A stretch of DNA of 55,591 nt, from NCBI GenBank assembly GCA_944386225.1, contig CALXAH010000023.1, positions 1 through 55,591 on the forward strand, in the 5' to 3' direction. The notes beneath the pieces are model-generated. The model did no database searches, was not told the origin of the DNA, and saw only the letters and a program-made list of their open reading frames with translations. Made by a program: the position numbers and the translations under genes. Every line of letters starts with the position of its first letter. The first letter of the stretch is position 1. Below are positions 1 through 55,591 of this stretch, in pieces. Origin of the DNA: an uncultured Gemmiger sp. (GTDB taxonomy: Bacteria > Bacillota > Clostridia > Oscillospirales > Ruminococcaceae).

Positions 1-38
1 TGTGCGAGGGAATTTACGCCATCTCTGCCATGGGTGAT

Positions 39-473
39 TCAACGGCACTTGTTTACGTAATTGCGCGGTGTTGCCTTATATATGTTTTTCTTGAAGACTT
101 TTCGGAAAGTGCGCATTGCCTGTGAGAATGTAAAATCCATCCAATCTCCGTCCTCGTTTTTGTAAATTATTCCTTCGATAGAAACTGATTGTAAATGATT
201 TAAAAAATCGTTGCATGCGTCCATCATCTCACGAAGACAACTTACAGTCTCTTCATCGAAATTCTGTTTCACAATTGTATCATAGAGCCTGGCTTTGATC
301 TCAATAGCAGATTTGGCGCACCACGACTTAACTTCCATTTGAGTAGGGTCGACCAGCAATCGCTTTGTTTCCAGAAAATAAAGCAACGACTGGATGTCAT
401 GCTTTGCATCTTCTGTATATTCCCACGATACGCCGCCAAATGGAACATCGATTCCGGTAATTCTGATTCCCAT
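39..473 (-). CDS. Small conserved protein, DUF6650-like
   Basis: A 144-residue soluble protein opening with a glycine-rich strand (MGIRITGIDVPFGGVSWEY) and continuing mainly helical. The opening resembles DUF6650-type proteins often found in bacterial accessory regions; this is recognition from memory, without a search. There is no signal peptide, membrane segment or catalytic motif that I can name. It stands alone, reading away from the HTH/nucleotidyltransferase pair to its right, with about 75 bases between. The frame is intact and typical of a real gene, but the function is unknown. Confidence 0.6.
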   Translation of the reverse strand: MGIRITGIDVPFGGVSWEYTEDAKHDIQSLLYFLETKRLLVDPTQMEVKSWCAKSAIEIKARLYDTIVKQNFDEETVSCLREMMDACNDFLNHLQSVSIEGIIYKNEDGDWMDFTFSQAMRTFRKVFKKNIYKATPRNYVNKCR

Positions 474-549
474 TTTCTCTCCTATATTTCTGATTACACC
501 AAATAAGTTTTTACATTACTCGAGCAATGGCTATTCCGTTTATACAACA

Positions 550-1089
550 TCATAGCGCGCGTGCATTGTCTACATATTGAAACACCCTTCGCGCGGTGTC
601 CATACTCACCTTGCTATTGCAGCCGTTTTTCAGCCAGTGGTTCACGTTTGCGTTGTTGAGGCCCAGGTCCTTGCAGATGCGATAGGTACTGACCTTTCTA
701 TCCTGCTGCGCTTGTTTGATTTTCTCCGCCATCAGGGTTTTGACCCGTTCGTCTCGCTTTGATTTCCCCTTTACGCTGCAAAAAGAGCGCCACACTTTCT
801 GATACTCTTCTGCCAGTTCGCCTGTCTCCTTCTTGAGTTCCTGCAGCAGTTCCGGATACGTAAACGCGTTATACAGTGTCAAATACTCCTCGTAGAGCAC
901 CGTCTTTTTGCTGGCGGCCAGCAACGTTTTCAAGCAATCATTTGATGCCGCATAGAGATACAGCGGTTCTTTCAGCCGCGCATTTTGCGTGACCGCTTCC
1001 CGAACCAACTTATAAATCGCCGTTGTATGCCAGGCCGACAATTCCGCAACGTATTTTTTCATAAAGCCAGCAAAAGTCAGTTCCCGCAT
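550..1089 (-). CDS. HTH partner of the nucleotidyltransferase (antitoxin-like)
   Basis: A 179-residue, mostly helical protein whose last 55 residues form a helix-turn-helix (STYRICKDLGLNNANVNHWL), the arrangement expected of a DNA-binding repressor with an N-terminal partner-binding part. Its start overlaps the end of the upstream nucleotidyltransferase gene by 13 bases, so the two are translationally coupled. By analogy with AbiE and related nucleotidyltransferase toxin-antitoxin pairs it is the likely antitoxin and autorepressor. The toxin-first gene order differs from AbiE, where the antitoxin comes first. It could instead be a plain regulator. Confidence 0.6.
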   Translation of the reverse strand: MRELTFAGFMKKYVAELSAWHTTAIYKLVREAVTQNARLKEPLYLYAASNDCLKTLLAASKKTVLYEEYLTLYNAFTYPELLQELKKETGELAEEYQKVWRSFCSVKGKSKRDERVKTLMAEKIKQAQQDRKVSTYRICKDLGLNNANVNHWLKNGCNSKVSMDTARRVFQYVDNARAL

Positions 1090-1616
1090 GGTCTGTACCT
1101 CCTTTCATACTCTTCGAAGCGCGACAGAAATTCCCTATAACGATATTCATTCAGCGCACTTGCCTTTGCCTCATCGTCCGATGTGGCAAGAAAATGAAGC
1201 CTCTCCCAATCTATCGCCTGGAGCACCCGCGGGGAGCAAACATCTTCATAGTCCTTATCTCGGTAAGAATACAGCTTTGCGACCACAATATCTTCCAGAG
1301 ACGCTGTATAGAAGTCGATGATTTTGCCTTTGAACGGAAGTGGCTTTACCCGGTCAAGATAGTTGTAAGGGAAATTGTTTATATACGTCTGCACATTCAT
1401 GTTTATGTCGTAATCCGCCAAAAGGTCTTCCAATTGCCTTGACGCTTCCATTGCATCAATATCGTGTGTTCCTCTGGCGATATATTCCATCAATACAAGC
1501 GCGCTTCCGCCAACAATAATCAAGCTGAGTCGTTCTGCCAAACCAAAGCGAAGACTTGCTTCTTCATCCAGTTCTCTCAATCGTTGAATTAGGCCTTGAT
1601 ATGAAAGCAGTTCCAT
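1077..1616 (-). CDS. Nucleotidyltransferase, DUF6036/AbiEii-like (candidate toxin)
   Basis: A 179-residue protein with a minimal nucleotidyltransferase signature: a glycine-serine strand (IIVGGSALVLMEY, about residues 33-45) followed by the acidic pair THDIDAM, then a later strand (KIIDFYTASLEDIVVAKL) typical of DUF6036/AbiEii proteins. The family transfers nucleotides to tRNA or proteins and often acts as a toxin. The start ATG has an AAGGTG ribosome site just upstream and a strong promoter at 1655-1683. It forms a two-gene operon with the overlapping HTH gene. Toxicity is inferred from family and arrangement only. Confidence 0.7.
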   Translation of the reverse strand: MELLSYQGLIQRLRELDEEASLRFGLAERLSLIIVGGSALVLMEYIARGTHDIDAMEASRQLEDLLADYDINMNVQTYINNFPYNYLDRVKPLPFKGKIIDFYTASLEDIVVAKLYSYRDKDYEDVCSPRVLQAIDWERLHFLATSDDEAKASALNEYRYREFLSRFEEYERRYRPCGN

Positions 1617-1654
1617 AATTTCACCTTTTGAGTACTATTATTCTTTATATATAA

Positions 1655-1683
1655 ATATTATGCTTGATTACCGTTGTTGTCAA
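1655..1683 (-). promoter_or_regulatory. Promoter of the nucleotidyltransferase/HTH pair
   Basis: On the minus strand TTGACA (1683-1678) and TAATAT (1660-1655) are 17 bases apart, a near-consensus housekeeping promoter about 40 bases upstream of the start codon. A 12-base perfect palindrome TTTATATATAAA (1644-1655) touches the -10 box and is a candidate autoregulatory operator. The remaining bases to 1815 show no further gene. Confidence 0.6.
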
Positions 1684-1815
1684 CCTTTACTTTCCTCATA
1701 TTAAGGAAATATGCGCATCCTAACGTACAGGTTTTTTCATCGTTGAAGCAACGGTGTTGTAAAAAGCACGCTGCAGCGAACATCACCGCTTGAATCTTGT
1801 CAGATTTCCTCCCGC

Positions 1816-2079
1816 TCACTCACTGAACGCCTCCACGAACCAGCGGCCCTTCTCGAACCAGAGGTACCGCTCCTGGCCCTGGATGAGGCAGGTGTACCGG
1901 TCACCCACGCCGCCCACGTCCGCAGCCCGGCGGCAGACGTCCCGCACCTGGTCCACGGTGTAGACCCGCCCTTTGTCAAAGACGATTTGCAGCGGGCGCA
2001 GCCGCCCCTCGGCGGAAAAGCGCACGTCCACCGCCACATACCGTTTTTCCCTGTTCCGCTCCACGGCCCTATCCTCCAT
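1816..2079 (-). CDS. Small protein coupled to the Y-family polymerase
   Basis: An 87-residue protein (YVAVDVRFSAEGRLRPLQIV near the start, FEKGRWFVE near the end) of the kind regularly found directly downstream of Clostridial Y-family polymerases. Its ATG lies inside the last codons of the polymerase frame (11-base overlap), which supports this start and indicates translational coupling. No enzymatic motif is visible. It probably helps or regulates the translesion polymerase, but the role is not established. A longer upstream start in the same frame reads out of frame through the polymerase and is unlikely. Confidence 0.7.
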   Translation of the reverse strand: MEDRAVERNREKRYVAVDVRFSAEGRLRPLQIVFDKGRVYTVDQVRDVCRRAADVGGVGDRYTCLIQGQERYLWFEKGRWFVEAFSE

Positions 2080-3318
2080 TGAAATAGCCCACCGGGTGGA
2101 TGGTATGGCTGGTGGGGTCGATGCTGCCCAGCGCCGGGTCGGTGCGGACCCGCGCCCGCTGCAGGCTGCCGTAGCCATACCGCTCCCGCACCCCGTCCAC
2201 CGCCCGGTCCAGCCGCTCCCGTTTCTCCCGCCGGGTCTCGTCCCACAGCAGCGACAGCTGCATGGGCGCGCTCGCCGCCACAAGGCCGCTCGCCCGCACC
2301 CCGATGCTCCGCAGCGGCCGGCTCCAGTGGTAGTTGCGCCGGACCAGCCCGAAGGCCGTGCGGGCGAGCTCCAGGCTGGTGCTGATGGGGTCGTCGATTT
2401 TCTGCTGGCGGGTGAAGCTGTTCAGCTCGGTATCCCGCAGGGATATCTCCACTACCGTACACCGCAAAGCCAGCTCCCGCAGCCGGGCGGCCACGCTCTC
2501 GGACAGGATGAGCAGCATCAGCCAGGCATCCTCGTTGCAGACCAGGTCCCGGGGCGTGGTGGCGGAATTGCCCACGCTCTTCACCGCCGCCTGCCAGCCC
2601 AGCTTGGCCACCGGCATCTGGTCGGTGCCCCGGCAAAGGAGGACAGCACATACCCGATCTTGCCGAACCACTCCTGCAGATACCGGGGCTCCGTGGTGGC
2701 CAGCTGCCCGATGGTGCGCACGCCGTACCAGTTCAGCTTCCGCCGGGTGGCAGGCCCCACATACAAAAGGTCCTCCACCGGCAGTGGGTAGACGATTTGC
2801 TCATAGTTCTCCGCCCCGATGCAGGTGATAGCGTCCGGCTTTTTGTAGTCGCTGCCCAACTTGGCGGTGATCTTATTGTTCGCCACGCCGATTGACACCG
2901 TGATGCCCAACTCCCGCTTCACCTTGCCGCTTATCTGCCGGGCGATGGCGGCCCCGGAGCCGAAGATGCCGCAGCTACCGGTCACGTCCAGCCAGTTTTC
3001 GTCCAGGCCGAAGGGCTCTATCTGGTCGGTGTATTCCTCCAGTATCTCCCGCACGAAGCCGCTGTACCGCACATACTCCGAATAATGCGGAGGTACGATG
3101 ATAAGGTCCCGGCAGCACTGCTTCGCCTGCCAGATGGCCATACCGGTCTTGACCTCCATCCGCTTGGCCGGATAGCTCGCCGTGAGCACGATGCCGTGCC
3201 GGGCCTCCGGGTCACCGCAGACCGCGATAGGCTGGCCCCGCAGACGCGGCTGCTCCTGCATCTCCACCGAGGCGTAAAAGCAGTTGCAGTCACAATGCAG
3301 AATATGCCGCGTGCCCAT
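2069..3318 (-). pseudogene. Y-family DNA polymerase (DinB/UmuC type), frameshifted
   Basis: The 5' part (3318 down to about 2630) encodes the polymerase palm and fingers: LHCDCNCFYASVEMQ with the metal-binding Asp, the FGLDENWLDVTGS catalytic Asp-Glu, and SIGVANNKITAKLGSDYKKP. At the run of four C (2628-2631; G on the coding strand) the frame breaks. The next frame continues the little-finger domain without loss (GTDQMPVAKLGWQ to GYFNGG). One more G in the run would restore a 416-residue protein of normal length. The start at 3318 is chosen because it follows GGAGG, and because the upstream in-frame ATG at 3342 lies inside the -10 box. This is either a true pseudogene or a consensus error in a homopolymer. 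The intact enzyme would do translesion synthesis under the neighbouring S24 repressor. Confidence 0.85.
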
Positions 3319-3340
3319 CCTTCCCACCTCCGTCGTCTTC

Positions 3341-3369
3341 ATTATAATTCCACAAAACTATAATTTCAA
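3341..3369 (-). promoter_or_regulatory. Promoter of the polymerase operon
   Basis: TTGAAA (3369-3364) and TATAAT (3346-3341) on the minus strand, 17 bases apart. Transcription would start about 15 bases upstream of the chosen polymerase start. The -35 box overlaps the dyad at 3367-3385, consistent with repression by the adjacent LexA-like protein. Confidence 0.65.
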
Positions 3370-3385
3370 CAGGTATTTTCTGTTG
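3367..3385. promoter_or_regulatory. Candidate operator for the LexA-like repressor
   Basis: A perfect dyad CAACAG-N7-CTGTTG between the divergent polymerase and repressor genes. It covers the polymerase -35 box and lies just upstream of the repressor promoter, so one bound dimer could govern both directions. It is not the Bacillus LexA box; binding is inferred from position and symmetry. Confidence 0.5.
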
Positions 3386-3400
3386 TTTTGTAGATTTTTA

Positions 3401-3429
3401 TTGCATTGCTCCCCCTTTCAGGCTATAAT
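3401..3429 (+). promoter_or_regulatory. Promoter of the S24 repressor and YedK genes
   Basis: TTGCAT (3401-3406) and TATAAT (3424-3429) with a 17-base spacer, 20 bases ahead of the repressor start codon. Confidence 0.6.
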
Positions 3430-3449
3430 AAGGATGAGGTGATGGCAGG

Positions 3450-4139
3450 ATGTTGTGGAATGAACGGCTGGCGCAGGCGCGCAAGGAACTGGGCAAGAGC
3501 CAGGAGCAGGTCGTTCGGGAGGTGGCGCGCTATCTCCCCCGGGGGGAGACGGTGAGCGTGGGCGCGCTGTCCTCCTGGGAGGTGGGCCGCACCCAGCCCA
3601 AGGTCCACCACGCCCTGGCGCTGGCCCGGGTGCTGGGCGACGCGGACGTGAACTACCTGTTCGGCACCGGGTTGCTGAGCGACGGGCTGAACGACGAGGG
3701 CCTGCTGAAGCTGGCGGAGTATCGCCGGCTGCTGCTGGATTCGCCCCGCTTCCGGGCCCAGCCGCCGCAGCCGGAGAGGCGCACCATCCCCATCTACCTG
3801 CAGGCGGCGTCCGCCGGCACCGGCCAGTTTTTGGACGACGAGGCCGCCGAGGAGATAGAGGCAGACGATTCGGTGCCCGCAAACGCCGAGTTCGGCGTAC
3901 GGCTGGCGGGCGACTCCATGACCCCCCGCTTCGCGGATGGACAAATCGTGTGGGCCCGCCGCCGGGACACGGCGGAGAACGGCGAGATCGTCCTGTGCTA
4001 TTACGACGGCCAGAGCTACTGCAAGAAGCTGCACATCCGGGACGGCCAGCCGGAGCTGGTGTCCCTGAACCCCCGCTACCAGCCCATCCCGGTGCGGCCG
4101 GAGGCGGAGTTCCGGGTCTTTGGCGTGGTGGTCGGTTGA
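3450..4139 (+). CDS. LexA-like transcriptional repressor (XRE HTH + S24 peptidase)
   Basis: A 229-residue protein with an N-terminal XRE-type helix-turn-helix (about 1-65: ARKELGKSQEQVVREVARYL, then VGALSSWEVGRTQP). A C-terminal S24 self-cleaving domain includes the active-site Ser (GDSMTPRFADGQIVW, about residue 151) and the Lys (YCKKLHI, about 190). A glycine pair for the cleavage site is not obvious; ASAGTGQ near residue 115 is a candidate. Such proteins cleave themselves on RecA filaments and release DNA-damage genes. Here the divergent targets are a Y-family polymerase and, downstream, a YedK gene 24 bases away. Whether it replaces or supplements the host LexA cannot be told from the window. 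Confidence 0.88.
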   Translation: MLWNERLAQARKELGKSQEQVVREVARYLPRGETVSVGALSSWEVGRTQPKVHHALALARVLGDADVNYLFGTGLLSDGLNDEGLLKLAEYRRLLLDSPRFRAQPPQPERRTIPIYLQAASAGTGQFLDDEAAEEIEADDSVPANAEFGVRLAGDSMTPRFADGQIVWARRRDTAENGEIVLCYYDGQSYCKKLHIRDGQPELVSLNPRYQPIPVRPEAEFRVFGVVVG

Positions 4140-4163
4140 GAGAAGCGAAGGGAGGCGAGCGCC

Positions 4164-4772
4164 ATGTGTGGACGGTATCAGTTCAGCGCCCGGCAGAGCG
4201 CCGACCTGCTGCGCATCGTGCAGGACGTGCAGCGCCGCAGCGGTGAAGGGGCGCAGCTCCCTCTGCCCGAGGGGGACGTCTGCCCGGCCCAGCGGGCGCC
4301 GGTGCTGGTGTGCCGTGGCGGCAAGGTGGTGAGCGAGCTGCAGACCTGGGGCCTGCCCGGCCCGGGCGGGCGGCTCATCATCAACGCCCGGGTGGAGACG
4401 GTCACCCAGAAGAGCCTGTTCCGCCGCAGCATCGCCGCCCGCCGCTGCGTGGTGCCCGCCACCGCCTTTTACGAGCGGGATGCCGCCCGCCGGGCGTACA
4501 CCTTCACCCTGCCCGGCAGCCCGCTCTGGCTGGCCGGCATCTACGACAATGTGGACGGCGAGGACCGGTTCGTCATCCTGACCACCGCGCCCAATGCCTC
4601 GGTGAACCCCATCCACGACCGGATGCCCCTGACGCTGGCGCGCGGCGACATCCGCCCCTGGCTCACCGACCCCGCCGCCGCGCTGGCCCTGCTGGTCAGC
4701 ACTCCCCCGCCGCTGGACCGCCAGGCGCAGGACGGGCAGCTGGGGATGGAGGAGTTTTTGGAGGGAAGGTGA
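4164..4772 (+). CDS. yedK: SOS response-associated peptidase / abasic-site crosslinker (YedK, HMCES family)
   Basis: A 202-residue SRAP-domain protein. The start MCGRYQFS supplies the invariant Cys2 that becomes the N-terminal nucleophile and bonds covalently to abasic sites in single-stranded DNA. Other family hallmarks are LIINARVET (Asn), VVPATAFYERD (Glu) and NPIHDRMPLTL (His). The gene follows the LexA-like repressor by 24 bases and is probably co-transcribed, matching its known SOS association. Length is normal for the family. Confidence 0.92.
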   Translation: MCGRYQFSARQSADLLRIVQDVQRRSGEGAQLPLPEGDVCPAQRAPVLVCRGGKVVSELQTWGLPGPGGRLIINARVETVTQKSLFRRSIAARRCVVPATAFYERDAARRAYTFTLPGSPLWLAGIYDNVDGEDRFVILTTAPNASVNPIHDRMPLTLARGDIRPWLTDPAAALALLVSTPPPLDRQAQDGQLGMEEFLEGR

Positions 4773-4811
4773 ATGGGTCGCGGCCATTTTTGCATGAAGT
4801 ACAAAATAAGC

Positions 4812-4854
4812 GCGGGACCTGTGCGAAGCCGTAACGGCTTCGCACAGGTCCCGC
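4812..4854. terminator. Bidirectional hairpin between convergent genes
   Basis: A perfect 20-base inverted repeat (4812-4831 and 4835-4854) with a three-base TAA loop lies between the convergent ends of yedK and the small gene at 4876. A long T-run is lacking, so it could also be a transcript-protecting hairpin. Confidence 0.75.
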
Positions 4855-4875
4855 TGCATTTGCATTTCTGACGGT

Positions 4876-5187
4876 TCAGATGTCCACATCCATCGCGTGG
4901 AAGATACCATACCAGTACACCTGGTTTCTGGTCAATGCGATAGCTTTCTGAGACACCGCCTCGCCGCGACACCGTCTTTTATACAAGTTGAACATAGCAG
5001 TACACTCATCTGGGTCAAGGCACCGCCTGCCTTTGATTTTGCTGGATGGCATATGCGTTTTGCTATTGGCTACATACAGATTTCTGCCTTCAGCCCAAAC
5101 GTGGAACCAGACGCCCTCCCCGCGCGTTGGATAGGTACAAACATCCCTCGGATTCTTTTGAAACTCATAAACGATTCTATCCCACAT
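4876..5187 (-). CDS. Small unknown protein at the end of the defence operon
   Basis: A 103-residue protein rich in aromatic and basic residues (RGEGVWFHVWAEGRNLYVAN, then LDPDECTAMFNLYKRRC). I do not recognise the family. The start at 5187 is preferred because AGAGGTG lies eight bases upstream; an in-frame start at 5223 has no such site. It follows mcrC by 78 bases on the same strand, so it may be the last cargo gene of the operon. No transmembrane segment or catalytic motif is seen. Confidence 0.55.
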   Translation of the reverse strand: MWDRIVYEFQKNPRDVCTYPTRGEGVWFHVWAEGRNLYVANSKTHMPSSKIKGRRCLDPDECTAMFNLYKRRCRGEAVSQKAIALTRNQVYWYGIFHAMDVDI

Positions 5188-5265
5188 TTTCGGTTCACCT
5201 CTTTTTTGTACCGACGAATCCATGCGTTATTGTCTCTCGCATCCGTGTGAGCATACCGAGACTTC

Positions 5266-6285
5266 TCACAGAATCTGCGTTGCAATTTCATTCAATTGCT
5301 GCTTTATTTGCAAGAAATCACAATTCAAATCCAATGTTTTCACGCTGATGATGTTCCCGCTCATCGTATAGCTCTTATCCGGCTGGACGGTGTCATCTGT
5401 TTTTGCATACAGGAGCATTCCTGAAACGACCTTCCCTTTTGCCGCGCGGTTTTTTACATATGTAAAAATCTGATAGAGATTGTGGGAATGGATAGACTGG
5501 ACGCCATACTGAATCTGCATGGTGTGCTCATAATACTTTGTGTCGATGATAAGCTCTTTTTCATCTCCGCTAAGCAGAATATCCGACTTCATTTGCGGCA
5601 ACCATTCTGGATTTTCATTTTCTTCCAGTGCCCAATCTATATGTGCTGCACTCGGACGTAGTTGTGGGTACTCCTTACGATAATACTCTAAAACAAACTT
5701 CTCATATAAACGGCACATTCTCTGTTCGTCGAGGTAATTCATCAACTTCGCTGAGCCATCTGCTTGGGTCTGCAGCAGCCCCTTGATAACTAACCAGCAA
5801 ATCGAAACCAACATCTGATACGTTCGGTTGCACCGATTGTATGTGAGCTTCCATTTGATTTCCTGCAAGGGGATTACAGCCACATTTTCAAAGTATGGCA
5901 ATAGCTTCTTCAACTGTTTTTCCCTCGCCTCGGCAATGTCGGCTCGGAGCAGCAGTAAAATGGTCGTCTTCAAAATGCGGTTATAATAAGAATCCTCATT
6001 AAACTCATCAAAGCAGCATACGAGCTGACGCCGTATAAAAGCCTGCTGCTTGATTGTTGCAGAAACGTTTATCTTCCCACGCAAACAGGTCAACGAGTCT
6101 TCTTTGCTGTGGTACTCGCGGCATAAGCCTTTTTTGACTTGACCCGCGACACCGCGAATCAAGATTTCAGAAAGAAGGTCTGCAGCATTGTCAAATGACT
6201 CTGCGGCACAACTTGCAAAGCCCTGCTCATTCAACACTTGAAAAGCATAGGCCAGCATATAATATATGTTTTGTATGCAAATCAT
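5266..6285 (-). CDS. mcrC: McrC, nuclease subunit of the modified-DNA restriction system
   Basis: A 339-residue McrC-family protein: N-terminal helical/beta region (MICIQNIYYMLAYAFQVL) and a C-terminal PD-(D/E)XK nuclease core, MKSDILLSGDEKELIIDTKYY, with Asp, Glu/Asp and Lys in the expected spacing (about residues 230-250). McrC supplies the cutting activity of McrBC, which cleaves DNA carrying modified cytosine between two half-sites. Its ATG overlaps the mcrB stop in an ATGA, fixing the start at 6285 and showing coupled translation. The window gives no clue to which modification is recognised beyond the McrB N-terminal domain. Confidence 0.88.
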   Translation of the reverse strand: MICIQNIYYMLAYAFQVLNEQGFASCAAESFDNAADLLSEILIRGVAGQVKKGLCREYHSKEDSLTCLRGKINVSATIKQQAFIRRQLVCCFDEFNEDSYYNRILKTTILLLLRADIAEAREKQLKKLLPYFENVAVIPLQEIKWKLTYNRCNRTYQMLVSICWLVIKGLLQTQADGSAKLMNYLDEQRMCRLYEKFVLEYYRKEYPQLRPSAAHIDWALEENENPEWLPQMKSDILLSGDEKELIIDTKYYEHTMQIQYGVQSIHSHNLYQIFTYVKNRAAKGKVVSGMLLYAKTDDTVQPDKSYTMSGNIISVKTLDLNCDFLQIKQQLNEIATQIL

Positions 6286-8444
6286 CGGATTGCCTCGTTC
6301 AGTTTGAGCGCCCATTGGCTGACCGTTTGCAGGTCGTCAAACCAATACTCCTGCAGAAGTGGGACCAACTCATACTCAACTACCGAACGCAACCAGGCGT
6401 CGTCTACCATCTCGGTCGTGCAGAAATAGCTATGCCCGATGCAAAACCCACGTCCGAGCGCGGCGTCATCACTTATCGCACGATTCAGCCCTTTGACCAC
6501 CCTGATCAAATTGCTGTATTTCTCGTTGTGCTTCTCCTCGACACTCGTTTTGAACTGTTCATTCTCAAAAGCGGGCTGCATTTCAAAGAAAGCAAATCGA
6601 CGACGCAGGGCATAGTCAATCAATGCAAGGCTGCGATCTGCAGTGTTCATCGTTCCAATGATATAAACATTTTCAGGGATGGAAAACATCTCATCGGCGT
6701 ATAAGAGCTGTAGTTTATTCCCCCGTTTGTCTTTCTCAATCATCATGAAAAGCTCGCCGAAAATTTTGCTCAAATTCCCTCGGTTGATTTCATCGATGAT
6801 GAAAAAGTAGTCGTTGTCATTGTCTATTTCCGCTGCTTTGCAGAACTTGTAGAAAGGCCCTTCTCGAAGTTTGAAGCCGGCTCCATCCGGGTCAGGGCGG
6901 AATCCCATTACAAAATCTTCATATCCGTAATTTTGATGAAACTGCACCATCGCGACCCTGCTCTTGTCCTTGACTCCCATCAGAGAATAAGCCAGCCGTT
7001 GAGCAGCATACGTCTTCCCCACGCCAGGCGCCCCTTGCAAAATTAGGTTTCTTTTGCGGCGCAACAGTCCCGCTAACGTATCATACTGCTCTTTGTTCAT
7101 GTACACTTCTTGCAAAAAGTCCTCTTTTGTGTACACCGGAAACGGTGTGGATGGCGCTTCTTCATCATCCTGGTCTTCATCCGCGAAATAAGAGCAAAGC
7201 GTTTTTACATAGTCCGGATATGCTGTAACATCCGTCAAGGTCTTCATGACCGCTTGGCCTGGATGCTCCCAAGTGCCATTGTGTGTCCAATTCACCTTGC
7301 GGATATGTTTGTATGCATCGCCCCTGTCTTCGTCATATTCGTAATCCGAGGTAACAATGCCGCGGCCGACGATGCTGTGAAGTCCTTTTTTCACGAACAC
7401 CACGTCGCCTGGCTTCATCTCGTTGACGAACTGCCACGTTGCGTGGGCTGCATTTTTATAGGATAGGGTCGGGTCCAGGCACGCCTTCATCCGGGCCTTC
7501 ATTTCCTCTTTCGAGGAGAATTCACGAAGGTCCCCGATCTCCCCCCATCGAATCGCCATGATTCCGGCCTCCCGGAATTCATCCCACATGCAGGCATTGT
7601 CACCCGGCGAGTAGAGCCAGTAATGGACTATGTCCACATCCCGGTCCGCCAATCCTTCGCCAACATTGTTCCTCTGTGGCTGGACTTGCTGCGCTCGTTT
7701 TTCTTCATTTACGCGCTGTGAAACGTCCCAGGCGTAGTAGGACAATTCCGGGAAATCGTTATATGGGTAGTTTGATGTTTGCAGTGCTTCTTTCGCCGCT
7801 TCAGTCAAAGAAAGGTACTCCTCACCAGAAGGCATCTGAGTCAGCTTTCCCGCCTGTTCAACGAACGACTTTGGCATCCTGTCCGGCAAAGTTATGAACC
7901 AGCGACTCCGCCCGTCCAGGTTCAGGTACTCATAGGGTCGGATCCAGAAGAGGGCCATGGTCAGGTTCCACTTGACACCCTTGATTTGCGCCGCTGCGTC
8001 AAAACAAGACACCAGTCTTGCTCTGTTCTCGTTGGACTGGGCCTGGGCATAATCCATGGCCGCCAGGAATACATCCCACAGTTTGTCGATATCGCGCTCT
8101 TCTCGGTCGCCCTTAAAATTGTAGAAAGTTGCTTTCTGGTTGTTCAGCACAGGAACTCCAGCAAACGTGCTGGGCACCTCTTTTTGCAAGCCCAGCACTT
8201 GGGCATAGCCCCGAAGCAAAATTGACCTGTTGGCATCAGTGATACCTTTGTTGAAGGTGCCAAAAACAGTGAACGGGTCTATGTCCTCAATTTCGTTGTC
8301 CTTTTCCAAGGTGGGAAGTGGCATGGGAACGATCTCATATACCTGCTTCACCTTCTCAATCAACGCTTTCCGGTCTTGATAAAATGTGCGCAGCTTGTCC
8401 GCAAGCTCCATATAGAAATCGACCCACGTCAAGGAATTATTCAT
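6282..8444 (-). CDS. mcrB: McrB-like AAA+ GTPase with N-terminal PUA/EVE-like recognition domain
   Basis: A 720-residue motor subunit. The C-terminal AAA+ module contains Walker A GAPGVGKT (about 472-480), Walker B YFFIIDEINRGN, the McrB-type sensor GTMNTADRSLALID and the arginine pair in YALRRRFAF. Upstream, about residues 270-400 (HYWLYSPGDNACMWDEF, GIMAIRWGEIGDL, MKPGDVVFVKKG) resemble a PUA/EVE-like reader of modified bases. The first 260 residues form a further helical domain also seen in other McrB-like proteins. It is coupled to mcrC by a four-base overlap. The EVE-like domain suggests recognition of a modified base in phage DNA; this is inference. Confidence 0.88.
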   Translation of the reverse strand: MNNSLTWVDFYMELADKLRTFYQDRKALIEKVKQVYEIVPMPLPTLEKDNEIEDIDPFTVFGTFNKGITDANRSILLRGYAQVLGLQKEVPSTFAGVPVLNNQKATFYNFKGDREERDIDKLWDVFLAAMDYAQAQSNENRARLVSCFDAAAQIKGVKWNLTMALFWIRPYEYLNLDGRSRWFITLPDRMPKSFVEQAGKLTQMPSGEEYLSLTEAAKEALQTSNYPYNDFPELSYYAWDVSQRVNEEKRAQQVQPQRNNVGEGLADRDVDIVHYWLYSPGDNACMWDEFREAGIMAIRWGEIGDLREFSSKEEMKARMKACLDPTLSYKNAAHATWQFVNEMKPGDVVFVKKGLHSIVGRGIVTSDYEYDEDRGDAYKHIRKVNWTHNGTWEHPGQAVMKTLTDVTAYPDYVKTLCSYFADEDQDDEEAPSTPFPVYTKEDFLQEVYMNKEQYDTLAGLLRRKRNLILQGAPGVGKTYAAQRLAYSLMGVKDKSRVAMVQFHQNYGYEDFVMGFRPDPDGAGFKLREGPFYKFCKAAEIDNDNDYFFIIDEINRGNLSKIFGELFMMIEKDKRGNKLQLLYADEMFSIPENVYIIGTMNTADRSLALIDYALRRRFAFFEMQPAFENEQFKTSVEEKHNEKYSNLIRVVKGLNRAISDDAALGRGFCIGHSYFCTTEMVDDAWLRSVVEYELVPLLQEYWFDDLQTVSQWALKLNEAIR

Positions 8445-8513
8445 AGAATCCCCTTCTTTATTATCTGTTTATTTTGTGAGCTCTATTTGGGACGCATTGT
8501 AGCATATATATTT

Positions 8514-9065
8514 TTACCTATACATTTCTGCAAAGGCTTGTTTTTCCGAACGAAGTGGACAGCTCTCACATTGTGGGATCGTTTTTGCTTGCAATACGCT
8601 ACTAATTACATATTCCGCTACCCTTTTAATGCCCGCGATGGTAAATTCGAAAGAGCAAATAGCATTCTCTATGGTGTTTTCACCGTCAGGAAGTGTTCCA
8701 TACTGCCGTCTATCATTATCTGCTTTCAACGCATAGATTACAATTTTCGATATATCACCGTTTTCCGTCAGAGAAAGGATATTAAAATGCGCCAGTCCGT
8801 TTCTTAAGTACCGTTTAAGAGAATCAGCGTCACATGAACCATCAAACCTTTTTATTGAACATTCTCCTGCTTTCTCCATATCTGAAAGCATCCTCTCAAG
8901 CCGCGTACTTTTTAATCCACTTCCCTCTGTCTTTTCAAGGTTTTGCATAACAGCTAAATACATCGTGTTAAGCCACATAGTAACATCGTATGGTCCTGTG
9001 TATGATTTGCAGATGTACGCACTTCTACATACCGTACAAAGCCGGAAGTCATAGTATTCAGCCAT
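8514..9065 (-). CDS. HEPN-domain protein (candidate RNase)
   Basis: A 183-residue protein, mostly helical, containing LKRYLRNGLAHFNILSL: the R-x4-H motif (RNGLAH) marking HEPN RNases. Its size and cysteine pairs at both ends (CTVCRSAYICKS near the start, CESCPLRSE near the end) resemble the plasmid p136-type HEPN family; this assignment is from memory. The start at 9065 follows AAAGGAG. It sits between the type III Res gene (55 bases upstream) and mcrB (69 bases downstream) in the same operon. The likely role is RNA cleavage on phage sensing, alone or as effector of a neighbour. Confidence 0.7.
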   Translation of the reverse strand: MAEYYDFRLCTVCRSAYICKSYTGPYDVTMWLNTMYLAVMQNLEKTEGSGLKSTRLERMLSDMEKAGECSIKRFDGSCDADSLKRYLRNGLAHFNILSLTENGDISKIVIYALKADNDRRQYGTLPDGENTIENAICSFEFTIAGIKRVAEYVISSVLQAKTIPQCESCPLRSEKQAFAEMYR

Positions 9066-9120
9066 ATAAGATACTCCTTTCACCGGAAGAGGCACTTGAA
9101 TCGTACTGGTTTCTACAAGT

Positions 9121-12100
9121 TCACATTGTTTTCATCACATCAAGCAAATGCTGGTAGCTGTCCACCTCATGGTATTTCACCCGGCTGGTGGACATCTCAT
9201 TGAACAATTTGCGGGCGCAGTTGATTTTAGCCTGTTCGATAGGTTTAAGCTGCAGCGTCTCCATCGTGCCCTTCGTTTCTGCGATGAAGAAAATGTGCTT
9301 CACCGTTCCCTCATAGAAAGCGATGGCCCAGTCCGGGGAGTAGTTGCCCACCGGTGTGGGGATATGGAAACCCTTGGGCAGCTTGGCGTAAACACACACT
9401 TCCTCCGCGGCATCCAGGTCTTGGGCGAAACGCCGCTCCACACTTTGCTCAGCTGTGCCGTCTGTAAACACATAATCCTGAATGGCTTTTTGAGCCCGGA
9501 ACGCCTTGTCAAAGTCATGCGAGCTCTTCTCCGCAGTGAAGATCGTACTGTCGTACTGGCCTTCAATCTGGTCGTAAGAAATATGCTCGACAATCATGGT
9601 GGCCTTCTGCTCATTGATAAGCCGAATGACCTTGGTGATAAATTCTTCCGGGTTGTTCTTGAACATATAGAGCTTATCCTCCCACAGCCCTTTCAAGATC
9701 TCAACCACGGTCCGCCGGGTGAGCACCGTGCCCTGCGCGATTTTTCCCACCAGGTCGTATGTCAGCCGGCTGGTATGCGCCTGTCGCAGCGTCTGGGTAC
9801 GGGTCCGCTCACCGCCGAAGGAATCGCCGCGTCCAAGCTCATGCTCGTTCATCTCATCCTTCTGGCGGCCTACCGTCGTGGTGTATTGCAATTCTGATAC
9901 GAACAGCTTGTCGTTGATGTGGTCGACCGCTTTCCGAACCAGTTCCGCGCTATCAAACGACACGGTATACGCATACTTGTGGTTGATTTCATGCCACAGA
10001 GCCTGAAACTCCGCTTTGGCAAAGTTTTCGTTCAGCGGGTTTTCCTTCACCTTGGTCTCATGGCCGTCGGTGAACATATCCGCCAGCACCTTATCGTCGT
10101 ACACGGACTGAATCAGCTGGTGGATACCTTCCGCCATGGGCGCCAGTTCTGGAGGCAGCGGAGCAACGGTGCCCAGCTGAATGTCCGTGCGGTACTTGTC
10201 GGTGACTTTCCGCTTCATATCCACATACTGATTGCTGATAAGATAGAATTCTATCATATCCGCCATCGGCCCATCGATCAAAGTGGGCACGCCATCCACC
10301 TTGACATATTTGCCCTTGAAGTACTCGCTGGTGGCCGTGGTCGGACGGTCATACAGCTCCTGCTTGATGTCGCTCTGCAAATCCGCCACAAAATTCTTGT
10401 AACTCTCGCTGGCAATCACCGTGAGCAAATTGATGTCATGGACACGGTCACCGCAGCTCTGGGCGTCCATACGGTTGCCGCCCTGATTGACGCACAGGCG
10501 CAGGCCACGCCCTACTTCCTGGCGTTTGGCAGTCTGGCTGGCGGCGTGTTTCAGGGTGCAGATTTGGAACACGTTGGGGTTATCCCAGCCTTCCCGCAGG
10601 GCCGAGTGGGAGAAGATGAAGCGGGTGGGTTCCTCAAAGGAGAGCAGCCGCTCCTTGTTCTTCAAAATCAAATCGTAAGCGGAAATATCGTCGGAGAATT
10701 CGCTTCCGCGTTTGACCTGGCTGTCCACGCTGTGGCCGGTCTTTTTGTCGATGCTGAAATAGCCTTTGTGTACCGCAGACGGTTCGCCGCAAAGCTCCCG
10801 CAGATATTTTTGATACGGAGTGTTTTCCAGTGTGAGATGTTCGTTGAGGATGTGGAAATACTCCTCTTCAAACATCCGGCCGTATTCTCCCAGCTGCTCG
10901 TTGCCGTCCTCGTCGTACTGACGGTACTTGGCCACCTCGTCGATAAAGAACAGCGAAAGGGTTTTGATTCCCATATTAAAGTTTTTCTCTTCCTTTTCAA
11001 AATGGGACAGGATAGTCTCCCGAATCTGGATGCGGCGCATATCGGTCTCAGACACGTCGCCCCGCACTTCACCGGTGTGCAGCACCTCGCCGTTGGTGAA
11101 GGTCACAGTACCGCGCAGCGGGTCCACCTCGGAGATGGTATAGCCCCGGTACTGCTCCATGCCTTGGGAGATATGGAACAGGTTATCATCCACCCCCAGG
11201 ACGCGAGTTTCCCGGTTGATGGATTTGTTGTAACCGATCTCCATCTCGATACGGGCCATGGGGGGCTTTTTCGAAGAAAGGACGATTTGTTCCAGGAACA
11301 AATAGCTGTCGGTGCCGCGAAGGTTTTTCACCTCAAAACCTTTGACCTCGATTTTCTTGACCAGGCGCTTGTTATACGCATCCAGTGCGTCCAACACATA
11401 GACCAGGTTGTGCTGCACGGCATGGGTGGCCGAGTAGTTCAGGCTGAACAACGGATTGAAGTTCTTCAGCGCCTTCTGGGTCACGGCGCCGCCCATCTTC
11501 TGGGGCTCGTCCAGAATCAGAATAGGGCGATTGGCCTTGATAACATCAATGGGCCGCCGAGAAGCAAACTCGTCCCGCTTGGAATAGATAATGCGCGCTT
11601 CTTTGCTTTTTCCGTCCTCTTTCAGCGAAGAGGCAAATGCCTGGGTGTTGATAATCATCACCTGAATACCCGAACCGGCGGAAAAGCTGTCCAGCTGATT
11701 CAGGTTCTGGCTGTTGTAGATGAAGACGCGGGCCTTTTTCCCGTAGTACTCCATGAAATGGTCCGCCATGGTATCAAAGCTCTTCTTGACGCCTTCCCGG
11801 ATAGCGATGGAGGGCACCACCACGATGAATTTGCTCCAGCCGTAGACCTTGTTCAACTCGAACATGGTCTTGATGTACACATAGGTTTTGCCGGTACCGG
11901 TCTCCATTTCCACATCCAGGCTGCACCGACCCAGGCCTTTCACCAGCTCCGGGGACAGCTTGATGTTGTTCTCGCTTTGCAGCTTGTGGATGTTCTGCAA
12001 GAGCTGGGCGTCGCTCAGGGCCAGCTCTTCGTTTTTGAAGCCGGTATCGTCATCCAAGTCAATGTCATCCACCGAAAGCTGCCGGTCGGCAGGGATGAAG

Positions 12101-12267
12101 GACATCTGTTCCGGCTCGGTAAAGTACGGCTCCGCCGGGGCCTTGGGATGAATGCCCAAGTCCCGGATGTAGTGTATTCCCTCATGGAACCCCTGCCCGG
12201 CAAATACCTTCACGACAGCGTCCACCGCGTCGGTTTGGTATTGTTGGATTTTGAAGTTGAACTTCAT
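9121..12267 (-). CDS. res: Type III restriction endonuclease subunit (Res)
   Basis: A 1048-residue SF2 helicase-nuclease. Motif I is ETGTGKT (residues 122-128), the DEAD-like box is LILDEPQKMGG, motif III-like is NYSATH, and helicase motif VI is in QTAKRQEVGRGLRL. The C-terminal nuclease is visible as YSPDWAIAFYEG with AETKG about 20 residues later, a PD-(D/E)XK core. The start at 12267 has GAGGAG at 12275-12280. Type III enzymes cut unmethylated invading DNA with a Mod partner, here encoded just upstream with one small gene between. Length matches the family. Confidence 0.93.
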   Translation of the reverse strand: MKFNFKIQQYQTDAVDAVVKVFAGQGFHEGIHYIRDLGIHPKAPAEPYFTEPEQMSFIPADRQLSVDDIDLDDDTGFKNEELALSDAQLLQNIHKLQSENNIKLSPELVKGLGRCSLDVEMETGTGKTYVYIKTMFELNKVYGWSKFIVVVPSIAIREGVKKSFDTMADHFMEYYGKKARVFIYNSQNLNQLDSFSAGSGIQVMIINTQAFASSLKEDGKSKEARIIYSKRDEFASRRPIDVIKANRPILILDEPQKMGGAVTQKALKNFNPLFSLNYSATHAVQHNLVYVLDALDAYNKRLVKKIEVKGFEVKNLRGTDSYLFLEQIVLSSKKPPMARIEMEIGYNKSINRETRVLGVDDNLFHISQGMEQYRGYTISEVDPLRGTVTFTNGEVLHTGEVRGDVSETDMRRIQIRETILSHFEKEEKNFNMGIKTLSLFFIDEVAKYRQYDEDGNEQLGEYGRMFEEEYFHILNEHLTLENTPYQKYLRELCGEPSAVHKGYFSIDKKTGHSVDSQVKRGSEFSDDISAYDLILKNKERLLSFEEPTRFIFSHSALREGWDNPNVFQICTLKHAASQTAKRQEVGRGLRLCVNQGGNRMDAQSCGDRVHDINLLTVIASESYKNFVADLQSDIKQELYDRPTTATSEYFKGKYVKVDGVPTLIDGPMADMIEFYLISNQYVDMKRKVTDKYRTDIQLGTVAPLPPELAPMAEGIHQLIQSVYDDKVLADMFTDGHETKVKENPLNENFAKAEFQALWHEINHKYAYTVSFDSAELVRKAVDHINDKLFVSELQYTTTVGRQKDEMNEHELGRGDSFGGERTRTQTLRQAHTSRLTYDLVGKIAQGTVLTRRTVVEILKGLWEDKLYMFKNNPEEFITKVIRLINEQKATMIVEHISYDQIEGQYDSTIFTAEKSSHDFDKAFRAQKAIQDYVFTDGTAEQSVERRFAQDLDAAEEVCVYAKLPKGFHIPTPVGNYSPDWAIAFYEGTVKHIFFIAETKGTMETLQLKPIEQAKINCARKLFNEMSTSRVKYHEVDSYQHLLDVMKTM

Positions 12268-12271
12268 AAAG

Positions 12272-12751
12272 TTACTCCTCAATTAGGATGTCCAAATCGT
12301 CCATATCATCGATTACTTTGAGTTCAGGAAAAGTGGACGTGCTATAGCAATTTGCTCCACAAACAGGACACGTCGCTACGCGATAACGTTCATGCGTGTA
12401 TTCTGATTCTCTGCTTTCCGGCAAAATAGGAATTTTAATATGCTTCAGTTCCCAACAAAATGCGCATATCTCTCGCCCACTACCATTGGGGAGTTTTTCA
12501 TGATAAATAGCCCCATCCGATTTATCAATTTCATCTTCTTGCTTCTCAATATTTTGATATTGCGATAGCTTTTCTTGAGCCGATTGAAGTTCCTTTTTTA
12601 TTTCAGTCAGTTCACGCTTGAGGCCTTTCACCGATTCTCTTTTATTTCTCCGTGAATCGATCCACAACGCTACTGCCGCCGCAATCAGTGCTGAGATAAT
12701 GCCAAAAATCCCACTAAACAATACGCCGTTAGAGTTGATTAGCTCAAGCAT
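12272..12751 (-). CDS. Membrane-anchored coiled-coil/zinc-ribbon protein between mod and res
   Basis: A 159-residue protein with an N-terminal hydrophobic helix (FGIISALIAAAVALWI), then a basic stretch and a charged coiled coil (about 40-75), and a C-terminal zinc ribbon made by CAFCWEL and CPVCGANC. I do not know a named family. Its ATG shares one base with the mod stop codon (TAATG) and its stop lies four bases before the res start. It is therefore locked inside the restriction operon and probably co-translated with it. The layout suggests a membrane-tethered sensor or tether for the restriction complex, which is inference. Confidence 0.7.
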   Translation of the reverse strand: MLELINSNGVLFSGIFGIISALIAAAVALWIDSRRNKRESVKGLKRELTEIKKELQSAQEKLSQYQNIEKQEDEIDKSDGAIYHEKLPNGSGREICAFCWELKHIKIPILPESRESEYTHERYRVATCPVCGANCYSTSTFPELKVIDDMDDLDILIEE

Positions 12752-14655
12752 TACAGCACCTTCCTTACTGTTTCAGGGCTATAGGTAGAGAAAATCTGGT
12801 CGAAGTTGGCGGCGACGCTGTCGCTGGCGAGGGAGCTGTCGCGCATGACGAAGTAGTAGGGCTTCTGCTTGGCAACGGCGGCGATGGTCTCCTCGGTGAC
12901 ATTGGCATCGAAGCAGGCAATCAGGAAGTTGTCGGCCACGTTGAAAACCTTTTTGCCGGCGATTTCGGTTTGTTCGATTTTGCTGGAGAGCAGAACGCCC
13001 AGATCCAGCATCACCTGGAACAGAAGGTCTTCCGGGGTGCGGTCTTCCTTGATGTTGTCTGCCACCATATCAAACATGGAGGCGCTGTATTCGCTCGGGG
13101 TGTAGTATACCTCCTCCATATTGGTGGTATCGCATTTGAGCACACGGAAGCCCACATCCAACTCCATGGTGCCCAGCGGATTTTCCTCCTTGATTTTGGC
13201 ACCGGCACGGCGGATGCGTTCTTTCCCGATTTCGCAGATGTTTTTATATCCCGCTTTATGGGCCTCGCTTTTTTCATCGGTGGGCTCTGGCAACTGCACC
13301 ATTATGAATTTGCGGTTACCGCCGTCAAGACAATTCTGTCTAATAACTGCATCGGCTGTTGTTGATGAGCCAGAGAAAAAATCAAGAACTATAAAGTCCA
13401 ATCCATTTGCAGCCGAAACGATTGTTCGAATCAGGTCAACACTTTTTGGGTTTTCAAAAGGCAAGTCGTATTCTTTTGCAATTTGTGATACCTCAATATC
13501 CGTCCAATTGCTTGTCCTTAGCGAAGTGTCTTTAGGCGGGACCCAGTATTGAACGCCACCATTTTTTCCATACCCTTCTGGAATTCTTCTTATAAACCGA
13601 AGCTTTTCTCCTGTTTTCTCCCAGTATTCTTCTAAACTCATTTCCGACGAATAAGTATCCATATAAGTTCTGTAATTTTCCACTGCTTTGTCGGCTAATT
13701 CCTTTTGCCAGCGCCACTGTCCCGTAGTTGGAGTAAAGCCCAGCAGCTCATAGCGCATCGTCGGTCTATCTGCATTGCTCCAAAAAACATTCCACGATCC
13801 CTTTTCTGGCACATCACTTTTTTTCATCTGCAGTGGAGCGAAAAGGAATTCTTGAGACTTAGAGTAGACATAGACGTACTCATATCCTACATTAAAGCTC
13901 TTTAAGCCGTTATCTGCAAATTGAACATTTAAGCTTTTGATGCGCCTTCTTACCAACAACTGGTTTCGGTAATTTTCAGCTCCAAATAGTTCATCGCATA
14001 TCTGTTTCATGCGACTGCCTTCATTTTCATCAATGCTAATGAAAATGACTCCATCTTCCGTCAGCAAATCTTTTGCCAATTTCAGCCGCGGATAAATCAT
14101 ATTCAGCCAATCAGTATGGAACCGGCCATTGCTCTCGGTATTCGTCACAAGGCGGTTGCCCTCCTCGTCGTACTGGCCGCTGTTCGCCAGATACTCCTGG
14201 GTGCTCTGGGCAAAATCGTCCTCATACACAAAGTCGTTGCCGGTATTATAGGGCGGGTCGATGTAAATCATCTTGATTTTGCCCAGGTAGGTCTCCTGCA
14301 ACAGCTTCAGCACTTCCAGGTTGTCGCCCTCGATATACAGATTCTCGGAATCAAAGCCGCCGGGGGTGCCATCCTTGCCCACGCTTTCCGCCGGGCAAGG
14401 ACGCAGAGTTTTGGAAATAGGCGCGTTAGCCAGCAGCACCGACTTCTTTTTGTCCGGCCAGGTGAACTGATACCGCTCGTCCTTGCCTTCCACTACGGTG
14501 GCGCTGATCTCCTGCATCAGCACATCCTTATCAATCGCGCGCACCACCACACCGTTTTCGTCCACAGTCTCCGTCACCGCATTGGGAAACAACGCCGCCA
14601 GCTTTCTAAAATTTTCATCCGCCTTATTCGGCGTGTGCATTTTCAGCTTGTCCAT
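12751..14655 (-). CDS. mod: Type III DNA methyltransferase (Mod)
   Basis: A 634-residue beta-class amino-methyltransferase: motif IV IDPPYNTGND (132-141) precedes the target-recognition region (about 220-400), and motif I LDFFSGSSTTAD (424-435) follows, the order typical of type III Mod. It methylates adenine in one strand of an asymmetric site, protecting host DNA and giving specificity to Res. The start codon immediately follows the TAA of the AbiH downstream frame, with GAGGG as ribosome site. The target sequence cannot be read from the protein. Confidence 0.93.
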   Translation of the reverse strand: MDKLKMHTPNKADENFRKLAALFPNAVTETVDENGVVVRAIDKDVLMQEISATVVEGKDERYQFTWPDKKKSVLLANAPISKTLRPCPAESVGKDGTPGGFDSENLYIEGDNLEVLKLLQETYLGKIKMIYIDPPYNTGNDFVYEDDFAQSTQEYLANSGQYDEEGNRLVTNTESNGRFHTDWLNMIYPRLKLAKDLLTEDGVIFISIDENEGSRMKQICDELFGAENYRNQLLVRRRIKSLNVQFADNGLKSFNVGYEYVYVYSKSQEFLFAPLQMKKSDVPEKGSWNVFWSNADRPTMRYELLGFTPTTGQWRWQKELADKAVENYRTYMDTYSSEMSLEEYWEKTGEKLRFIRRIPEGYGKNGGVQYWVPPKDTSLRTSNWTDIEVSQIAKEYDLPFENPKSVDLIRTIVSAANGLDFIVLDFFSGSSTTADAVIRQNCLDGGNRKFIMVQLPEPTDEKSEAHKAGYKNICEIGKERIRRAGAKIKEENPLGTMELDVGFRVLKCDTTNMEEVYYTPSEYSASMFDMVADNIKEDRTPEDLLFQVMLDLGVLLSSKIEQTEIAGKKVFNVADNFLIACFDANVTEETIAAVAKQKPYYFVMRDSSLASDSVAANFDQIFSTYSPETVRKVL

Positions 14656-15713
14656 TTATACAGCCCTCACAAGTTTTGACTCTTTATCTTCTATGTGATT
14701 CCCAGGAGATACGCTTATACCCTCCAGGGAATAAATATTAGAATTGATTATCACTTGAATTTGTCGTTTCATTTTCTGCAAAGCGGCCTCGTCGCATCGC
14801 CCTTGAGTTGAAAAGAAATCGCGCGCATCATTAGCAATCCGCACTTTTTTGTCGCTGATACAGGCTTTCCGCCTTCTATATATCTACACAAAATCAGTCT
14901 ATTTTGGGGGCTCGTCAAAAGCCATTTCATGATGTATTCCCACCACGTTTGGTCAGAATCCCCCCAAGAAAGCCCATAAAGAAGGAGGTAGCGGCTTCTA
15001 TTTATGATGTTACAAAAATCATCTATTCTTCTCTCACCCAGTGCTTTATTCAAATTGGATTTGACCAAATATGTAGCAAGCTCTGGATTTTTACTATTTG
15101 ATGAGTCGCCAAGCTGATTCATGGAGTTAATGCCCAAGATCAAATCGCCATTTAATGTCCCGTGTATATGTAACGGCATCTTTATTTCGTCGGCATAAGT
15201 TGTATGGGCAGTTGTATGACTCGAAAAAGGGCTAAATCTGCTTTTGCACAGCTCAATCAATCTGCTCAAAGTATTCGTGTAATTAAAGTTGACAAATTGG
15301 TAAACGATAGGCTCTTTGAGATTCCGGGAAAGCGACTCGTATTCTAAGCGCCACTCCATGTTCAACTCTTTATAAAAATTAATTGTTTTTGCTTTAAAAC
15401 TATCCGCTACAACGGATTCCGAAGAAAATTTTAACCGTGCCTCTTGCCCTTTTAAATATGTAACAAGGGCGTCTTCCATTTTCTCTTTACTATTAAGGAA
15501 ACTTGAAATTTCAGAGTCCTTTAACGAGGCCGCAAAATCTGCCAGTCCCATTTCTAAGTCGGACCACTTTGGGTAATCCGCCTTTATTTCTGTAGCCAGA
15601 AAGTCATCTTTTGTGGATTCCAATCCACAATAATATGAGTAGAAATCAGTGTATAAAGTATTGAGCCCAAAATTCCTGTCAAAACCATTACCAATCAGAA
15701 ATGTGACAACCAT
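14656..15713 (-). pseudogene. abiH: AbiH-family abortive infection protein, interrupted by a frameshift
   Basis: The first 290 codons encode a typical AbiH protein: FLIGNGFDRNFGLNTLYTDF at the start, FVNFNYTNTLSRL, then LPLHIHGTLNG-like and LYGLSWGDSDQTW motifs. The frame then runs off into 24 unrelated residues ending at 14769. The -1 frame continues a plausible AbiH tail (RIANDARDFFSTQGRCD) and stops at 14656, directly abutting the mod start. That tight junction argues the longer, 352-residue product is the original one. The switch point can be placed on A-AAA-AAG at 14850-14844. The gene is a frameshift mutant, a sequencing error or a programmed -1 frameshift. AbiH proteins block phage growth by an unknown mechanism; the N-terminal GNGFD motif is nucleotide-binding-like. 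Confidence 0.82.
14844..14850 (-). other. Slippery heptamer A-AAA-AAG in abiH
   Basis: In the zero frame the codons are ACA AAA AAG, so the heptamer is in the exact register of the dnaX-type -1 slippery site. Slipping back one base leads into GTG CGG ATT, the frame that carries the conserved-looking AbiH tail. I see no convincing stem-loop at the usual distance downstream, nor an upstream Shine-Dalgarno stimulator. An A7-to-A6 deletion explains the same data. Confidence 0.4.
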
Positions 15714-15722
15714 TTTTTCTCC

Positions 15723-16316
15723 TTATCTGTTTTTTAATTCATTTATCCTCTGCACCAGTTCAAACTTTTTCTTCGGCTGCTTCTCCGCCCGGGCTAATTT
15801 TTCCAGCCGGGCGATTTCTTTTTCCAGTTTTGCGCGCTGCTCGTCCTGGGCTATCTGCTGCTCCAGCGTGTTGCCGCTTTGCACCTGGATCCCGCCAACT
15901 TGGGTGACCACATTCTCCCAAACGGCGTCCATGGTGAGCCCCTTGATATTCAAGGTCAAAGCAGCTGGGTCGCTCCAGTGCGTTTGCAGCAGTTTTGTAT
16001 GGTATACCGCCAGCTTCGACTGCCCCTCATGCTCCAGAAGGAGCACCAGCTTCTGGGGAATCAGCCGGAAAAGGGCTATCAAGGTCTTTTCGCTGAATTC
16101 TTTTCGTTTCAGCGTGACCTGCAGGACGAAAAATGTCTGTACCGTTTCGCCGGGGGCCAGGTTCAGTTTGGCAGCAGACACTTCATTGACGATCACAAGG
16201 CGGGAGATATCCGCGTCCACTTTCGCCCTCTCCGCCGCACTCATCTGGAACTTGGCATAGATAGCGGTCTTTGGAAGGGGCTTGCTCAACTCAGTATTTT
16301 TAGGCAATCCCAACAT
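15723..16316 (-). CDS. DUF4391 protein of the restriction/helicase operon
   Basis: A 197-residue protein recognised as DUF4391: an N-terminal alpha/beta part (IPQKLVLLLEHEGQSKLAVYH) and a C-terminal charged coiled coil (about 145-195, AKLEKEIARLEKLARAEKQ). DUF4391 genes regularly lie between SNF2-type helicases and type III-like methyltransferases in defence loci. The biochemical role is unknown to me; an adaptor holding helicase and methyltransferase together would fit. The gene starts 19 bases after the helicase gene and ends nine before abiH. Confidence 0.85.
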   Translation of the reverse strand: MLGLPKNTELSKPLPKTAIYAKFQMSAAERAKVDADISRLVIVNEVSAAKLNLAPGETVQTFFVLQVTLKRKEFSEKTLIALFRLIPQKLVLLLEHEGQSKLAVYHTKLLQTHWSDPAALTLNIKGLTMDAVWENVVTQVGGIQVQSGNTLEQQIAQDEQRAKLEKEIARLEKLARAEKQPKKKFELVQRINELKNR

Positions 16317-16335
16317 GGTCTCACCTCCCGAACGG

Positions 16336-19300
16336 TCAGAAGCGAATCACCTGGCACGGGATACCCTGGGCCTCGGCACACTCAATCATATTTTTGGCAC
16401 CGGCGGATTGGCCGTCCCAGAACACGATGGCAGCGTCCGCCAGCTGCGCCATCTGGGCGTTGCGCTTTACCGCGGCGGCTTTGCCGAAGTAATGCCAGTT
16501 GGCGGGGTACTCCTCCAGCGCATAGCCCTTTTGCCGGGCATACTGTTCGCCCAGGCGGTCAGCTCCCCTGGCCGTGCCGCTGACGATGGTGACCGGTCGC
16601 TTGGGCGCCAATTGCTTCAGGAAGTCATCCACGGCGCCCGCCAGGGCCGGATAGTCTTCAAAGCTGCGGCTGCCGGCAATCACCAGTCGGAACGCATCCT
16701 TTTTGCCGGCCTTTTGCGGCTCGTCCCGAACGACCAGAAAACAAATCAGCTCAAAGTCATCCAGGCCCTTGATGGTGTTTTCCAGAAAGCTGATTTGCTC
16801 GCCGCCCAAAAAGCTGCTGATGTCATTCTCGTCCTTGACCTGGATGATGGAGGAGATGGCGTCGCCCAGCAGGCGGGAAAAGTCTTCCATGTTCCGGCCA
16901 TCGTGGGTCTCTTTGTTGAACGCCCGATACAGCTCCGGGATGGGTTGGGTCTTGCCTTTGCAGAGGTAGCGCATCTTGTCCAGCATCTGCTTGGGGGAAA
17001 GATGGTCGCAGACGATGTCGCCCTCCTTGCTGATATAGACCATGTAGAAGGGATGCAGCCGGTTTTGGTTGTCAATGTTCACGCTGCCGGAACGGTTTTT
17101 CAGCACGAAAACCACACCGGCGGGCATATCGGGAGCCGAGGCCGTCACCGAATGCAGGCCAAAGGGAGCGTGCTCGATATCGGGGTGCTCCTTCATATAG
17201 TCCAGCAAGTCCAGACGGAACTCGTTCAGCCCCAGGTCCATGATGGAGATGCCGCTGGACATTTCCTCAATATCCACCACTTCTTCCTGCAAGCGGCGTA
17301 ACTGGGCCTTGCGGTATTCCAGGTCGGTCTTTTCTTCTTCGCTGAGGATATTGTCATCGCCGGTGGCAGTCATATCCACGATTTTCATGCGGGTCTCCAC
17401 CTTGGCCTTCAGGTCGATGTATTCATCCAGCGTCACATCCGGCCAGAAGTTGACCAGCTGTATGCAGGTATTTTTGCTGCCGATACGGTCGATTCGGCCG
17501 AACCGCTGGATAATGCGCACGGGATTCCAATGGATGTCGTAGTTGATGAGGTAATCGCAGTCCTGCAGGTTCTGGCCTTCCGAGATGCAGTCGGTGGCAA
17601 TGAGGATATCGATGTTCCGGTCATCGCCGGGCATGAGCAGGTGTTTGTCCTTGGAGATGGGAGAAAAGCAGGTCAGCACAGTGTTCAAATCACACCGCAA
17701 TTTGGGCACAGTTGTACGGCCCTCCACATTGCCGGACACCATGGCAGTATGCAGGCCAAAGGTCTCCAGCATATAGGGGCTTACATTATCGTACAGATAT
17801 TCCGCCGTGTCGGCAAAGGCGGTAAAAATTATCACTTTTCGGTTGCCGGGGTTGATGGGGCGCTCCACCTTATTCTTCAGCACGTCCAGCAACGTTTGCA
17901 GTTTACAGTCGTACTGGGGCGTAATGTCCCCCACCATCAGGGTGAGCAGCTCCAGCACATCCCGGTCTTTGACCAGGCTTGCACGCCAGGACAAATAGTC
18001 CATGTCACCGATTTCGATTTTGACCTTGCGGCCAAAGGTGAAGAGGTCGCCCTCACCCTGGTCATCGGCGTCAAACTGGTCCTCCAAGTTGGTAATATCG
18101 GTGAGAGTCAGCGTATCTCCCGCATTTTTGTCGTAGGAGTCGATACGCGCAATAGTGTCATCGATCAAAGCCAAGATGCGCTTGAGGGTCAAATTGAAAG
18201 AATAGACGGAGCTCTCCATCCGCTTCATCAAGTTGATGGCGGTCAGGCGACGAATGCCCTGCTCTCGGTTGGCTTGGGTAAACCCTACATTGACCTTGTT
18301 GTCCTCGTACAGCTCCGCGTACTTCTCTACTTTGCTTCCCAGAATAAAGTGAGTAGGCGTGTAGATAGTCAGTGTCAGCAGCATGAGCTGCTCAAAAATC
18401 TGGTTGTAGTTGATGGCCTCTTTCAGGTCTGTCAGTTTCGGACGCAGAGAAATCGGCTTAAGGCGAGTTGGGAAGGTCCCGATTGCGCTGGTATCGTAGT
18501 ATTTTTGAATGTGCTTGCGGGACCGGGCGATGGTAACAGAGTCCAGCACTTCAAAGAAGTCAAAGTCCAACAGCTTGAGGAGATTGGCGGTAGTGCGCTC
18601 CTCGGTCGGCCACTTGCTCCAGGTATTGAACGCCTGCTGCGCATTCCGAAAAATGTCATCAATGCTGCGAGTCGTGTTCAGCTTTTCGTCAATAGCGGCA
18701 GAATCGCCCTCATAAGCAAGCGCCAGCTGATTTTTCAGGTCGTTGAACCGATTGTTCACCGGTGTAGCAGACAGCATAAGGACCTTTGTCTTGACGCCTG
18801 TGCGAATCACCTTGTTGAGCAGCTTCAGGTAACGGTTTTCCTTTTCATCCTCCTCACCGGACAATTTGCCACCATTCCGGAAATTGTGGGATTCGTCGAT
18901 GACTACAAGGTCATAGTTGCCCCAATTCAGGCGGCCCAAGTCAAGGCCATTGGAAGCACCATATGTACGGTTCAAATCGGTATGGTACAGCACATCATAC
19001 CGCAAGCGGTCTGCTGCGATGGGATTGTTGACATAGTTGTCCTTATAGGTGTTCCAGTTGTTTGCCAGCTTTTTCGGACAGAGCACCAGAACAGATTTGT
19101 TGCGGTTCTCATAATATTTGATAACGGCCAGGGCCGTGAATGTCTTGCCCAAACCTACACTGTCGGCCAGGATACAGCCATTGTATTTTTCCAGTTTATT
19201 GATGATGGCCAGCACAGCATCACGCTGGAAGTTATAGAGCATCCCCCAAATCTTGCTCTGCTTGAAGCCGGTCGCCTCGTTGGGGAGCACGTCTTCGGAG

Positions 19301-19968
19301 ATGTCTTCCAAAAACTCATTGAAGATATTATACAGAGTAACAAAATAGATGAAGTCAGGCGCGTTTTCGGCATAGGCAGCGGAAATGTTTTCGATTACCT
19401 CATCGGTGACATCCTGCAGCTTCTTCTCGTCGCTCCAAAGGCTGTCAAACAGCTCCATATATAGGTCAGCGAACGGCGCTTCGGTTTTTTGCACAATGTT
19501 ATACGCATAGTTGCCCCGCTCGCAACCAAGGTCCACGGTGGTGAAACCGTTGACCGGCATATAGTTTTTGTCATCCAGATTGATGAAGCCTGGCATGTTC
19601 TCGCTGGTCACATTGGACTTGAAGGTGACCTTTCGGCGTATCCATTCCGCGCATTCTTTGGCAATGGCCTTCTGGGTCAGCTCGTTGCGAAGCTTGATTT
19701 CAAATTCTGTACCATACAGACTGCGTTCACGATTCAAGCGAGGAATATAAAACTCCCGCTTCTCCTTTTTTGCTTTTTCCGTTATAAATGTGGGCGACGT
19801 GAAGATGAACCGGAGTTCCTCGATTTTTTGCAGCTCAGCTTTCAATTCCTGAAAAGCATAGATAGAAAAGCAGGCAGCCGCAATCGACAAACGGCTCCCC
19901 GCTTTCAGTTCTGCAGCCAAATCATCCCTCAGTGTTTTCGTGGTATTGTTGATGAGTTCCATCTTCAC
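16336..19968 (-). CDS. SNF2-type helicase with N-terminal PLD-like region and C-terminal SLOG (DUF2493) domain
   Basis: A 1210-residue protein. Residues 1-60 resemble the phospholipase-D-like start of defence helicases (LSIAAACFSIYAFQEL, then RFIFTSPTF). The helicase has Walker A ADSVGLGKT (about 265), DESH box VVIDESHNFRNG, motif III MLSATPVNN, and motifs V/VI ATDCISEGQNLQ and RIIQRFGRIDRIGS. From about residue 1085 a separate Rossmann-like domain follows: VIAGSRSFEDY, IVSGTARGADRLGEQYA and ADAAIVFWDGQSAGAKNMIE, the DUF2493/YspA branch of SLOG domains, which bind nucleotide-derived ligands. It is the first large gene after the RHH regulator (51 bases). The start may be the GTG at 19968 or the ATG at 19962. 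The fusion suggests motor activity gated by a nucleotide signal. Confidence 0.9.
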   Translation of the reverse strand: MKMELINNTTKTLRDDLAAELKAGSRLSIAAACFSIYAFQELKAELQKIEELRFIFTSPTFITEKAKKEKREFYIPRLNRERSLYGTEFEIKLRNELTQKAIAKECAEWIRRKVTFKSNVTSENMPGFINLDDKNYMPVNGFTTVDLGCERGNYAYNIVQKTEAPFADLYMELFDSLWSDEKKLQDVTDEVIENISAAYAENAPDFIYFVTLYNIFNEFLEDISEDVLPNEATGFKQSKIWGMLYNFQRDAVLAIINKLEKYNGCILADSVGLGKTFTALAVIKYYENRNKSVLVLCPKKLANNWNTYKDNYVNNPIAADRLRYDVLYHTDLNRTYGASNGLDLGRLNWGNYDLVVIDESHNFRNGGKLSGEEDEKENRYLKLLNKVIRTGVKTKVLMLSATPVNNRFNDLKNQLALAYEGDSAAIDEKLNTTRSIDDIFRNAQQAFNTWSKWPTEERTTANLLKLLDFDFFEVLDSVTIARSRKHIQKYYDTSAIGTFPTRLKPISLRPKLTDLKEAINYNQIFEQLMLLTLTIYTPTHFILGSKVEKYAELYEDNKVNVGFTQANREQGIRRLTAINLMKRMESSVYSFNLTLKRILALIDDTIARIDSYDKNAGDTLTLTDITNLEDQFDADDQGEGDLFTFGRKVKIEIGDMDYLSWRASLVKDRDVLELLTLMVGDITPQYDCKLQTLLDVLKNKVERPINPGNRKVIIFTAFADTAEYLYDNVSPYMLETFGLHTAMVSGNVEGRTTVPKLRCDLNTVLTCFSPISKDKHLLMPGDDRNIDILIATDCISEGQNLQDCDYLINYDIHWNPVRIIQRFGRIDRIGSKNTCIQLVNFWPDVTLDEYIDLKAKVETRMKIVDMTATGDDNILSEEEKTDLEYRKAQLRRLQEEVVDIEEMSSGISIMDLGLNEFRLDLLDYMKEHPDIEHAPFGLHSVTASAPDMPAGVVFVLKNRSGSVNIDNQNRLHPFYMVYISKEGDIVCDHLSPKQMLDKMRYLCKGKTQPIPELYRAFNKETHDGRNMEDFSRLLGDAISSIIQVKDENDISSFLGGEQISFLENTIKGLDDFELICFLVVRDEPQKAGKKDAFRLVIAGSRSFEDYPALAGAVDDFLKQLAPKRPVTIVSGTARGADRLGEQYARQKGYALEEYPANWHYFGKAAAVKRNAQMAQLADAAIVFWDGQSAGAKNMIECAEAQGIPCQVIRF

Positions 19969-20019
19969 ACCGACTTCCCATATAAATTTGAGACCTGACT
20001 ATCCCGTCCTTCAGGATAT

Positions 20020-20196
20020 TTACTTTTCCCCTAAATCTTCTTCTATCAGATCCACGATATAGCCATTGATGCTCTTCTGAAGTTCATCGGCGCGAGCCTG
20101 GATTTTTTCTTTTTGTCCCTTTTTCACACGGAGGCGAATGTCTTCATACGCTTTTTTATTGTAGCGTTCTTTCACTTCAGCAGAAGTCTTACCCAT
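20020..20196 (-). CDS. Ribbon-helix-helix transcriptional regulator
   Basis: A 58-residue protein of Arc/CopG-like RHH pattern: a basic strand (YEDIRLRVKKGQKEKI) followed by two helices (QARADELQKSINGYIVDLIEEDL). Such proteins bind DNA as dimers and often cooperate on direct repeats. The ATG at 20196 follows GGGAG. It is the first gene of the defence operon. Three 12-base direct repeats lie 60-150 bases upstream, between it and the divergent integrase unit, making it the likely repressor of both directions. It could alternatively be an antitoxin-like protein for a neighbour. Confidence 0.8.
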   Translation of the reverse strand: MGKTSAEVKERYNKKAYEDIRLRVKKGQKEKIQARADELQKSINGYIVDLIEEDLGEK

Positions 20197-20235
20197 ATGC
20201 AATCACTCCCTTTTCGTTGGAATAATAGTAAATTT

Positions 20236-20241
20236 AGTATA
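20236..20241 (-). promoter_or_regulatory. -10 box of the RHH/defence operon
   Basis: TATACT on the minus strand, 40 bases before the RHH start codon. The -35 position 17-18 bases upstream falls inside the first GGTACCAGTATG repeat and is a poor match, so the promoter is weak or controlled. Confidence 0.45.
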
Positions 20242-20257
20242 TCATACCTTCTATCGC

Positions 20258-20346
20258 GGTACCAGTATGCAATATGCACAAACGCGGTCATGATGGTACC
20301 AGTATGTTTCGTAAAATCAGCCAATTTACATGGTGGTACCAGTATG
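20258..20346 (+). repeat. Three GGTACCAGTATG iterons
   Basis: Exact 12-base direct copies at 20258-20269, 20295-20306 and 20335-20346, spaced 37 and 40 bases apart (near-integral helical turns at 3.5 to 4). The first overlaps the -35 position of the leftward defence operon; the third lies in the spacer of a rightward promoter. They are the expected kind of operator for the neighbouring RHH protein, and could also serve as recombinase arm-type sites. Confidence 0.85.
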
Positions 20347-20353
20347 ATATAAT
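20325..20353 (+). promoter_or_regulatory. Promoter of the excisionase-integrase unit
   Basis: TTTACA (20325-20330) and TATAAT (20348-20353), 17-base spacer, on the plus strand. The third iteron fills positions 5-16 of the spacer, so a protein bound there would block the promoter. Confidence 0.6.
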
Positions 20354-20412
20354 TTAACCATGGACAGCGGGACACGCTCCCATCATTCAAACAAAACCGG
20401 AGGTACACACTT

Positions 20413-20712
20413 ATGAAAAGCACCGCTATCACGCATAGCCACTTCATCTATGAGACCGACAACATCCCCGACCACCGGAGCCGGCGGTTCGGCTGCTGCC
20501 CTTGCCTGCTGGCCGTGAGGACGCTTTCGCTGCTCCAACAAAAAAGCCGTGTCCGAGCGGCAACTCAGGCACGGCAAGCGCAAAATGAATCCGACACAAA
20601 TCAAAGCCATTCTGCCCTTTCATCATACCATGCCAGCCTGTGCGAAACAAGCCGGAAAGGGCAGTTCTCGATAAATCCGCACCACACACCTTTTAAAGAA
20701 AAGGAGAACTGA
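20413..20712 (+). CDS. Possible 99-residue leader protein before the excisionase
   Basis: An open frame preceded by GGAGGT nine bases before its ATG and ending one base before the excisionase ATG, whose ribosome site lies in its last codons. That spacing is typical of translational coupling. The composition (many Ser, His, Arg; RSRRFGCCPCLLAV) does not resemble a known family. It may be an untranslated leader with an incidental frame. A short GCCGTG/CACGGC inverted repeat lies within it near 20545-20575. Confidence 0.35.
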   Translation: MKSTAITHSHFIYETDNIPDHRSRRFGCCPCLLAVRTLSLLQQKSRVRAATQARQAQNESDTNQSHSALSSYHASLCETSRKGQFSINPHHTPFKEKEN

Positions 20713-20713
20713 C

Positions 20714-20953
20714 ATGAAAAAGGATATCTCGTTTGAAAAGAACTACCTCACCGTGGCGGATGTGAAGAGCTTCCTCTGCATCAGCACCACGGCGGCCTAC
20801 GAGCTCACCCACCGCAAGGACTTCCCCGTCTGCCGGTTGGGATCGTCCATCCGCATCCCCACCCAGCTGTTCCTGGCCTGGGTGGACAAGCACACCCATG
20901 TCCCGGCGGACCTGGCCGCGGTGCGCCAGGAGGTGGGCCTCCATGTCGGGTAA
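20714..20953 (+). CDS. xis: Excisionase (HTH, AlpA/MerR-like)
   Basis: A 79-residue protein with a winged-helix/HTH pattern typical of excisionases: YLTVADVKSFLCISTTAAYEL then PVCRLGSSIRIPTQLFLAWV. AAAGGAG lies eight bases upstream. It overlaps the integrase start by 11 bases, a common xis-int arrangement. It should bind near the attachment site and direct the integrase toward excision. Confidence 0.85.
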   Translation: MKKDISFEKNYLTVADVKSFLCISTTAAYELTHRKDFPVCRLGSSIRIPTQLFLAWVDKHTHVPADLAAVRQEVGLHVG

Positions 20954-22058
20954 GCGCGGCAAGGGGGAGGGTTCGGTCCATCGGCTCCCCAGCGGCAGCT
21001 GGCAGAGCCAAATCATGGACGGCTACACCGACGAGGGCAAGCGGCACATCGTGAGCTTCACCGCCCCCACCCGGGCGGAAGCTCTTGCCCGGATGCGGGA
21101 GTATCTTCTGCACAAGCAGGAGGCCGCCGAGCAGGAAACGCCCGAAGTGCCGCTGTTCGCGGAATATGCCCAGCGCTGGTACGAGGCCTACCGCTCCCAG
21201 GTGGAGGAGTCCACCTATGCCAACTACCGCTACACCCTGAAGCTGCTGGACAGCGCCTTCGGCAGCCTGCCCTTGAGCGACATCAAGGTGGCGCAGGTGA
21301 ACCAGTTCATCAACGGGCTGGCGGCCAAGGGCTACTCCTCTTCCCAAATCAACAAGTGCCGGTCCATGCTGATTCAAATCCTGGACGTGGCCGAGGCGGA
21401 CGACCTGGTGGTGAAGAACTACGCCCGGCGGGCCTTCCGCACCACCAAGCAGCTGAGCAAGGAGAAAAAGGCCCACGCCAAGGATGCGTTCTCGGTGGAG
21501 GAGACCGAGCGGCTCCTGACCGGCCTGCCGGACACGCTGCTGGGCAACAGCATCCGCCTGATGCTCGTCTCCGGCCTGCGGCTGCAGGAGCTGCTGGCCC
21601 TGACTCCCCGGGACATCGCCGAGGACGGCAGCTGGGTGCGGGTGGACAAGGCGGTGAAGATGGTGGACGGCGTTCCCAAGTTGGGCGACCCCAAAAGTTA
21701 CACCAGCCGGCGGGTCGTTCCCATCGCGCCCAAGTATCGCCACATCCCGCTCTGGCTGCGGGAAAACGGCGGGCAGGCCTTTCTCTGGTGCGCCCCGCGC
21801 CGGGAGAGCCTGCTCTACGCCACCTACACGGTGCGCCGCAAATACTACCGGCTGCTGGAGAAATACCCGGAGGTGCGTCTCCTGTCGCCCCACTGCTGCC
21901 GCCACACCTATGTGACGCTGCTGCAGCGCCAGGGCGTGCCCATGGAGACCATCGCCCGGCTCACCGGCCACACCGACATCAAGACCACCGGAAACTACCT
22001 GCACATCTCCGGTGACACCCTGGCCAGCGCCGTGACCGCGCTGGAGAGCCTGATTTGA
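20943..22058 (+). CDS. int: Tyrosine recombinase (integrase)
   Basis: A 371-residue integrase from the ATG at 20943, inside the excisionase gene; a longer in-frame start at 20898 reads through excisionase codons and is unlikely. It has an N-terminal arm-binding region with the Tn916-like GKGEGSVHRLPSGSW opening, a SAM-like core-binding domain (about 70-160) and a complete catalytic set: Arg in SGLRLQEL, Lys in KSYTSRRVV, HCCRH, GHTDIKTT and Tyr in NYLH. It should integrate and excise the element that carries the neighbouring defence genes. Confidence 0.93.
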   Translation: MSGKRGKGEGSVHRLPSGSWQSQIMDGYTDEGKRHIVSFTAPTRAEALARMREYLLHKQEAAEQETPEVPLFAEYAQRWYEAYRSQVEESTYANYRYTLKLLDSAFGSLPLSDIKVAQVNQFINGLAAKGYSSSQINKCRSMLIQILDVAEADDLVVKNYARRAFRTTKQLSKEKKAHAKDAFSVEETERLLTGLPDTLLGNSIRLMLVSGLRLQELLALTPRDIAEDGSWVRVDKAVKMVDGVPKLGDPKSYTSRRVVPIAPKYRHIPLWLRENGGQAFLWCAPRRESLLYATYTVRRKYYRLLEKYPEVRLLSPHCCRHTYVTLLQRQGVPMETIARLTGHTDIKTTGNYLHISGDTLASAVTALESLI

Positions 22059-22082
22059 GTACAGAAACGAGGTACAAGACCT

Positions 22083-23591
22083 ATGGAACAGGAATACAAA
22101 ATCTCCATCAACATCACCTCCAAGGCCTTTGAGGGGCTTGCCCGGCAGGGGATGCTCTGCCACCAGGGCATCTGCGAGCTGTGCGACGACGCGCTCGCCG
22201 CCGCCCTGCCGGGGAGCAAGGCCCGCGTCTGTGTGGCGCTGGCCCCGGACCCGGACAAGCACTTCCTCCAGCTTGCTGTGGCCGACTGGGGCTGCGGGAT
22301 GGAGCTGTCCGCCCTCACCAACGCCCTGCAGCTGGGCAGCGCCCCGCTGAACGACAGCCGGCTGAACGAGCACGGCTACGGGCTCAACAACGCGCTGGCC
22401 TGCCTGTCCGGCGGCGCCGGTGACTGGCGCATCTACACCCGGGCCAAGCCCGGCCCCTATTATGCGGTCAGCGGCCCCTTTGACCTGAACATGACCGTGA
22501 AGACGGCCGATGCCATCGGCCTGCCCGAAGGGCTGAATCTTCAATGGCCCGAGCCCGCCACGGTCGTCTATGTGCGGGTGCCCATGGCCATCGCCCGCAC
22601 CCTGCAACGGCAGGGCAACCGAAAGCTCAGCGACCTGGTCACTCTTCGGATGTGGCTGATTGAGCATCTGGGCGTTGCATATCGAGGCTATCTGGAACTG
22701 GACCCGGTCACGCTGGAGCCCAGCGCCAAAATCGCGGTGACTGTGGGCCAGAGCAGTCTGCTGGTGCCACCCATCCCAGTCCCTATGATGATGGGCCGCA
22801 CTGAAAAGCTGGAGGTAGAGCTGGGCGGCCAGGTGGTGCCGGTGACCTACGTCCATGGTACCCTCGATAAATCGAAACAAGAACATCTGGTGCAGGGCAG
22901 CAAGGCCCGGTACTACTACCAGTGCAGCCAGCCCACGCAGGGCATTGATATCCGGCTGGGCAAGCGGGTAATTGCCACCGCCCAGTTGGGGGAAGTTTGG
23001 CACCGGGAAGATGGCAGACCTCTTTGCCGTCATAACAGCTACAACGATTTTGTGGGAGAACTGATTCTGCCGGAGCTTCCCCGGGGCATTCTGGCTACTC
23101 TCAACAACAAGACCGGCATCGACCGCAACGACCCGGATTGGGATGTGGTCTTTGAAACGCTGGCGGATTTCCCGCCGCAGAAAAACGCCGCCGCACTTAG
23201 CGAAGAGGAACTGAAAAAGAAGTGGATGAAAATCCTCAAAGCCGCCAATCCGGAGGACGAAGTGACCAGTGAGATCTCTGTCTGGCCCACCGGCACCCGC
23301 GTGGATGTGGTAGACAAAGGAGCGAACGGGAAATGCGACATCTACGAGTTGAAGACTCGCAAAGCGGAACCACAGGACCTATACCAGCTGCGGATGTACT
23401 GGGATGGCTTAGTGCTGGCGGGCATCCAACCCACCCGGGGAATTCTGCTGACGGCTAAATATAACGATGCCATCCGGGAAATGGCAGAGCAGATGAACAG
23501 CCTGCCGACGCCTAATCTGCCAGATGGTACCCCCAGCGAACCCTACCGGTTTTTGCTGGCGACTCATCAGGAAAAAGAATTGTCTGTATAA
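22083..23591 (+). CDS. GHKL ATPase fused to a PD-(D/E)XK-like nuclease
   Basis: A 502-residue protein. The N-terminal third carries GHKL (Hsp90/MORC-like) ATP-binding motifs: ICELCDDALAA (N box), DWGCGM (G1) and HGYGLNNA (G2). The last 130 residues contain TRVDVVDKGANGKCDIYELKTRK, a D-x(n)-ExK core of restriction-type nucleases, followed by LYQLRMYWDGL. No transducer or topoisomerase domain is evident. It lies 24 bases after the integrase on the same strand. ATP-gated DNA cleavage, as in other GHKL defence proteins, is a reasonable inference; the family has no name that I recognise. Confidence 0.75.
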   Translation: MEQEYKISINITSKAFEGLARQGMLCHQGICELCDDALAAALPGSKARVCVALAPDPDKHFLQLAVADWGCGMELSALTNALQLGSAPLNDSRLNEHGYGLNNALACLSGGAGDWRIYTRAKPGPYYAVSGPFDLNMTVKTADAIGLPEGLNLQWPEPATVVYVRVPMAIARTLQRQGNRKLSDLVTLRMWLIEHLGVAYRGYLELDPVTLEPSAKIAVTVGQSSLLVPPIPVPMMMGRTEKLEVELGGQVVPVTYVHGTLDKSKQEHLVQGSKARYYYQCSQPTQGIDIRLGKRVIATAQLGEVWHREDGRPLCRHNSYNDFVGELILPELPRGILATLNNKTGIDRNDPDWDVVFETLADFPPQKNAAALSEEELKKKWMKILKAANPEDEVTSEISVWPTGTRVDVVDKGANGKCDIYELKTRKAEPQDLYQLRMYWDGLVLAGIQPTRGILLTAKYNDAIREMAEQMNSLPTPNLPDGTPSEPYRFLLATHQEKELSV

Positions 23592-23605
23592 GGAGGAAAT
23601 GAAAA

Positions 23606-23896
23606 ATGATTCTGGATGCTATCTATAACGGGGATTTCTGTCCGGGTGAAACCGGATTTATGGACCGCGAGGACTACCGGGAAGCCATGCGGGCGGCGGA
23701 ACTTTTCCGCGTTCAGCTGATGGAGAGCATTGGGCAGGAGGATAATCTCCTTCTGGAACAGCTGATGTGTTACATCCAAGACGCCGAAGCTGCTGCCTGC
23801 GCCGGCAGCTTTCAGCACGGATTTTCCGCAGGACTTCTGCTGATGCAGGAAGCACAGACTCTGATGCGGGAAAATGGCATTTCCGAAAAGGGATAA
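23606..23896 (+). CDS. Small helical protein, DUF6809-like
   Basis: A 96-residue helical protein (ILDAIYNGDFCPGE at the start; FQHGFSAGLLLMQEA near the end) resembling DUF6809 proteins common in Clostridial mobile elements; function unknown. It follows the GHKL gene by 14 bases with an AAGGAGG ribosome site and ends at a hairpin terminator. Its 3' third and terminator recur as a decayed copy at 24973-25147. Confidence 0.7.
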   Translation: MILDAIYNGDFCPGETGFMDREDYREAMRAAELFRVQLMESIGQEDNLLLEQLMCYIQDAEAAACAGSFQHGFSAGLLLMQEAQTLMRENGISEKG

Positions 23897-23921
23897 AATT
23901 GTACTGATAATAAGAAACATC

Positions 23922-23958
23922 GAACAGCAGGCCTGGAGCATTTCCGGGTCCGCTGTTT
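23922..23958 (+). terminator. Terminator after the DUF6809-like gene
   Basis: An imperfect hairpin (GAACAGCAGGCCTGGA paired with TTCCGGGTCCGCTGTTT) starting 25 bases after the stop codon. It closes the excisionase-integrase-GHKL transcription unit. Two similar terminators follow at 24724 and 25109. Confidence 0.6.
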
Positions 23959-24109
23959 CTTATTGGAATAGAAAAGTTTTCAAAAATTCACAAAACATTA
24001 ATAATTTTTACGTCATTTTCGCTGCGAAGCCCCCCAAAAGTGAATATATTATATTTAGTAGCAATGAAATTGTGCTGCTCACAAATAAATGAAAACGAGG
24101 TGAAAGAAT

Positions 24110-24682
24110 ATGGATAACATATGCGACGTTTTTTTGTTAGTATCTGGTCCTCCTAATGTAGTAGATGCCCTTCTCTTCAAATCAATTTGTCCGCAAGTAC
24201 GTGAGACAACAGAAGGATATACTTTTCATTTTTCGTTGTCCACTCTTATTCCCTGCCAACCAAATGACGATCCCTGCCAGGTGTGGGGATGTAACAACGA
24301 TGCATGTGATAATCTCTTTTTAGAATGCCAAGAATGGACTTCAAAAAATAGCTCTATTACTCTTTCTTTCCAGACCCACAACACCCCACCCATCCACTGG
24401 TTCTATAAGCTGGCTGAGTGTTATCCCCAGTTAGATTTGCGTATTATTGCCGTCAATTTCTTTCTCCGTTTATCTGCAAATGTACGCATGTTTAATGGTT
24501 CAGTCTTATGCGAAGACATTCAGAATAATGTTAAGCTTATTGATAAATCAGAAATCGATTTCGAGCAGGATTACTCTGAATTCGATAACATTGATTGGGA
24601 CTCTATCATCTTTGAAGAAGATCCTTTAATATCTCCTGATATGTTTTCCGATTTGGAACCAAAAGTGGATGTCAAACATTAA
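24110..24682 (+). CDS. Api92/YubB-like ferredoxin-fold protein
   Basis: A 190-residue acidic protein. The order of motifs (VSGPPNVVDALLFKSI, then LIPCQP, VWGCNNDACDN, FQTHNTPPIHWFYKLAECYP) matches the Api92-like/YubB family, whose members carry an nWGTKWDa box and a TAWSPP box. Here both are degenerate. Family members occur on plasmids and phages and have been linked to phage or plasmid biology without a firm function. Base composition is much more AT-rich than its neighbours, suggesting separate acquisition. Confidence 0.55.
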   Translation: MDNICDVFLLVSGPPNVVDALLFKSICPQVRETTEGYTFHFSLSTLIPCQPNDDPCQVWGCNNDACDNLFLECQEWTSKNSSITLSFQTHNTPPIHWFYKLAECYPQLDLRIIAVNFFLRLSANVRMFNGSVLCEDIQNNVKLIDKSEIDFEQDYSEFDNIDWDSIIFEEDPLISPDMFSDLEPKVDVKH

Positions 24683-24723
24683 TATTTCGCCAGTGAGATC
24701 CAGAAAATACTGTCAATAATAGA

Positions 24724-24756
24724 AAACAGTGGACAGAGACTATCTGTCCGCTGTTT
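24724..24756 (+). terminator. Terminator after the Api92-like gene
   Basis: A 14-base stem (24724-24737 with 24743-24756, one G-T pair), five-base loop, followed by TTATTATTT. The stem sequence AACAGTGGACAGA resembles the terminators at 23922 and 25109. Confidence 0.75.
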
Positions 24757-24972
24757 TATTATTTGCCTACCCTGTCTTAAACTTGGCTATTTAAAAAAGG
24801 ATAACGATACCTCCTAATAACAAAAAGCATGAGGCCCAATTCATGCTATTGAAGTCGGAAGACAATACACCTTATGCATATTTTGACGCGAGTTATAGAG
24901 CGCTACCGTCAGGTAATGGGATCACTGACAAAACTGGTTTTTTAGACCGTTATTTGCCCAAAATCTGTCCTA

Positions 24973-25085
24973 GACATCGAAGCTGCCGCCTGTGCCGGTA
25001 GCTTCTAGCACGGATTTTCCGCCGGACTTCTGATGATGCAGAAAGCACAGACTCTGATGCGAGAAAAAGGCATTTTCGAAAAGGA
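24973..25085 (+). pseudogene. Decayed 3' copy of the DUF6809-like gene
   Basis: This stretch repeats the last third of the gene at 23606, with the same order of codons from GACxxCGAAGC through CACAGACTCTGATGCG to the stop. It carries substitutions and an in-frame TAG (in CTTCTAGCAC). The first two thirds are missing. The stretch from 24757 to 24972 has no intact gene; a short frame from about 24842 runs into this copy and its origin is unclear. Confidence 0.75.
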
Positions 25086-25108
25086 ATAAAAGCTACACCG
25101 ATAATAAC

Positions 25109-25147
25109 AACAGCGGACCTGGAGCATTTTCCGGGTCCGCTGTTTTT
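25109..25147 (+). terminator. Duplicated terminator
   Basis: A 15-base stem AACAGCGGACCTGGA / TCCGGGTCCGCTGTT with a five-to-six base loop and a T-run. It is the partner of the terminator at 23922 and was duplicated along with the gene fragment. Confidence 0.75.
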
Positions 25148-25269
25148 GTAACTGTTAAAAGGCCAAGGGGTGTCGCATTTTCAGAAAATGGTGAAGAAGA
25201 CTTGCAGAAAATACATGACGCAAAGTGACTACAGTATAAACGGCAGATGGGGATAGAATCATCCAACAG

Positions 25270-25293
25270 AACCATTTTGCCCTCAAAATGGTT
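25270..25293. repeat. Inverted repeat upstream of the recombinase-like pair
   Basis: Perfect 10-base arms AACCATTTTG / CAAAATGGTT around CCCT, 45 bases before the first recombinase-like gene. Candidate operator or recombination core. Otherwise 25148-25338 holds nothing that I can identify. Confidence 0.4.
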
Positions 25294-25338
25294 CATTCCT
25301 TCTGGACAACAGGACATAAGAAAGGAGGCTACCGCGCT

Positions 25339-26964
25339 ATGTCCCACTCACACAATGACTTTCCTATCGCTGGATATTGGGGCCGGAAAAAGCCACATCC
25401 CAAAGCGGAGAAAATTGAACTCATAATCACGTTGATAAACCCGTCGACCAAAAAACCCTACACCTATGCGCAAATGCTATCAGACCTCGTACAGCGCCAA
25501 ATGCAATATCCCGGTCTGGCTCCACTGCTGGAGCCGTGGATCAACAAGCTTATCCCCAAGGCCCAGGAAAAGCCCAACACGGATTTCACCATGTACTGCA
25601 GTGGCCGCACCGCAGAACTCGCCGAGGCGCGTTTCCGCAAGCTTCGCTGGGCTGAATTGGAATCCTTGGCTAAACTCTTGTTCCGACCTCTGTATGAACG
25701 GAACTTGAAATATGGCAATGTAACAATATCCGACTTTGTTGATTATCAAGCTGAGTCACTTTATGCTGGAGATACACCCGATACGCGTGTTCGCCTATTG
25801 GGCTGCCTGAAAAACTATATTCTGCCCGAGATCGGGAAGACAAAGTTGAACGCATTGGATAGTGACCGCCAGAATAAGTCCTTGAAGGCTATTAAACGAA
25901 AACTTCAAAGCTGTTCCGATCCTGCCGGTAAATCCACTTGCGGGTACGTGAAGAGGGCATATCTGGGGCTCATCCGAGCAATCGAAAGCAGTGGCTGGAA
26001 GGGCTGCTTTGCCGGATTACATTTGGCTGATATGCTCAATCACTCTTCCAGCCAAAACCATCGCATTATCAACAGCTGCCGGGTCGACCATCTGGACGAC
26101 GCTCAACGTGCGGGGCTGTTTCAGCTGCTTTCCGCACCAGAGCGTTTGTACGATTTGTTCTGGATATCGCTGCTCTACTCTGGCATGGATCCGGCGGACA
26201 TCGCCGGCCAGACCTATGGGGATATTGAAGAACTTACCTTGCAAGACGGGAACCTCTGCTACACCATCCTGATCAGCCGCCGGGTACGCAAGCTGAACGA
26301 CCGGTATTCGACGTTGCAGGCTACCAATGAGGATTTTCCCGTCCAAAAGCTCCGCCGTGCTGTGCTTGCTCCCTGGGTCGGGGACGTGCTGCTGCATCGG
26401 CTGGCGCAGCTGCATAGTCTTGGCTTTTCCGATGACCAGATCCGGGAAATGCGCCTTACCGCCGAAAAGCCAGGCAACGCCATCATTGGTCCGGAGGAAC
26501 TCTCCAAGCGCCTGCAGCCGCTTTTGAAGCAGGCAGGCATTCCAAATGTTTCTCCTATCCGCACCGACAAAAAAGGTCGTGTTTATCGACAAGTCGTCAC
26601 GGAGGATATAAAGTTGCTTGTGCGGGACGCTCGATATCTGTCAAAGCAGTGCGGCGCCGATGATGTGATGCAGCACGCCATGTTTGGCGATGCCTGGTCG
26701 GATACAGATGAGGCGGCGTATCTGGACCTGTTGGGTGACCAATACGCTCTGGCCCGTTGGCAGCGGCTGCGGCGCTGGTCTCCGTTTACTTCCTCCCTTC
26801 TACATGATGCAGGTGAAGGCCATCTCTCCGGCTATACCCATGTGCCTGCTCGCCACATTCTACGGGTGGACAACACCACAGACCATCCTGTCACTCTGGC
26901 CCTGTCTGCGCCCTATGGCCTCAATGTGTACTGGGCCCACAGTAAAAAAGAAAGGAACACTTAA
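25339..26964 (+). CDS. Recombinase-like protein lacking catalytic residues
   Basis: A 541-residue protein from the ATG at 25339, which has AAAGGAGG 11 bases upstream. The middle shows a tyrosine-recombinase-like pattern (FWISLLYSGMDPADIAGQTYGDIEEL), but the catalytic Arg of the SGxR motif is absent, and no H-x-x-R box or terminal Tyr is visible. It shares its last base with the next gene's start (TAATG), so the two are made together. It may be a structural partner for that protein or a DNA-binding relative. The family call is tentative. Confidence 0.5.
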   Translation: MSHSHNDFPIAGYWGRKKPHPKAEKIELIITLINPSTKKPYTYAQMLSDLVQRQMQYPGLAPLLEPWINKLIPKAQEKPNTDFTMYCSGRTAELAEARFRKLRWAELESLAKLLFRPLYERNLKYGNVTISDFVDYQAESLYAGDTPDTRVRLLGCLKNYILPEIGKTKLNALDSDRQNKSLKAIKRKLQSCSDPAGKSTCGYVKRAYLGLIRAIESSGWKGCFAGLHLADMLNHSSSQNHRIINSCRVDHLDDAQRAGLFQLLSAPERLYDLFWISLLYSGMDPADIAGQTYGDIEELTLQDGNLCYTILISRRVRKLNDRYSTLQATNEDFPVQKLRRAVLAPWVGDVLLHRLAQLHSLGFSDDQIREMRLTAEKPGNAIIGPEELSKRLQPLLKQAGIPNVSPIRTDKKGRVYRQVVTEDIKLLVRDARYLSKQCGADDVMQHAMFGDAWSDTDEAAYLDLLGDQYALARWQRLRRWSPFTSSLLHDAGEGHLSGYTHVPARHILRVDNTTDHPVTLALSAPYGLNVYWAHSKKERNT

Positions 26965-28643
26965 TGAAGAAAAAATCATCTCCACCCAAAGAGTTTTCGT
27001 ATCAAAGCGTGAACTTCCACATTCGCTATGCATACCCATCCGCAGACAAACATAAAGACGCCCCCTGCCGCGGCCTCATCAACCCGCTGGATCCGATGAC
27101 CGGCAAATGCCTTACAAAACGGCAATTGTCCCTCAAGGAAAGTGATGCGCCGGTCAATCATATTGTACATGGTAAAGACCCTTGGGACATGTACAACAAA
27201 CGAGAAGCAGAAGCTAGCTATCTAGTTTCCATCATGGCACAGTGTGGTCTACTTGGCAGCGTTGCCGCAACAAATCCTGCCGAAACCGCCGATCTTGCCC
27301 AACTGGCCCGAAATTACAAACAGACTCTGTTTGACATTCACCCCAAATGGGCGAAGTCGACGGTGAAAGGCTACAGCTATCAGTACGACAAATTGGTAGA
27401 AGAGATGGCCGGATTGCGTGCTGGTGACCTGGACGAGACAGCTTACAGACAGCTTCAGAAAAAAATCTGCCGCAGTGCAGCGAAAGACGCCACCAAAAGC
27501 CAAGCCTGGACATACGGTGAGACCCCTCCTTCCTCTGCCCGGACACGATTGAGCCTACTGTGTGAACTAATCCGCCGCCTAAAGGCGGAAGGTGCGGCCA
27601 TTCCAGTGGTCCCTTTCCCGTACAATGGAAAACCCTCCCGCCAGGAGCTGCTTCTGGATCGGACTGACCACGCCCGCGCGATTCCAGATGAAATTCTTCG
27701 CACCATCTGTGCTGACCCGATGATTCGTGGACAAGCGGAAATCTTGGCGGATGCCGGTCTGCGAATCAGTGAATGCACCGGCCTTTTGTTCGACTCTTTG
27801 CGCTGGCTGGACACCTCGCAGGGAAGGATGTATTATCTGAACATCAGCGGACAAGTTGAGGATGATGGCAAGCGCACCGAGCTTCCCAAGACCAAGGATT
27901 CCTACCGGGCTGTGCCCCTTTCCAGGGAACTGGGAGAAGCTCTTATGCGCTATCGGCAAGAGATGGAAGCCAAATATGGCGACCTTTCTCTTCGTCTTAT
28001 GTGCGGACACCCCGACGGAAACGGGTTTGACGACAGCCCCGCTAGGATAGTTGCCTGGAAAAATCAGATCCGTGAGCGAATCTTGACACTGCTTCGCGCC
28101 CCTGCCGCCTTTCAGGCGGTCGCTGCAGAGCGCGTTTATGTTTTTGACAAGAAAGCCCAGGATGCTGAATTGTACCGTGAGCTTGTCTGCCATTCCTGGC
28201 GCCGCAATTTCTGCACCCGAATGTACTGCTCTAGTGGGCTGGATTCGTCGGAAATCCATCAGCGGATGGGCCATGTCTATAAGCCTATCTCTTCGAAAAC
28301 CGCTACAGGCCTCAATCCAACAGAGTTACGTCAAATGTGTCTGCAACAGCATGTCAGCCCCTCGCTGTATCATTCGGCAAACCCTCTTCGGTATACCGCA
28401 GAGGGGCCTTTCCAGGCCACCGAGGTGCCTGCCTGTGCTATTGAGCTGGAATTGAAACCGGGTGAATCGATTGAGCTCACGGTGGAGGATACCGAACCGG
28501 GTACCGTGACCCACATTTCCGGCGAGGGGCTAATTGTTCATCGCCTGCGCCGAGATGAACGCCGCAATGTAACCTACGATTACGGGCTACTGCCAGCCGC
28601 AGAAACTAACACCGTTGTGAAAAAGCGCAAGCTGTTGGGATAA
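26964..28643 (+). CDS. Tyrosine-recombinase-like protein with partial active site
   Basis: A 559-residue protein. The central-to-late part carries recombinase motifs: LADAGLRISECTGL (Arg), KTKDSYRAVPL (Lys), CHSWRRNFCTRMY (H-x-x-R) and RMGHVYKP (Gly-His). At the position expected for the nucleophile the sequence reads SSKTATGLN, without a canonical Tyr. Tyr in GHVYK is too close to the His for the usual spacing. Residues 470-559 form an added beta-rich tail. With the preceding gene it forms a translationally coupled pair that may be a two-component recombinase or a domesticated regulator. Confidence 0.6.
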   Translation: MKKKSSPPKEFSYQSVNFHIRYAYPSADKHKDAPCRGLINPLDPMTGKCLTKRQLSLKESDAPVNHIVHGKDPWDMYNKREAEASYLVSIMAQCGLLGSVAATNPAETADLAQLARNYKQTLFDIHPKWAKSTVKGYSYQYDKLVEEMAGLRAGDLDETAYRQLQKKICRSAAKDATKSQAWTYGETPPSSARTRLSLLCELIRRLKAEGAAIPVVPFPYNGKPSRQELLLDRTDHARAIPDEILRTICADPMIRGQAEILADAGLRISECTGLLFDSLRWLDTSQGRMYYLNISGQVEDDGKRTELPKTKDSYRAVPLSRELGEALMRYRQEMEAKYGDLSLRLMCGHPDGNGFDDSPARIVAWKNQIRERILTLLRAPAAFQAVAAERVYVFDKKAQDAELYRELVCHSWRRNFCTRMYCSSGLDSSEIHQRMGHVYKPISSKTATGLNPTELRQMCLQQHVSPSLYHSANPLRYTAEGPFQATEVPACAIELELKPGESIELTVEDTEPGTVTHISGEGLIVHRLRRDERRNVTYDYGLLPAAETNTVVKKRKLLG

Positions 28644-28739
28644 TTCAGAGAAACCATCTCTCTTCCTTATATCCTTCGCGCCAAATAGGTTGTATTTCAC
28701 CTATTTATGCGGTATTTTAATATTAGAGAGGTGATTAGA

Positions 28740-28982
28740 ATGATGCTTGATACCCGTGAAATGATTTCTGTGACTGAAGCCAACCAAAATTTTTCCCGCG
28801 CAACGAGAATTGCCGACCAGCGAGGCAAGGCTGTGATTCTGAAAGGCAACAGGCCAAAGTATGTATTGCTGGACATTGAGGCCGATCCACGACTTCTTTT
28901 ATCTGACGATGAACTGATTGGGATTTCCGCCACCCGGATTTTCAAAAATCACCGGGCAGCGTTTGAGGAGTTGGCAAAATGA
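28740..28982 (+). CDS. phd: Phd/YefM-family antitoxin
   Basis: An 80-residue protein with the Phd pattern: REMISVTEANQNFSRATRIAD then KAVILKGNRPKYVLLDIE. GAGAGGTG precedes the ATG. It overlaps the Doc toxin gene by ATGA, the usual arrangement. The N-terminus should repress its own promoter and the disordered C-terminus should wrap Doc. The 95 bases upstream contain no other gene. Confidence 0.9.
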   Translation: MMLDTREMISVTEANQNFSRATRIADQRGKAVILKGNRPKYVLLDIEADPRLLLSDDELIGISATRIFKNHRAAFEELAK

Positions 28983-29368
28983 TTGTATTGTCCACGCAAA
29001 AAGTGATGCAGCTTCACCGGTTCCTCATGCAGGAGACCGGTGGGCTGGATGGTCTTCGGGACGAAGGTTTGTTTGATTCTGCCGTGCAAGGCCCCTTTGC
29101 CACATTTGGAGGTCAGGAGCTTTATCCCAGTATCGAAGAGAAAGCAGCAAAGCTGGGCGTTACCCTTACCAAGAACCATGCTTTTCTGGATGGGAATAAG
29201 CGCATCGGCGCCTATGCACTGCTTATCTTTCTGGATGTAAACGGCGTGGTCATGGAGTACTCGGACGCTGACCTGATTGCACTGGGTCTTGGTATGGCCG
29301 ATGGTGCGCTGGGCTATGAAGGCGTTCTGGACTGGATTCACAAGCATAAGACTGAGGCATTTGTTTGA
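28979..29368 (+). CDS. doc: Doc toxin (Fic fold)
   Basis: A 129-residue Doc-family kinase toxin. The Fic motif is NHAFLDGNKR (about residues 65-74), with the catalytic His and the phosphate-binding GNKR. Doc proteins phosphorylate elongation factor Tu and stop translation until the antitoxin returns. Together with Phd it would stabilise the surrounding element against loss. Length and arrangement are normal. Confidence 0.92.
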   Translation: MIVLSTQKVMQLHRFLMQETGGLDGLRDEGLFDSAVQGPFATFGGQELYPSIEEKAAKLGVTLTKNHAFLDGNKRIGAYALLIFLDVNGVVMEYSDADLIALGLGMADGALGYEGVLDWIHKHKTEAFV

Positions 29369-29543
29369 GGCAGCCTTCCAGCAAAAGATTTAGCGATATG
29401 TATAAAAACAGCGATTCAAATTTTCTGTTTTAACGAACAAAAAAGATGCGAGAATTTGTGCATTTTATGGATTTTTGATAACAAGGTTCGCCCTTGCTGT
29501 TCTGCCTATGGAACGGATTCATTACGCATTCATTATGCAGCGC

Positions 29544-29593
29544 AAAAGGGCCCCTATCCGGGCGGTTTGCGCCGCCCGGATAGGGGCCCTTTT
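29544..29593. terminator. Strong bidirectional hairpin right of the toxin module
   Basis: A perfect 22-base stem (29544-29565 and 29572-29593) with a six-base loop, flanked by A4 and T4. It separates the element's plus-strand genes from the tRNA. The stretch from 29369 to 29543 shows no gene. Confidence 0.85.
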
Positions 29594-29630
29594 ATCGTAC
29601 TGCTGTGCCCGCAAACCCGCATGAACAAAG

Positions 29631-29659
29631 AAAAATCCCCCGACCTTTCGGTCGAGGGA
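29631..29659 (-). terminator. Terminator of tRNA-Pro
   Basis: On the minus strand, a ten-base stem with one mismatch around GAAA, then TTTTT (29635-29631), starting four bases after the tRNA 3' end. Confidence 0.8.
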
Positions 29660-29662
29660 TTT

Positions 29663-29739
29663 TGGTCCGAGTGGCGAGAGTCGAACTCACGGCCTCTTGA
29701 ACCCCATTCAAGCGCGCTACCAAACTGCGCTACACCCGG
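29663..29739 (-). tRNA. tRNA-Pro (anticodon GGG), CCA encoded
   Basis: A 77-base cloverleaf on the minus strand: acceptor CCGGGTG/CACTCGG, D arm GCGC-loop-GCGC, anticodon arm CTTGA-ATGGGGT-TCAAG giving GGG, T arm GTGAG-TTCGACT-CTCGC, discriminator A and genomic CCA at 29665-29663. Its 3' end faces the integrase-bearing region to the left, making it a plausible attachment site. Confidence 0.95.
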
Positions 29740-29763
29740 ACGTCACTCTTGGCGACAGGTAAT

Positions 29764-29792
29764 ATTATATCGTACCGGGTGGGTTTTGTCAA
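29764..29792 (-). promoter_or_regulatory. Consensus promoter of tRNA-Pro
   Basis: TTGACA (29792-29787) and TATAAT (29769-29764) with a 17-base spacer, a full consensus promoter 24 bases before the tRNA 5' end. Confidence 0.85.
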
Positions 29793-29846
29793 CACTTTTT
29801 TTCGATGTTTTTAAAATAATTTTTCGGGGCCTTTTGGGGGCCGGAA

Positions 29847-30899
29847 TCACCGGTAAAGAAGCAGCACATTGACCGGGGCAATGCCGAATTCCTTGGGGAA
29901 CTGGGCGGGGCGGCGGTCCTTGGGGACGCGCCACCAGAGCGGGGCGGCGTCCGGCGCCTGATCGCGCCAGCGGAACTCCACGATCCACTCAAAGGGCTCC
30001 TCCATCTCCCGCAGGTATTCCACGGGGGCCCGGTTCTGGGCGGTGCGGGGATTGAAGTAATGGGCGCGGATGCCCACCGCCTGGATATTCTCGCCTACCG
30101 GCTGGGCGGTTTGCAGGCGCAGGCCCCAGGCGGGCACCTCCACCTCGTACTCGCCCACCTTACGGGCGGCAGCAATATTTTTGCAGCCGGTCAGGCTGGC
30201 GGCGCAGACGCTGCCCGGATCAGCAAACAGCTGCTTGGTCTCCTTGAGGGTAAGCAGGCTGCCCTCCTCCAGCACCGCGATGCGGCGGCACAGGTGGTAG
30301 GCTTCGTCCCGGCTGTGGGTGACCAGCAGCACCGTATGGCCGAACTCCGCCAGCACCTGCCGCAGCTGCAGCTGCAGCTTGTCCCGCAGGTGGCTGTCCA
30401 GGGCGCTGAAAGGCTCGTCCAGCATGAGCAGGCGCGGCTTGTTGACCAGGATGCGCCCCAGCGCCACCCGCTGGGCCTGCCCGCCGGACAGCTGGTGGGG
30501 ACGGCGGTTTTCCAGCCCTTCCAGCTGCAGCATGTCCAGAACCCGGCGCAGCTCCTGTTCCCGCACGGCCTTGTCCTTTTCCCGGTGCAGGCCGCACAGG
30601 ATATTCTGCCGCACGGTCATGTTGGGAAACAGAGCATAGCTCTGGAACAGATACCCCACCTGCCGTTTCTGGGGCGGCAGATCGATGTGCTGTTCCGAAT
30701 CAAACAGGGTCACCCCGTCCAGCACGATCCGGCCGCTGTCCGGCGTTTCGATGCCGGCGATGCATTTAAGGGTATAGCTTTTGCCGCAGCCGGAGGCCCC
30801 CAGCAGGCCCAGTATCTCCGGGCCGTCGGTACGGGCTTCAAAGGCCACGTCCAGGGTGAACGCGCCCAGCTTTTTATGAATCTGTACCTGCAGGCTCAT
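29847..30899 (-). CDS. modC: Molybdate ABC transporter ATPase (ModC)
   Basis: A 350-residue ABC ATPase: Walker A LGASGCGKSYTL (about 33-44), signature LSGGQAQRVALGR, Walker B LLMLDEPFSALD, H-loop VTHSRDEAYHLC. About 110 C-terminal residues form a TOBE-like regulatory region that in ModC binds oxyanion. It overlaps modB by ATGA. It energises molybdate uptake for the cofactor genes upstream. Related sulfate or tungstate ATPases look alike; the context makes molybdate, or tungstate, most likely. Confidence 0.9.
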   Translation of the reverse strand: MSLQVQIHKKLGAFTLDVAFEARTDGPEILGLLGASGCGKSYTLKCIAGIETPDSGRIVLDGVTLFDSEQHIDLPPQKRQVGYLFQSYALFPNMTVRQNILCGLHREKDKAVREQELRRVLDMLQLEGLENRRPHQLSGGQAQRVALGRILVNKPRLLMLDEPFSALDSHLRDKLQLQLRQVLAEFGHTVLLVTHSRDEAYHLCRRIAVLEEGSLLTLKETKQLFADPGSVCAASLTGCKNIAAARKVGEYEVEVPAWGLRLQTAQPVGENIQAVGIRAHYFNPRTAQNRAPVEYLREMEEPFEWIVEFRWRDQAPDAAPLWWRVPKDRRPAQFPKEFGIAPVNVLLLYR

Positions 30900-31564
30900 C
30901 GTTTCACCGCCTTTTTCTGCCGGTCCTCCAGCAGGTTTACCGCCAGCAGCACCACCGCGCTGATCCCCAGGTTCACCAGCACCCAGCAGAATGCACCCGC
31001 CTCATCGTTGGTGCGCCAGAGCTGATACACAGTGGTGGAGATGGTGGCGGTTTTGCCGGGGGTGTACCCGATCAGCATACTGGTGGCGCCGTATTCGCCC
31101 AGCGCCCGGGCGAAGGCCAGCACCGCCCCCGCCAGGATGCCCTGACGGCAGGCCGGCATGCGTACCCGCCAGAAGATCCAGGTATTGGACAGGCCCAGCG
31201 TCTGGCCGGAATAGGCCAGGTTCATATCAAAGCTTTCAAACGCGCCCCGGGCGGTGCGGTACATCAACGGGAACGCCACCACCACCGACGCCAGAATGCC
31301 CCCGTACCAGGTCATGACAAACTTGATGCCGAACTGGGCCAGAAACGCGCCCAGCGGCCGCTTGGCACCGAAGATCAGCAGCAGAAAATAGCCGCAGACG
31401 GTGGGAGGCAACACCATGGGCAGGGTGAGCACCACGTCCAGCACACCTTTGATCACCCGGGGCAGGCGGGCCGCGTAGTAGGCGCAGAAAATACCGCTGA
31501 AAAACACCACCACGCTGCTGATTGCCGCAATGCGCAGCGAGTTCCAGAGAGGATACCAATCCAT
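30896..31564 (-). CDS. modB: Molybdate ABC transporter permease (ModB)
   Basis: A 222-residue permease with five to six hydrophobic helices and the EAA-type coupling loop ALGEYGATSMLIGYTPGKT. LPMVLPPTVCGYFLL near residue 50 is typical of ModB. It carries molybdate across the membrane with two ModC subunits. It starts 91 bases after modA, with a hairpin between. Confidence 0.92.
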   Translation of the reverse strand: MDWYPLWNSLRIAAISSVVVFFSGIFCAYYAARLPRVIKGVLDVVLTLPMVLPPTVCGYFLLLIFGAKRPLGAFLAQFGIKFVMTWYGGILASVVVAFPLMYRTARGAFESFDMNLAYSGQTLGLSNTWIFWRVRMPACRQGILAGAVLAFARALGEYGATSMLIGYTPGKTATISTTVYQLWRTNDEAGAFCWVLVNLGISAVVLLAVNLLEDRQKKAVKR

Positions 31565-31589
31565 ATTGCAGATTCCTTTTGAACCGATG

Positions 31590-31624
31590 GCGCACCGGCG
31601 GGGCTAGATACACCGCCGGTGCGC
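31590..31624 (-). terminator. Hairpin between modA and modB
   Basis: A perfect 12-base GC-rich stem (31590-31601 with 31613-31624) and an 11-base loop. No T-run follows, so it probably limits downstream transcription or stabilises the modA transcript, matching the usual excess of the binding protein. Confidence 0.6.
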
Positions 31625-31655
31625 GCTGCACGGTTTATTGTATGGGTTTATGCGG

Positions 31656-32543
31656 TCACGCCACGGGCGAGAAGCCCACCGTTTCAAACACGGCCATGGC
31701 CTCGTCGGTGGTCAGGTAGTCCAGGAACGCCTGGGCGGCGTCGTGGTTCGGGGCATTCTTGAGTACGGCGGCGGGATAGATCACCTGGCCGCACATCTCC
31801 TCGGTGGCGCTGTCCACCACCTTCAGCTCGGCGCTGAACGCATCGGTGCAGTAGATCACGCCGCAGTCCACGCTGCCTTCCTTGACCTGGGTAGTGACCT
31901 CCTTGACGTTGGAACCGTAGGTGATCAGGCCCTCATTGGCCAGGGCGGTCTCGTCCAGGCCGTAAAAGGCCAGGATCTTCTGGGTGTACTGACCCACCGG
32001 CACATCGCTGTTGCCCATGCAGAACAGCACGTCCCCGGCCTGGAAGGCTTCGGCCAGGTCGTCAAAGCTCTCGATGCCCTTCGGGTTATCGTCCGGCACG
32101 CAGAGGATGACCTTGTTTTCCAGCAGGTTCAGGCGGGTGGCGCTGTCCACAAAATCCAGGCCGTCGGTGTTGACCGAGGGATCGGCCTCGATGTCCAGCT
32201 GGTTCATCTGGGTCTGACCGGCCGAGATGAACAGGTCGCAGTCTGCGCCTTCCTCGATCTGGGTTTTGAGGGTGCCGGAGGAATCGAAGTTGTAGGTGAT
32301 GGTCACGCCGGGATGGGCAGCCTCATAGGTGGTTTTGATCTCGTTCAGGGTCTCGGTCATGGAGGCCGCGGCGAAAACGATGATCTCCCCCGTCGGTTCC
32401 TGCCCGTCGGGCGCGGAAGCCGCCGAGGACGGTGCGCTGCTGTCAGGCGCAGCGGAAGATCCGCCGCCTGTGCTGCCGCAGGCGGTGAGGGACGCTGCCA
32501 GCACACCGGCCAGCAGCAGCGCGAGAAGTTTTGCGTGTTTCAT
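31656..32543 (-). CDS. modA: Molybdate-binding lipoprotein (ModA)
   Basis: A 295-residue substrate-binding lipoprotein: signal peptide with lipobox LTAC (Cys22), a low-complexity Ser/Ala linker to about residue 50, then a periplasmic-binding fold beginning IIVFAAASMTETLNEI. AAASMT and the later FDSSGTLKTQIEEGAD and DCGVIYCTDAF follow the ModA pattern of oxyanion ligands. It captures molybdate (or tungstate) outside the membrane and passes it to ModB. Confidence 0.92.
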   Translation of the reverse strand: MKHAKLLALLLAGVLAASLTACGSTGGGSSAAPDSSAPSSAASAPDGQEPTGEIIVFAAASMTETLNEIKTTYEAAHPGVTITYNFDSSGTLKTQIEEGADCDLFISAGQTQMNQLDIEADPSVNTDGLDFVDSATRLNLLENKVILCVPDDNPKGIESFDDLAEAFQAGDVLFCMGNSDVPVGQYTQKILAFYGLDETALANEGLITYGSNVKEVTTQVKEGSVDCGVIYCTDAFSAELKVVDSATEEMCGQVIYPAAVLKNAPNHDAAQAFLDYLTTDEAMAVFETVGFSPVA

Positions 32544-32580
32544 GGTTTACTCCTTTCCCCGTGTTACGGGGCAGTATATT

Positions 32581-32608
32581 TTATAAACGTGGATTTACAC
32601 GCTTATAA
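32581..32608. promoter_or_regulatory. ModE-type operator upstream of modA
   Basis: An inverted repeat TTATAAACGTG-N6-CACGCTTATAA with 10 of 11 bases matching between arms, 38-65 bases upstream of modA. Size and AT-rich outer halves recall ModE boxes that shut off modABC when molybdate is plentiful. The likely binder is the ModE-type HTH fused to the nucleotidyltransferase at 38190. Binding is inferred. Confidence 0.5.
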
Positions 32609-32626
32609 CCATGGAAAACAAAGGGG

Positions 32627-33562
32627 TCAGCGGCGGGCGCAGTCGCCCACTTCGCCGCGCAGCAGGCCCATGGCGTGGGGGATGGTGTCCATAAACACAT
32701 CCATGCACTCCATGCAGGCTTTGGGGCTGCCGGGCAGGTTGATGATCAGGGTCTTGCCCCGGATGGCCGAGGCGGCCCGGGACAGCATGGCGCGGGGGGT
32801 GATGGCCAGCGACGCGGCCCGCATTGCCTCCGCGATGCCCGGCGCGGTGCGGTCGGCCACCGCCAGGGTGGCTTCCGGCGTGATATCCCGGGGACCAAAG
32901 CCGGTACCGCCGGTGGTGAGGATCAGATCCAGCTGGCGCTGGTCGGCCAGGCGGATCAGCTGGGTGCGCAGCGGGGCGGCTTCGTCTGCCAGCAGCAGCT
33001 GTTCCACCACTTCATAACCGGCCTCCTGCAGCCGTTTGGCAATGGCCGGGCCGCTCTCGTCCACCCGCTTGCCCCGCACGCCCTTGTCGCTCAGGGTGAT
33101 GACCGCCGCCTGCCAGGGACGGGGCGCGGTGCGCGGTTCCAGGGTCATCTCGTCCCCTACCCTGATCTCGCCGGGCACCAGGACACGGGCAAACACGCCC
33201 TCCCGGGGCATGATGCACTCGCCCATCTTTTTATAGATCTCGCAGTGGCTGTGGCACTCCTTACCGATCTGGGTCATCTCCAGCAGCACGCCGCCGCACC
33301 GCAGCAGGGTGCCCACCGGCAGGCTGCGGAAGTCGATGCCTTCCACCACCAGGTTTTCCCCGAACGCGCCGGGCTTTACGTCCGCGCCCCGGGCGTTGAA
33401 CGCCTCGATCTTATCCGCCGACAGCAGGCTGACCTGCCGGTGCCAGTTGCCGCCGTGGGCGTCCCCCACCACGCCCCAGTCCACCGTGAACCGGGCCGCG
33501 GGTACCGGCTGTTTCTGGGTGCCCCGGGCGGGGCTGGTGCAAATCGCAATGACCTTTCCCAT
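32627..33562 (-). CDS. MOSC domain fused to MogA-type molybdopterin adenylyltransferase
   Basis: A 311-residue fusion. Residues 1-143 are a MOSC domain (VVGDAHGGNWHRQVSLL, GAFGENLVVEG, IGKECHSHCEIYKKMGEC with several Cys). Residues 150-311 are a MogA/MoaB fold (AVITLSDKGVRGKRVDESG, LILTTGGTGFGPRDITPEAT, INLPGSPKACMECM). The MogA part adenylates molybdopterin before metal insertion; MOSC domains bind and sulfurate or carry the molybdenum centre. The fusion is known from Firmicutes. It starts six bases after moaA ends. Confidence 0.9.
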   Translation of the reverse strand: MGKVIAICTSPARGTQKQPVPAARFTVDWGVVGDAHGGNWHRQVSLLSADKIEAFNARGADVKPGAFGENLVVEGIDFRSLPVGTLLRCGGVLLEMTQIGKECHSHCEIYKKMGECIMPREGVFARVLVPGEIRVGDEMTLEPRTAPRPWQAAVITLSDKGVRGKRVDESGPAIAKRLQEAGYEVVEQLLLADEAAPLRTQLIRLADQRQLDLILTTGGTGFGPRDITPEATLAVADRTAPGIAEAMRAASLAITPRAMLSRAASAIRGKTLIINLPGSPKACMECMDVFMDTIPHAMGLLRGEVGDCARR

Positions 33563-33567
33563 TTGTG

Positions 33568-34536
33568 TTATCCTCCGATCTCACTCATCTTTTTTTGTTC
33601 GGTGATGGCCGCTGTGTCGTCAAAGCAATGGGCGAGGGGCTTATGCCAGATCGCCTGCCGCAGCGCTTCGGTCAGGGTGTCCAGATCGTTTTTCCCGCCG
33701 CGCAGCAGCGCCCGCAGGTCGGTACCCTCCCCGTAGCACAGGCAGGGTTTGAGCAGGCCGGTGCTGGTCAGCCGCACCCGGTTGCAGCGCTCGCAGAATT
33801 TATGGCTGACCGCGTCGATCAGGCCGATGCGGCCGGTAAGCCCCTTGGCGGCGTAATAGTGGGCCGGGCCGTTGCCCCGGATCTCCGCCACCGGGTGCAG
33901 GTCGGGCCAGCGTTCTTTCAGAATGTGAAGAACGGCGTCCCGGTCCGGCCCGGGGGTGCGGGCCCCCTCCCCGATGGGCATGACCTCGATGAACCGCACG
34001 TCCACCGGCCGGTTCTGGGCAAAGCGGGCCAGCGTCATCACCCGGTTCTCACAGCCGGGCAGCAGCACGCAGTTGAGCTTGGTTTTGAGGCCGGCGGCCA
34101 GGCTGGCTTCCAGCCCCTCCAGCACGCGGGCGTACTGGTCAAAGCCGGTGATGGCGGTGAAGTCCGCCGGGTCGGCGGCGTCCAGGCTGATGTTCACCCC
34201 GTCCAGGCCCAGCGCCGCCAGCCGGGGCGCCAGCGGGGCCAGCAGCACCCCGTTGGTGGTGAGGGTGACCTGCTCCACACCGGGCAGGGATTTCAGCCGG
34301 GCGATAAACTCGATGCAGCCCCGGCGCACCAGCGGTTCCCCGCCGGTGACCTTGAACCGGGTGATCCCCAGCCGCACCGCCGCGGCAGCCACCTGCAGGA
34401 ACTCCTCGTAGGTGAGCATATCCTCATGCCGTTCCAGGCCTACCCCCTCCGGCATGCAGTAGCGGCAGCGCAGATTGCACCGGTCGGTGATGGAAAAGCG
34501 TATGTAGTCAATGCCGCGTCCGAACCGGTCTTTCAT
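33568..34536 (-). CDS. moaA: GTP 3',8-cyclase (MoaA)
   Basis: A 322-residue radical-SAM enzyme: SAM cluster CNLRCRYC (C-x3-C-x2-C), [12 protein letters not shown], and the second [4Fe-4S] cluster [18 protein letters not shown] that binds GTP. The usual C-terminal GG tail is replaced by SEIGG, which still ends in the two glycines needed for activation. It catalyses the first step of molybdopterin synthesis together with MoaC, whose gene overlaps by four bases. Confidence 0.95.
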
Positions 34537-35018
34537 TTCTTGTCCTCAAAGCGGAAGTCCCCGCTTTTGCCCCCGTGTTTTTCAATCAGGTGAATATCCG
34601 ACAGAACCATCCGCTTGTCCACCGCCTTGCACATGTCGTAGACGGTGAGCAGCGCCGCCGACACGCCGGTGAGCGCTTCCATCTCCACGCCGGTTTTGCC
34701 GTCGCAACTGACGGTGCAGCGGGCCAGGATAGCGTTCTGTTCCGGCAGCAGGGTGAACTCCACCCCGCTTTTGGTCAGGTTGAGCAGATGACACAGGGGG
34801 ATGATCTCGGAGGTGCGCTTGGTGGCCATGATACCGGCCACCTGGGCCACCCCCAGCACGTCCCCTTTCTTGGCGCGGCCCTCGGCCACCATGGCAAAGC
34901 ATTCCGGGCTCATGGTGATGGTGCCCTCGGCCACGGCGGTGCGGTGGGTGATCTCCTTGCCGCTTACGTCCACCATGCGGGCGTTGCCCGCCGGATCAAT
35001 ATGGGTAAATTCGCTCAT
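34533..35018 (-). CDS. moaC: Cyclic pyranopterin monophosphate synthase (MoaC)
   Basis: A 161-residue Moa[20 protein letters not shown], the HRTAVAEG stretch, [19 protein letters not shown] and [23 protein letters not shown] carry the family residues of the active site. It converts the MoaA product to cPMP. It lies in the same operon, four bases after the MoeA-like gene and overlapping moaA. Confidence 0.95.
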
Positions 35019-35022
35019 AGGG

Positions 35023-36048
35023 TTACACTCCTTTGCCGAAGCCGCAGTTGGGGAAATGGCATTCCGGGCAGTTCAGGCACAGGCCGCCGTTGCCCAGGCC
35101 CGCCAGCCACCGGGTAGTGACCGGCACATCCGCCAGCAGACGGGGCAGCGCCAGGTCAAAGACGGTGCGCTTGGCGTACATGACACAGCCGGGCAGGCCG
35201 CAGACCGGGCGTCCGTCCTCGTTATATGCGACCAGGAACATCGCACCCGGCAGAACAGGCGCGCCGTAGCTGACCACCTGGGCCCCGGCGTTGCGGATGG
35301 CCAGCGGGGTGCGGTCGTCCGGGTCAACGCTCATACCGCCGGTGCAGAGCACCATCTCGCAGCCCGCGTCCAGCATACGGCGGATGGCGGCGGTGATGGC
35401 CTCGCTGTCGTCCCCCAGCACCTCATGGGCCACCATTTCGCAGCCGTATTCGGCCAGCTTCTGCTGGATGACCGGGGTGAACTTGTCGGTAATGCGGCCG
35501 TAGAACACCTCGTTGCCGGTGGTAACCACGCCGTATTTCTTGGGTTTCAGCGGGGCCAGCTGCAGCAGCGGCTCGCTGCCGGCGGCCTGTTTGGCCTGCT
35601 CCATCTTTTCCTTTTCGATCACCAGCGGGATCACACGGGTGCCGCAGAGCTTATCCCCCTTTTTCACCACAAAGCCGCTGGGACGGGTGGCAATCATCAT
35701 TTCGCCCAGGCTGTTCACCGCCCGCAGACGGTCGATGTCCGCCAGGAACAGGCCGTCACAGTCGGCGATCAGCTCGATCTTGCCCTCCTTGGGTTCGGTG
35801 GCGTGCATATTCGGGCCCTGGCACAGATCCCGCAGGACCTCCGCCGCCTCGTTTTCATGCAGCTTGGTTTCGTCGTTTTCCCACACATACAGATGATCCT
35901 TGCCCACGCTCAGCAGCACGGGGATGTCCTCCGGCTGCACGATGTGCCCCTTGCGGAACACCGCGTCCTTGGTCACCCCGGGGATGATCTGGGTAATGTC
36001 GTGGCAGAGCACCTGCCCCACCGCGTCCTCTGTGCGGATCAGTTTCAT
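35023..36048 (-). CDS. MoeA-like molybdopterin-binding protein with Cys-rich tail
   Basis: A 341-residue protein of the MoCF-biosynthesis fold: [17 protein letters not shown] and [20 protein letters not shown] match the molybdopterin-binding loops. It lacks the full four-domain MoeA body. The C-terminus ends [18 protein letters not shown], four cysteines able to hold zinc or an Fe-S cluster. Such short MoeA-like proteins accompany xanthine-dehydrogenase-type clusters in Clostridia and probably insert or hold the molybdenum cofactor for hydroxylases. No canonical moeA, moaE or moaD is in the window. Confidence 0.8.
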
Positions 36049-36103
36049 GGTCGTTTCCTCCTTGTATCGGTACAGCGCGGCTCCCCGCGCCGGACTGGCT
36101 GGG

Positions 36104-37069
36104 TTATTCCGCGGCGCGCCGCGCGGCCCGTACCTGGATCATCTGGGCCAGAATGCTCACGGCGATCTCCTCGGGGGTCTCGGCCCCGATGGACAGGCCG
36201 ATGGGGGTGGTGATGCGGGCGATATCCTGGTCGGTAAAGCCCTCTTCCCGCAGGCGCTGGGCCGACGCGGCGGCTTTGCGGGCGCTGCCGATCACCCCGA
36301 TGTAGCAGGCGGGGGTGCGCAGCATCTGCCGCACCACCTCATGGTCGTGCCGGTGGCCGTGGGTCATGACGCAGACGTAATCGTCAGGGGTGATGCGGGC
36401 ACAGACCTCTTCCAGATGTTCCAGATCCGCCTGCCGCACCTCGGCCGCGGTGGGGAAGGCTTCCGGCCGGGCATACTCCGCCCGGTCGTCCAGCACATGG
36501 CAGGAAAAGCCCACCCCCGCCAGACCGGGTGCCAGCGCCTGGGCCACATGTCCCGCGCCGAAGATATACACCGTGTCCTGCGCGGCCAGACATTCCAGAT
36601 ACCGGTAGCCGCCCTCGGGGGTATCGGTGAACCGTCCGCCGCCGCAGATCCGTCGGCCGCCTTCCAGTTCCCGGGCCGCGCACAGACGCGCCTGGCCCCG
36701 GCCGGTGTTGTCCTGCTCCAGCAGCAGCCAGAGCAGCGGCCCCTCGGGGCTTTGCTCCAGCACCGCCCCGGGCAGGTACTGGAACCAGACCGTAACGTCG
36801 CCGCCGCAGACCATGCCCAGATCTCCTGCCCCCTCAGGGCGCAGTTCAAACCGTTCCACCGCGCAGCGGCCCGCCGCCAGCAGTTCCCGGGCGCGGGCTT
36901 CGCAGCGGTATTCCAACTGCCCGCCGCCGATGGTGCCCCAGGCACGGCCGGTCTCGGTCACCAGCATTTTGGCCCCGGACGCGCCGGGGGTGGAACCGTC
37001 CCGCTCCACCGCCAGCACCAGCATCACGTCCTGCCCGGCCAGTTTACTCAGTTGTTCCTGCCATTCCAT
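36104..37069 (-). CDS. xdhC: XdhC/CoxI family cofactor maturation protein
   Basis: A 321-residue XdhC-type protein: N-terminal GSTPGASGAKMLV, GTIGGGQLEYRCE and MVCGGDVTVW (with the conserved Cys), then a Rossmann domain VYIFGAGHVAQALAP, CVMTHGHRHDHEVV and YIGVIGSARK. XdhC proteins bind the molybdenum cofactor, help its sulfuration and pass it to xanthine-dehydrogenase-type apoenzymes. It stands 55 bases after the MoeA-like gene on the coding strand's 5' side and is in the same transcription unit. Confidence 0.92.
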   Translation of the reverse strand: MEWQEQLSKLAGQDVMLVLAVERDGSTPGASGAKMLVTETGRAWGTIGGGQLEYRCEARARELLAAGRCAVERFELRPEGAGDLGMVCGGDVTVWFQYLPGAVLEQSPEGPLLWLLLEQDNTGRGQARLCAARELEGGRRICGGGRFTDTPEGGYRYLECLAAQDTVYIFGAGHVAQALAPGLAGVGFSCHVLDDRAEYARPEAFPTAAEVRQADLEHLEEVCARITPDDYVCVMTHGHRHDHEVVRQMLRTPACYIGVIGSARKAAASAQRLREEGFTDQDIARITTPIGLSIGAETPEEIAVSILAQMIQVRAARRAAE

Positions 37070-37090
37070 CCGTATGTACCTCCCTTTTGG

Positions 37091-38173
37091 TTACAGGGCG
37101 CCGCCTGTGCGGGCCCGGCAGATCTGTTCCAGCCGCAGCGCCCGGTTCAGCCGCCGCTCGTGGGCGGCCAGGGCCTCGGGTGTGCGGCATTTATCCCGGC
37201 TTTTGGCAAAGCGGGCCAGGATGGTGGTTTCCTCGCATCCCTGCACCAGCTTGTCCGCCAGGAACACCAGCCCTTCCTCGTTGGGTTCGGGCCAGTCGTC
37301 TCCCTCTTCATGAAGCGCCACCACCGCCGCCAGACGGAAATATCCGCTGCGGCGCAGCAGCCGGGCCGCCGCCTGCGGGTGGCGGGGCTGATGGCGGCAC
37401 AGATCGTGCAGCAGCGCCGCGGTACGGACCAGATCCTCGTCCAGCACCAGGCCCGCTGCCGCCAGACGGCGGCAGAGCCGTACCGCCACCCGGGCCACCG
37501 TTTCCCCGTGCAGCCGGGCGGATTCCCCCGCGCCATACTCCCGCCAGAGTGCCTCAATGGCGGGCGGATCGGGCAGCCGGCTGTCGGGCACCCCCGCCTG
37601 CAGGCAGCGCCAGCCCGCCGGGCCGTATTCCACCGCGCAGATGCCGCCGTAGGGCAGCGCCAGGCGGCGGTTCTGCCGGTAGGGCAGGCCGGTGATCCGG
37701 CACAGGAACGCCCGGATGGCCCCGCTGTGGCTGACCACCACCCGTTCCGCCTGCTCGTCCAGCGGCGCGGCGATGGCGGCCAGGGTGCGGCTCATGCGGG
37801 CCGCTGCTGCGGGGAAACTCTCCGCCCCCGGCGGCATCAGGGCCTGATTCTTACTCCGGGCGGCGTACAGTTCCGGGTACTGCGCCCGGATATCGGTAAA
37901 CCGCTTGCCGTCCCATTCGCCCATGTCCAGTTCCCGCAGCGCCCGCCGCACCCGGATCTCCCCGTCCGGGCCGGCCAGCAGCCGGGCGGTTTCCCGGCTG
38001 CGGCGCAGGGGGCTGGCGTACACCGGGGCGGGCTGCATCCCCTGCACCCAGGCGCGGGCAACCCGGGCCTGGGCCTGGCCCTCCGCGGTCAGGGGGCCGT
38101 CGGTGCGGCAGCCCGCGCAGACCGAACCCGCCGGTTCCGCCATGGCATGCCGCACCAGATACAGACAGGCCAT
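37091..38173 (-). CDS. Histidine phosphatase fused to an HD-domain phosphohydrolase
   Basis: A 360-residue fusion. Residues 1-190 are a phosphoglycerate-mutase-like phosphatase: CLYLVRHAMAE (catalytic His), SPLRRSRETARLL, ELDMGEWDGKRF, VVVSHSGAIRAFL. Residues 200-340 are an HD domain with ALLHDLCRH and LADKLV. Genes of this kind recur in molybdenum hydroxylase clusters of anaerobes. The substrate is unknown; a role in cofactor nucleotide turnover is inferred from position only. It is spaced 16-21 bases from both neighbours. Confidence 0.85.
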   Translation of the reverse strand: MACLYLVRHAMAEPAGSVCAGCRTDGPLTAEGQAQARVARAWVQGMQPAPVYASPLRRSRETARLLAGPDGEIRVRRALRELDMGEWDGKRFTDIRAQYPELYAARSKNQALMPPGAESFPAAAARMSRTLAAIAAPLDEQAERVVVSHSGAIRAFLCRITGLPYRQNRRLALPYGGICAVEYGPAGWRCLQAGVPDSRLPDPPAIEALWREYGAGESARLHGETVARVAVRLCRRLAAAGLVLDEDLVRTAALLHDLCRHQPRHPQAAARLLRRSGYFRLAAVVALHEEGDDWPEPNEEGLVFLADKLVQGCEETTILARFAKSRDKCRTPEALAAHERRLNRALRLEQICRARTGGAL

Positions 38174-38189
38174 CCCTCTCCCCTCCGTT

Positions 38190-39113
38190 TCACAGGCGGC
38201 TGCCGAAGTATTTCTCCAGCAGCCTGTCGGTTTGCTGTTTCAGTTCCCGCTGCATGCCCCGGTAAGCGGCCAGAAGCGCCCGGCCTTTTTCGGTAAGCAG
38301 GGTGTAGCCGCCCTCGCTGCCGCCATTCACTCGGACCACCACCTTCTCCCCCAGTTCTTCCTCCACTCGGTTGAGCATCTTCCAGGCCTTGGTGTAGGAC
38401 ATGTGCATGGCCTCACAGGCCGCGCTGATAGTGCCGGTCAGATCGATCATTTCCAGCAGCTGGGCGGTACCGGGGCCGAAGAACAGGGTATCGGTGCCCA
38501 GCACCAGCTGGTTGCGCACCCGGATGTGCCGGTCTCCTTTTTTGTGGAGCAGGGCCTCGTAGTCCTGGGGGGTGTCCATGTCCAGCACCGTGCCCTCGTC
38601 CTCTACCTCCACGTCCCGGATGGTCAGGCCCGCCTCCCCGATGGCGCCCCGCAGCCCGTCCTCACCGGAACAGGCCAGCAGCGCGGGCACCACCGAACGG
38701 TGCAGCAGCAGCGGATGCCCGGGCTGCCCGTGGTACAGCGGGCGGACACAGTCCCCGCTTTGGGCCAGCAGGGCGCGCACCGTGTCCGGCTGCACCAGCG
38801 GCACGTCCGCCGGGGTCAGCAGGATCTTCTCGCAGCTGTCCCCCATGGCGGCCAGGCCCAGCCGCACCGAGTCGAACATTTTGGTTTGGGCAAACCGTTC
38901 GTTATGCGCAAACATAACGCCCGCATGAGCAAGGTGCTCTTTGAGCACCTCGCTTTGATACCCGGTGACCACCAGGATACGGCCTACACCCGCAGTCTGC
39001 AGCACCCGGATCACGTTCCGGATGACCGTTTCCTCCCCCATGGGCAGCAGGGGTTTGAACTCTCCCATGCGGGACGAGATTCCCGCTGCCAGGATCACAG
39101 CACCATGCGGCAT
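38190..39113 (-). CDS. MobA/MocA-like nucleotidyltransferase fused to a ModE-type HTH
   Basis: A 307-residue fusion. Residues 1-190 are a nucleotidyltransferase: VILAAGISSRMGEFKPLLP (GTP/CTP loop) and LLTPADVPLVQPD (metal-binding Asp). It would add CMP or GMP to molybdopterin. Residues 205-300 are a LysR/ModE-type winged helix: LEMIDLTGTISAACEAMHMSYTKAWKMLNRVEEEL. Coupling cofactor nucleotide transfer to a DNA-binding domain lets one protein sense cofactor or molybdate state and control genes, for instance through the dyad at 32581. The fusion is known in Firmicutes and Desulfovibrio-type clusters. Confidence 0.88.
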   Translation of the reverse strand: MPHGAVILAAGISSRMGEFKPLLPMGEETVIRNVIRVLQTAGVGRILVVTGYQSEVLKEHLAHAGVMFAHNERFAQTKMFDSVRLGLAAMGDSCEKILLTPADVPLVQPDTVRALLAQSGDCVRPLYHGQPGHPLLLHRSVVPALLACSGEDGLRGAIGEAGLTIRDVEVEDEGTVLDMDTPQDYEALLHKKGDRHIRVRNQLVLGTDTLFFGPGTAQLLEMIDLTGTISAACEAMHMSYTKAWKMLNRVEEELGEKVVVRVNGGSEGGYTLLTEKGRALLAAYRGMQRELKQQTDRLLEKYFGSRL

Positions 39114-39137
39114 ATTGTTTCCTCCGTTTCCAGGTGC

Positions 39138-39168
39138 GGCGCCGCGAAGGCGGGCCCTTCGCGGCGCC
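39138..39168 (-). terminator. Hairpin between the FAD paralogue and the nucleotidyltransferase
   Basis: A perfect 13-base GC-rich stem (39138-39150 with 39156-39168) with a five-base loop. No T-run follows on the minus strand, so it may be an attenuator or a transcript stabiliser rather than a full stop. Confidence 0.55.
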
Positions 39169-39188
39169 GGGTATCCCTGATTTTTTTA

Positions 39189-40745
39189 TCAGCCCCGCGG
39201 CAGATTGGCCAGGCACTGCCGGAGCAGGGTCTCCATGGCCGCGGGCTTTTCTGTGTTGTTTGCGGTGGGGCAAAGCTGGGGACGGATGGTCTCCAGCACC
39301 GCCGCCGCGTCGGCTTGCGGCTCCAGGGCGGTAACCTCCCGGTGTTCCAGCCGGCGCTCTCCCTGCGCCAGCCGCACCGGAACCGGCGCGATGCCGCCGA
39401 ATACCAGCCGGGCGATCTGCACCCGGCCGCCCGCCAGCAGGAACGCATAACTCAGGGTGATCTCCCCCTGACGCAGGCAGCCGCTGTGGAAATCCCCGCT
39501 CATGGGGATCTCCAGCGCCGCGGGCGTTTCCCCGGGCTGGAAGGTCTGCCAGGGCGTGATCTGAGCGAAATAGTCCTGGGCGCGGATGGTGCGCCGGTCG
39601 GTGACGAGGGCGGTTTCCAGCATGTACAGAGCGGTGCAGGCGCTGGAGGCTGCCACCCCCAGGCAGCTGCAGTTCAGGCAGCGGGAGGCCTCCCGCTGGG
39701 CGGCTGCCTGCTGATCGGCTGCCTGCCAGTCCGCGGGGGGCTGGGTCAGGCCGTACCGGTCAAAGGTGCAGAAATCGCCGCCCGGTTCCAGAAAAGACTT
39801 GAGGCCGAAATCCAGGTTAATGCGGCGGGCTTCCTCCCGGCCCTGCCGGATGGAGTCCAGCACATCTTGCAAATCCCGGCTGCCGAGGCCCTGCAGATCC
39901 AGCGTCAGCGCAAAGGCGGGGCGGTCTGCGGGTGCGTCCGGGCTGTCGGGGGTGAACTCCACCCCCATATGGGCCAGGTTCTGCCGGTAGGTTTCCAGCG
40001 GCCCAGCCATAACGCCGGCCAGGTCAGCCCCATAGGGGGCCAGAACATCCGCGGCGGGCTTGTCCCGGAACACCACCACATGGTTGCCCATCCGCCGCAG
40101 GTAATAGGCGGCGGCCAGCGACGCGAGGGTGGGCTGGGCCAGGGCGATCCACTTGCGGCTGTCGCCCCGGGGCGGAACAAAGAAGATATCCGGCTGGGCG
40201 CTGATGGTCTGCCCCATCCAGTGGATGATCCGGTGCACCGCCACCGGCGCGTCCTCAGCGCTGCGCACGCAGCCGCCGGTGCACCGGCCGCAGGCCCGGC
40301 AGACCGTATCGGCCATGGGCAGATACTTCATCAGGGTGCGCCGGGCCTCCAGCAGAGAGCCCTCCCGCAGCAGCTGCAGGATACCGGACAGATCCGCCGA
40401 AAGCGGACAGGCCGCCTGGCACCGGGGACTGGCCGGGCTGCGGCCGCCCAGCACCGATACTTCGGCGGGGCCGCCCTCCCGGATGGCAGGACAGGTGCTG
40501 CCGCCGTCCCGCAGGCAGGGGTCGCCCTGGCCCCGGCAGGGGCAGAGCAGATCCTGCCGCAGCAGGTCAGCCGCTGTTTCGCTGCCGGTGAGCAGGCCCG
40601 CCTGCCGGTCCAGGGCCAGGCCCTGGGCTACGGCGGGGGCTTCCTGGCGCAGCAGGGGCGACGCCAGCAGTTCGTCCACCGTTGTGTCCCCGCTGATCCG
40701 GAGCACATCGTCCAGCGGGGTGATCCCGCCGCTTGGTTGTTGCAT
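39189..40745 (-). CDS. Shrunken paralogue of the FAD/oxidoreductase subunit, nucleotide-binding motif lost
   Basis: A 518-residue protein that aligns end to end with its 783-residue upstream neighbour. It keeps the cysteine frame (C68, C70, C77, C85, C109, C113, then C149, C152, C155, C159) and the late EASRCLNCSC segment. It also keeps the C-terminal FAD-domain tail with VFGGIAPVPVRL. The FAD/NAD(P) domain is cut from about 360 to 150 residues. Where the neighbour has IVGGGPAGLTAAYYLRKAGH, this one has IALAQPTLASLAAAYYLRRM, with GxGxxG gone. It probably no longer binds the dinucleotide and may act as an Fe-S relay or scaffold. It starts after AGAGAGGA. Confidence 0.75.
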   Translation of the reverse strand: MQQPSGGITPLDDVLRISGDTTVDELLASPLLRQEAPAVAQGLALDRQAGLLTGSETAADLLRQDLLCPCRGQGDPCLRDGGSTCPAIREGGPAEVSVLGGRSPASPRCQAACPLSADLSGILQLLREGSLLEARRTLMKYLPMADTVCRACGRCTGGCVRSAEDAPVAVHRIIHWMGQTISAQPDIFFVPPRGDSRKWIALAQPTLASLAAAYYLRRMGNHVVVFRDKPAADVLAPYGADLAGVMAGPLETYRQNLAHMGVEFTPDSPDAPADRPAFALTLDLQGLGSRDLQDVLDSIRQGREEARRINLDFGLKSFLEPGGDFCTFDRYGLTQPPADWQAADQQAAAQREASRCLNCSCLGVAASSACTALYMLETALVTDRRTIRAQDYFAQITPWQTFQPGETPAALEIPMSGDFHSGCLRQGEITLSYAFLLAGGRVQIARLVFGGIAPVPVRLAQGERRLEHREVTALEPQADAAAVLETIRPQLCPTANNTEKPAAMETLLRQCLANLPRG

Positions 40746-40835
40746 AGTGTTTCCTCTCTTTATTGCCCGAATGGCACCGAAAGGGCTCCGGCCCGGGCAC
40801 TGGCCCGCCGGAACCCTGTTCTTTTTGCCCGGTGT

Positions 40836-40882
40836 GAAAAACAGCCGTTCGGGGCGGCCGGTTTACGCCGGCCGTCCCGAAC
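40836..40882 (-). terminator. Terminator after the main FAD subunit
   Basis: A 15-base stem (40847-40861 with 40868-40882, one G-T pair) followed on the minus strand by GGCTGTTTTTC. It should end or attenuate the structural-gene transcript before the accessory genes. Confidence 0.8.
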
Positions 40883-40890
40883 CGATCTGT

Positions 40891-43242
40891 TTACAGTTCC
40901 AAAGAACGTACGATCTGGGCTTTGACTTCCTGCAGTTTGTAGGCGTTTTCCTTCATGGGCTGGGCGTCCTTCATCGCAGCGGCGAAGGCTTCCTGCGCCA
41001 ACTCAGCGGATTTCTTCTTGCCGATGAGCACCTGCTCGGCAGCGGTCAGACGGACCGGTACCGGCGCGATACCGCCAGCCACCAGACGGGCGTCCACGAT
41101 CACGCCGTCCTCCTCTTTGTAGGCGTAGGCCAGAGCGGTGACGGCGAAGTCGATGGCTTCGCGCAGGCGCATCTTCAGATAACCGGTACGGTAGCCGGGC
41201 ATCTTGGGCAGCTGGATCTCGGTGACCAGCTCGCCGGGCTTCAGCTGATCCACAGAGTGCATCACGCTGAAGAAGTCGGCCGCCTTGAAGGTCTGCTCGG
41301 TGGTGTGGATCTCGGCGTCCAGCGCCACCATCACGGTGGCCATATCGGAGGCGTTGACCGAGTAGCAGCCGCAGTTCATGCAGCGGCCGGCCTCGGCGCG
41401 GGCTTCTTCCATGGTCAGGCTGGTGGAGTCCTCCTTGTCCAGGCAGCGCTCGGCCACCGGGGTGTCCTTCTCCACAGCGCCCTTGGTGACGTAGATGCGC
41501 TCCGGATCGAACTTGGTGAAGCCCTTGTCGCGGGCGGGAACTTCCGGCTCAAAGCCCATGTAGCGGCTCATGCTGCGGGCTGCGATACCGCCGTCGCGGA
41601 TGGCCTTGATGGCAACCGACGGGCCGTAGGCCGCGTCGCCGCCGGCGTAGATGCCGGGGGCCCGGGTATCCCGGTGCTCGCCGACCTCGATCAGGCCGCG
41701 GGCGCTCTTGAGCTCTTCCCGGTACTTCTCGCCCAGGAAATCGATGTCCACCTTCTGGCCGGTAGCCAGGATGATGCAGTCGGAGGAGAATACGCGGGTC
41801 TCCTCGCCGTAGCTGGGATTGAAGCGGCCGGACTCGTCGCGGACCGACAGGCAGTTCATGCTCTCCAGGCCGGTGATCTTGCCGTCGGCGCCGGTGATGA
41901 CCTTCTTCAGGCCCCAGCCGTTAAAGATCTCCACGCCTTCTTCCTCGGCGCGGGCGATTTCCTCGGCGGAGGCGGGCATCTCATCCCGCTGCTCCAGGCA
42001 GACCAGCTTGACCTTCTGCGCGCCCAGGCGCACGGCGGTCAGGGCCACGTCCATGGCCACGTTGCCGCCGCCGCAGACCAGCACTTCCTTGCCGATCTGC
42101 TTGGTCATGAACTTCTTGACCTCTACCAGGAAGTTCAGGCCGAACTGGGTCAGGCTCTCGCCGTCGATGCCCAGGATCGGCTGCTTCCAGGCGCCGGTAT
42201 CCAGGAAGACGGTGTCGCTGGCGGACTTGATCTCTTCCAGGGTGATGTCCTTGCCAACCTCGGTGTTGTTCTTGATGACCACGCCCATCCCGACGATCGC
42301 CTTGACCAGATCCCGCACATAGTGCTTGGGCAGGCGGTACTCGGGGATGCCGTACATCATAACGCCGCCGGCCTCTTCCATTTTCTCATAAATGGTGACC
42401 GAATGTCCAGCTTTTCTCAAATAATAGGCTGCGGTCAGACCGGCAGGGCCGCCGCCCACGATGGAAACCTTCTTGCCGGTCTCCTGGGCGGGCGCGGGAT
42501 AGAACTTGTCGGCATGGGCCAGGATGTAGTCGCCCAGGGCCCGTTCCACCGAATGGATGCTGACCGAATCACCGTGCTGGCACTGGTTGCACTTGGTCTG
42601 GCAGGTGTGGGGGCAGACGCGGGCGGTCAGCATGGGCATGGGGTTGACACGCAGGATGATCTCCGCGGCGCCGTCCCAGTCGTTGGCCCGGATCTTTTCC
42701 ATGTAGGCGGGGATGTCGGTGCCGGCGGGGCACTCGGTGGAGCAGGCGTTGTGGCCGGTATGCATACCGCCCATGATGGAGTGGTACTGGTTGCGGCCCT
42801 GGATGGCGTAGCACTCGTCGCCGCCTTTGCGGGCGCAGAGCAGCTTGCCACCCACCGCATCGGGGTAGCGGTAGTACCAGCAGCGCACGTCCTGGCACAG
42901 GTTGCCGCCCACGGTGGCGGAGTTGCGGATGATGGGGGTGGCCACGCTGTGGGCCGCCTCGGCAACCGCCTTCAGCTCACCGGTAAAGACATCGGACTTC
43001 TCCACATCGGCCAGGGTGGTCAGCGCGCCCATGGCTACCTTGTCGCCCATGTCGCGGATGTAGGCCGCGTCGGGGATGGTCTTTAAGTTGACCACCAGGC
43101 TGGGGTAGTTGGGGAGGATATTCGTTTTCAGGGTGCCCAGCAGGTCGGTGCCGCCGGCAATGGGCTGGCTGTATTTGGCGGCCTGCAGTTCCTGCGCGGC
43201 CTGCTCAAAGCTGGCTGCGTTGCTGTGTTCAAAGTTTTTCAT
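40891..43242 (-). CDS. Hydroxylase FAD subunit with an inserted NfnB/GltD-type Fe-S oxidoreductase
   Basis: A 783-residue chimera. Residues 1-165 are the FAD-binding part of a xanthine-dehydrogenase medium subunit (QPIAGGTDLL, IRNSATVGGNLCQD) with a PaoB-type cysteine loop C121, C136, C144, C167. At that fourth Cys begins an entire GltD/NfnB-like module: Fe-S domain (C171, C210, C214, C218), first dinucleotide fold VGGGPAG (262-268), second fold CGGGNVAMD, IYAGGDAAYG, and EAGRCMNC (617-624). The medium subunit then resumes as ASDMATVMVALDAE and runs through the C-terminal flavin domain (LVAGGIAPVPVRL). The enzyme could pass electrons from substrate oxidation to NAD(P), possibly also ferredoxin. 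The start overlaps the large-subunit stop by ATGA. Confidence 0.85.
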   Translation of the reverse strand: MKNFEHSNAASFEQAAQELQAAKYSQPIAGGTDLLGTLKTNILPNYPSLVVNLKTIPDAAYIRDMGDKVAMGALTTLADVEKSDVFTGELKAVAEAAHSVATPIIRNSATVGGNLCQDVRCWYYRYPDAVGGKLLCARKGGDECYAIQGRNQYHSIMGGMHTGHNACSTECPAGTDIPAYMEKIRANDWDGAAEIILRVNPMPMLTARVCPHTCQTKCNQCQHGDSVSIHSVERALGDYILAHADKFYPAPAQETGKKVSIVGGGPAGLTAAYYLRKAGHSVTIYEKMEEAGGVMMYGIPEYRLPKHYVRDLVKAIVGMGVVIKNNTEVGKDITLEEIKSASDTVFLDTGAWKQPILGIDGESLTQFGLNFLVEVKKFMTKQIGKEVLVCGGGNVAMDVALTAVRLGAQKVKLVCLEQRDEMPASAEEIARAEEEGVEIFNGWGLKKVITGADGKITGLESMNCLSVRDESGRFNPSYGEETRVFSSDCIILATGQKVDIDFLGEKYREELKSARGLIEVGEHRDTRAPGIYAGGDAAYGPSVAIKAIRDGGIAARSMSRYMGFEPEVPARDKGFTKFDPERIYVTKGAVEKDTPVAERCLDKEDSTSLTMEEARAEAGRCMNCGCYSVNASDMATVMVALDAEIHTTEQTFKAADFFSVMHSVDQLKPGELVTEIQLPKMPGYRTGYLKMRLREAIDFAVTALAYAYKEEDGVIVDARLVAGGIAPVPVRLTAAEQVLIGKKKSAELAQEAFAAAMKDAQPMKENAYKLQEVKAQIVRSLEL

Positions 43243-45548
43243 TCTACAAGACCTCCTTTGGCCTTACCCAGCGCATTCAGAATCTTGTCCGGGGTGGCGG
43301 GATACTCGTTGATCTCCGCGCCGCCGATGGCGTTCTCAATGGCCATCAGCACAGCGGCGGGACCGGCCGCGCCGGTGATCTCGCCGATGCCGATCGCACC
43401 GTAGGGATTGGCCGTGGGCCAGACGGATTCCAGAACCGCCGTATCGAACTTGGGCAGTTCGTTGAACGGCCGCCACTTGTAGTCGATCATGTTGTGGGTC
43501 ATAACACGGCCGATGACCGGATCCAGCACCATCTCTTCCAAATGGCCGGTATCCATACCGGCGGAGCCCAGGCCACCCTCGAACTGCATCTTCAGTTCCA
43601 GCGGGTTGATGATGCGGCCCACGTCGGAGGCGCTCAGCGCGTCGGTGATCTTGGCCAGGCCGGTCTCCAGATCGACCTCGACCTCCACAAAGTTCATCAC
43701 GCAGTTGTTGTGGTTGAAGTCGCCCTTGACCACGCCTTCACCGGTGATGGAGTAGTACATGGGGCAGATGGCGATCCAGGGCAGGCAAACGGAGGGATCG
43801 TCCTTGCGGAAAACCATCAGATCCTTGGTATCCAGATCCTCGGCGGAGCAGCCCATCTTCTCGGCGGCTTCCTCCAGCAGTTTCTGGCGGGCAGCCTTGG
43901 CGGCAGAGCCCACAGCGCCGCCGGCGGTGATGGTCTCACGGGAACCGGCCGCGCCGAAGTCGGCGGGATCGGTACGGGTATCGGAGGAGTTGATGGTGAC
44001 GTTCTCCAGAGGAACGTTCAGGATCTCCGCGGCGATCTTGGCCAGGGCCAGGCGCTGGCCGTTGCCGAACTGGGACACGGCGCAGTGTACCATGACCTGA
44101 TCGTTCTCCAGACGCACATAGGCGAAGGTCTCGTCGCTCTGGGGGTCGCCGCTGCTGTGCAGGCTGAAGCCCACGCCGTAGGCCTTGTTGCCTTCCACGC
44201 GGCTGGGCACGCCCCAGCCCTTCCAGCGGTCGAACCAGCGGAACTTCTCCGCCGCCACGTCAAAGCACTTGTCGTAGTTGATGACCGGGTTGCTGTACTT
44301 GTGGCCGGTACGCCAGTAGTACTCGTCGCCCGCCTGGCAGAAGTTCTTCTTATAGAAGGTAACCGGATCCATGTCGATCTGGCGCAGAGCACGGGTCAGC
44401 AGATGCAGCGCGCAAGCTTTCAGTTCCTGGCCGCCGAAGCCGCGGGCGATACCCACGGGGATCTTGTTGGAGACGACCACCTTAGCCTCAATGTCCCAGT
44501 TGGGGCACTTGTTCAGGGCAATGTGCAGCTCGCCCAGACCCTCGGCCACCTGGCCCTGGGTCAGCTCGGAGCCCGCACCGGTACCAACCAGCCAGTCGCC
44601 CTGCAGGGCCTTGATGCGGCCGTCCTTGGTGATGCCGATCTTGCCGATGAACTTGTTGTCCAGACGGCGCTCGTAGAACAGCAGGTGCTCTTCCTTGGTC
44701 AGGGCGTACTTGACGGTAACGCCGGTCACCTTGGCCAGGGCCACGGTGAGCATGGTGATGTAGCCCAGGGCGTCCTTGTTGCCGTAACTGCCGCCCACGT
44801 TGGGGGTGGTAACGTTGATGTGCGCGCCGATGGTGTAGGCCAGCGGACGGCAGACCATGTTGGGGCCCTGGGAAGAAGCCCACACGTTCACATGGGTGTC
44901 GTCATCCCAGCCGGCGGCCACAAAGGGGCTCTCCGGTGCGCCGGGGAAGGTCCAGGTGTAGGCAACCTTGCCCTCCACGACCACGTCGCTCTCGGCAAAG
45001 CCCTGTTCCACGTCGCCGTCCTGGATCTTGTAGAACGGAGGATCGTTGCCCTCGAACCAGCTGCCCGGAGGCAGGCAGTTGCGCTCATAGTGATAGCCCT
45101 TGGACTCGATGTTGTCCTCGGCCCGGTAGACTTCGGGCGCGCCGGGCTTGATGGCGTCCTCCACGTCGTAGACGGGGGGCAGCTGCCGGTATTCCACGCG
45201 GATCAGCTCCAGCGCCTGCTCGGCGATCTGGGCATTCTCCGCAGCCACGGCGGCCACCGGATCGCCCACGAAACGCAGATGCTGGCTCATGACCGGGCGG
45301 TGCGCGGGCACGCCGGTCTTCCAGTCGGGAGCATTCTTATAGGTCATGACGCCGCACACGCCGGGCAGCTTCTCGGCCTCGGAGGTGTCGATGGACACGA
45401 TCTCCGCATGGGGATAGGGGCTGTGCAGCACCTTGGCAACATAGCAGTTCTTGATGGGCAGGTCATCGCAATACAGGGCCTTGCCCGTGACGATGGCGCG
45501 GCCGTCCTGACGGCGGCGTACCTTGCCGATATGACGGAATTCGCTCAT
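43239..45548 (-). CDS. Molybdopterin-binding large subunit, xanthine dehydrogenase family
   Basis: A 769-residue large subunit. The N-terminal part is the a/b hammerhead (AIVTGKALYCDDLPIKNCYVA). The molybdenum-binding part has NVGGSYGNKDALGYI, VGIARGFGGQELKA and, near the end, AIGIGEITGAAGPAAVL with the conserved Glu used as base in this family. It hydroxylates an aromatic or purine substrate with water as oxygen source. The substrate cannot be read safely; xanthine, hypoxanthine or another heterocycle is possible. It is coupled to both neighbouring subunits by ATGA overlaps. No selenium-hydroxylase genes (selD, yqeB) are seen. Confidence 0.9.
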   Translation of the reverse strand: MSEFRHIGKVRRRQDGRAIVTGKALYCDDLPIKNCYVAKVLHSPYPHAEIVSIDTSEAEKLPGVCGVMTYKNAPDWKTGVPAHRPVMSQHLRFVGDPVAAVAAENAQIAEQALELIRVEYRQLPPVYDVEDAIKPGAPEVYRAEDNIESKGYHYERNCLPPGSWFEGNDPPFYKIQDGDVEQGFAESDVVVEGKVAYTWTFPGAPESPFVAAGWDDDTHVNVWASSQGPNMVCRPLAYTIGAHINVTTPNVGGSYGNKDALGYITMLTVALAKVTGVTVKYALTKEEHLLFYERRLDNKFIGKIGITKDGRIKALQGDWLVGTGAGSELTQGQVAEGLGELHIALNKCPNWDIEAKVVVSNKIPVGIARGFGGQELKACALHLLTRALRQIDMDPVTFYKKNFCQAGDEYYWRTGHKYSNPVINYDKCFDVAAEKFRWFDRWKGWGVPSRVEGNKAYGVGFSLHSSGDPQSDETFAYVRLENDQVMVHCAVSQFGNGQRLALAKIAAEILNVPLENVTINSSDTRTDPADFGAAGSRETITAGGAVGSAAKAARQKLLEEAAEKMGCSAEDLDTKDLMVFRKDDPSVCLPWIAICPMYYSITGEGVVKGDFNHNNCVMNFVEVEVDLETGLAKITDALSASDVGRIINPLELKMQFEGGLGSAGMDTGHLEEMVLDPVIGRVMTHNMIDYKWRPFNELPKFDTAVLESVWPTANPYGAIGIGEITGAAGPAAVLMAIENAIGGAEINEYPATPDKILNALGKAKGGLVE

Positions 45549-46051
45549 GCCTGTTCTCCTCCCTTTACGATAGACTGAACGGCTTCGATCACCTGGTAGT
45601 GGCTGATGCAGCGGCAGAAGTTACCGCTGAGCGCTTCCTTGATCTCGTCCTCCGTGGGATGGGGATTGGCATTGAGCAAGGATTTTACCGCGATGATGAT
45701 GCCGGGGGTGCAGAAGCCGCACTGGAATGCGTTATGCTCCAGGAAAGCCTCCTGGATGGGGTCCAGCTCGCCGGTGACCGGATCGGCCAGGCCCTCGATG
45801 GTGGTGATCTCCTTGCCCCCGCACTCGGCCGTCAGGGTCACGCAGGAGGCCACCGCCTTGCCGTCCATCAGCACCGCGCAGCAGCCGCAGGCGCCTTCCC
45901 CGCAGGAGAGCTTGGTACCGGTCAGGCCCAGACGTTCCCGCAGAGTCTCCAGCAGCGTTTCGGATTCCGGGATCTGGCCCAGTTTCCGGCCAATGGTAAA
46001 CTCGTAGGTCTGCCCGTTGATGTGTAGCGTAAGTTCCTTACTCATTTCCAT
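45545..46051 (-). CDS. [2Fe-2S] small subunit of the molybdenum hydroxylase
   Basis: A 168-residue subunit with two [2Fe-2S] clusters: plant-type C-GEGA-C-GC-C (about 50-58) plus the Cys in VASC, and the second cluster QCGFC with FCRC. ATG at 46051 is chosen because AAGGAG ends five bases upstream; in-frame ATGs at 46054 and 46045 are less well placed, and the longer frame to 46165 would start inside the regulatory region. It conducts electrons from the molybdenum centre to the FAD subunit. It is the first gene of the locus. Confidence 0.93.
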   Translation of the reverse strand: MEMSKELTLHINGQTYEFTIGRKLGQIPESETLLETLRERLGLTGTKLSCGEGACGCCAVLMDGKAVASCVTLTAECGGKEITTIEGLADPVTGELDPIQEAFLEHNAFQCGFCTPGIIIAVKSLLNANPHPTEDEIKEALSGNFCRCISHYQVIEAVQSIVKGGEQA

Positions 46052-46146
46052 CATTACTCCTTTCCATGAGTAGATGCATTCTGTTATTATTTTAGCAACG
46101 TTGGAGTCCGCTTCTCTGCATACGGCGATATATCCGCAAATCTTTT

Positions 46147-46166
46147 TTTGTCTACCGGTAGACAAA
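46147..46166. promoter_or_regulatory. 20-base perfect palindrome upstream of the hydroxylase genes
   Basis: TTTGTCTACCGGTAGACAAA is fully self-complementary and lies about 95 bases upstream of the first hydroxylase gene, between it and the divergent Crp/Fnr-type gene. Size and TGTC/GACA half-sites suit a dimeric regulator of the Crp/Fnr family. The Crp-like protein next door is the first candidate. Confidence 0.6.
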
Positions 46167-46204
46167 TATTTAACATCAGTTGTCCGTTCTGCTCTTGTTT
46201 TTCC

Positions 46205-46232
46205 TTGAATTTTGCTGTAAACTGTATATAAC
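46205..46232 (+). promoter_or_regulatory. Candidate promoter of the Crp/Fnr-type gene
   Basis: TTGAAT (46205-46210) and TATAAC (46227-46232) with a 16-base spacer, about 90 bases upstream of the start. Moderate match only. Confidence 0.35.
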
Positions 46233-46240
46233 TATCAAAA

Positions 46241-46269
46241 ATTATAGGTTTCCCGCCGTTTTCTTTCAA
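46241..46269 (-). promoter_or_regulatory. Promoter of the molybdenum hydroxylase operon
   Basis: TTGAAA (46269-46264) and TATAAT (46246-46241), 17-base spacer, minus strand. The transcript would begin near 46234, leaving a leader of about 180 bases that contains the palindrome at about +70. It faces the candidate plus-strand promoter, so the two would interfere. I saw no recognisable Moco riboswitch in the leader. Confidence 0.55.
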
Positions 46270-46330
46270 CTGTCAGGCTGTGTAAAAGCCGTGTAAAAAA
46301 GCGGTATTTTCTGTTCCGGAGGAACGTTTG

Positions 46331-46990
46331 ATGAGCAGTATTCGTTTTTTTGTGGAAGGCTCCCTGCGCAAATACAGGGAGTTTTTTGAGAGCGTATGCC
46401 CCGCCCCCATGACCATCCCAAAAGGGCAATCCCTCTGCACCCAGTGCTGCACCCACGGCTGGATGTACTACATTCTGGACGGCCTGGCCAAGGTGTACAT
46501 TACCACCAGCGACGGCAACGAACAGATCATCGATTTTATGAAGGAAGATACCCTGATCGGCATGGACTGCGTCGGGGATGGCAGCCGTTCGGTGGTAAGC
46601 ATCACAAGCATGATGGACATGCGGGTGCTGCCCTTCACGCCGGAGATCCTCAAACGGATGATCCTGCAGAATCCGGAACTGGGCTTTGACCTGGTGGTCT
46701 ACTACGGCGACGTGCTGCGACAGGTGTCCTTTCTCGTTGGCAGCCTGGGCCATTCCAACCTGATGGTGCGGCTGGCCTCTTTCCTGCTTCTCTTTGTGGA
46801 CACGCCCGAATACCAGCGCACCAAAAAGATCTACCTGACCCAGCAGGAGGTGGCCTCCTCCATCAATGTGTCCCGGGCGCAGATCGCCAAGATGTACGGC
46901 CAGCTGCGCAAGGAGGGCACTATCGATACCGGCAACCGGTATGTGACCATTCTGAATGTGAAAAAGCTGCAGGAGTACAGCAAGCTGTAA
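46331..46990 (+). CDS. Crp/Fnr-family transcriptional regulator
   Basis: A 219-residue regulator: cyclic-nucleotide-binding-type beta barrel (about 20-115, with YYILDGLAKVYITTSDGNEQ and DTLIGMD), dimer helix, and a C-terminal Crp HTH (LTQQEVASSINVSRAQIAKMYGQLRKEGTI). An unusual cysteine group, CPAPMTIPKGQSLCTQCC, near the N-terminus could sense redox or hold a metal cluster, unlike plain Crp. ATG at 46331 follows GGAGGA. It is divergent from the hydroxylase operon and probably controls it through the palindrome at 46147. The effector is unknown. Confidence 0.85.
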   Translation: MSSIRFFVEGSLRKYREFFESVCPAPMTIPKGQSLCTQCCTHGWMYYILDGLAKVYITTSDGNEQIIDFMKEDTLIGMDCVGDGSRSVVSITSMMDMRVLPFTPEILKRMILQNPELGFDLVVYYGDVLRQVSFLVGSLGHSNLMVRLASFLLLFVDTPEYQRTKKIYLTQQEVASSINVSRAQIAKMYGQLRKEGTIDTGNRYVTILNVKKLQEYSKL

Positions 46991-46993
46991 AAC

Positions 46994-47034
46994 AGCCCGC
47001 CCGCCGCACCTGGAAACGGTGCAGCGGGCGGGCT
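46994..47034. terminator. Terminator between convergent crp-like and GntR genes
   Basis: An 11-base GC-rich stem AGCCCGCCCGC / GCGGGCGGGCT with an inner GCACC/GGTGC extension, located between the two convergent ends. Confidence 0.7.
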
Positions 47035-47043
47035 GCTTTGCTT

Positions 47044-47724
47044 TCATCGTATCAGCCTGAAATGTTCTTCCAGCGCGGCCAGGCCCTGGGTGGTACGGCC
47101 GGTGCGCAGGGATTCCAGAATACGCCGGTGGGTAGCGCACAGCGGCGCGCGGACGGATTCGTCCAGGGTAGTCAGGGTTTCGCGGCGGTAGGTCTGCCCC
47201 GGGGCAGCCAATGCATTCTGAATCAGCCGGAACAATCGGTTTCCGCTGCAGGCAAGCAGCGCCCGATGGAAAGCCTCCTCCGCCTGTTCCAGCTGCTCCA
47301 GGGTACCGGCCTGCTCCATCTGCTCCACCGCCTGCTCCATCTCCGCCAGGCATGCCGAATCCGGTGCGGCAGCTGCGGCGGCAAAGGCCGAAGTCTCCAG
47401 GCAGCGGCGCAGTTCCCAGAACTCCTGCCGGTCGGTCTGATGCAACAGCAAGAGCATGGAAAACAGTTCCGCAAAGCCGCGGCCGGCTTCGTTGACAAGA
47501 AAGCTTCCCTGTCCGTGGACGCTGCGCACAAAGCCCATGTTTTCCAGTTGGCGCAGCGCCTCCCGCACCGAGTTCCGGCTCAAAGACAGCCGGGTCATAA
47601 GCGTTCGCTCGCTGGGCAGTTTGTCCCCCAGTTTCAACTCACCGGCGGCGATCTCTCCTTTTATATAAGCCAGCACAAGATCGTAGGCGCGGGTCTCTGC
47701 CGCATGGTTTGTGTCCATTGGCAT
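47044..47724 (-). CDS. GntR/FadR-family regulator (FCD domain)
   Basis: A 226-residue regulator: N-terminal winged helix (LKLGDKLPSERTLMTRLSLSRNSVREALRQLENMGFV) and an all-helical FCD ligand domain whose metal ligands include the late His of EEHFRLIR and ATHRRILES. FCD regulators typically sense carboxylic acids such as lactate or pyruvate. It ends the lrgA-lrgB operon, six bases after lrgB. A near-exact FadR-type operator precedes the operon, implying autoregulation. Confidence 0.9.
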   Translation of the reverse strand: MPMDTNHAAETRAYDLVLAYIKGEIAAGELKLGDKLPSERTLMTRLSLSRNSVREALRQLENMGFVRSVHGQGSFLVNEAGRGFAELFSMLLLLHQTDRQEFWELRRCLETSAFAAAAAAPDSACLAEMEQAVEQMEQAGTLEQLEQAEEAFHRALLACSGNRLFRLIQNALAAPGQTYRRETLTTLDESVRAPLCATHRRILESLRTGRTTQGLAALEEHFRLIR

Positions 47725-47730
47725 TTCTCC

Positions 47731-48423
47731 TTATAAAAACTGCGCGAACACCGAGGCAGTGACCACCGTAAGCAGGCCCGCTACCGCCACCGCCAGGCCG
47801 CTCATGGCGCCTTCCACCTGGCCCATCTCCATGGCCTTGGCGGTGCCGATGGCATGGGAGGCATTGCCCAGTGCCAGCCCCCGGGCCACCGGTTCCTCAA
47901 TGCGGAACAGGGCAAACACACCGTCGGCAATGACGCTGCCCAGAATACCGGTGACGATAATGGTGGCCACCGTGATGGTGACGATACCGCCCAGTTCTTC
48001 GGACACGCCCATACCGATGGCGGTGGTGATGGACTTGGGCAGAAGGGTCACATAAAGTTCATGTTCCAGACCAAAGACCAGTGCACAAATCAGAACCCCC
48101 GCCATACTGGCCAGCACCCCTGCCACGATTCCGCATACCACGGCGGTCAGGTGTTTTTTCAGCAGTGCCAGCTGTTCATAAAGCGGCACCGCCAGACACA
48201 CGGTGGCCGGGGTAAGCAAATAAGAGAGATACTGCCCGCCCGCGTTGTAGGTCTGATAATCCACCTTCATCACCGCGTTGACCCCGATCACGCAGATCAC
48301 CGCAATCAGCAGCGGATTCAGGATCGCCAGCCGGAACCGGCGCTTGAGCAGCAGCCCCACTTCATAGGCCAGCAGGCTGACCACCGCGCCGAAAAACAGC
48401 GATTCTTCCCATACTCCGTTCAT
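47731..48423 (-). CDS. lrgB: LrgB/CidB-family membrane protein
   Basis: A 230-residue integral membrane protein with about six to eight hydrophobic helices and the family signature LLPKSITTAIGMGVSEELGG. LrgB works with LrgA; older work called them antiholins, and newer work on Bacillus and Streptococcus shows pyruvate transport. It overlaps lrgA by ATGA. Confidence 0.92.
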   Translation of the reverse strand: MNGVWEESLFFGAVVSLLAYEVGLLLKRRFRLAILNPLLIAVICVIGVNAVMKVDYQTYNAGGQYLSYLLTPATVCLAVPLYEQLALLKKHLTAVVCGIVAGVLASMAGVLICALVFGLEHELYVTLLPKSITTAIGMGVSEELGGIVTITVATIIVTGILGSVIADGVFALFRIEEPVARGLALGNASHAIGTAKAMEMGQVEGAMSGLAVAVAGLLTVVTASVFAQFL

Positions 48424-48779
48424 TTGGCATCTCCTTTCCGGCAGCGGATGACAAACTGGGTCACAGAACCGGTAACTGCCATCACCAATACAGTGGTAAA
48501 CAGGGTGGTCACCGCGACCGGCAGCAGCACCGGGGCCAGACTGGACCAGGCTTCGGTAAGCCCCACCGCTGCCGGAATAAACATAACCGGCATGATCTCG
48601 ATCAGAAACAGCGCCGCCTGCCGCACCTGCCCTACCTTGAGCAGGCCGGTGCGCAGAAACACCAGCATCAGTATCAGCCCGTATACGCTGGCCGGGATCG
48701 GCAGCGGCAGCAGTGCTTTCAGAATTTCTCCCAGCAGCGATACCAGCAGGATCCGGGAGAATTGTTTCAGCAGATTCAT
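48420..48779 (-). CDS. lrgA: LrgA/CidA-family membrane protein
   Basis: A 119-residue protein with four hydrophobic helices (LLVSLLGEILKALLPLPIPASVYGLILMLVF near the start). ATG at 48779 follows GAGGGA. It is the partner of LrgB and the first gene of the operon. The context of an FCD regulator favours an organic-acid transport role, which is inference. Confidence 0.88.
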   Translation of the reverse strand: MNLLKQFSRILLVSLLGEILKALLPLPIPASVYGLILMLVFLRTGLLKVGQVRQAALFLIEIMPVMFIPAAVGLTEAWSSLAPVLLPVAVTTLFTTVLVMAVTGSVTQFVIRCRKGDAK

Positions 48780-48811
48780 AGGTTCCCTCTCACAGTTTTG
48801 CAGTCGGCTCC

Positions 48812-48828
48812 AACTGGTAGGACCAGTT
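48812..48828. promoter_or_regulatory. FadR-type operator of the lrgAB-gntR operon
   Basis: AACTGGT-AGG-ACCAGTT, perfect seven-base arms around three bases. This is the TGGT-N3-ACCA layout recognised by FadR-branch GntR proteins and differs by one base from the well-known Escherichia coli FadR site. It lies ten bases downstream of the -10 box, where bound repressor would cover the transcription start. Confidence 0.8.
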
Positions 48829-48837
48829 GCGTTTTGC

Positions 48838-48867
48838 ATTATACCCCACCGCCGGGGCGGTTGTCAA
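48838..48867 (-). promoter_or_regulatory. Promoter of the lrgAB-gntR operon
   Basis: TTGACA (48867-48862) and TATAAT (48843-48838) with an 18-base spacer on the minus strand, both hexamers perfect. Confidence 0.85.
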
Positions 48868-48870
48868 TCA

Positions 48871-48942
48871 AAACCACCGGCTTAGCCGGTGGTTTGAGTA
48901 AGCCCTATAAGGGCATTATACTAGCAAAGCCCCTTAAGGGGC
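48871..48942. repeat. Three adjacent perfect hairpins, possible IS200/IS605-type end
   Basis: Palindromes at 48871-48895 (12-base arms around one T), 48902-48914 (GCCCTATAAGGGC) and 48929-48942 (GCCCCTTAAGGGGC). No transposase lies nearby on the left. Subterminal hairpins of this kind mark the ends of IS200/IS605-group elements, so this may be a solo end or a terminator array. Family identity is uncertain. Confidence 0.4.
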
Positions 48943-49017
48943 CATGAATGGGTCTGCCAACTGCATTCCTTTCTCGTGGCATGAACCGGTCCAGTAAAAA
49001 CGGACAGTGACAAAAGT

Positions 49018-49052
49018 CCCCCTGATGTAGGAAAATAGACTACATCAGGGGG
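49018..49052 (+). promoter_or_regulatory. Hairpin hiding the orfA ribosome site
   Basis: A perfect 13-base stem (49018-49030 with 49040-49052) ends in GGGGG just upstream of the orfA ATG. In transcripts entering from outside, both arms are present and the ribosome site is paired. This resembles the protective hairpins of other insertion sequences that prevent activation by readthrough. Confidence 0.55.
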
Positions 49053-49059
49053 TCATTTC

Positions 49060-49374
49060 ATGGAGAAACGAAATTATACGCATGTTCAAGCACTGCTGCC
49101 TGAGATCAAGGGCATGCTGGCAGAGGGAAAAACTCAGCGGGAAGTTGCAGAATACTACGGCTTTCAGGATAAGCAGGTGGTAAAAAGGCTGCTTGAGCGT
49201 GAGAGGAGAAAAGAACGCAAGCTGGAAGCCGGAATCCGCCCACGGCCCAAAGGACGGCCGAGAAAAGATGCTGCGCCAAGAGACATTGTGGCTGAGCAGG
49301 CCTATGAGATCCAACGGCTTCGTATGGAGAATAAACTACTGCGGGATTTTCTGCACTGCGTAGGAAGGAAGTGA
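49060..49374 (+). CDS. IS3-family OrfA (HTH transposase subunit)
   Basis: A 104-residue OrfA: HTH (GKTQREVAEYYGFQDKQVVKRLL) and a leucine-zipper-like tail (AYEIQRLRMENKLLRDFL) used to pair with OrfB. It overlaps orfB by GTGA; the OrfAB fusion in IS3 elements arises by -1 frameshifting, but no clear slippery heptamer is seen here. Confidence 0.9.
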   Translation: MEKRNYTHVQALLPEIKGMLAEGKTQREVAEYYGFQDKQVVKRLLERERRKERKLEAGIRPRPKGRPRKDAAPRDIVAEQAYEIQRLRMENKLLRDFLHCVGRK

Positions 49375-50188
49375 AGGCAAAGATAAAATATCATGTTATA
49401 TATCGTCACAGAACAGAGTATCCAGTGGCAGTCATGTGCAAATTCTTTGCAGTATCCAGAAGCGGCTACTATGACTTTGTCCATCGCCTGGGCAAGCCGG
49501 AGAAGGATGCAACTCTTGCGGAACTCATTGCACAGCAGCGGGAACGCAGTTTTCACACCTACGGTTATCGGCGGATGTGGCTATGGCTGAAACATCAAAA
49601 TATTTTCTGCAATCCCAAAACCGTGTTGCGGATCATGAAGAAATATGATCTGCTCTCAGAAATCCGCCGACGCAGGAAATGGCAACAGATGGGACAGCAG
49701 GTACACAAGTACAAGAATCTGCTGAATCGCGACTTTCATGCGGATAAGCCCAACAGCAAATGGGTAACAGACATCTCTTACATCCACACCAAGCAGGGTG
49801 TATTGTACCTGTCCATGATTCGGGATCTTTACGACAACAGCATTGTGGCTTACAAAACCGGAACGGAACAAACGGTGAATCTGGTTCTGGACACCATTCG
49901 TCTGGCAATGAGGCAAGATAAAAAGAATGTCGCTGCGGAGTTGCACCTCCACAGCGACCAGGGGGCTCAGTACGCCTCACAAGCATATTTTGAGCTAACT
50001 AAAACATACGGCATTACGCCATCTATGTCAAGACGCGGAAACCCTTATGACAACGCAATGGCAGAGAATTTCTTCTCTATCCTCAAAACAGAATGTATTT
50101 ACCGCCACAAACCGGCTACCTTCTCACAAGCCAATGAGTTAATTGATCGCTATATTTACTTCTACAACTATGAGCGCATCCAGTTAAA

Positions 50189-51274
50189 GTGAATTGTCAA
50201 ACTAAGTGCAACAGGAATTGAGCTCAAAGTCCCATAATTCCTGGGCAGAGTGGAAGTTAAGAATCTTGCGAGGCCTGGCGTTAATCAACGCCAGGTTTCG
50301 TTTTAATGTGGCGGGGGCAACGCGGGAAAGATTTCTGCCCTTGGGATAAAACTCCCGAAGCAGCCCGTTCAGATTCTCATTGGTGCCTTTCTGCCAGGCG
50401 CAATACGGGTCGGCAAAATAGACAGCACAGTGCAATCGCTCTTCAATAAGGCGCCAGTTGGCAAACTCTGTGCCTCGGTCACAGGTAATGGTCTTGACCA
50501 GCTGAGGAGGAAACACGGACAGTGCAGCGACAATGGTGTTCTCCATGGTCTCTGCTCGTCGGTCCGGCATTTTCACCGCAATGTAAAACCGGGTTTTTCG
50601 TTCCGCCAGGGTGGCAAAGCAGGCCTTACTCTTGCCTTGACCGCTCACTACTGTATCCGCTTCCCAGTGCCCGACTTCCTGGCGGCTGTACACAGACTTG
50701 TCCCGCTTGCGGATGGACTTTCCTTTGCTGTACTTCCCCCGTGTTTCTTTCACTCCATGACTCTTTCCCTTGCGGCGAAGCACCTTCAGATTGCCGTTTA
50801 CCAGATACTTCTCGTAAATCCAGCGGTAGATCGTCCGCCAGCTGGGCATCTTCAATTCACAAGGAGTACAGGCGATCTGCTCCGGCGACCACGTCGCACG
50901 CAGTTTTCCCTCTATGTAGTCGATAATCTCCTGGGAACGGAACATTCCTCGGTGGCAGTAGGAACGCCGCAGCAGATACTTCTTCTGTGCTGTGTGTGGG
51001 TAGTAGGTCGGGATGTCATACATGTGGGTGCAATTCCTCCGTATCTCTCGCGATACTGTACTCACGTTTCTCCCGATCAGCCGGGCTATCTCCCGGTAAC
51101 TCAATCCGTCCACATAATATTTCCGTATACAACTGCGTTCTTCTATGGTAAGATGATGGTAGTTCATACAGTTCCCTCCGGTGGTTTAGTTGTGTGGTAA
51201 CTTCATTCTACCAGGGTTCTGTATGAACTTCTTTTTATTTGCTAAAAGTGTTGCACTTGATAGTATAATTCACC
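50189..51274 (-). mobile_element. IS30-family insertion sequence inside the IS3 orfB
   Basis: The element is bounded by imperfect inverted repeats (TGAATTGTCAAAC...AGTGCAACA at 50190-50213 against its partner at 51249-51272). It is flanked by GTTAAA at 50183-50188 and 51275-51280. Six bases is longer than the two to three bases usual for IS30, so part of the match may be chance. It carries a complete transposase. Confidence 0.9.
50202..51167 (-). CDS. IS30-family transposase
   Basis: A 321-residue IS30 transposase: N-terminal HTH (LTIEERSCIRKYYVDGLSYREIARLIGRNVSTVSREIRRN), then the DDE core with VGHWEADTVV (Asp), ITCDRGTEFANW (Asp) and QKGTNENLNGLLREFYPKG (Glu). The last codons run into the left inverted repeat, as is common. 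The frame is intact and the element looks recently active. Confidence 0.95.
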   Translation of the reverse strand: MNYHHLTIEERSCIRKYYVDGLSYREIARLIGRNVSTVSREIRRNCTHMYDIPTYYPHTAQKKYLLRRSYCHRGMFRSQEIIDYIEGKLRATWSPEQIACTPCELKMPSWRTIYRWIYEKYLVNGNLKVLRRKGKSHGVKETRGKYSKGKSIRKRDKSVYSRQEVGHWEADTVVSGQGKSKACFATLAERKTRFYIAVKMPDRRAETMENTIVAALSVFPPQLVKTITCDRGTEFANWRLIEERLHCAVYFADPYCAWQKGTNENLNGLLREFYPKGRNLSRVAPATLKRNLALINARPRKILNFHSAQELWDFELNSCCT

Positions 51275-51284
51275 GTTAAAAACT

Positions 51285-51314
51285 GGAGAGGCGCCGCTTG
51301 CGCGGCGCCTCTCC
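51285..51314 (+). terminator. Hairpin at the IS3 orfB end
   Basis: A perfect 13-base stem GGAGAGGCGCCGC / GCGGCGCCTCTCC with a TTGC loop, formed within the last orfB codons; no T-run follows directly. Confidence 0.6.
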
Positions 51315-51407
51315 ACCTAAAACTTAATATTTCCTACCAGGGCTCTTTTTTGTACTGTCTGCACAATCTGGGGCAGTTCACAGCAGCTGCACGGGCAGGC
51401 GCTTTTG

Positions 51408-54400
51408 TTATCGCCGCAGACGGCGCAGAACCAGCAGAACAGCCAGTACCAGGACGCATCCGCCGGCTATCAGCCACAGGATAACGGCGGCCGGGCGGCT
51501 GCTTTGGATCGGGGCGGCAGGGGTATCACTCTCCTCCACCGTCTCGCCCAGTTCTGGGTCCGGGGCCGCGGTAGGGTCGGCGGGAGCGGTTGCGGTGGGC
51601 GAGGGCAGCGGCGTGGAGGCCGTCTGCATTTCCTCTGGCGCGGAGGAAATGCCCGAGGCCGTAACTTCCGTCGTTTTCTCCGGGGCAGGGGTCGCGGTTT
51701 CTGGCATAGCTGTGGGATCCGGCTGGGTGGTAGGCTCGGGTTTGGCGGTAGGATCCGGGAAACGGGATGCCTGGGCGCGTTCCAGCAAGCCCAGCAATTC
51801 CTCCGCCAGCGCGGCGGCCTGTTCCTCCGTCATGGAGAGATCACGGGCCGAATCGGTCATGCGGCCCGCTGTTTCGGCCAGTTCAGCCAGCAGTTCTGCC
51901 GGATATCTGGCCGGATCGGCTTCGGCCAGGAATGCCAGCGTCCGGGTCAGGGCCGTATCCAGTGCACCGGTATCCGCCGGTGCAGGGTCGCCCGGGACCT
52001 GCCGGACAGCCGTGAGGGTGTCCAGCGCCAGGTTGTATCCCTTGCTGGCCCCGGTTTTGCCTGCGCCGGTGAGCCGCAGAGCATGGGTCTGGCCATCTCC
52101 GGGCAGAGTCCCTAGCTCCATCTGGGCCATATTCCCGTTGCTGCTGCCGTAGCCCTGCAGGGTCAGGCCCAGCGGTTCTCCATCCAGGGAGAGGGCGTAA
52201 TTGCCATAATCGGTATAGGTTTTGTACCGCAGGGACAGGGTATATTCTCCCCCTGTTAGTACCGGCAGGGTAAGCTCCAGCCATTCATCACCCGCATTGG
52301 GCTTGTAGACCAGCAGGCCGCTTTTTCCTGCCGGGGTGCCGTTGTCCTGGCAGAAAGAGGCGCGGGACAGATCCTCCGCCTGCCAGGTAACGGTCTCGCT
52401 GACCGTCTGGCGGACGGTCAGGGCAGCCTGTGCCTGCGCGGTACGGCCTTCCCGGGTCACGGTGACGGTGATGGTCAAATCCTCGTCGCTCTGGCCCGCG
52501 GTGATCACGCCAAAGGGCGACACCGACGCGTCGGTCTGGCCCGCCAGCGCGTACTCGATCCGGGCGCCTTCCAGCGAGAGGGGCTGGCCGTCGGTGCCGG
52601 CGGCCTGCACGGTCAGCAGGCTCTTGCCGCCCCAGGCCAGCGCGGCGGGTTCCGCCGCCAGGGAAATGCTCTGCAGCGCGGCAGGGCCGACCGCTATTGC
52701 CAGGGTTTCCTTCACAGAGGGATCGGCCTGGGCGGCGGCGATGATTACCGCCGTACCCTCGGCCAGGGCGGTGACGCGGCCGTCCACTTCCACCTTGACC
52801 ACGTTGGGATCGCTGCTGGACCAGGTCAGTGCAGTGTCGGTGGCGTTCTCCGGCAGAACTTGGGCGATGAGGGTTGCCTGCTCCCCTTTTGCCAGGGCGG
52901 CGGGGCCGGTCAGTTCCACCGCGGCGGGCTGCACCGGCACAAAGTCCTCCACGGTCACCACGGCGGTCTGTTCAAACAGGCCCACACCGTAGGCAAACAC
53001 CAGGCTCTGCTGCATCGGAACCTGCACCTGCGCGGTAAAGATGCCGGTGTCCGGGCCGGTCTCGGTAACCGTGATCCGGCTCTTTTCGCTGCCGTCGGCG
53101 GTGTACAGGTAGACAAATCCGGTCTCCGCACGGGACGGGTCCAGATTCATGGGCGCTTCCAGGGTCACGGTGACCGTGTCCCCGCTGCGGGCCGAGGCAG
53201 GCGCCGTGATGGCGGTGGCGTCGGCCGCGGAATAGGCCAGTGAATCGTTCCAGGCGGTGTTGTAAGCCACCCAGCCCTCGGTATAGCCGGTATCGTAGTT
53301 TTCCGGCGCATAGGGATAGCAGCTCTCCGGCGGGTTGGCGTCGATCACGGCGGTACAGCCTTCCAGCTTGCCGTAGCCGCCCAGATGCTGCTTGTACCAT
53401 CCCAGGTCACCACCGGCAAAATCCCGGGTGAAATCATAGAAGAAAGCCCGTCCGGTGGGGTTGCGGCCGAACAAATCGTCGATGGAGGCCACACCGATGG
53501 CTTTGAGCCGTTCCACCGTTGCCTCGTCCTCCAGCACACGGGCGGCGGCATAGGTGATGGCCTGCACGCCCGCGATGTTGCTGGGCTCATTCTTGGGGGC
53601 CGGGTTCTGCTTGTCGGCCAGCGCGTAGGCCGCGCCGGTCCAGTAATCCTGGGTGATGGGTCTGCCGTCCCGGAAGGTGTACTGCCCGTCCCCGGCTTCC
53701 AGGCAGATCGCCTTGCGCATATCCCACAGATTGTCCGAGCGGGCAATGGTCACCTGCGCCCAGTCGGCAATGGCCTCTTTCAGGCCCGCCGGGGCACGGT
53801 CCGGATACATCTCCTGGAAATAGGCCAGGGCAGTCATGGTCACATGCTCGCTCATCCGCTGGCCCTTGGCGTAATAGGGATCGTTGATGTCGATCTCGCT
53901 GATGGTGTATTCGCAGTTGTTGTAGGCCGCGTTGAAGAACCGGTCGGCCACGTTCTGGCCCAGACCATCTCGCAGTGCCACCTCGTACATCATCAGGTTC
54001 GGCACAATGGAATGTCCCGGGGGTTGCTGGCCTTTCAGGCCGCCGAACACCGTCTGGGTATTGTACAGGTTGTGGTTGGTACCGCTTATGGGATACCATT
54101 GCTTGTTGCACTGGTAGTTGCCCCACTGCCCGATGGTGAAATCCCGGATCTTTTCATAGACTTCCCGGTCCACATACTGGCTGATCTCCGGATAGATGTA
54201 CAGGAAATAGGCCAGCTGTTCCTTGATGAGCATGTGCAGCTGGATATTCTTCTGGGTACCCCAGTAGTAATAGCGCAGCGCCGCAAACTGCATGAGCCAC
54301 ACAATATCCGGCTCGTCCTGCACCCGCAGTTCGGAATATTCACACTGGGCCGCGTCGGTAACGTTATAAGGCAGCGACTCATACAGGGACGGGTTGGCCA

Positions 54401-55089
54401 TGTACTGCAGCACCAGGCTGTTAAGTTCAAGCTGAACTGGTGGCTGTCCCGCCAGGCGTAGCCGGTGCTGGCACCCTTGATGTAGTCCTGCCGGGTTTCC
54501 ACCATGAAGGCCAGGGCCGGTGCCACGCTGACCTTCTGGATCAGATCCTTGTCGATGACAAATTCATAGGAGGATACGCCGGCGCTCTCCAACCGGTAGC
54601 TGCGCCCGCCCTGAGCCGGGTCAAAGGCGGTAAAGTCGATCACGTTCTCCTGCACGGTGCCGGTGTACACCGCCTGGCCGGTCTGCACGTCCACCAGGCG
54701 GTATTCGGTGCCGTCCGGGATATTGGGGGCGGTGGCCCGTTTGGAGCGGCCGATGTCATAGCCGATCTGGTTGACGATCACCACCGGTTCGGTGGAAGAC
54801 CCGCCGCCCGGCACGTACACCGCGTCGGCCGCCGCCGAAGTAGGCACCAGGCAGAGGCGTCGGCAAACAGCAGGCCTTCTCCCTGGCCGGTCAGGTTCAC
54901 GCTCAGGGCTGTACCGGCCGTGGCGGACACGGTGGCGACCCGCATCCACTGCCCCGCGTGGGTAGCCGGGTCCAGCGTGACCCGCCAGTTGCCGTCCTGC
55001 GAAGAAAGGGAGAACTGCATGGTCTGCCAGTCCCCTTCCGCGGCGGGGATATAGGCATAGACCGGCTTATGGCTAAGTAGATGTAATCA
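51408..55089 (-). pseudogene. Secreted multidomain glycosidase-like protein, truncated and frameshifted
   Basis: From its 5' end: a CBM-like beta segment (WRVTLDPATHAGQWMRVATV), a CelD_N-type Ig domain (VVIVNQIGYDIGRSKRATAP, QTGQAVYTG), and an (alpha/alpha)6-like catalytic region (YAWRDSHQFS, LQYMANPSLYESLP, PISGTNHNLYNTQ). A bacterial Ig-like Big_2 domain (LTWSSSDPNVVKVEVDGRVTA), a CBM35/6-like domain (WQAEDLSRASF, DYGNYALSLDGEPLG), a Pro/Thr-rich linker and a C-terminal membrane helix with RRLRR follow. The frame breaks near 54427-54431 (one base missing in TTGAAC) and near 54850-54862 (again one missing base). The signal-peptide end is absent, cut off near 55075-55089. The intact protein would be a cell-surface polysaccharide-degrading enzyme; GH9-like is my best guess. 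Confidence 0.7.
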
Positions 55090-55162
55090 AGAAAAGAAAG
55101 CATCGGTGTACAAGGGGTACAAACGAGATAAAATAGAAATGAGGCGCGATAGAGCGGAAATG
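55090..55162. other. Probable junction of the right-hand element
   Basis: Between the truncated glycosidase-like gene and the serine recombinase C-terminus the sequence contains GTAC-N5-GTAC direct repeats (55109-55125) and no gene. This is where the end of a serine-recombinase-borne element, including its attachment core, would be expected. The exact core cannot be read without the other end. Confidence 0.4.
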
Positions 55163-55591
55163 TCAGATTTTCCACTCTATCTGAACACGGTCGCTGGTGG
55201 CCTTGATTGTAGAAATCAAGCCATCGGCGGCTTTTCTTTTGTCGTCAAAATCTATGCTCTCCCAGTTGTCGAGATAATAGGACAGTTTCTTTATCTGCTG
55301 GGGCGATATGGTTTCGACGCTCAAATCGGCTATTGCTTTTGAAATGGTCTGACGGCGGGTGTCCAGTTCTTCGATTTTCTTGTTGGCGTAGGCAAGCAAG
55401 GTCGCATTGGCTCCGGTCAGCGTGTCCAGCAGTTTTTCAATTTCTGCCTCCACCTGTGCCAGCTCTACTTGATAGGCTGTCAGCTTCGGATTGACCTTTT
55501 CCTCTTGGCCGTGGAGTATCTGAAAATCTTTGAACTTCTCCTGCATGGCCGAGAAAATGAATTGCTCAAATTCTTCTTTGCGGATTTTCCC
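55163..55591 (-). CDS. Large serine recombinase, C-terminal part (runs off the window)
   Basis: The visible 142 codons (the frame is open to the window edge) form the C-terminal coiled-coil and tail of a large serine recombinase of the TnpX/TndX kind: KEEFEQFIFSAMQEKF, a charged coiled coil (LAQVEAEIEKLLDTL, KKIEELDTRRQTISKAI) and DFDDKRKAADGLISTIKATSDRVQIEWKI at the end. The catalytic Ser domain lies outside the window. An internal ATG at 55546 is not the real start. Confidence 0.85.
   Translation of the reverse strand, partial: GKIRKEEFEQFIFSAMQEKFKDFQILHGQEEKVNPKLTAYQVELAQVEAEIEKLLDTLTGANATLLAYANKKIEELDTRRQTISKAIADLSVETISPQQIKKLSYYLDNWESIDFDDKRKAADGLISTIKATSDRVQIEWKI

Follow-up and report, generated by a model that had tools for sequence, protein, structure and literature searches.

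A control region in DNA from an uncultured Gemmiger sp. (contig CALXAH010000023.1, positions 1 to 55,591; this whole 55,591-nt stretch is called the window) probably works as the immunity-like switch of an integrated element. A small RHH protein would silence the right arm of the element and limit the promoter from which it and a set of defence genes are predicted to be expressed, and the cassette that does this appears to be exchangeable. The proposal starts from what can be read in the sequence: repeats, their overlap with promoters, co-variation of RHH proteins with operators and exchange of the cassette between elements. The features are collected in Table 1.

Table 1. Features of the window discussed in the text.
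Feature	Position	Strand	Remark
McrC	5266..6315	-	
McrB-like AAA protein	6282..8444	-	
HEPN (pEK499_p136)	8514..9095	-	
Type III restriction subunit	9121..12282	-	
Small ORF without family assignment	12272..12751	-	match under cut-off
Type III methyltransferase	12751..14655	-	
AbiH	14769..15713	-	
DUF4391	15723..16316	-	
SNF2-type helicase, C-terminal SLOG (YAcAr) domain	16336..19968	-	
RHH repressor gene (predicted), 58 aa, Arc/AmrZ-like	20020..20196	-	profile search of relatives
Leftward -10 TATACT (predicted), extended -10 TG	20236..20241	-	TGA in front, read by eye
Operator site 3 (putative)	20253..20268		at -35 position of RHH/defence promoter; least symmetric of the operators
Oriented box TTGTGCA (TGCACAA on +)	20275..20281	-	conserved, between sites 2 and 3
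Operator site 2 (putative)	20290..20305		repeat and symmetry analysis
Rightward promoter TTTACA-17-TATAAT (predicted)	20325..20353	+	TG before -10
Operator site 1 (putative)	20330..20345		within spacer of rightward promoter
Leader ORF	20413..20712	+	between promoter and xis; similar in elements with readable leader
xis-like HTH_17 protein	20714..20953	+	weak TIGR01764
Tyrosine recombinase (int)	20898..22058	+	
GHKL/HATPase ORF, 502 aa	22083..23591	+	element family marker; named by sequence inspection
Second recombinase-like protein (YR2)	25288..26964	+	no Pfam match; conserved beside YR3
Tyrosine recombinase (YR3)	26964..28643	+	
tRNA-Pro(GGG)	29663..29739	-	presumed right-end attachment gene

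Between the leftward RHH gene and the rightward leader-xis-int-GHKL unit, GGTACCAGTATG is present as three exact copies (20258-20269, 20295-20306 and 20335-20346), spaced 37 and 40 nt from start to start. An earlier sequence-only reading had reported this spacing, and an exact search confirmed it: in the 3.38-Mb assembly there were three forward matches, all in the control region, no reverse match and no match to the control pattern. That reading called the repeats iterons. A better description of each copy is an imperfect palindrome of 16 bp around GGTACC (symmetric pairs: 5/8 at site 3, 6/8 at site 2 and 6/8 at site 1), for which the term operator is more fitting.

The overlaps with the two promoters described in the same reading were also found. 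The rightward promoter (TTTACA at 20325, a 17-nt spacer, TATAAT at 20348-20353) matches the consensus at 11 of 12 positions and was the top-scoring promoter-like site in a scan of 5000-20420 (15.4 kb); the third GGTACCAGTATG repeat falls in its spacer. The first repeat overlies the leftward -35 position, though the bases there are TGGTAC, with no match to the -35 consensus. The scan that gave the 11-of-12 match listed no leftward promoter.

The RHH protein was placed by a profile of 18 relatives, which matched the solved chains of Arc (E 9e-4) and AmrZ (E 0.0019, with the strand aligned), suggesting these two as its nearest solved relatives. Similarity to Arc/MetJ-type repressors extends over the strand and both helices. 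PHROGs gave weak matches to Arc-like repressor families (E 3e-4 to 4e-3), and the only Pfam match, to a NikA-like family, was under the cut-off. Residues D19, R21 and R23 align (with an inferred chain-number offset) with AmrZ Lys18, Val20 and Arg22, strand residues described as contacting DNA (PMC3325190). In the AlphaFold monomer (8 sequences, pLDDT 78.7) helices were modelled at 28-38 and 43-54, with a helix at 5-23 where the strand is expected; 12 of the 18 Foldseek matches of this model were RHH proteins judged by name, and no match reached E<=0.001. Members of the family are encoded by Flavonifractor phages Castelnaud and Chenonceau, where they are annotated as 'Arc-like repressor'.

At E<=1e-10, the RHH profile had matches in 49 of the 394 genomes sampled from the order. 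From 113 distinct members, three with less than 200 bp upstream were dropped, and the remaining 110 were tested for three mutually similar 14-mers in their upstream regions, against 100 dinucleotide shuffles per region. Such a triple was present upstream of 59/110 RHH relatives at p<=0.01 (74/110 at p<=0.05) vs. 8/195 control upstream regions, taken from loci of the same kinds, at p<=0.01, two of these eight being one further operator region in locus L034. At a triple-repeat score of at least 36 the figures were 50/110 vs. 2/195. In 51/110 relatives no upstream triple was found at p<=0.01, and the triples of L068 and L072 reached only p 0.05 and 0.04. The L034 region, which came to light through the control set, is a second triple-repeat region (about 5004-7326) with TATATAGTCCTATATA-like sites and a TTTGTGCA box.

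For sites 1 and 2 the spacings clustered at 35-40 nt, for sites 2 and 3 at 27-32 or 37 nt. In 10 loci scanned, operators were confined to the control region, bar one three-mismatch match in L072. The TTGTGCA box was exact in 26 of 58 site 2-site 3 intervals (shuffles: mean 2.0, maximum 6), in reverse orientation in two intervals, and in the site 1-2 interval in one. Because it is constant while the operators vary, it is probably the site of another factor.

The operator core follows the residues at the DNA-contacting positions of the strand. GGTACC was the core in 10/12 RHH members with D-R-R (the exceptions, L033 and L034, are without it), TGCGCA in 8/10 and TGTGCA in 1/10 with x-N-x, TGTACA in 3/3 with S-R-V and 3/3 with R-P-D, and ACCGGT in 2/2 with R-E-R; the ungapped centring of the cores may be wrong for some sets. 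Where two members had 50% or more identity outside the strand, the similarity of their cores was 0.94 when both contacts were shared (61 pairs) and 0.34 when neither was (136 pairs). Below 50% identity it was 0.53 vs. 0.29, with permutation p<=5e-4 in both classes. This co-variation is the pattern of Arc/MetJ-type repressors, whose strand residues set the operator sequence; when each of the 23 clusters was reduced to one representative, leaving 7 pairs with both contacts in common, it was not significant (p=0.09).

Natural chimeras were also found. The RHH protein of L073 resembles the window's in its N-terminal half and that of L067/L068 in its C-terminal half, and its operator is the window's, while the operator of L067 is TATTGGTACCAATA and that of L068 a TACTG-TCGTC-type site. 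The RHH proteins of L090 and L068 have the N-terminal half and the operator type in common and differ in the C-terminal half. As natural N-terminal swaps bring the operator type along, the chimeras are the most direct evidence for a match between strand and operator. Among the elements described below, none keeps the repeats without the RHH gene: GGTACC was absent from 5/5 RHH-less control regions (L063-L066, L070). Together with the upstream triples of the relatives and the co-variation of strand and core, this bears out the earlier assignment of the repeats to the RHH protein, which very probably reads them.

In the proposed switch, RHH dimers would bind the three palindromic operators. Occupancy of site 1, within the rightward promoter spacer, would shut off leader-xis-int-GHKL, and through site 3, which overlaps the RHH promoter at its -35 position, RHH would limit itself (autorepression). 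In the silent element, expression of RHH and of the downstream defence genes would thus be self-limited, like that of cI and rexAB from PRM in lambda. If active RHH were lost, the rightward unit would be released first, and output of the leftward unit would rise. The parts of this scheme that we infer are RHH binding and repression, transcription of the defence genes together with RHH, the order of occupancy, the inducing signal and the role in mobility. Most defence genes are carried by mobile elements, but it is seldom clear how defence stays on in a carrier that is silent; the present short region may plausibly account for both, keeping the defence on and the carrier silent.

The left arm consists of ten co-directional ORFs led by RHH, with gaps of at most 113 nt. 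The nine genes behind RHH are mostly restriction/abortive-infection genes. The layout suggests one operon; a terminator scan of 5000-20420 gave 16 terminator-like matches, five on the minus strand and none between 18221 and 20420. The RHH-led ten-gene defence operon of the sequence-only reading stands as a gene series, and its single transcript is a prediction from the layout. The best PADLOC match of the SNF2-SLOG protein was candidate C3a139 'HKD+Snf2'.

Other elements with an RHH-type control region differ in this arm. Co-directional restriction/defence genes lie directly behind RHH in 3/12 of them (the window, L026 and L027, the last two being alike). In L067 and L188, TetR-like and DUF genes follow (no PADLOC match at 1e-10 in L067), in L189 McrBC is present beyond an opposed ORF, and in L073 type I genes converge on RHH. 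No restriction/defence genes were recognised among the ORFs behind RHH in L068, L072, L077 and L090, and in L069 the sequence ends there. The earlier claim of one repressor for both arms is consistent with the coverage of both promoters and with a fixed rightward register (see below), but its defence side applies directly to only these three regions.

According to the sequence-only reading, RHH holds the defence operon and xis-int both off in the silent element, and its loss arms the cell and frees the element. One site does lie on the leftward -35 position and another fills the rightward spacer, and a leftward promoter that lacks a -35 could be fully blocked. We nevertheless consider this model unlikely. 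Of 59 sets, 39 had the closer fit to the symmetric consensus at site 1 and 14 at site 3 (p=4e-4), and site 1 was the more palindromic in 35 and the less palindromic in 15 (p=0.006). Site 3, at the RHH/defence promoter, thus tends to be the weaker operator on average, which makes a self-limited but running promoter at least as likely as one that is held off. Moreover, a repressor that fully shuts its own gene cannot maintain itself, and the HTH-led relatives described below have the same layout, as does lambda cI-rex, whose exclusion genes are active in the silent state. Loss of RHH could still arm the cell and free the element, but the weaker operator at the defence promoter suggests self-limited expression before that point.

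The geometry of the control region bears on the proposed switch as well. In all 13 control regions compared, 10 nt separate the start of the divergent -10 from the centre of site 1 (nine by script; L025, L068, L072 and L077 by eye, where the script picked another hexamer), and the RHH -10 lies 18-20 nt from the site 3 centre in 10/13 (five by script, five by eye; exceptions L068, L072 and L090), the regions compared including the near-copies L026/L027, L067/L188, L068/L072 and L073/L189.

The RHH/operator module is found in many other contexts. Neighbours were scanned for 48 of 52 divergent and 41 of 48 downstream ORFs, the rest, largely near-copies, being left out. Sixteen of the 48 divergent neighbours match early phage families, namely phrog_434, 6244 and 1956 (RecE-like), and two are integrases. 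The 41 downstream neighbours include three Uma2, two Zeta and two SNF2 proteins, and one each of HicA, PemK, ParE, Abi_2, PIN and Ku. This variety of contexts, and the toxin families among the downstream neighbours, would suit a mere antitoxin-like autoregulator whose overlap with the rightward promoter is incidental. We regard this as very improbable, since the 10-nt distance to the divergent -10 persists across several different operator sequences, and the operator with the best match to the consensus lies at the divergent promoter.

In the right arm, a stretch of the leader ORF (DNIPDHRSRRFGCCPC in the window version) is common to most typed elements (tblastn), and the ORF had no match in Pfam, PHROGs, NCBIfam or PADLOC. 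The GHKL ORF matched in Pfam only by a NucS-like C-terminal stretch, under the cut-off, and is followed in the rightward series by a DUF6809 gene. Near the latter there is a 124-nt direct repeat (23775-23898 and 24968-25091, 88% identical), perhaps a partial duplication. GHKL-marked elements were present in 11/396 genomes of the family, and separate scans of two genera gave 4/7 and 8/35 genomes; in the order sample, 5/394 genomes had a GHKL match, two of them outside the family at 30-31% identity.

Seventeen control regions were typed, 12 as RHH-type (window, L026, L027, L067, L068, L069, L072, L073, L077, L090, L188 and L189) and five as HTH-type. L091 and L095, with RHH near the GHKL gene, were left out of this count, and further GHKL places at a contig end or rearrangement (L071/L097, L074, L075, L076, L078, L079, L092-L094 and L096) were not typed. 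All five RHH-less regions have a small HTH gene instead, with other repeats. The HTH gene of L063 is followed by co-directional type I restriction genes, and that of L064 by co-directional type III/helicase restriction genes. The arrangement of a repressor-led defence arm facing xis-int-GHKL therefore outlasts a change of repressor class. Xis-int is not a constant target: L067, L068, L072 and L073, which come from two genomes of one genus, lack it and have GHKL after the leader. We read RHH, operators and promoters as one exchangeable, immunity-like control cassette, and nature provides controls in the form of five repressor/operator sets attached to one right arm.

Although the repeats are direct and lie beside xis-int, their reading as integrase/excisionase arm sites or replication iterons was rejected as extremely improbable, because L063, L065 and L066 have an int with 91% identity to that of the window, and L070 one with 78%, all without GGTACC repeats, the four loci without xis-int have triple repeats, and no Rep family was found among 20 window ORFs scanned. 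The exact two-repeat pattern occurred in 1/61 relatives, the window itself, and in one viral contig stretch, L039. Checked with the RHH profile only, L039 gave a best match (E 6e-4) to a C-terminal stretch about 2.7 kb away, and its two-repeat match looks like chance.

Distant divergent RHH/GHKL pairs were seen in L190 (4745-7035) and L095 (10327-12367), with GHKL 28% and 31% identical. By eye, both have a similar leader stretch between RHH and GHKL, possibly an RNA element. In a faecal 'Bacteriophage sp.' record, RHH is divergent from a 28% identical GHKL relative.

The genome of the window holds a second element, L065 (G000:C44), with GHKL 92% identical and an HTH cassette instead of RHH. 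Cassette types per genome were A1 and B in G000, B, A2 and A3 in G177, B, A3 and A1 in G344, and A2, A2 and A1 in G246 (the type of G246:C37, whose contig starts there, was taken from the RHH N-terminus). A strict rule of one specificity per genome was not supported (same-type pairs within genomes: 1/10 vs. 1.83 expected by shuffling, P=0.42). Tentatively, the cassette might be an interchangeable 'immunity type' of chromosomal defence islands. Recombination of N-terminal half and operators, or replacement by an HTH set, would give each island its own specificity; near-identical islands would coexist without cross-repression or cross-mobilisation, and upkeep of the restriction genes would be coupled to silence of the island's own mobility. 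If so, several near-identical islands could share one genome.

The right end of the element adjoins a tRNA gene. In the window, YR2, YR3 and a Fic gene run up to tRNA-Pro (25288-29739). The adjoining gene is tRNA-Pro(GGG) in the window, L068, L069, L071, L079 and L089 (on the same contig as L026) and tRNA-Ala(GGC) in L063, L064 and L065; the two tRNAs have the anticodon arm CTTGAATGGNNTTCAAGAGG in common. In 10/18 loci scanned there was no tRNA in the sequence covered, and a search of the window for a left-end copy of the tRNA sequence found none. The presence of YR2 and YR3 beside the tRNA weakens the reading of the integrase unit as the mobility function.

Among known systems, the layout is closest in form to lambda cI-rexAB, a repressor-led operon with exclusion genes that is active in the silent state (PMC11077077). 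As in the lambda account given there, three operators lie between divergent promoters, the repressor gene comes first with exclusion/defence genes behind it, and the excision functions are on the other side (PMC11077077). The repressors differ: that of lambda is an HTH protein with a cleavable C-terminal domain, and the 58-aa RHH protein is not related to CI, although it may work alike. The 37-40 bp between sites, the lack of Cro and the leader-xis-int-GHKL make-up of the rightward unit also set the window apart. In the immI region of phage P22, the RHH repressors Mnt and Arc act at divergent promoters, and their N-terminal strand, which is swappable, sets operator specificity. Unlike Mnt/Arc, the present element carries restriction genes and three operators, and its swaps are natural. 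AmrZ of Pseudomonas is described as an RHH protein that represses its own gene through two sites, with three strand residues reading the DNA (PMC3325190); it differs from the window RHH in being a longer, chromosomal regulator with other operators.

A defence gene tied to the control of element induction is described for Tha/Ith of S. aureus prophages, where the defence protein is inhibited by a small antisense protein that used to be regarded as an excisionase (PMC11087260). In the present element, by contrast, a shared transcriptional switch is proposed. The WYL-domain regulators BrxR and CapW are repressors linked to defence genes. Their fold differs from RHH, and the abstracts on them give no report of a facing integrase unit. 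Searches of the open-access PMC literature showed no report of an RHH switch between defence and integrase genes. The parts are of known kinds, namely RHH repressors and repressor-led operons facing excision genes. What appears to be new is the proposed switch itself, run by an RHH protein and exchangeable, which sits between restriction genes and xis-int and shows natural swaps of specificity. These N-terminal swaps give an RHH recognition code (D-R-R/GGTACC, x-N-x/TGCGCA), by which the operators of uncharacterised Arc-like repressors become predictable and testable.
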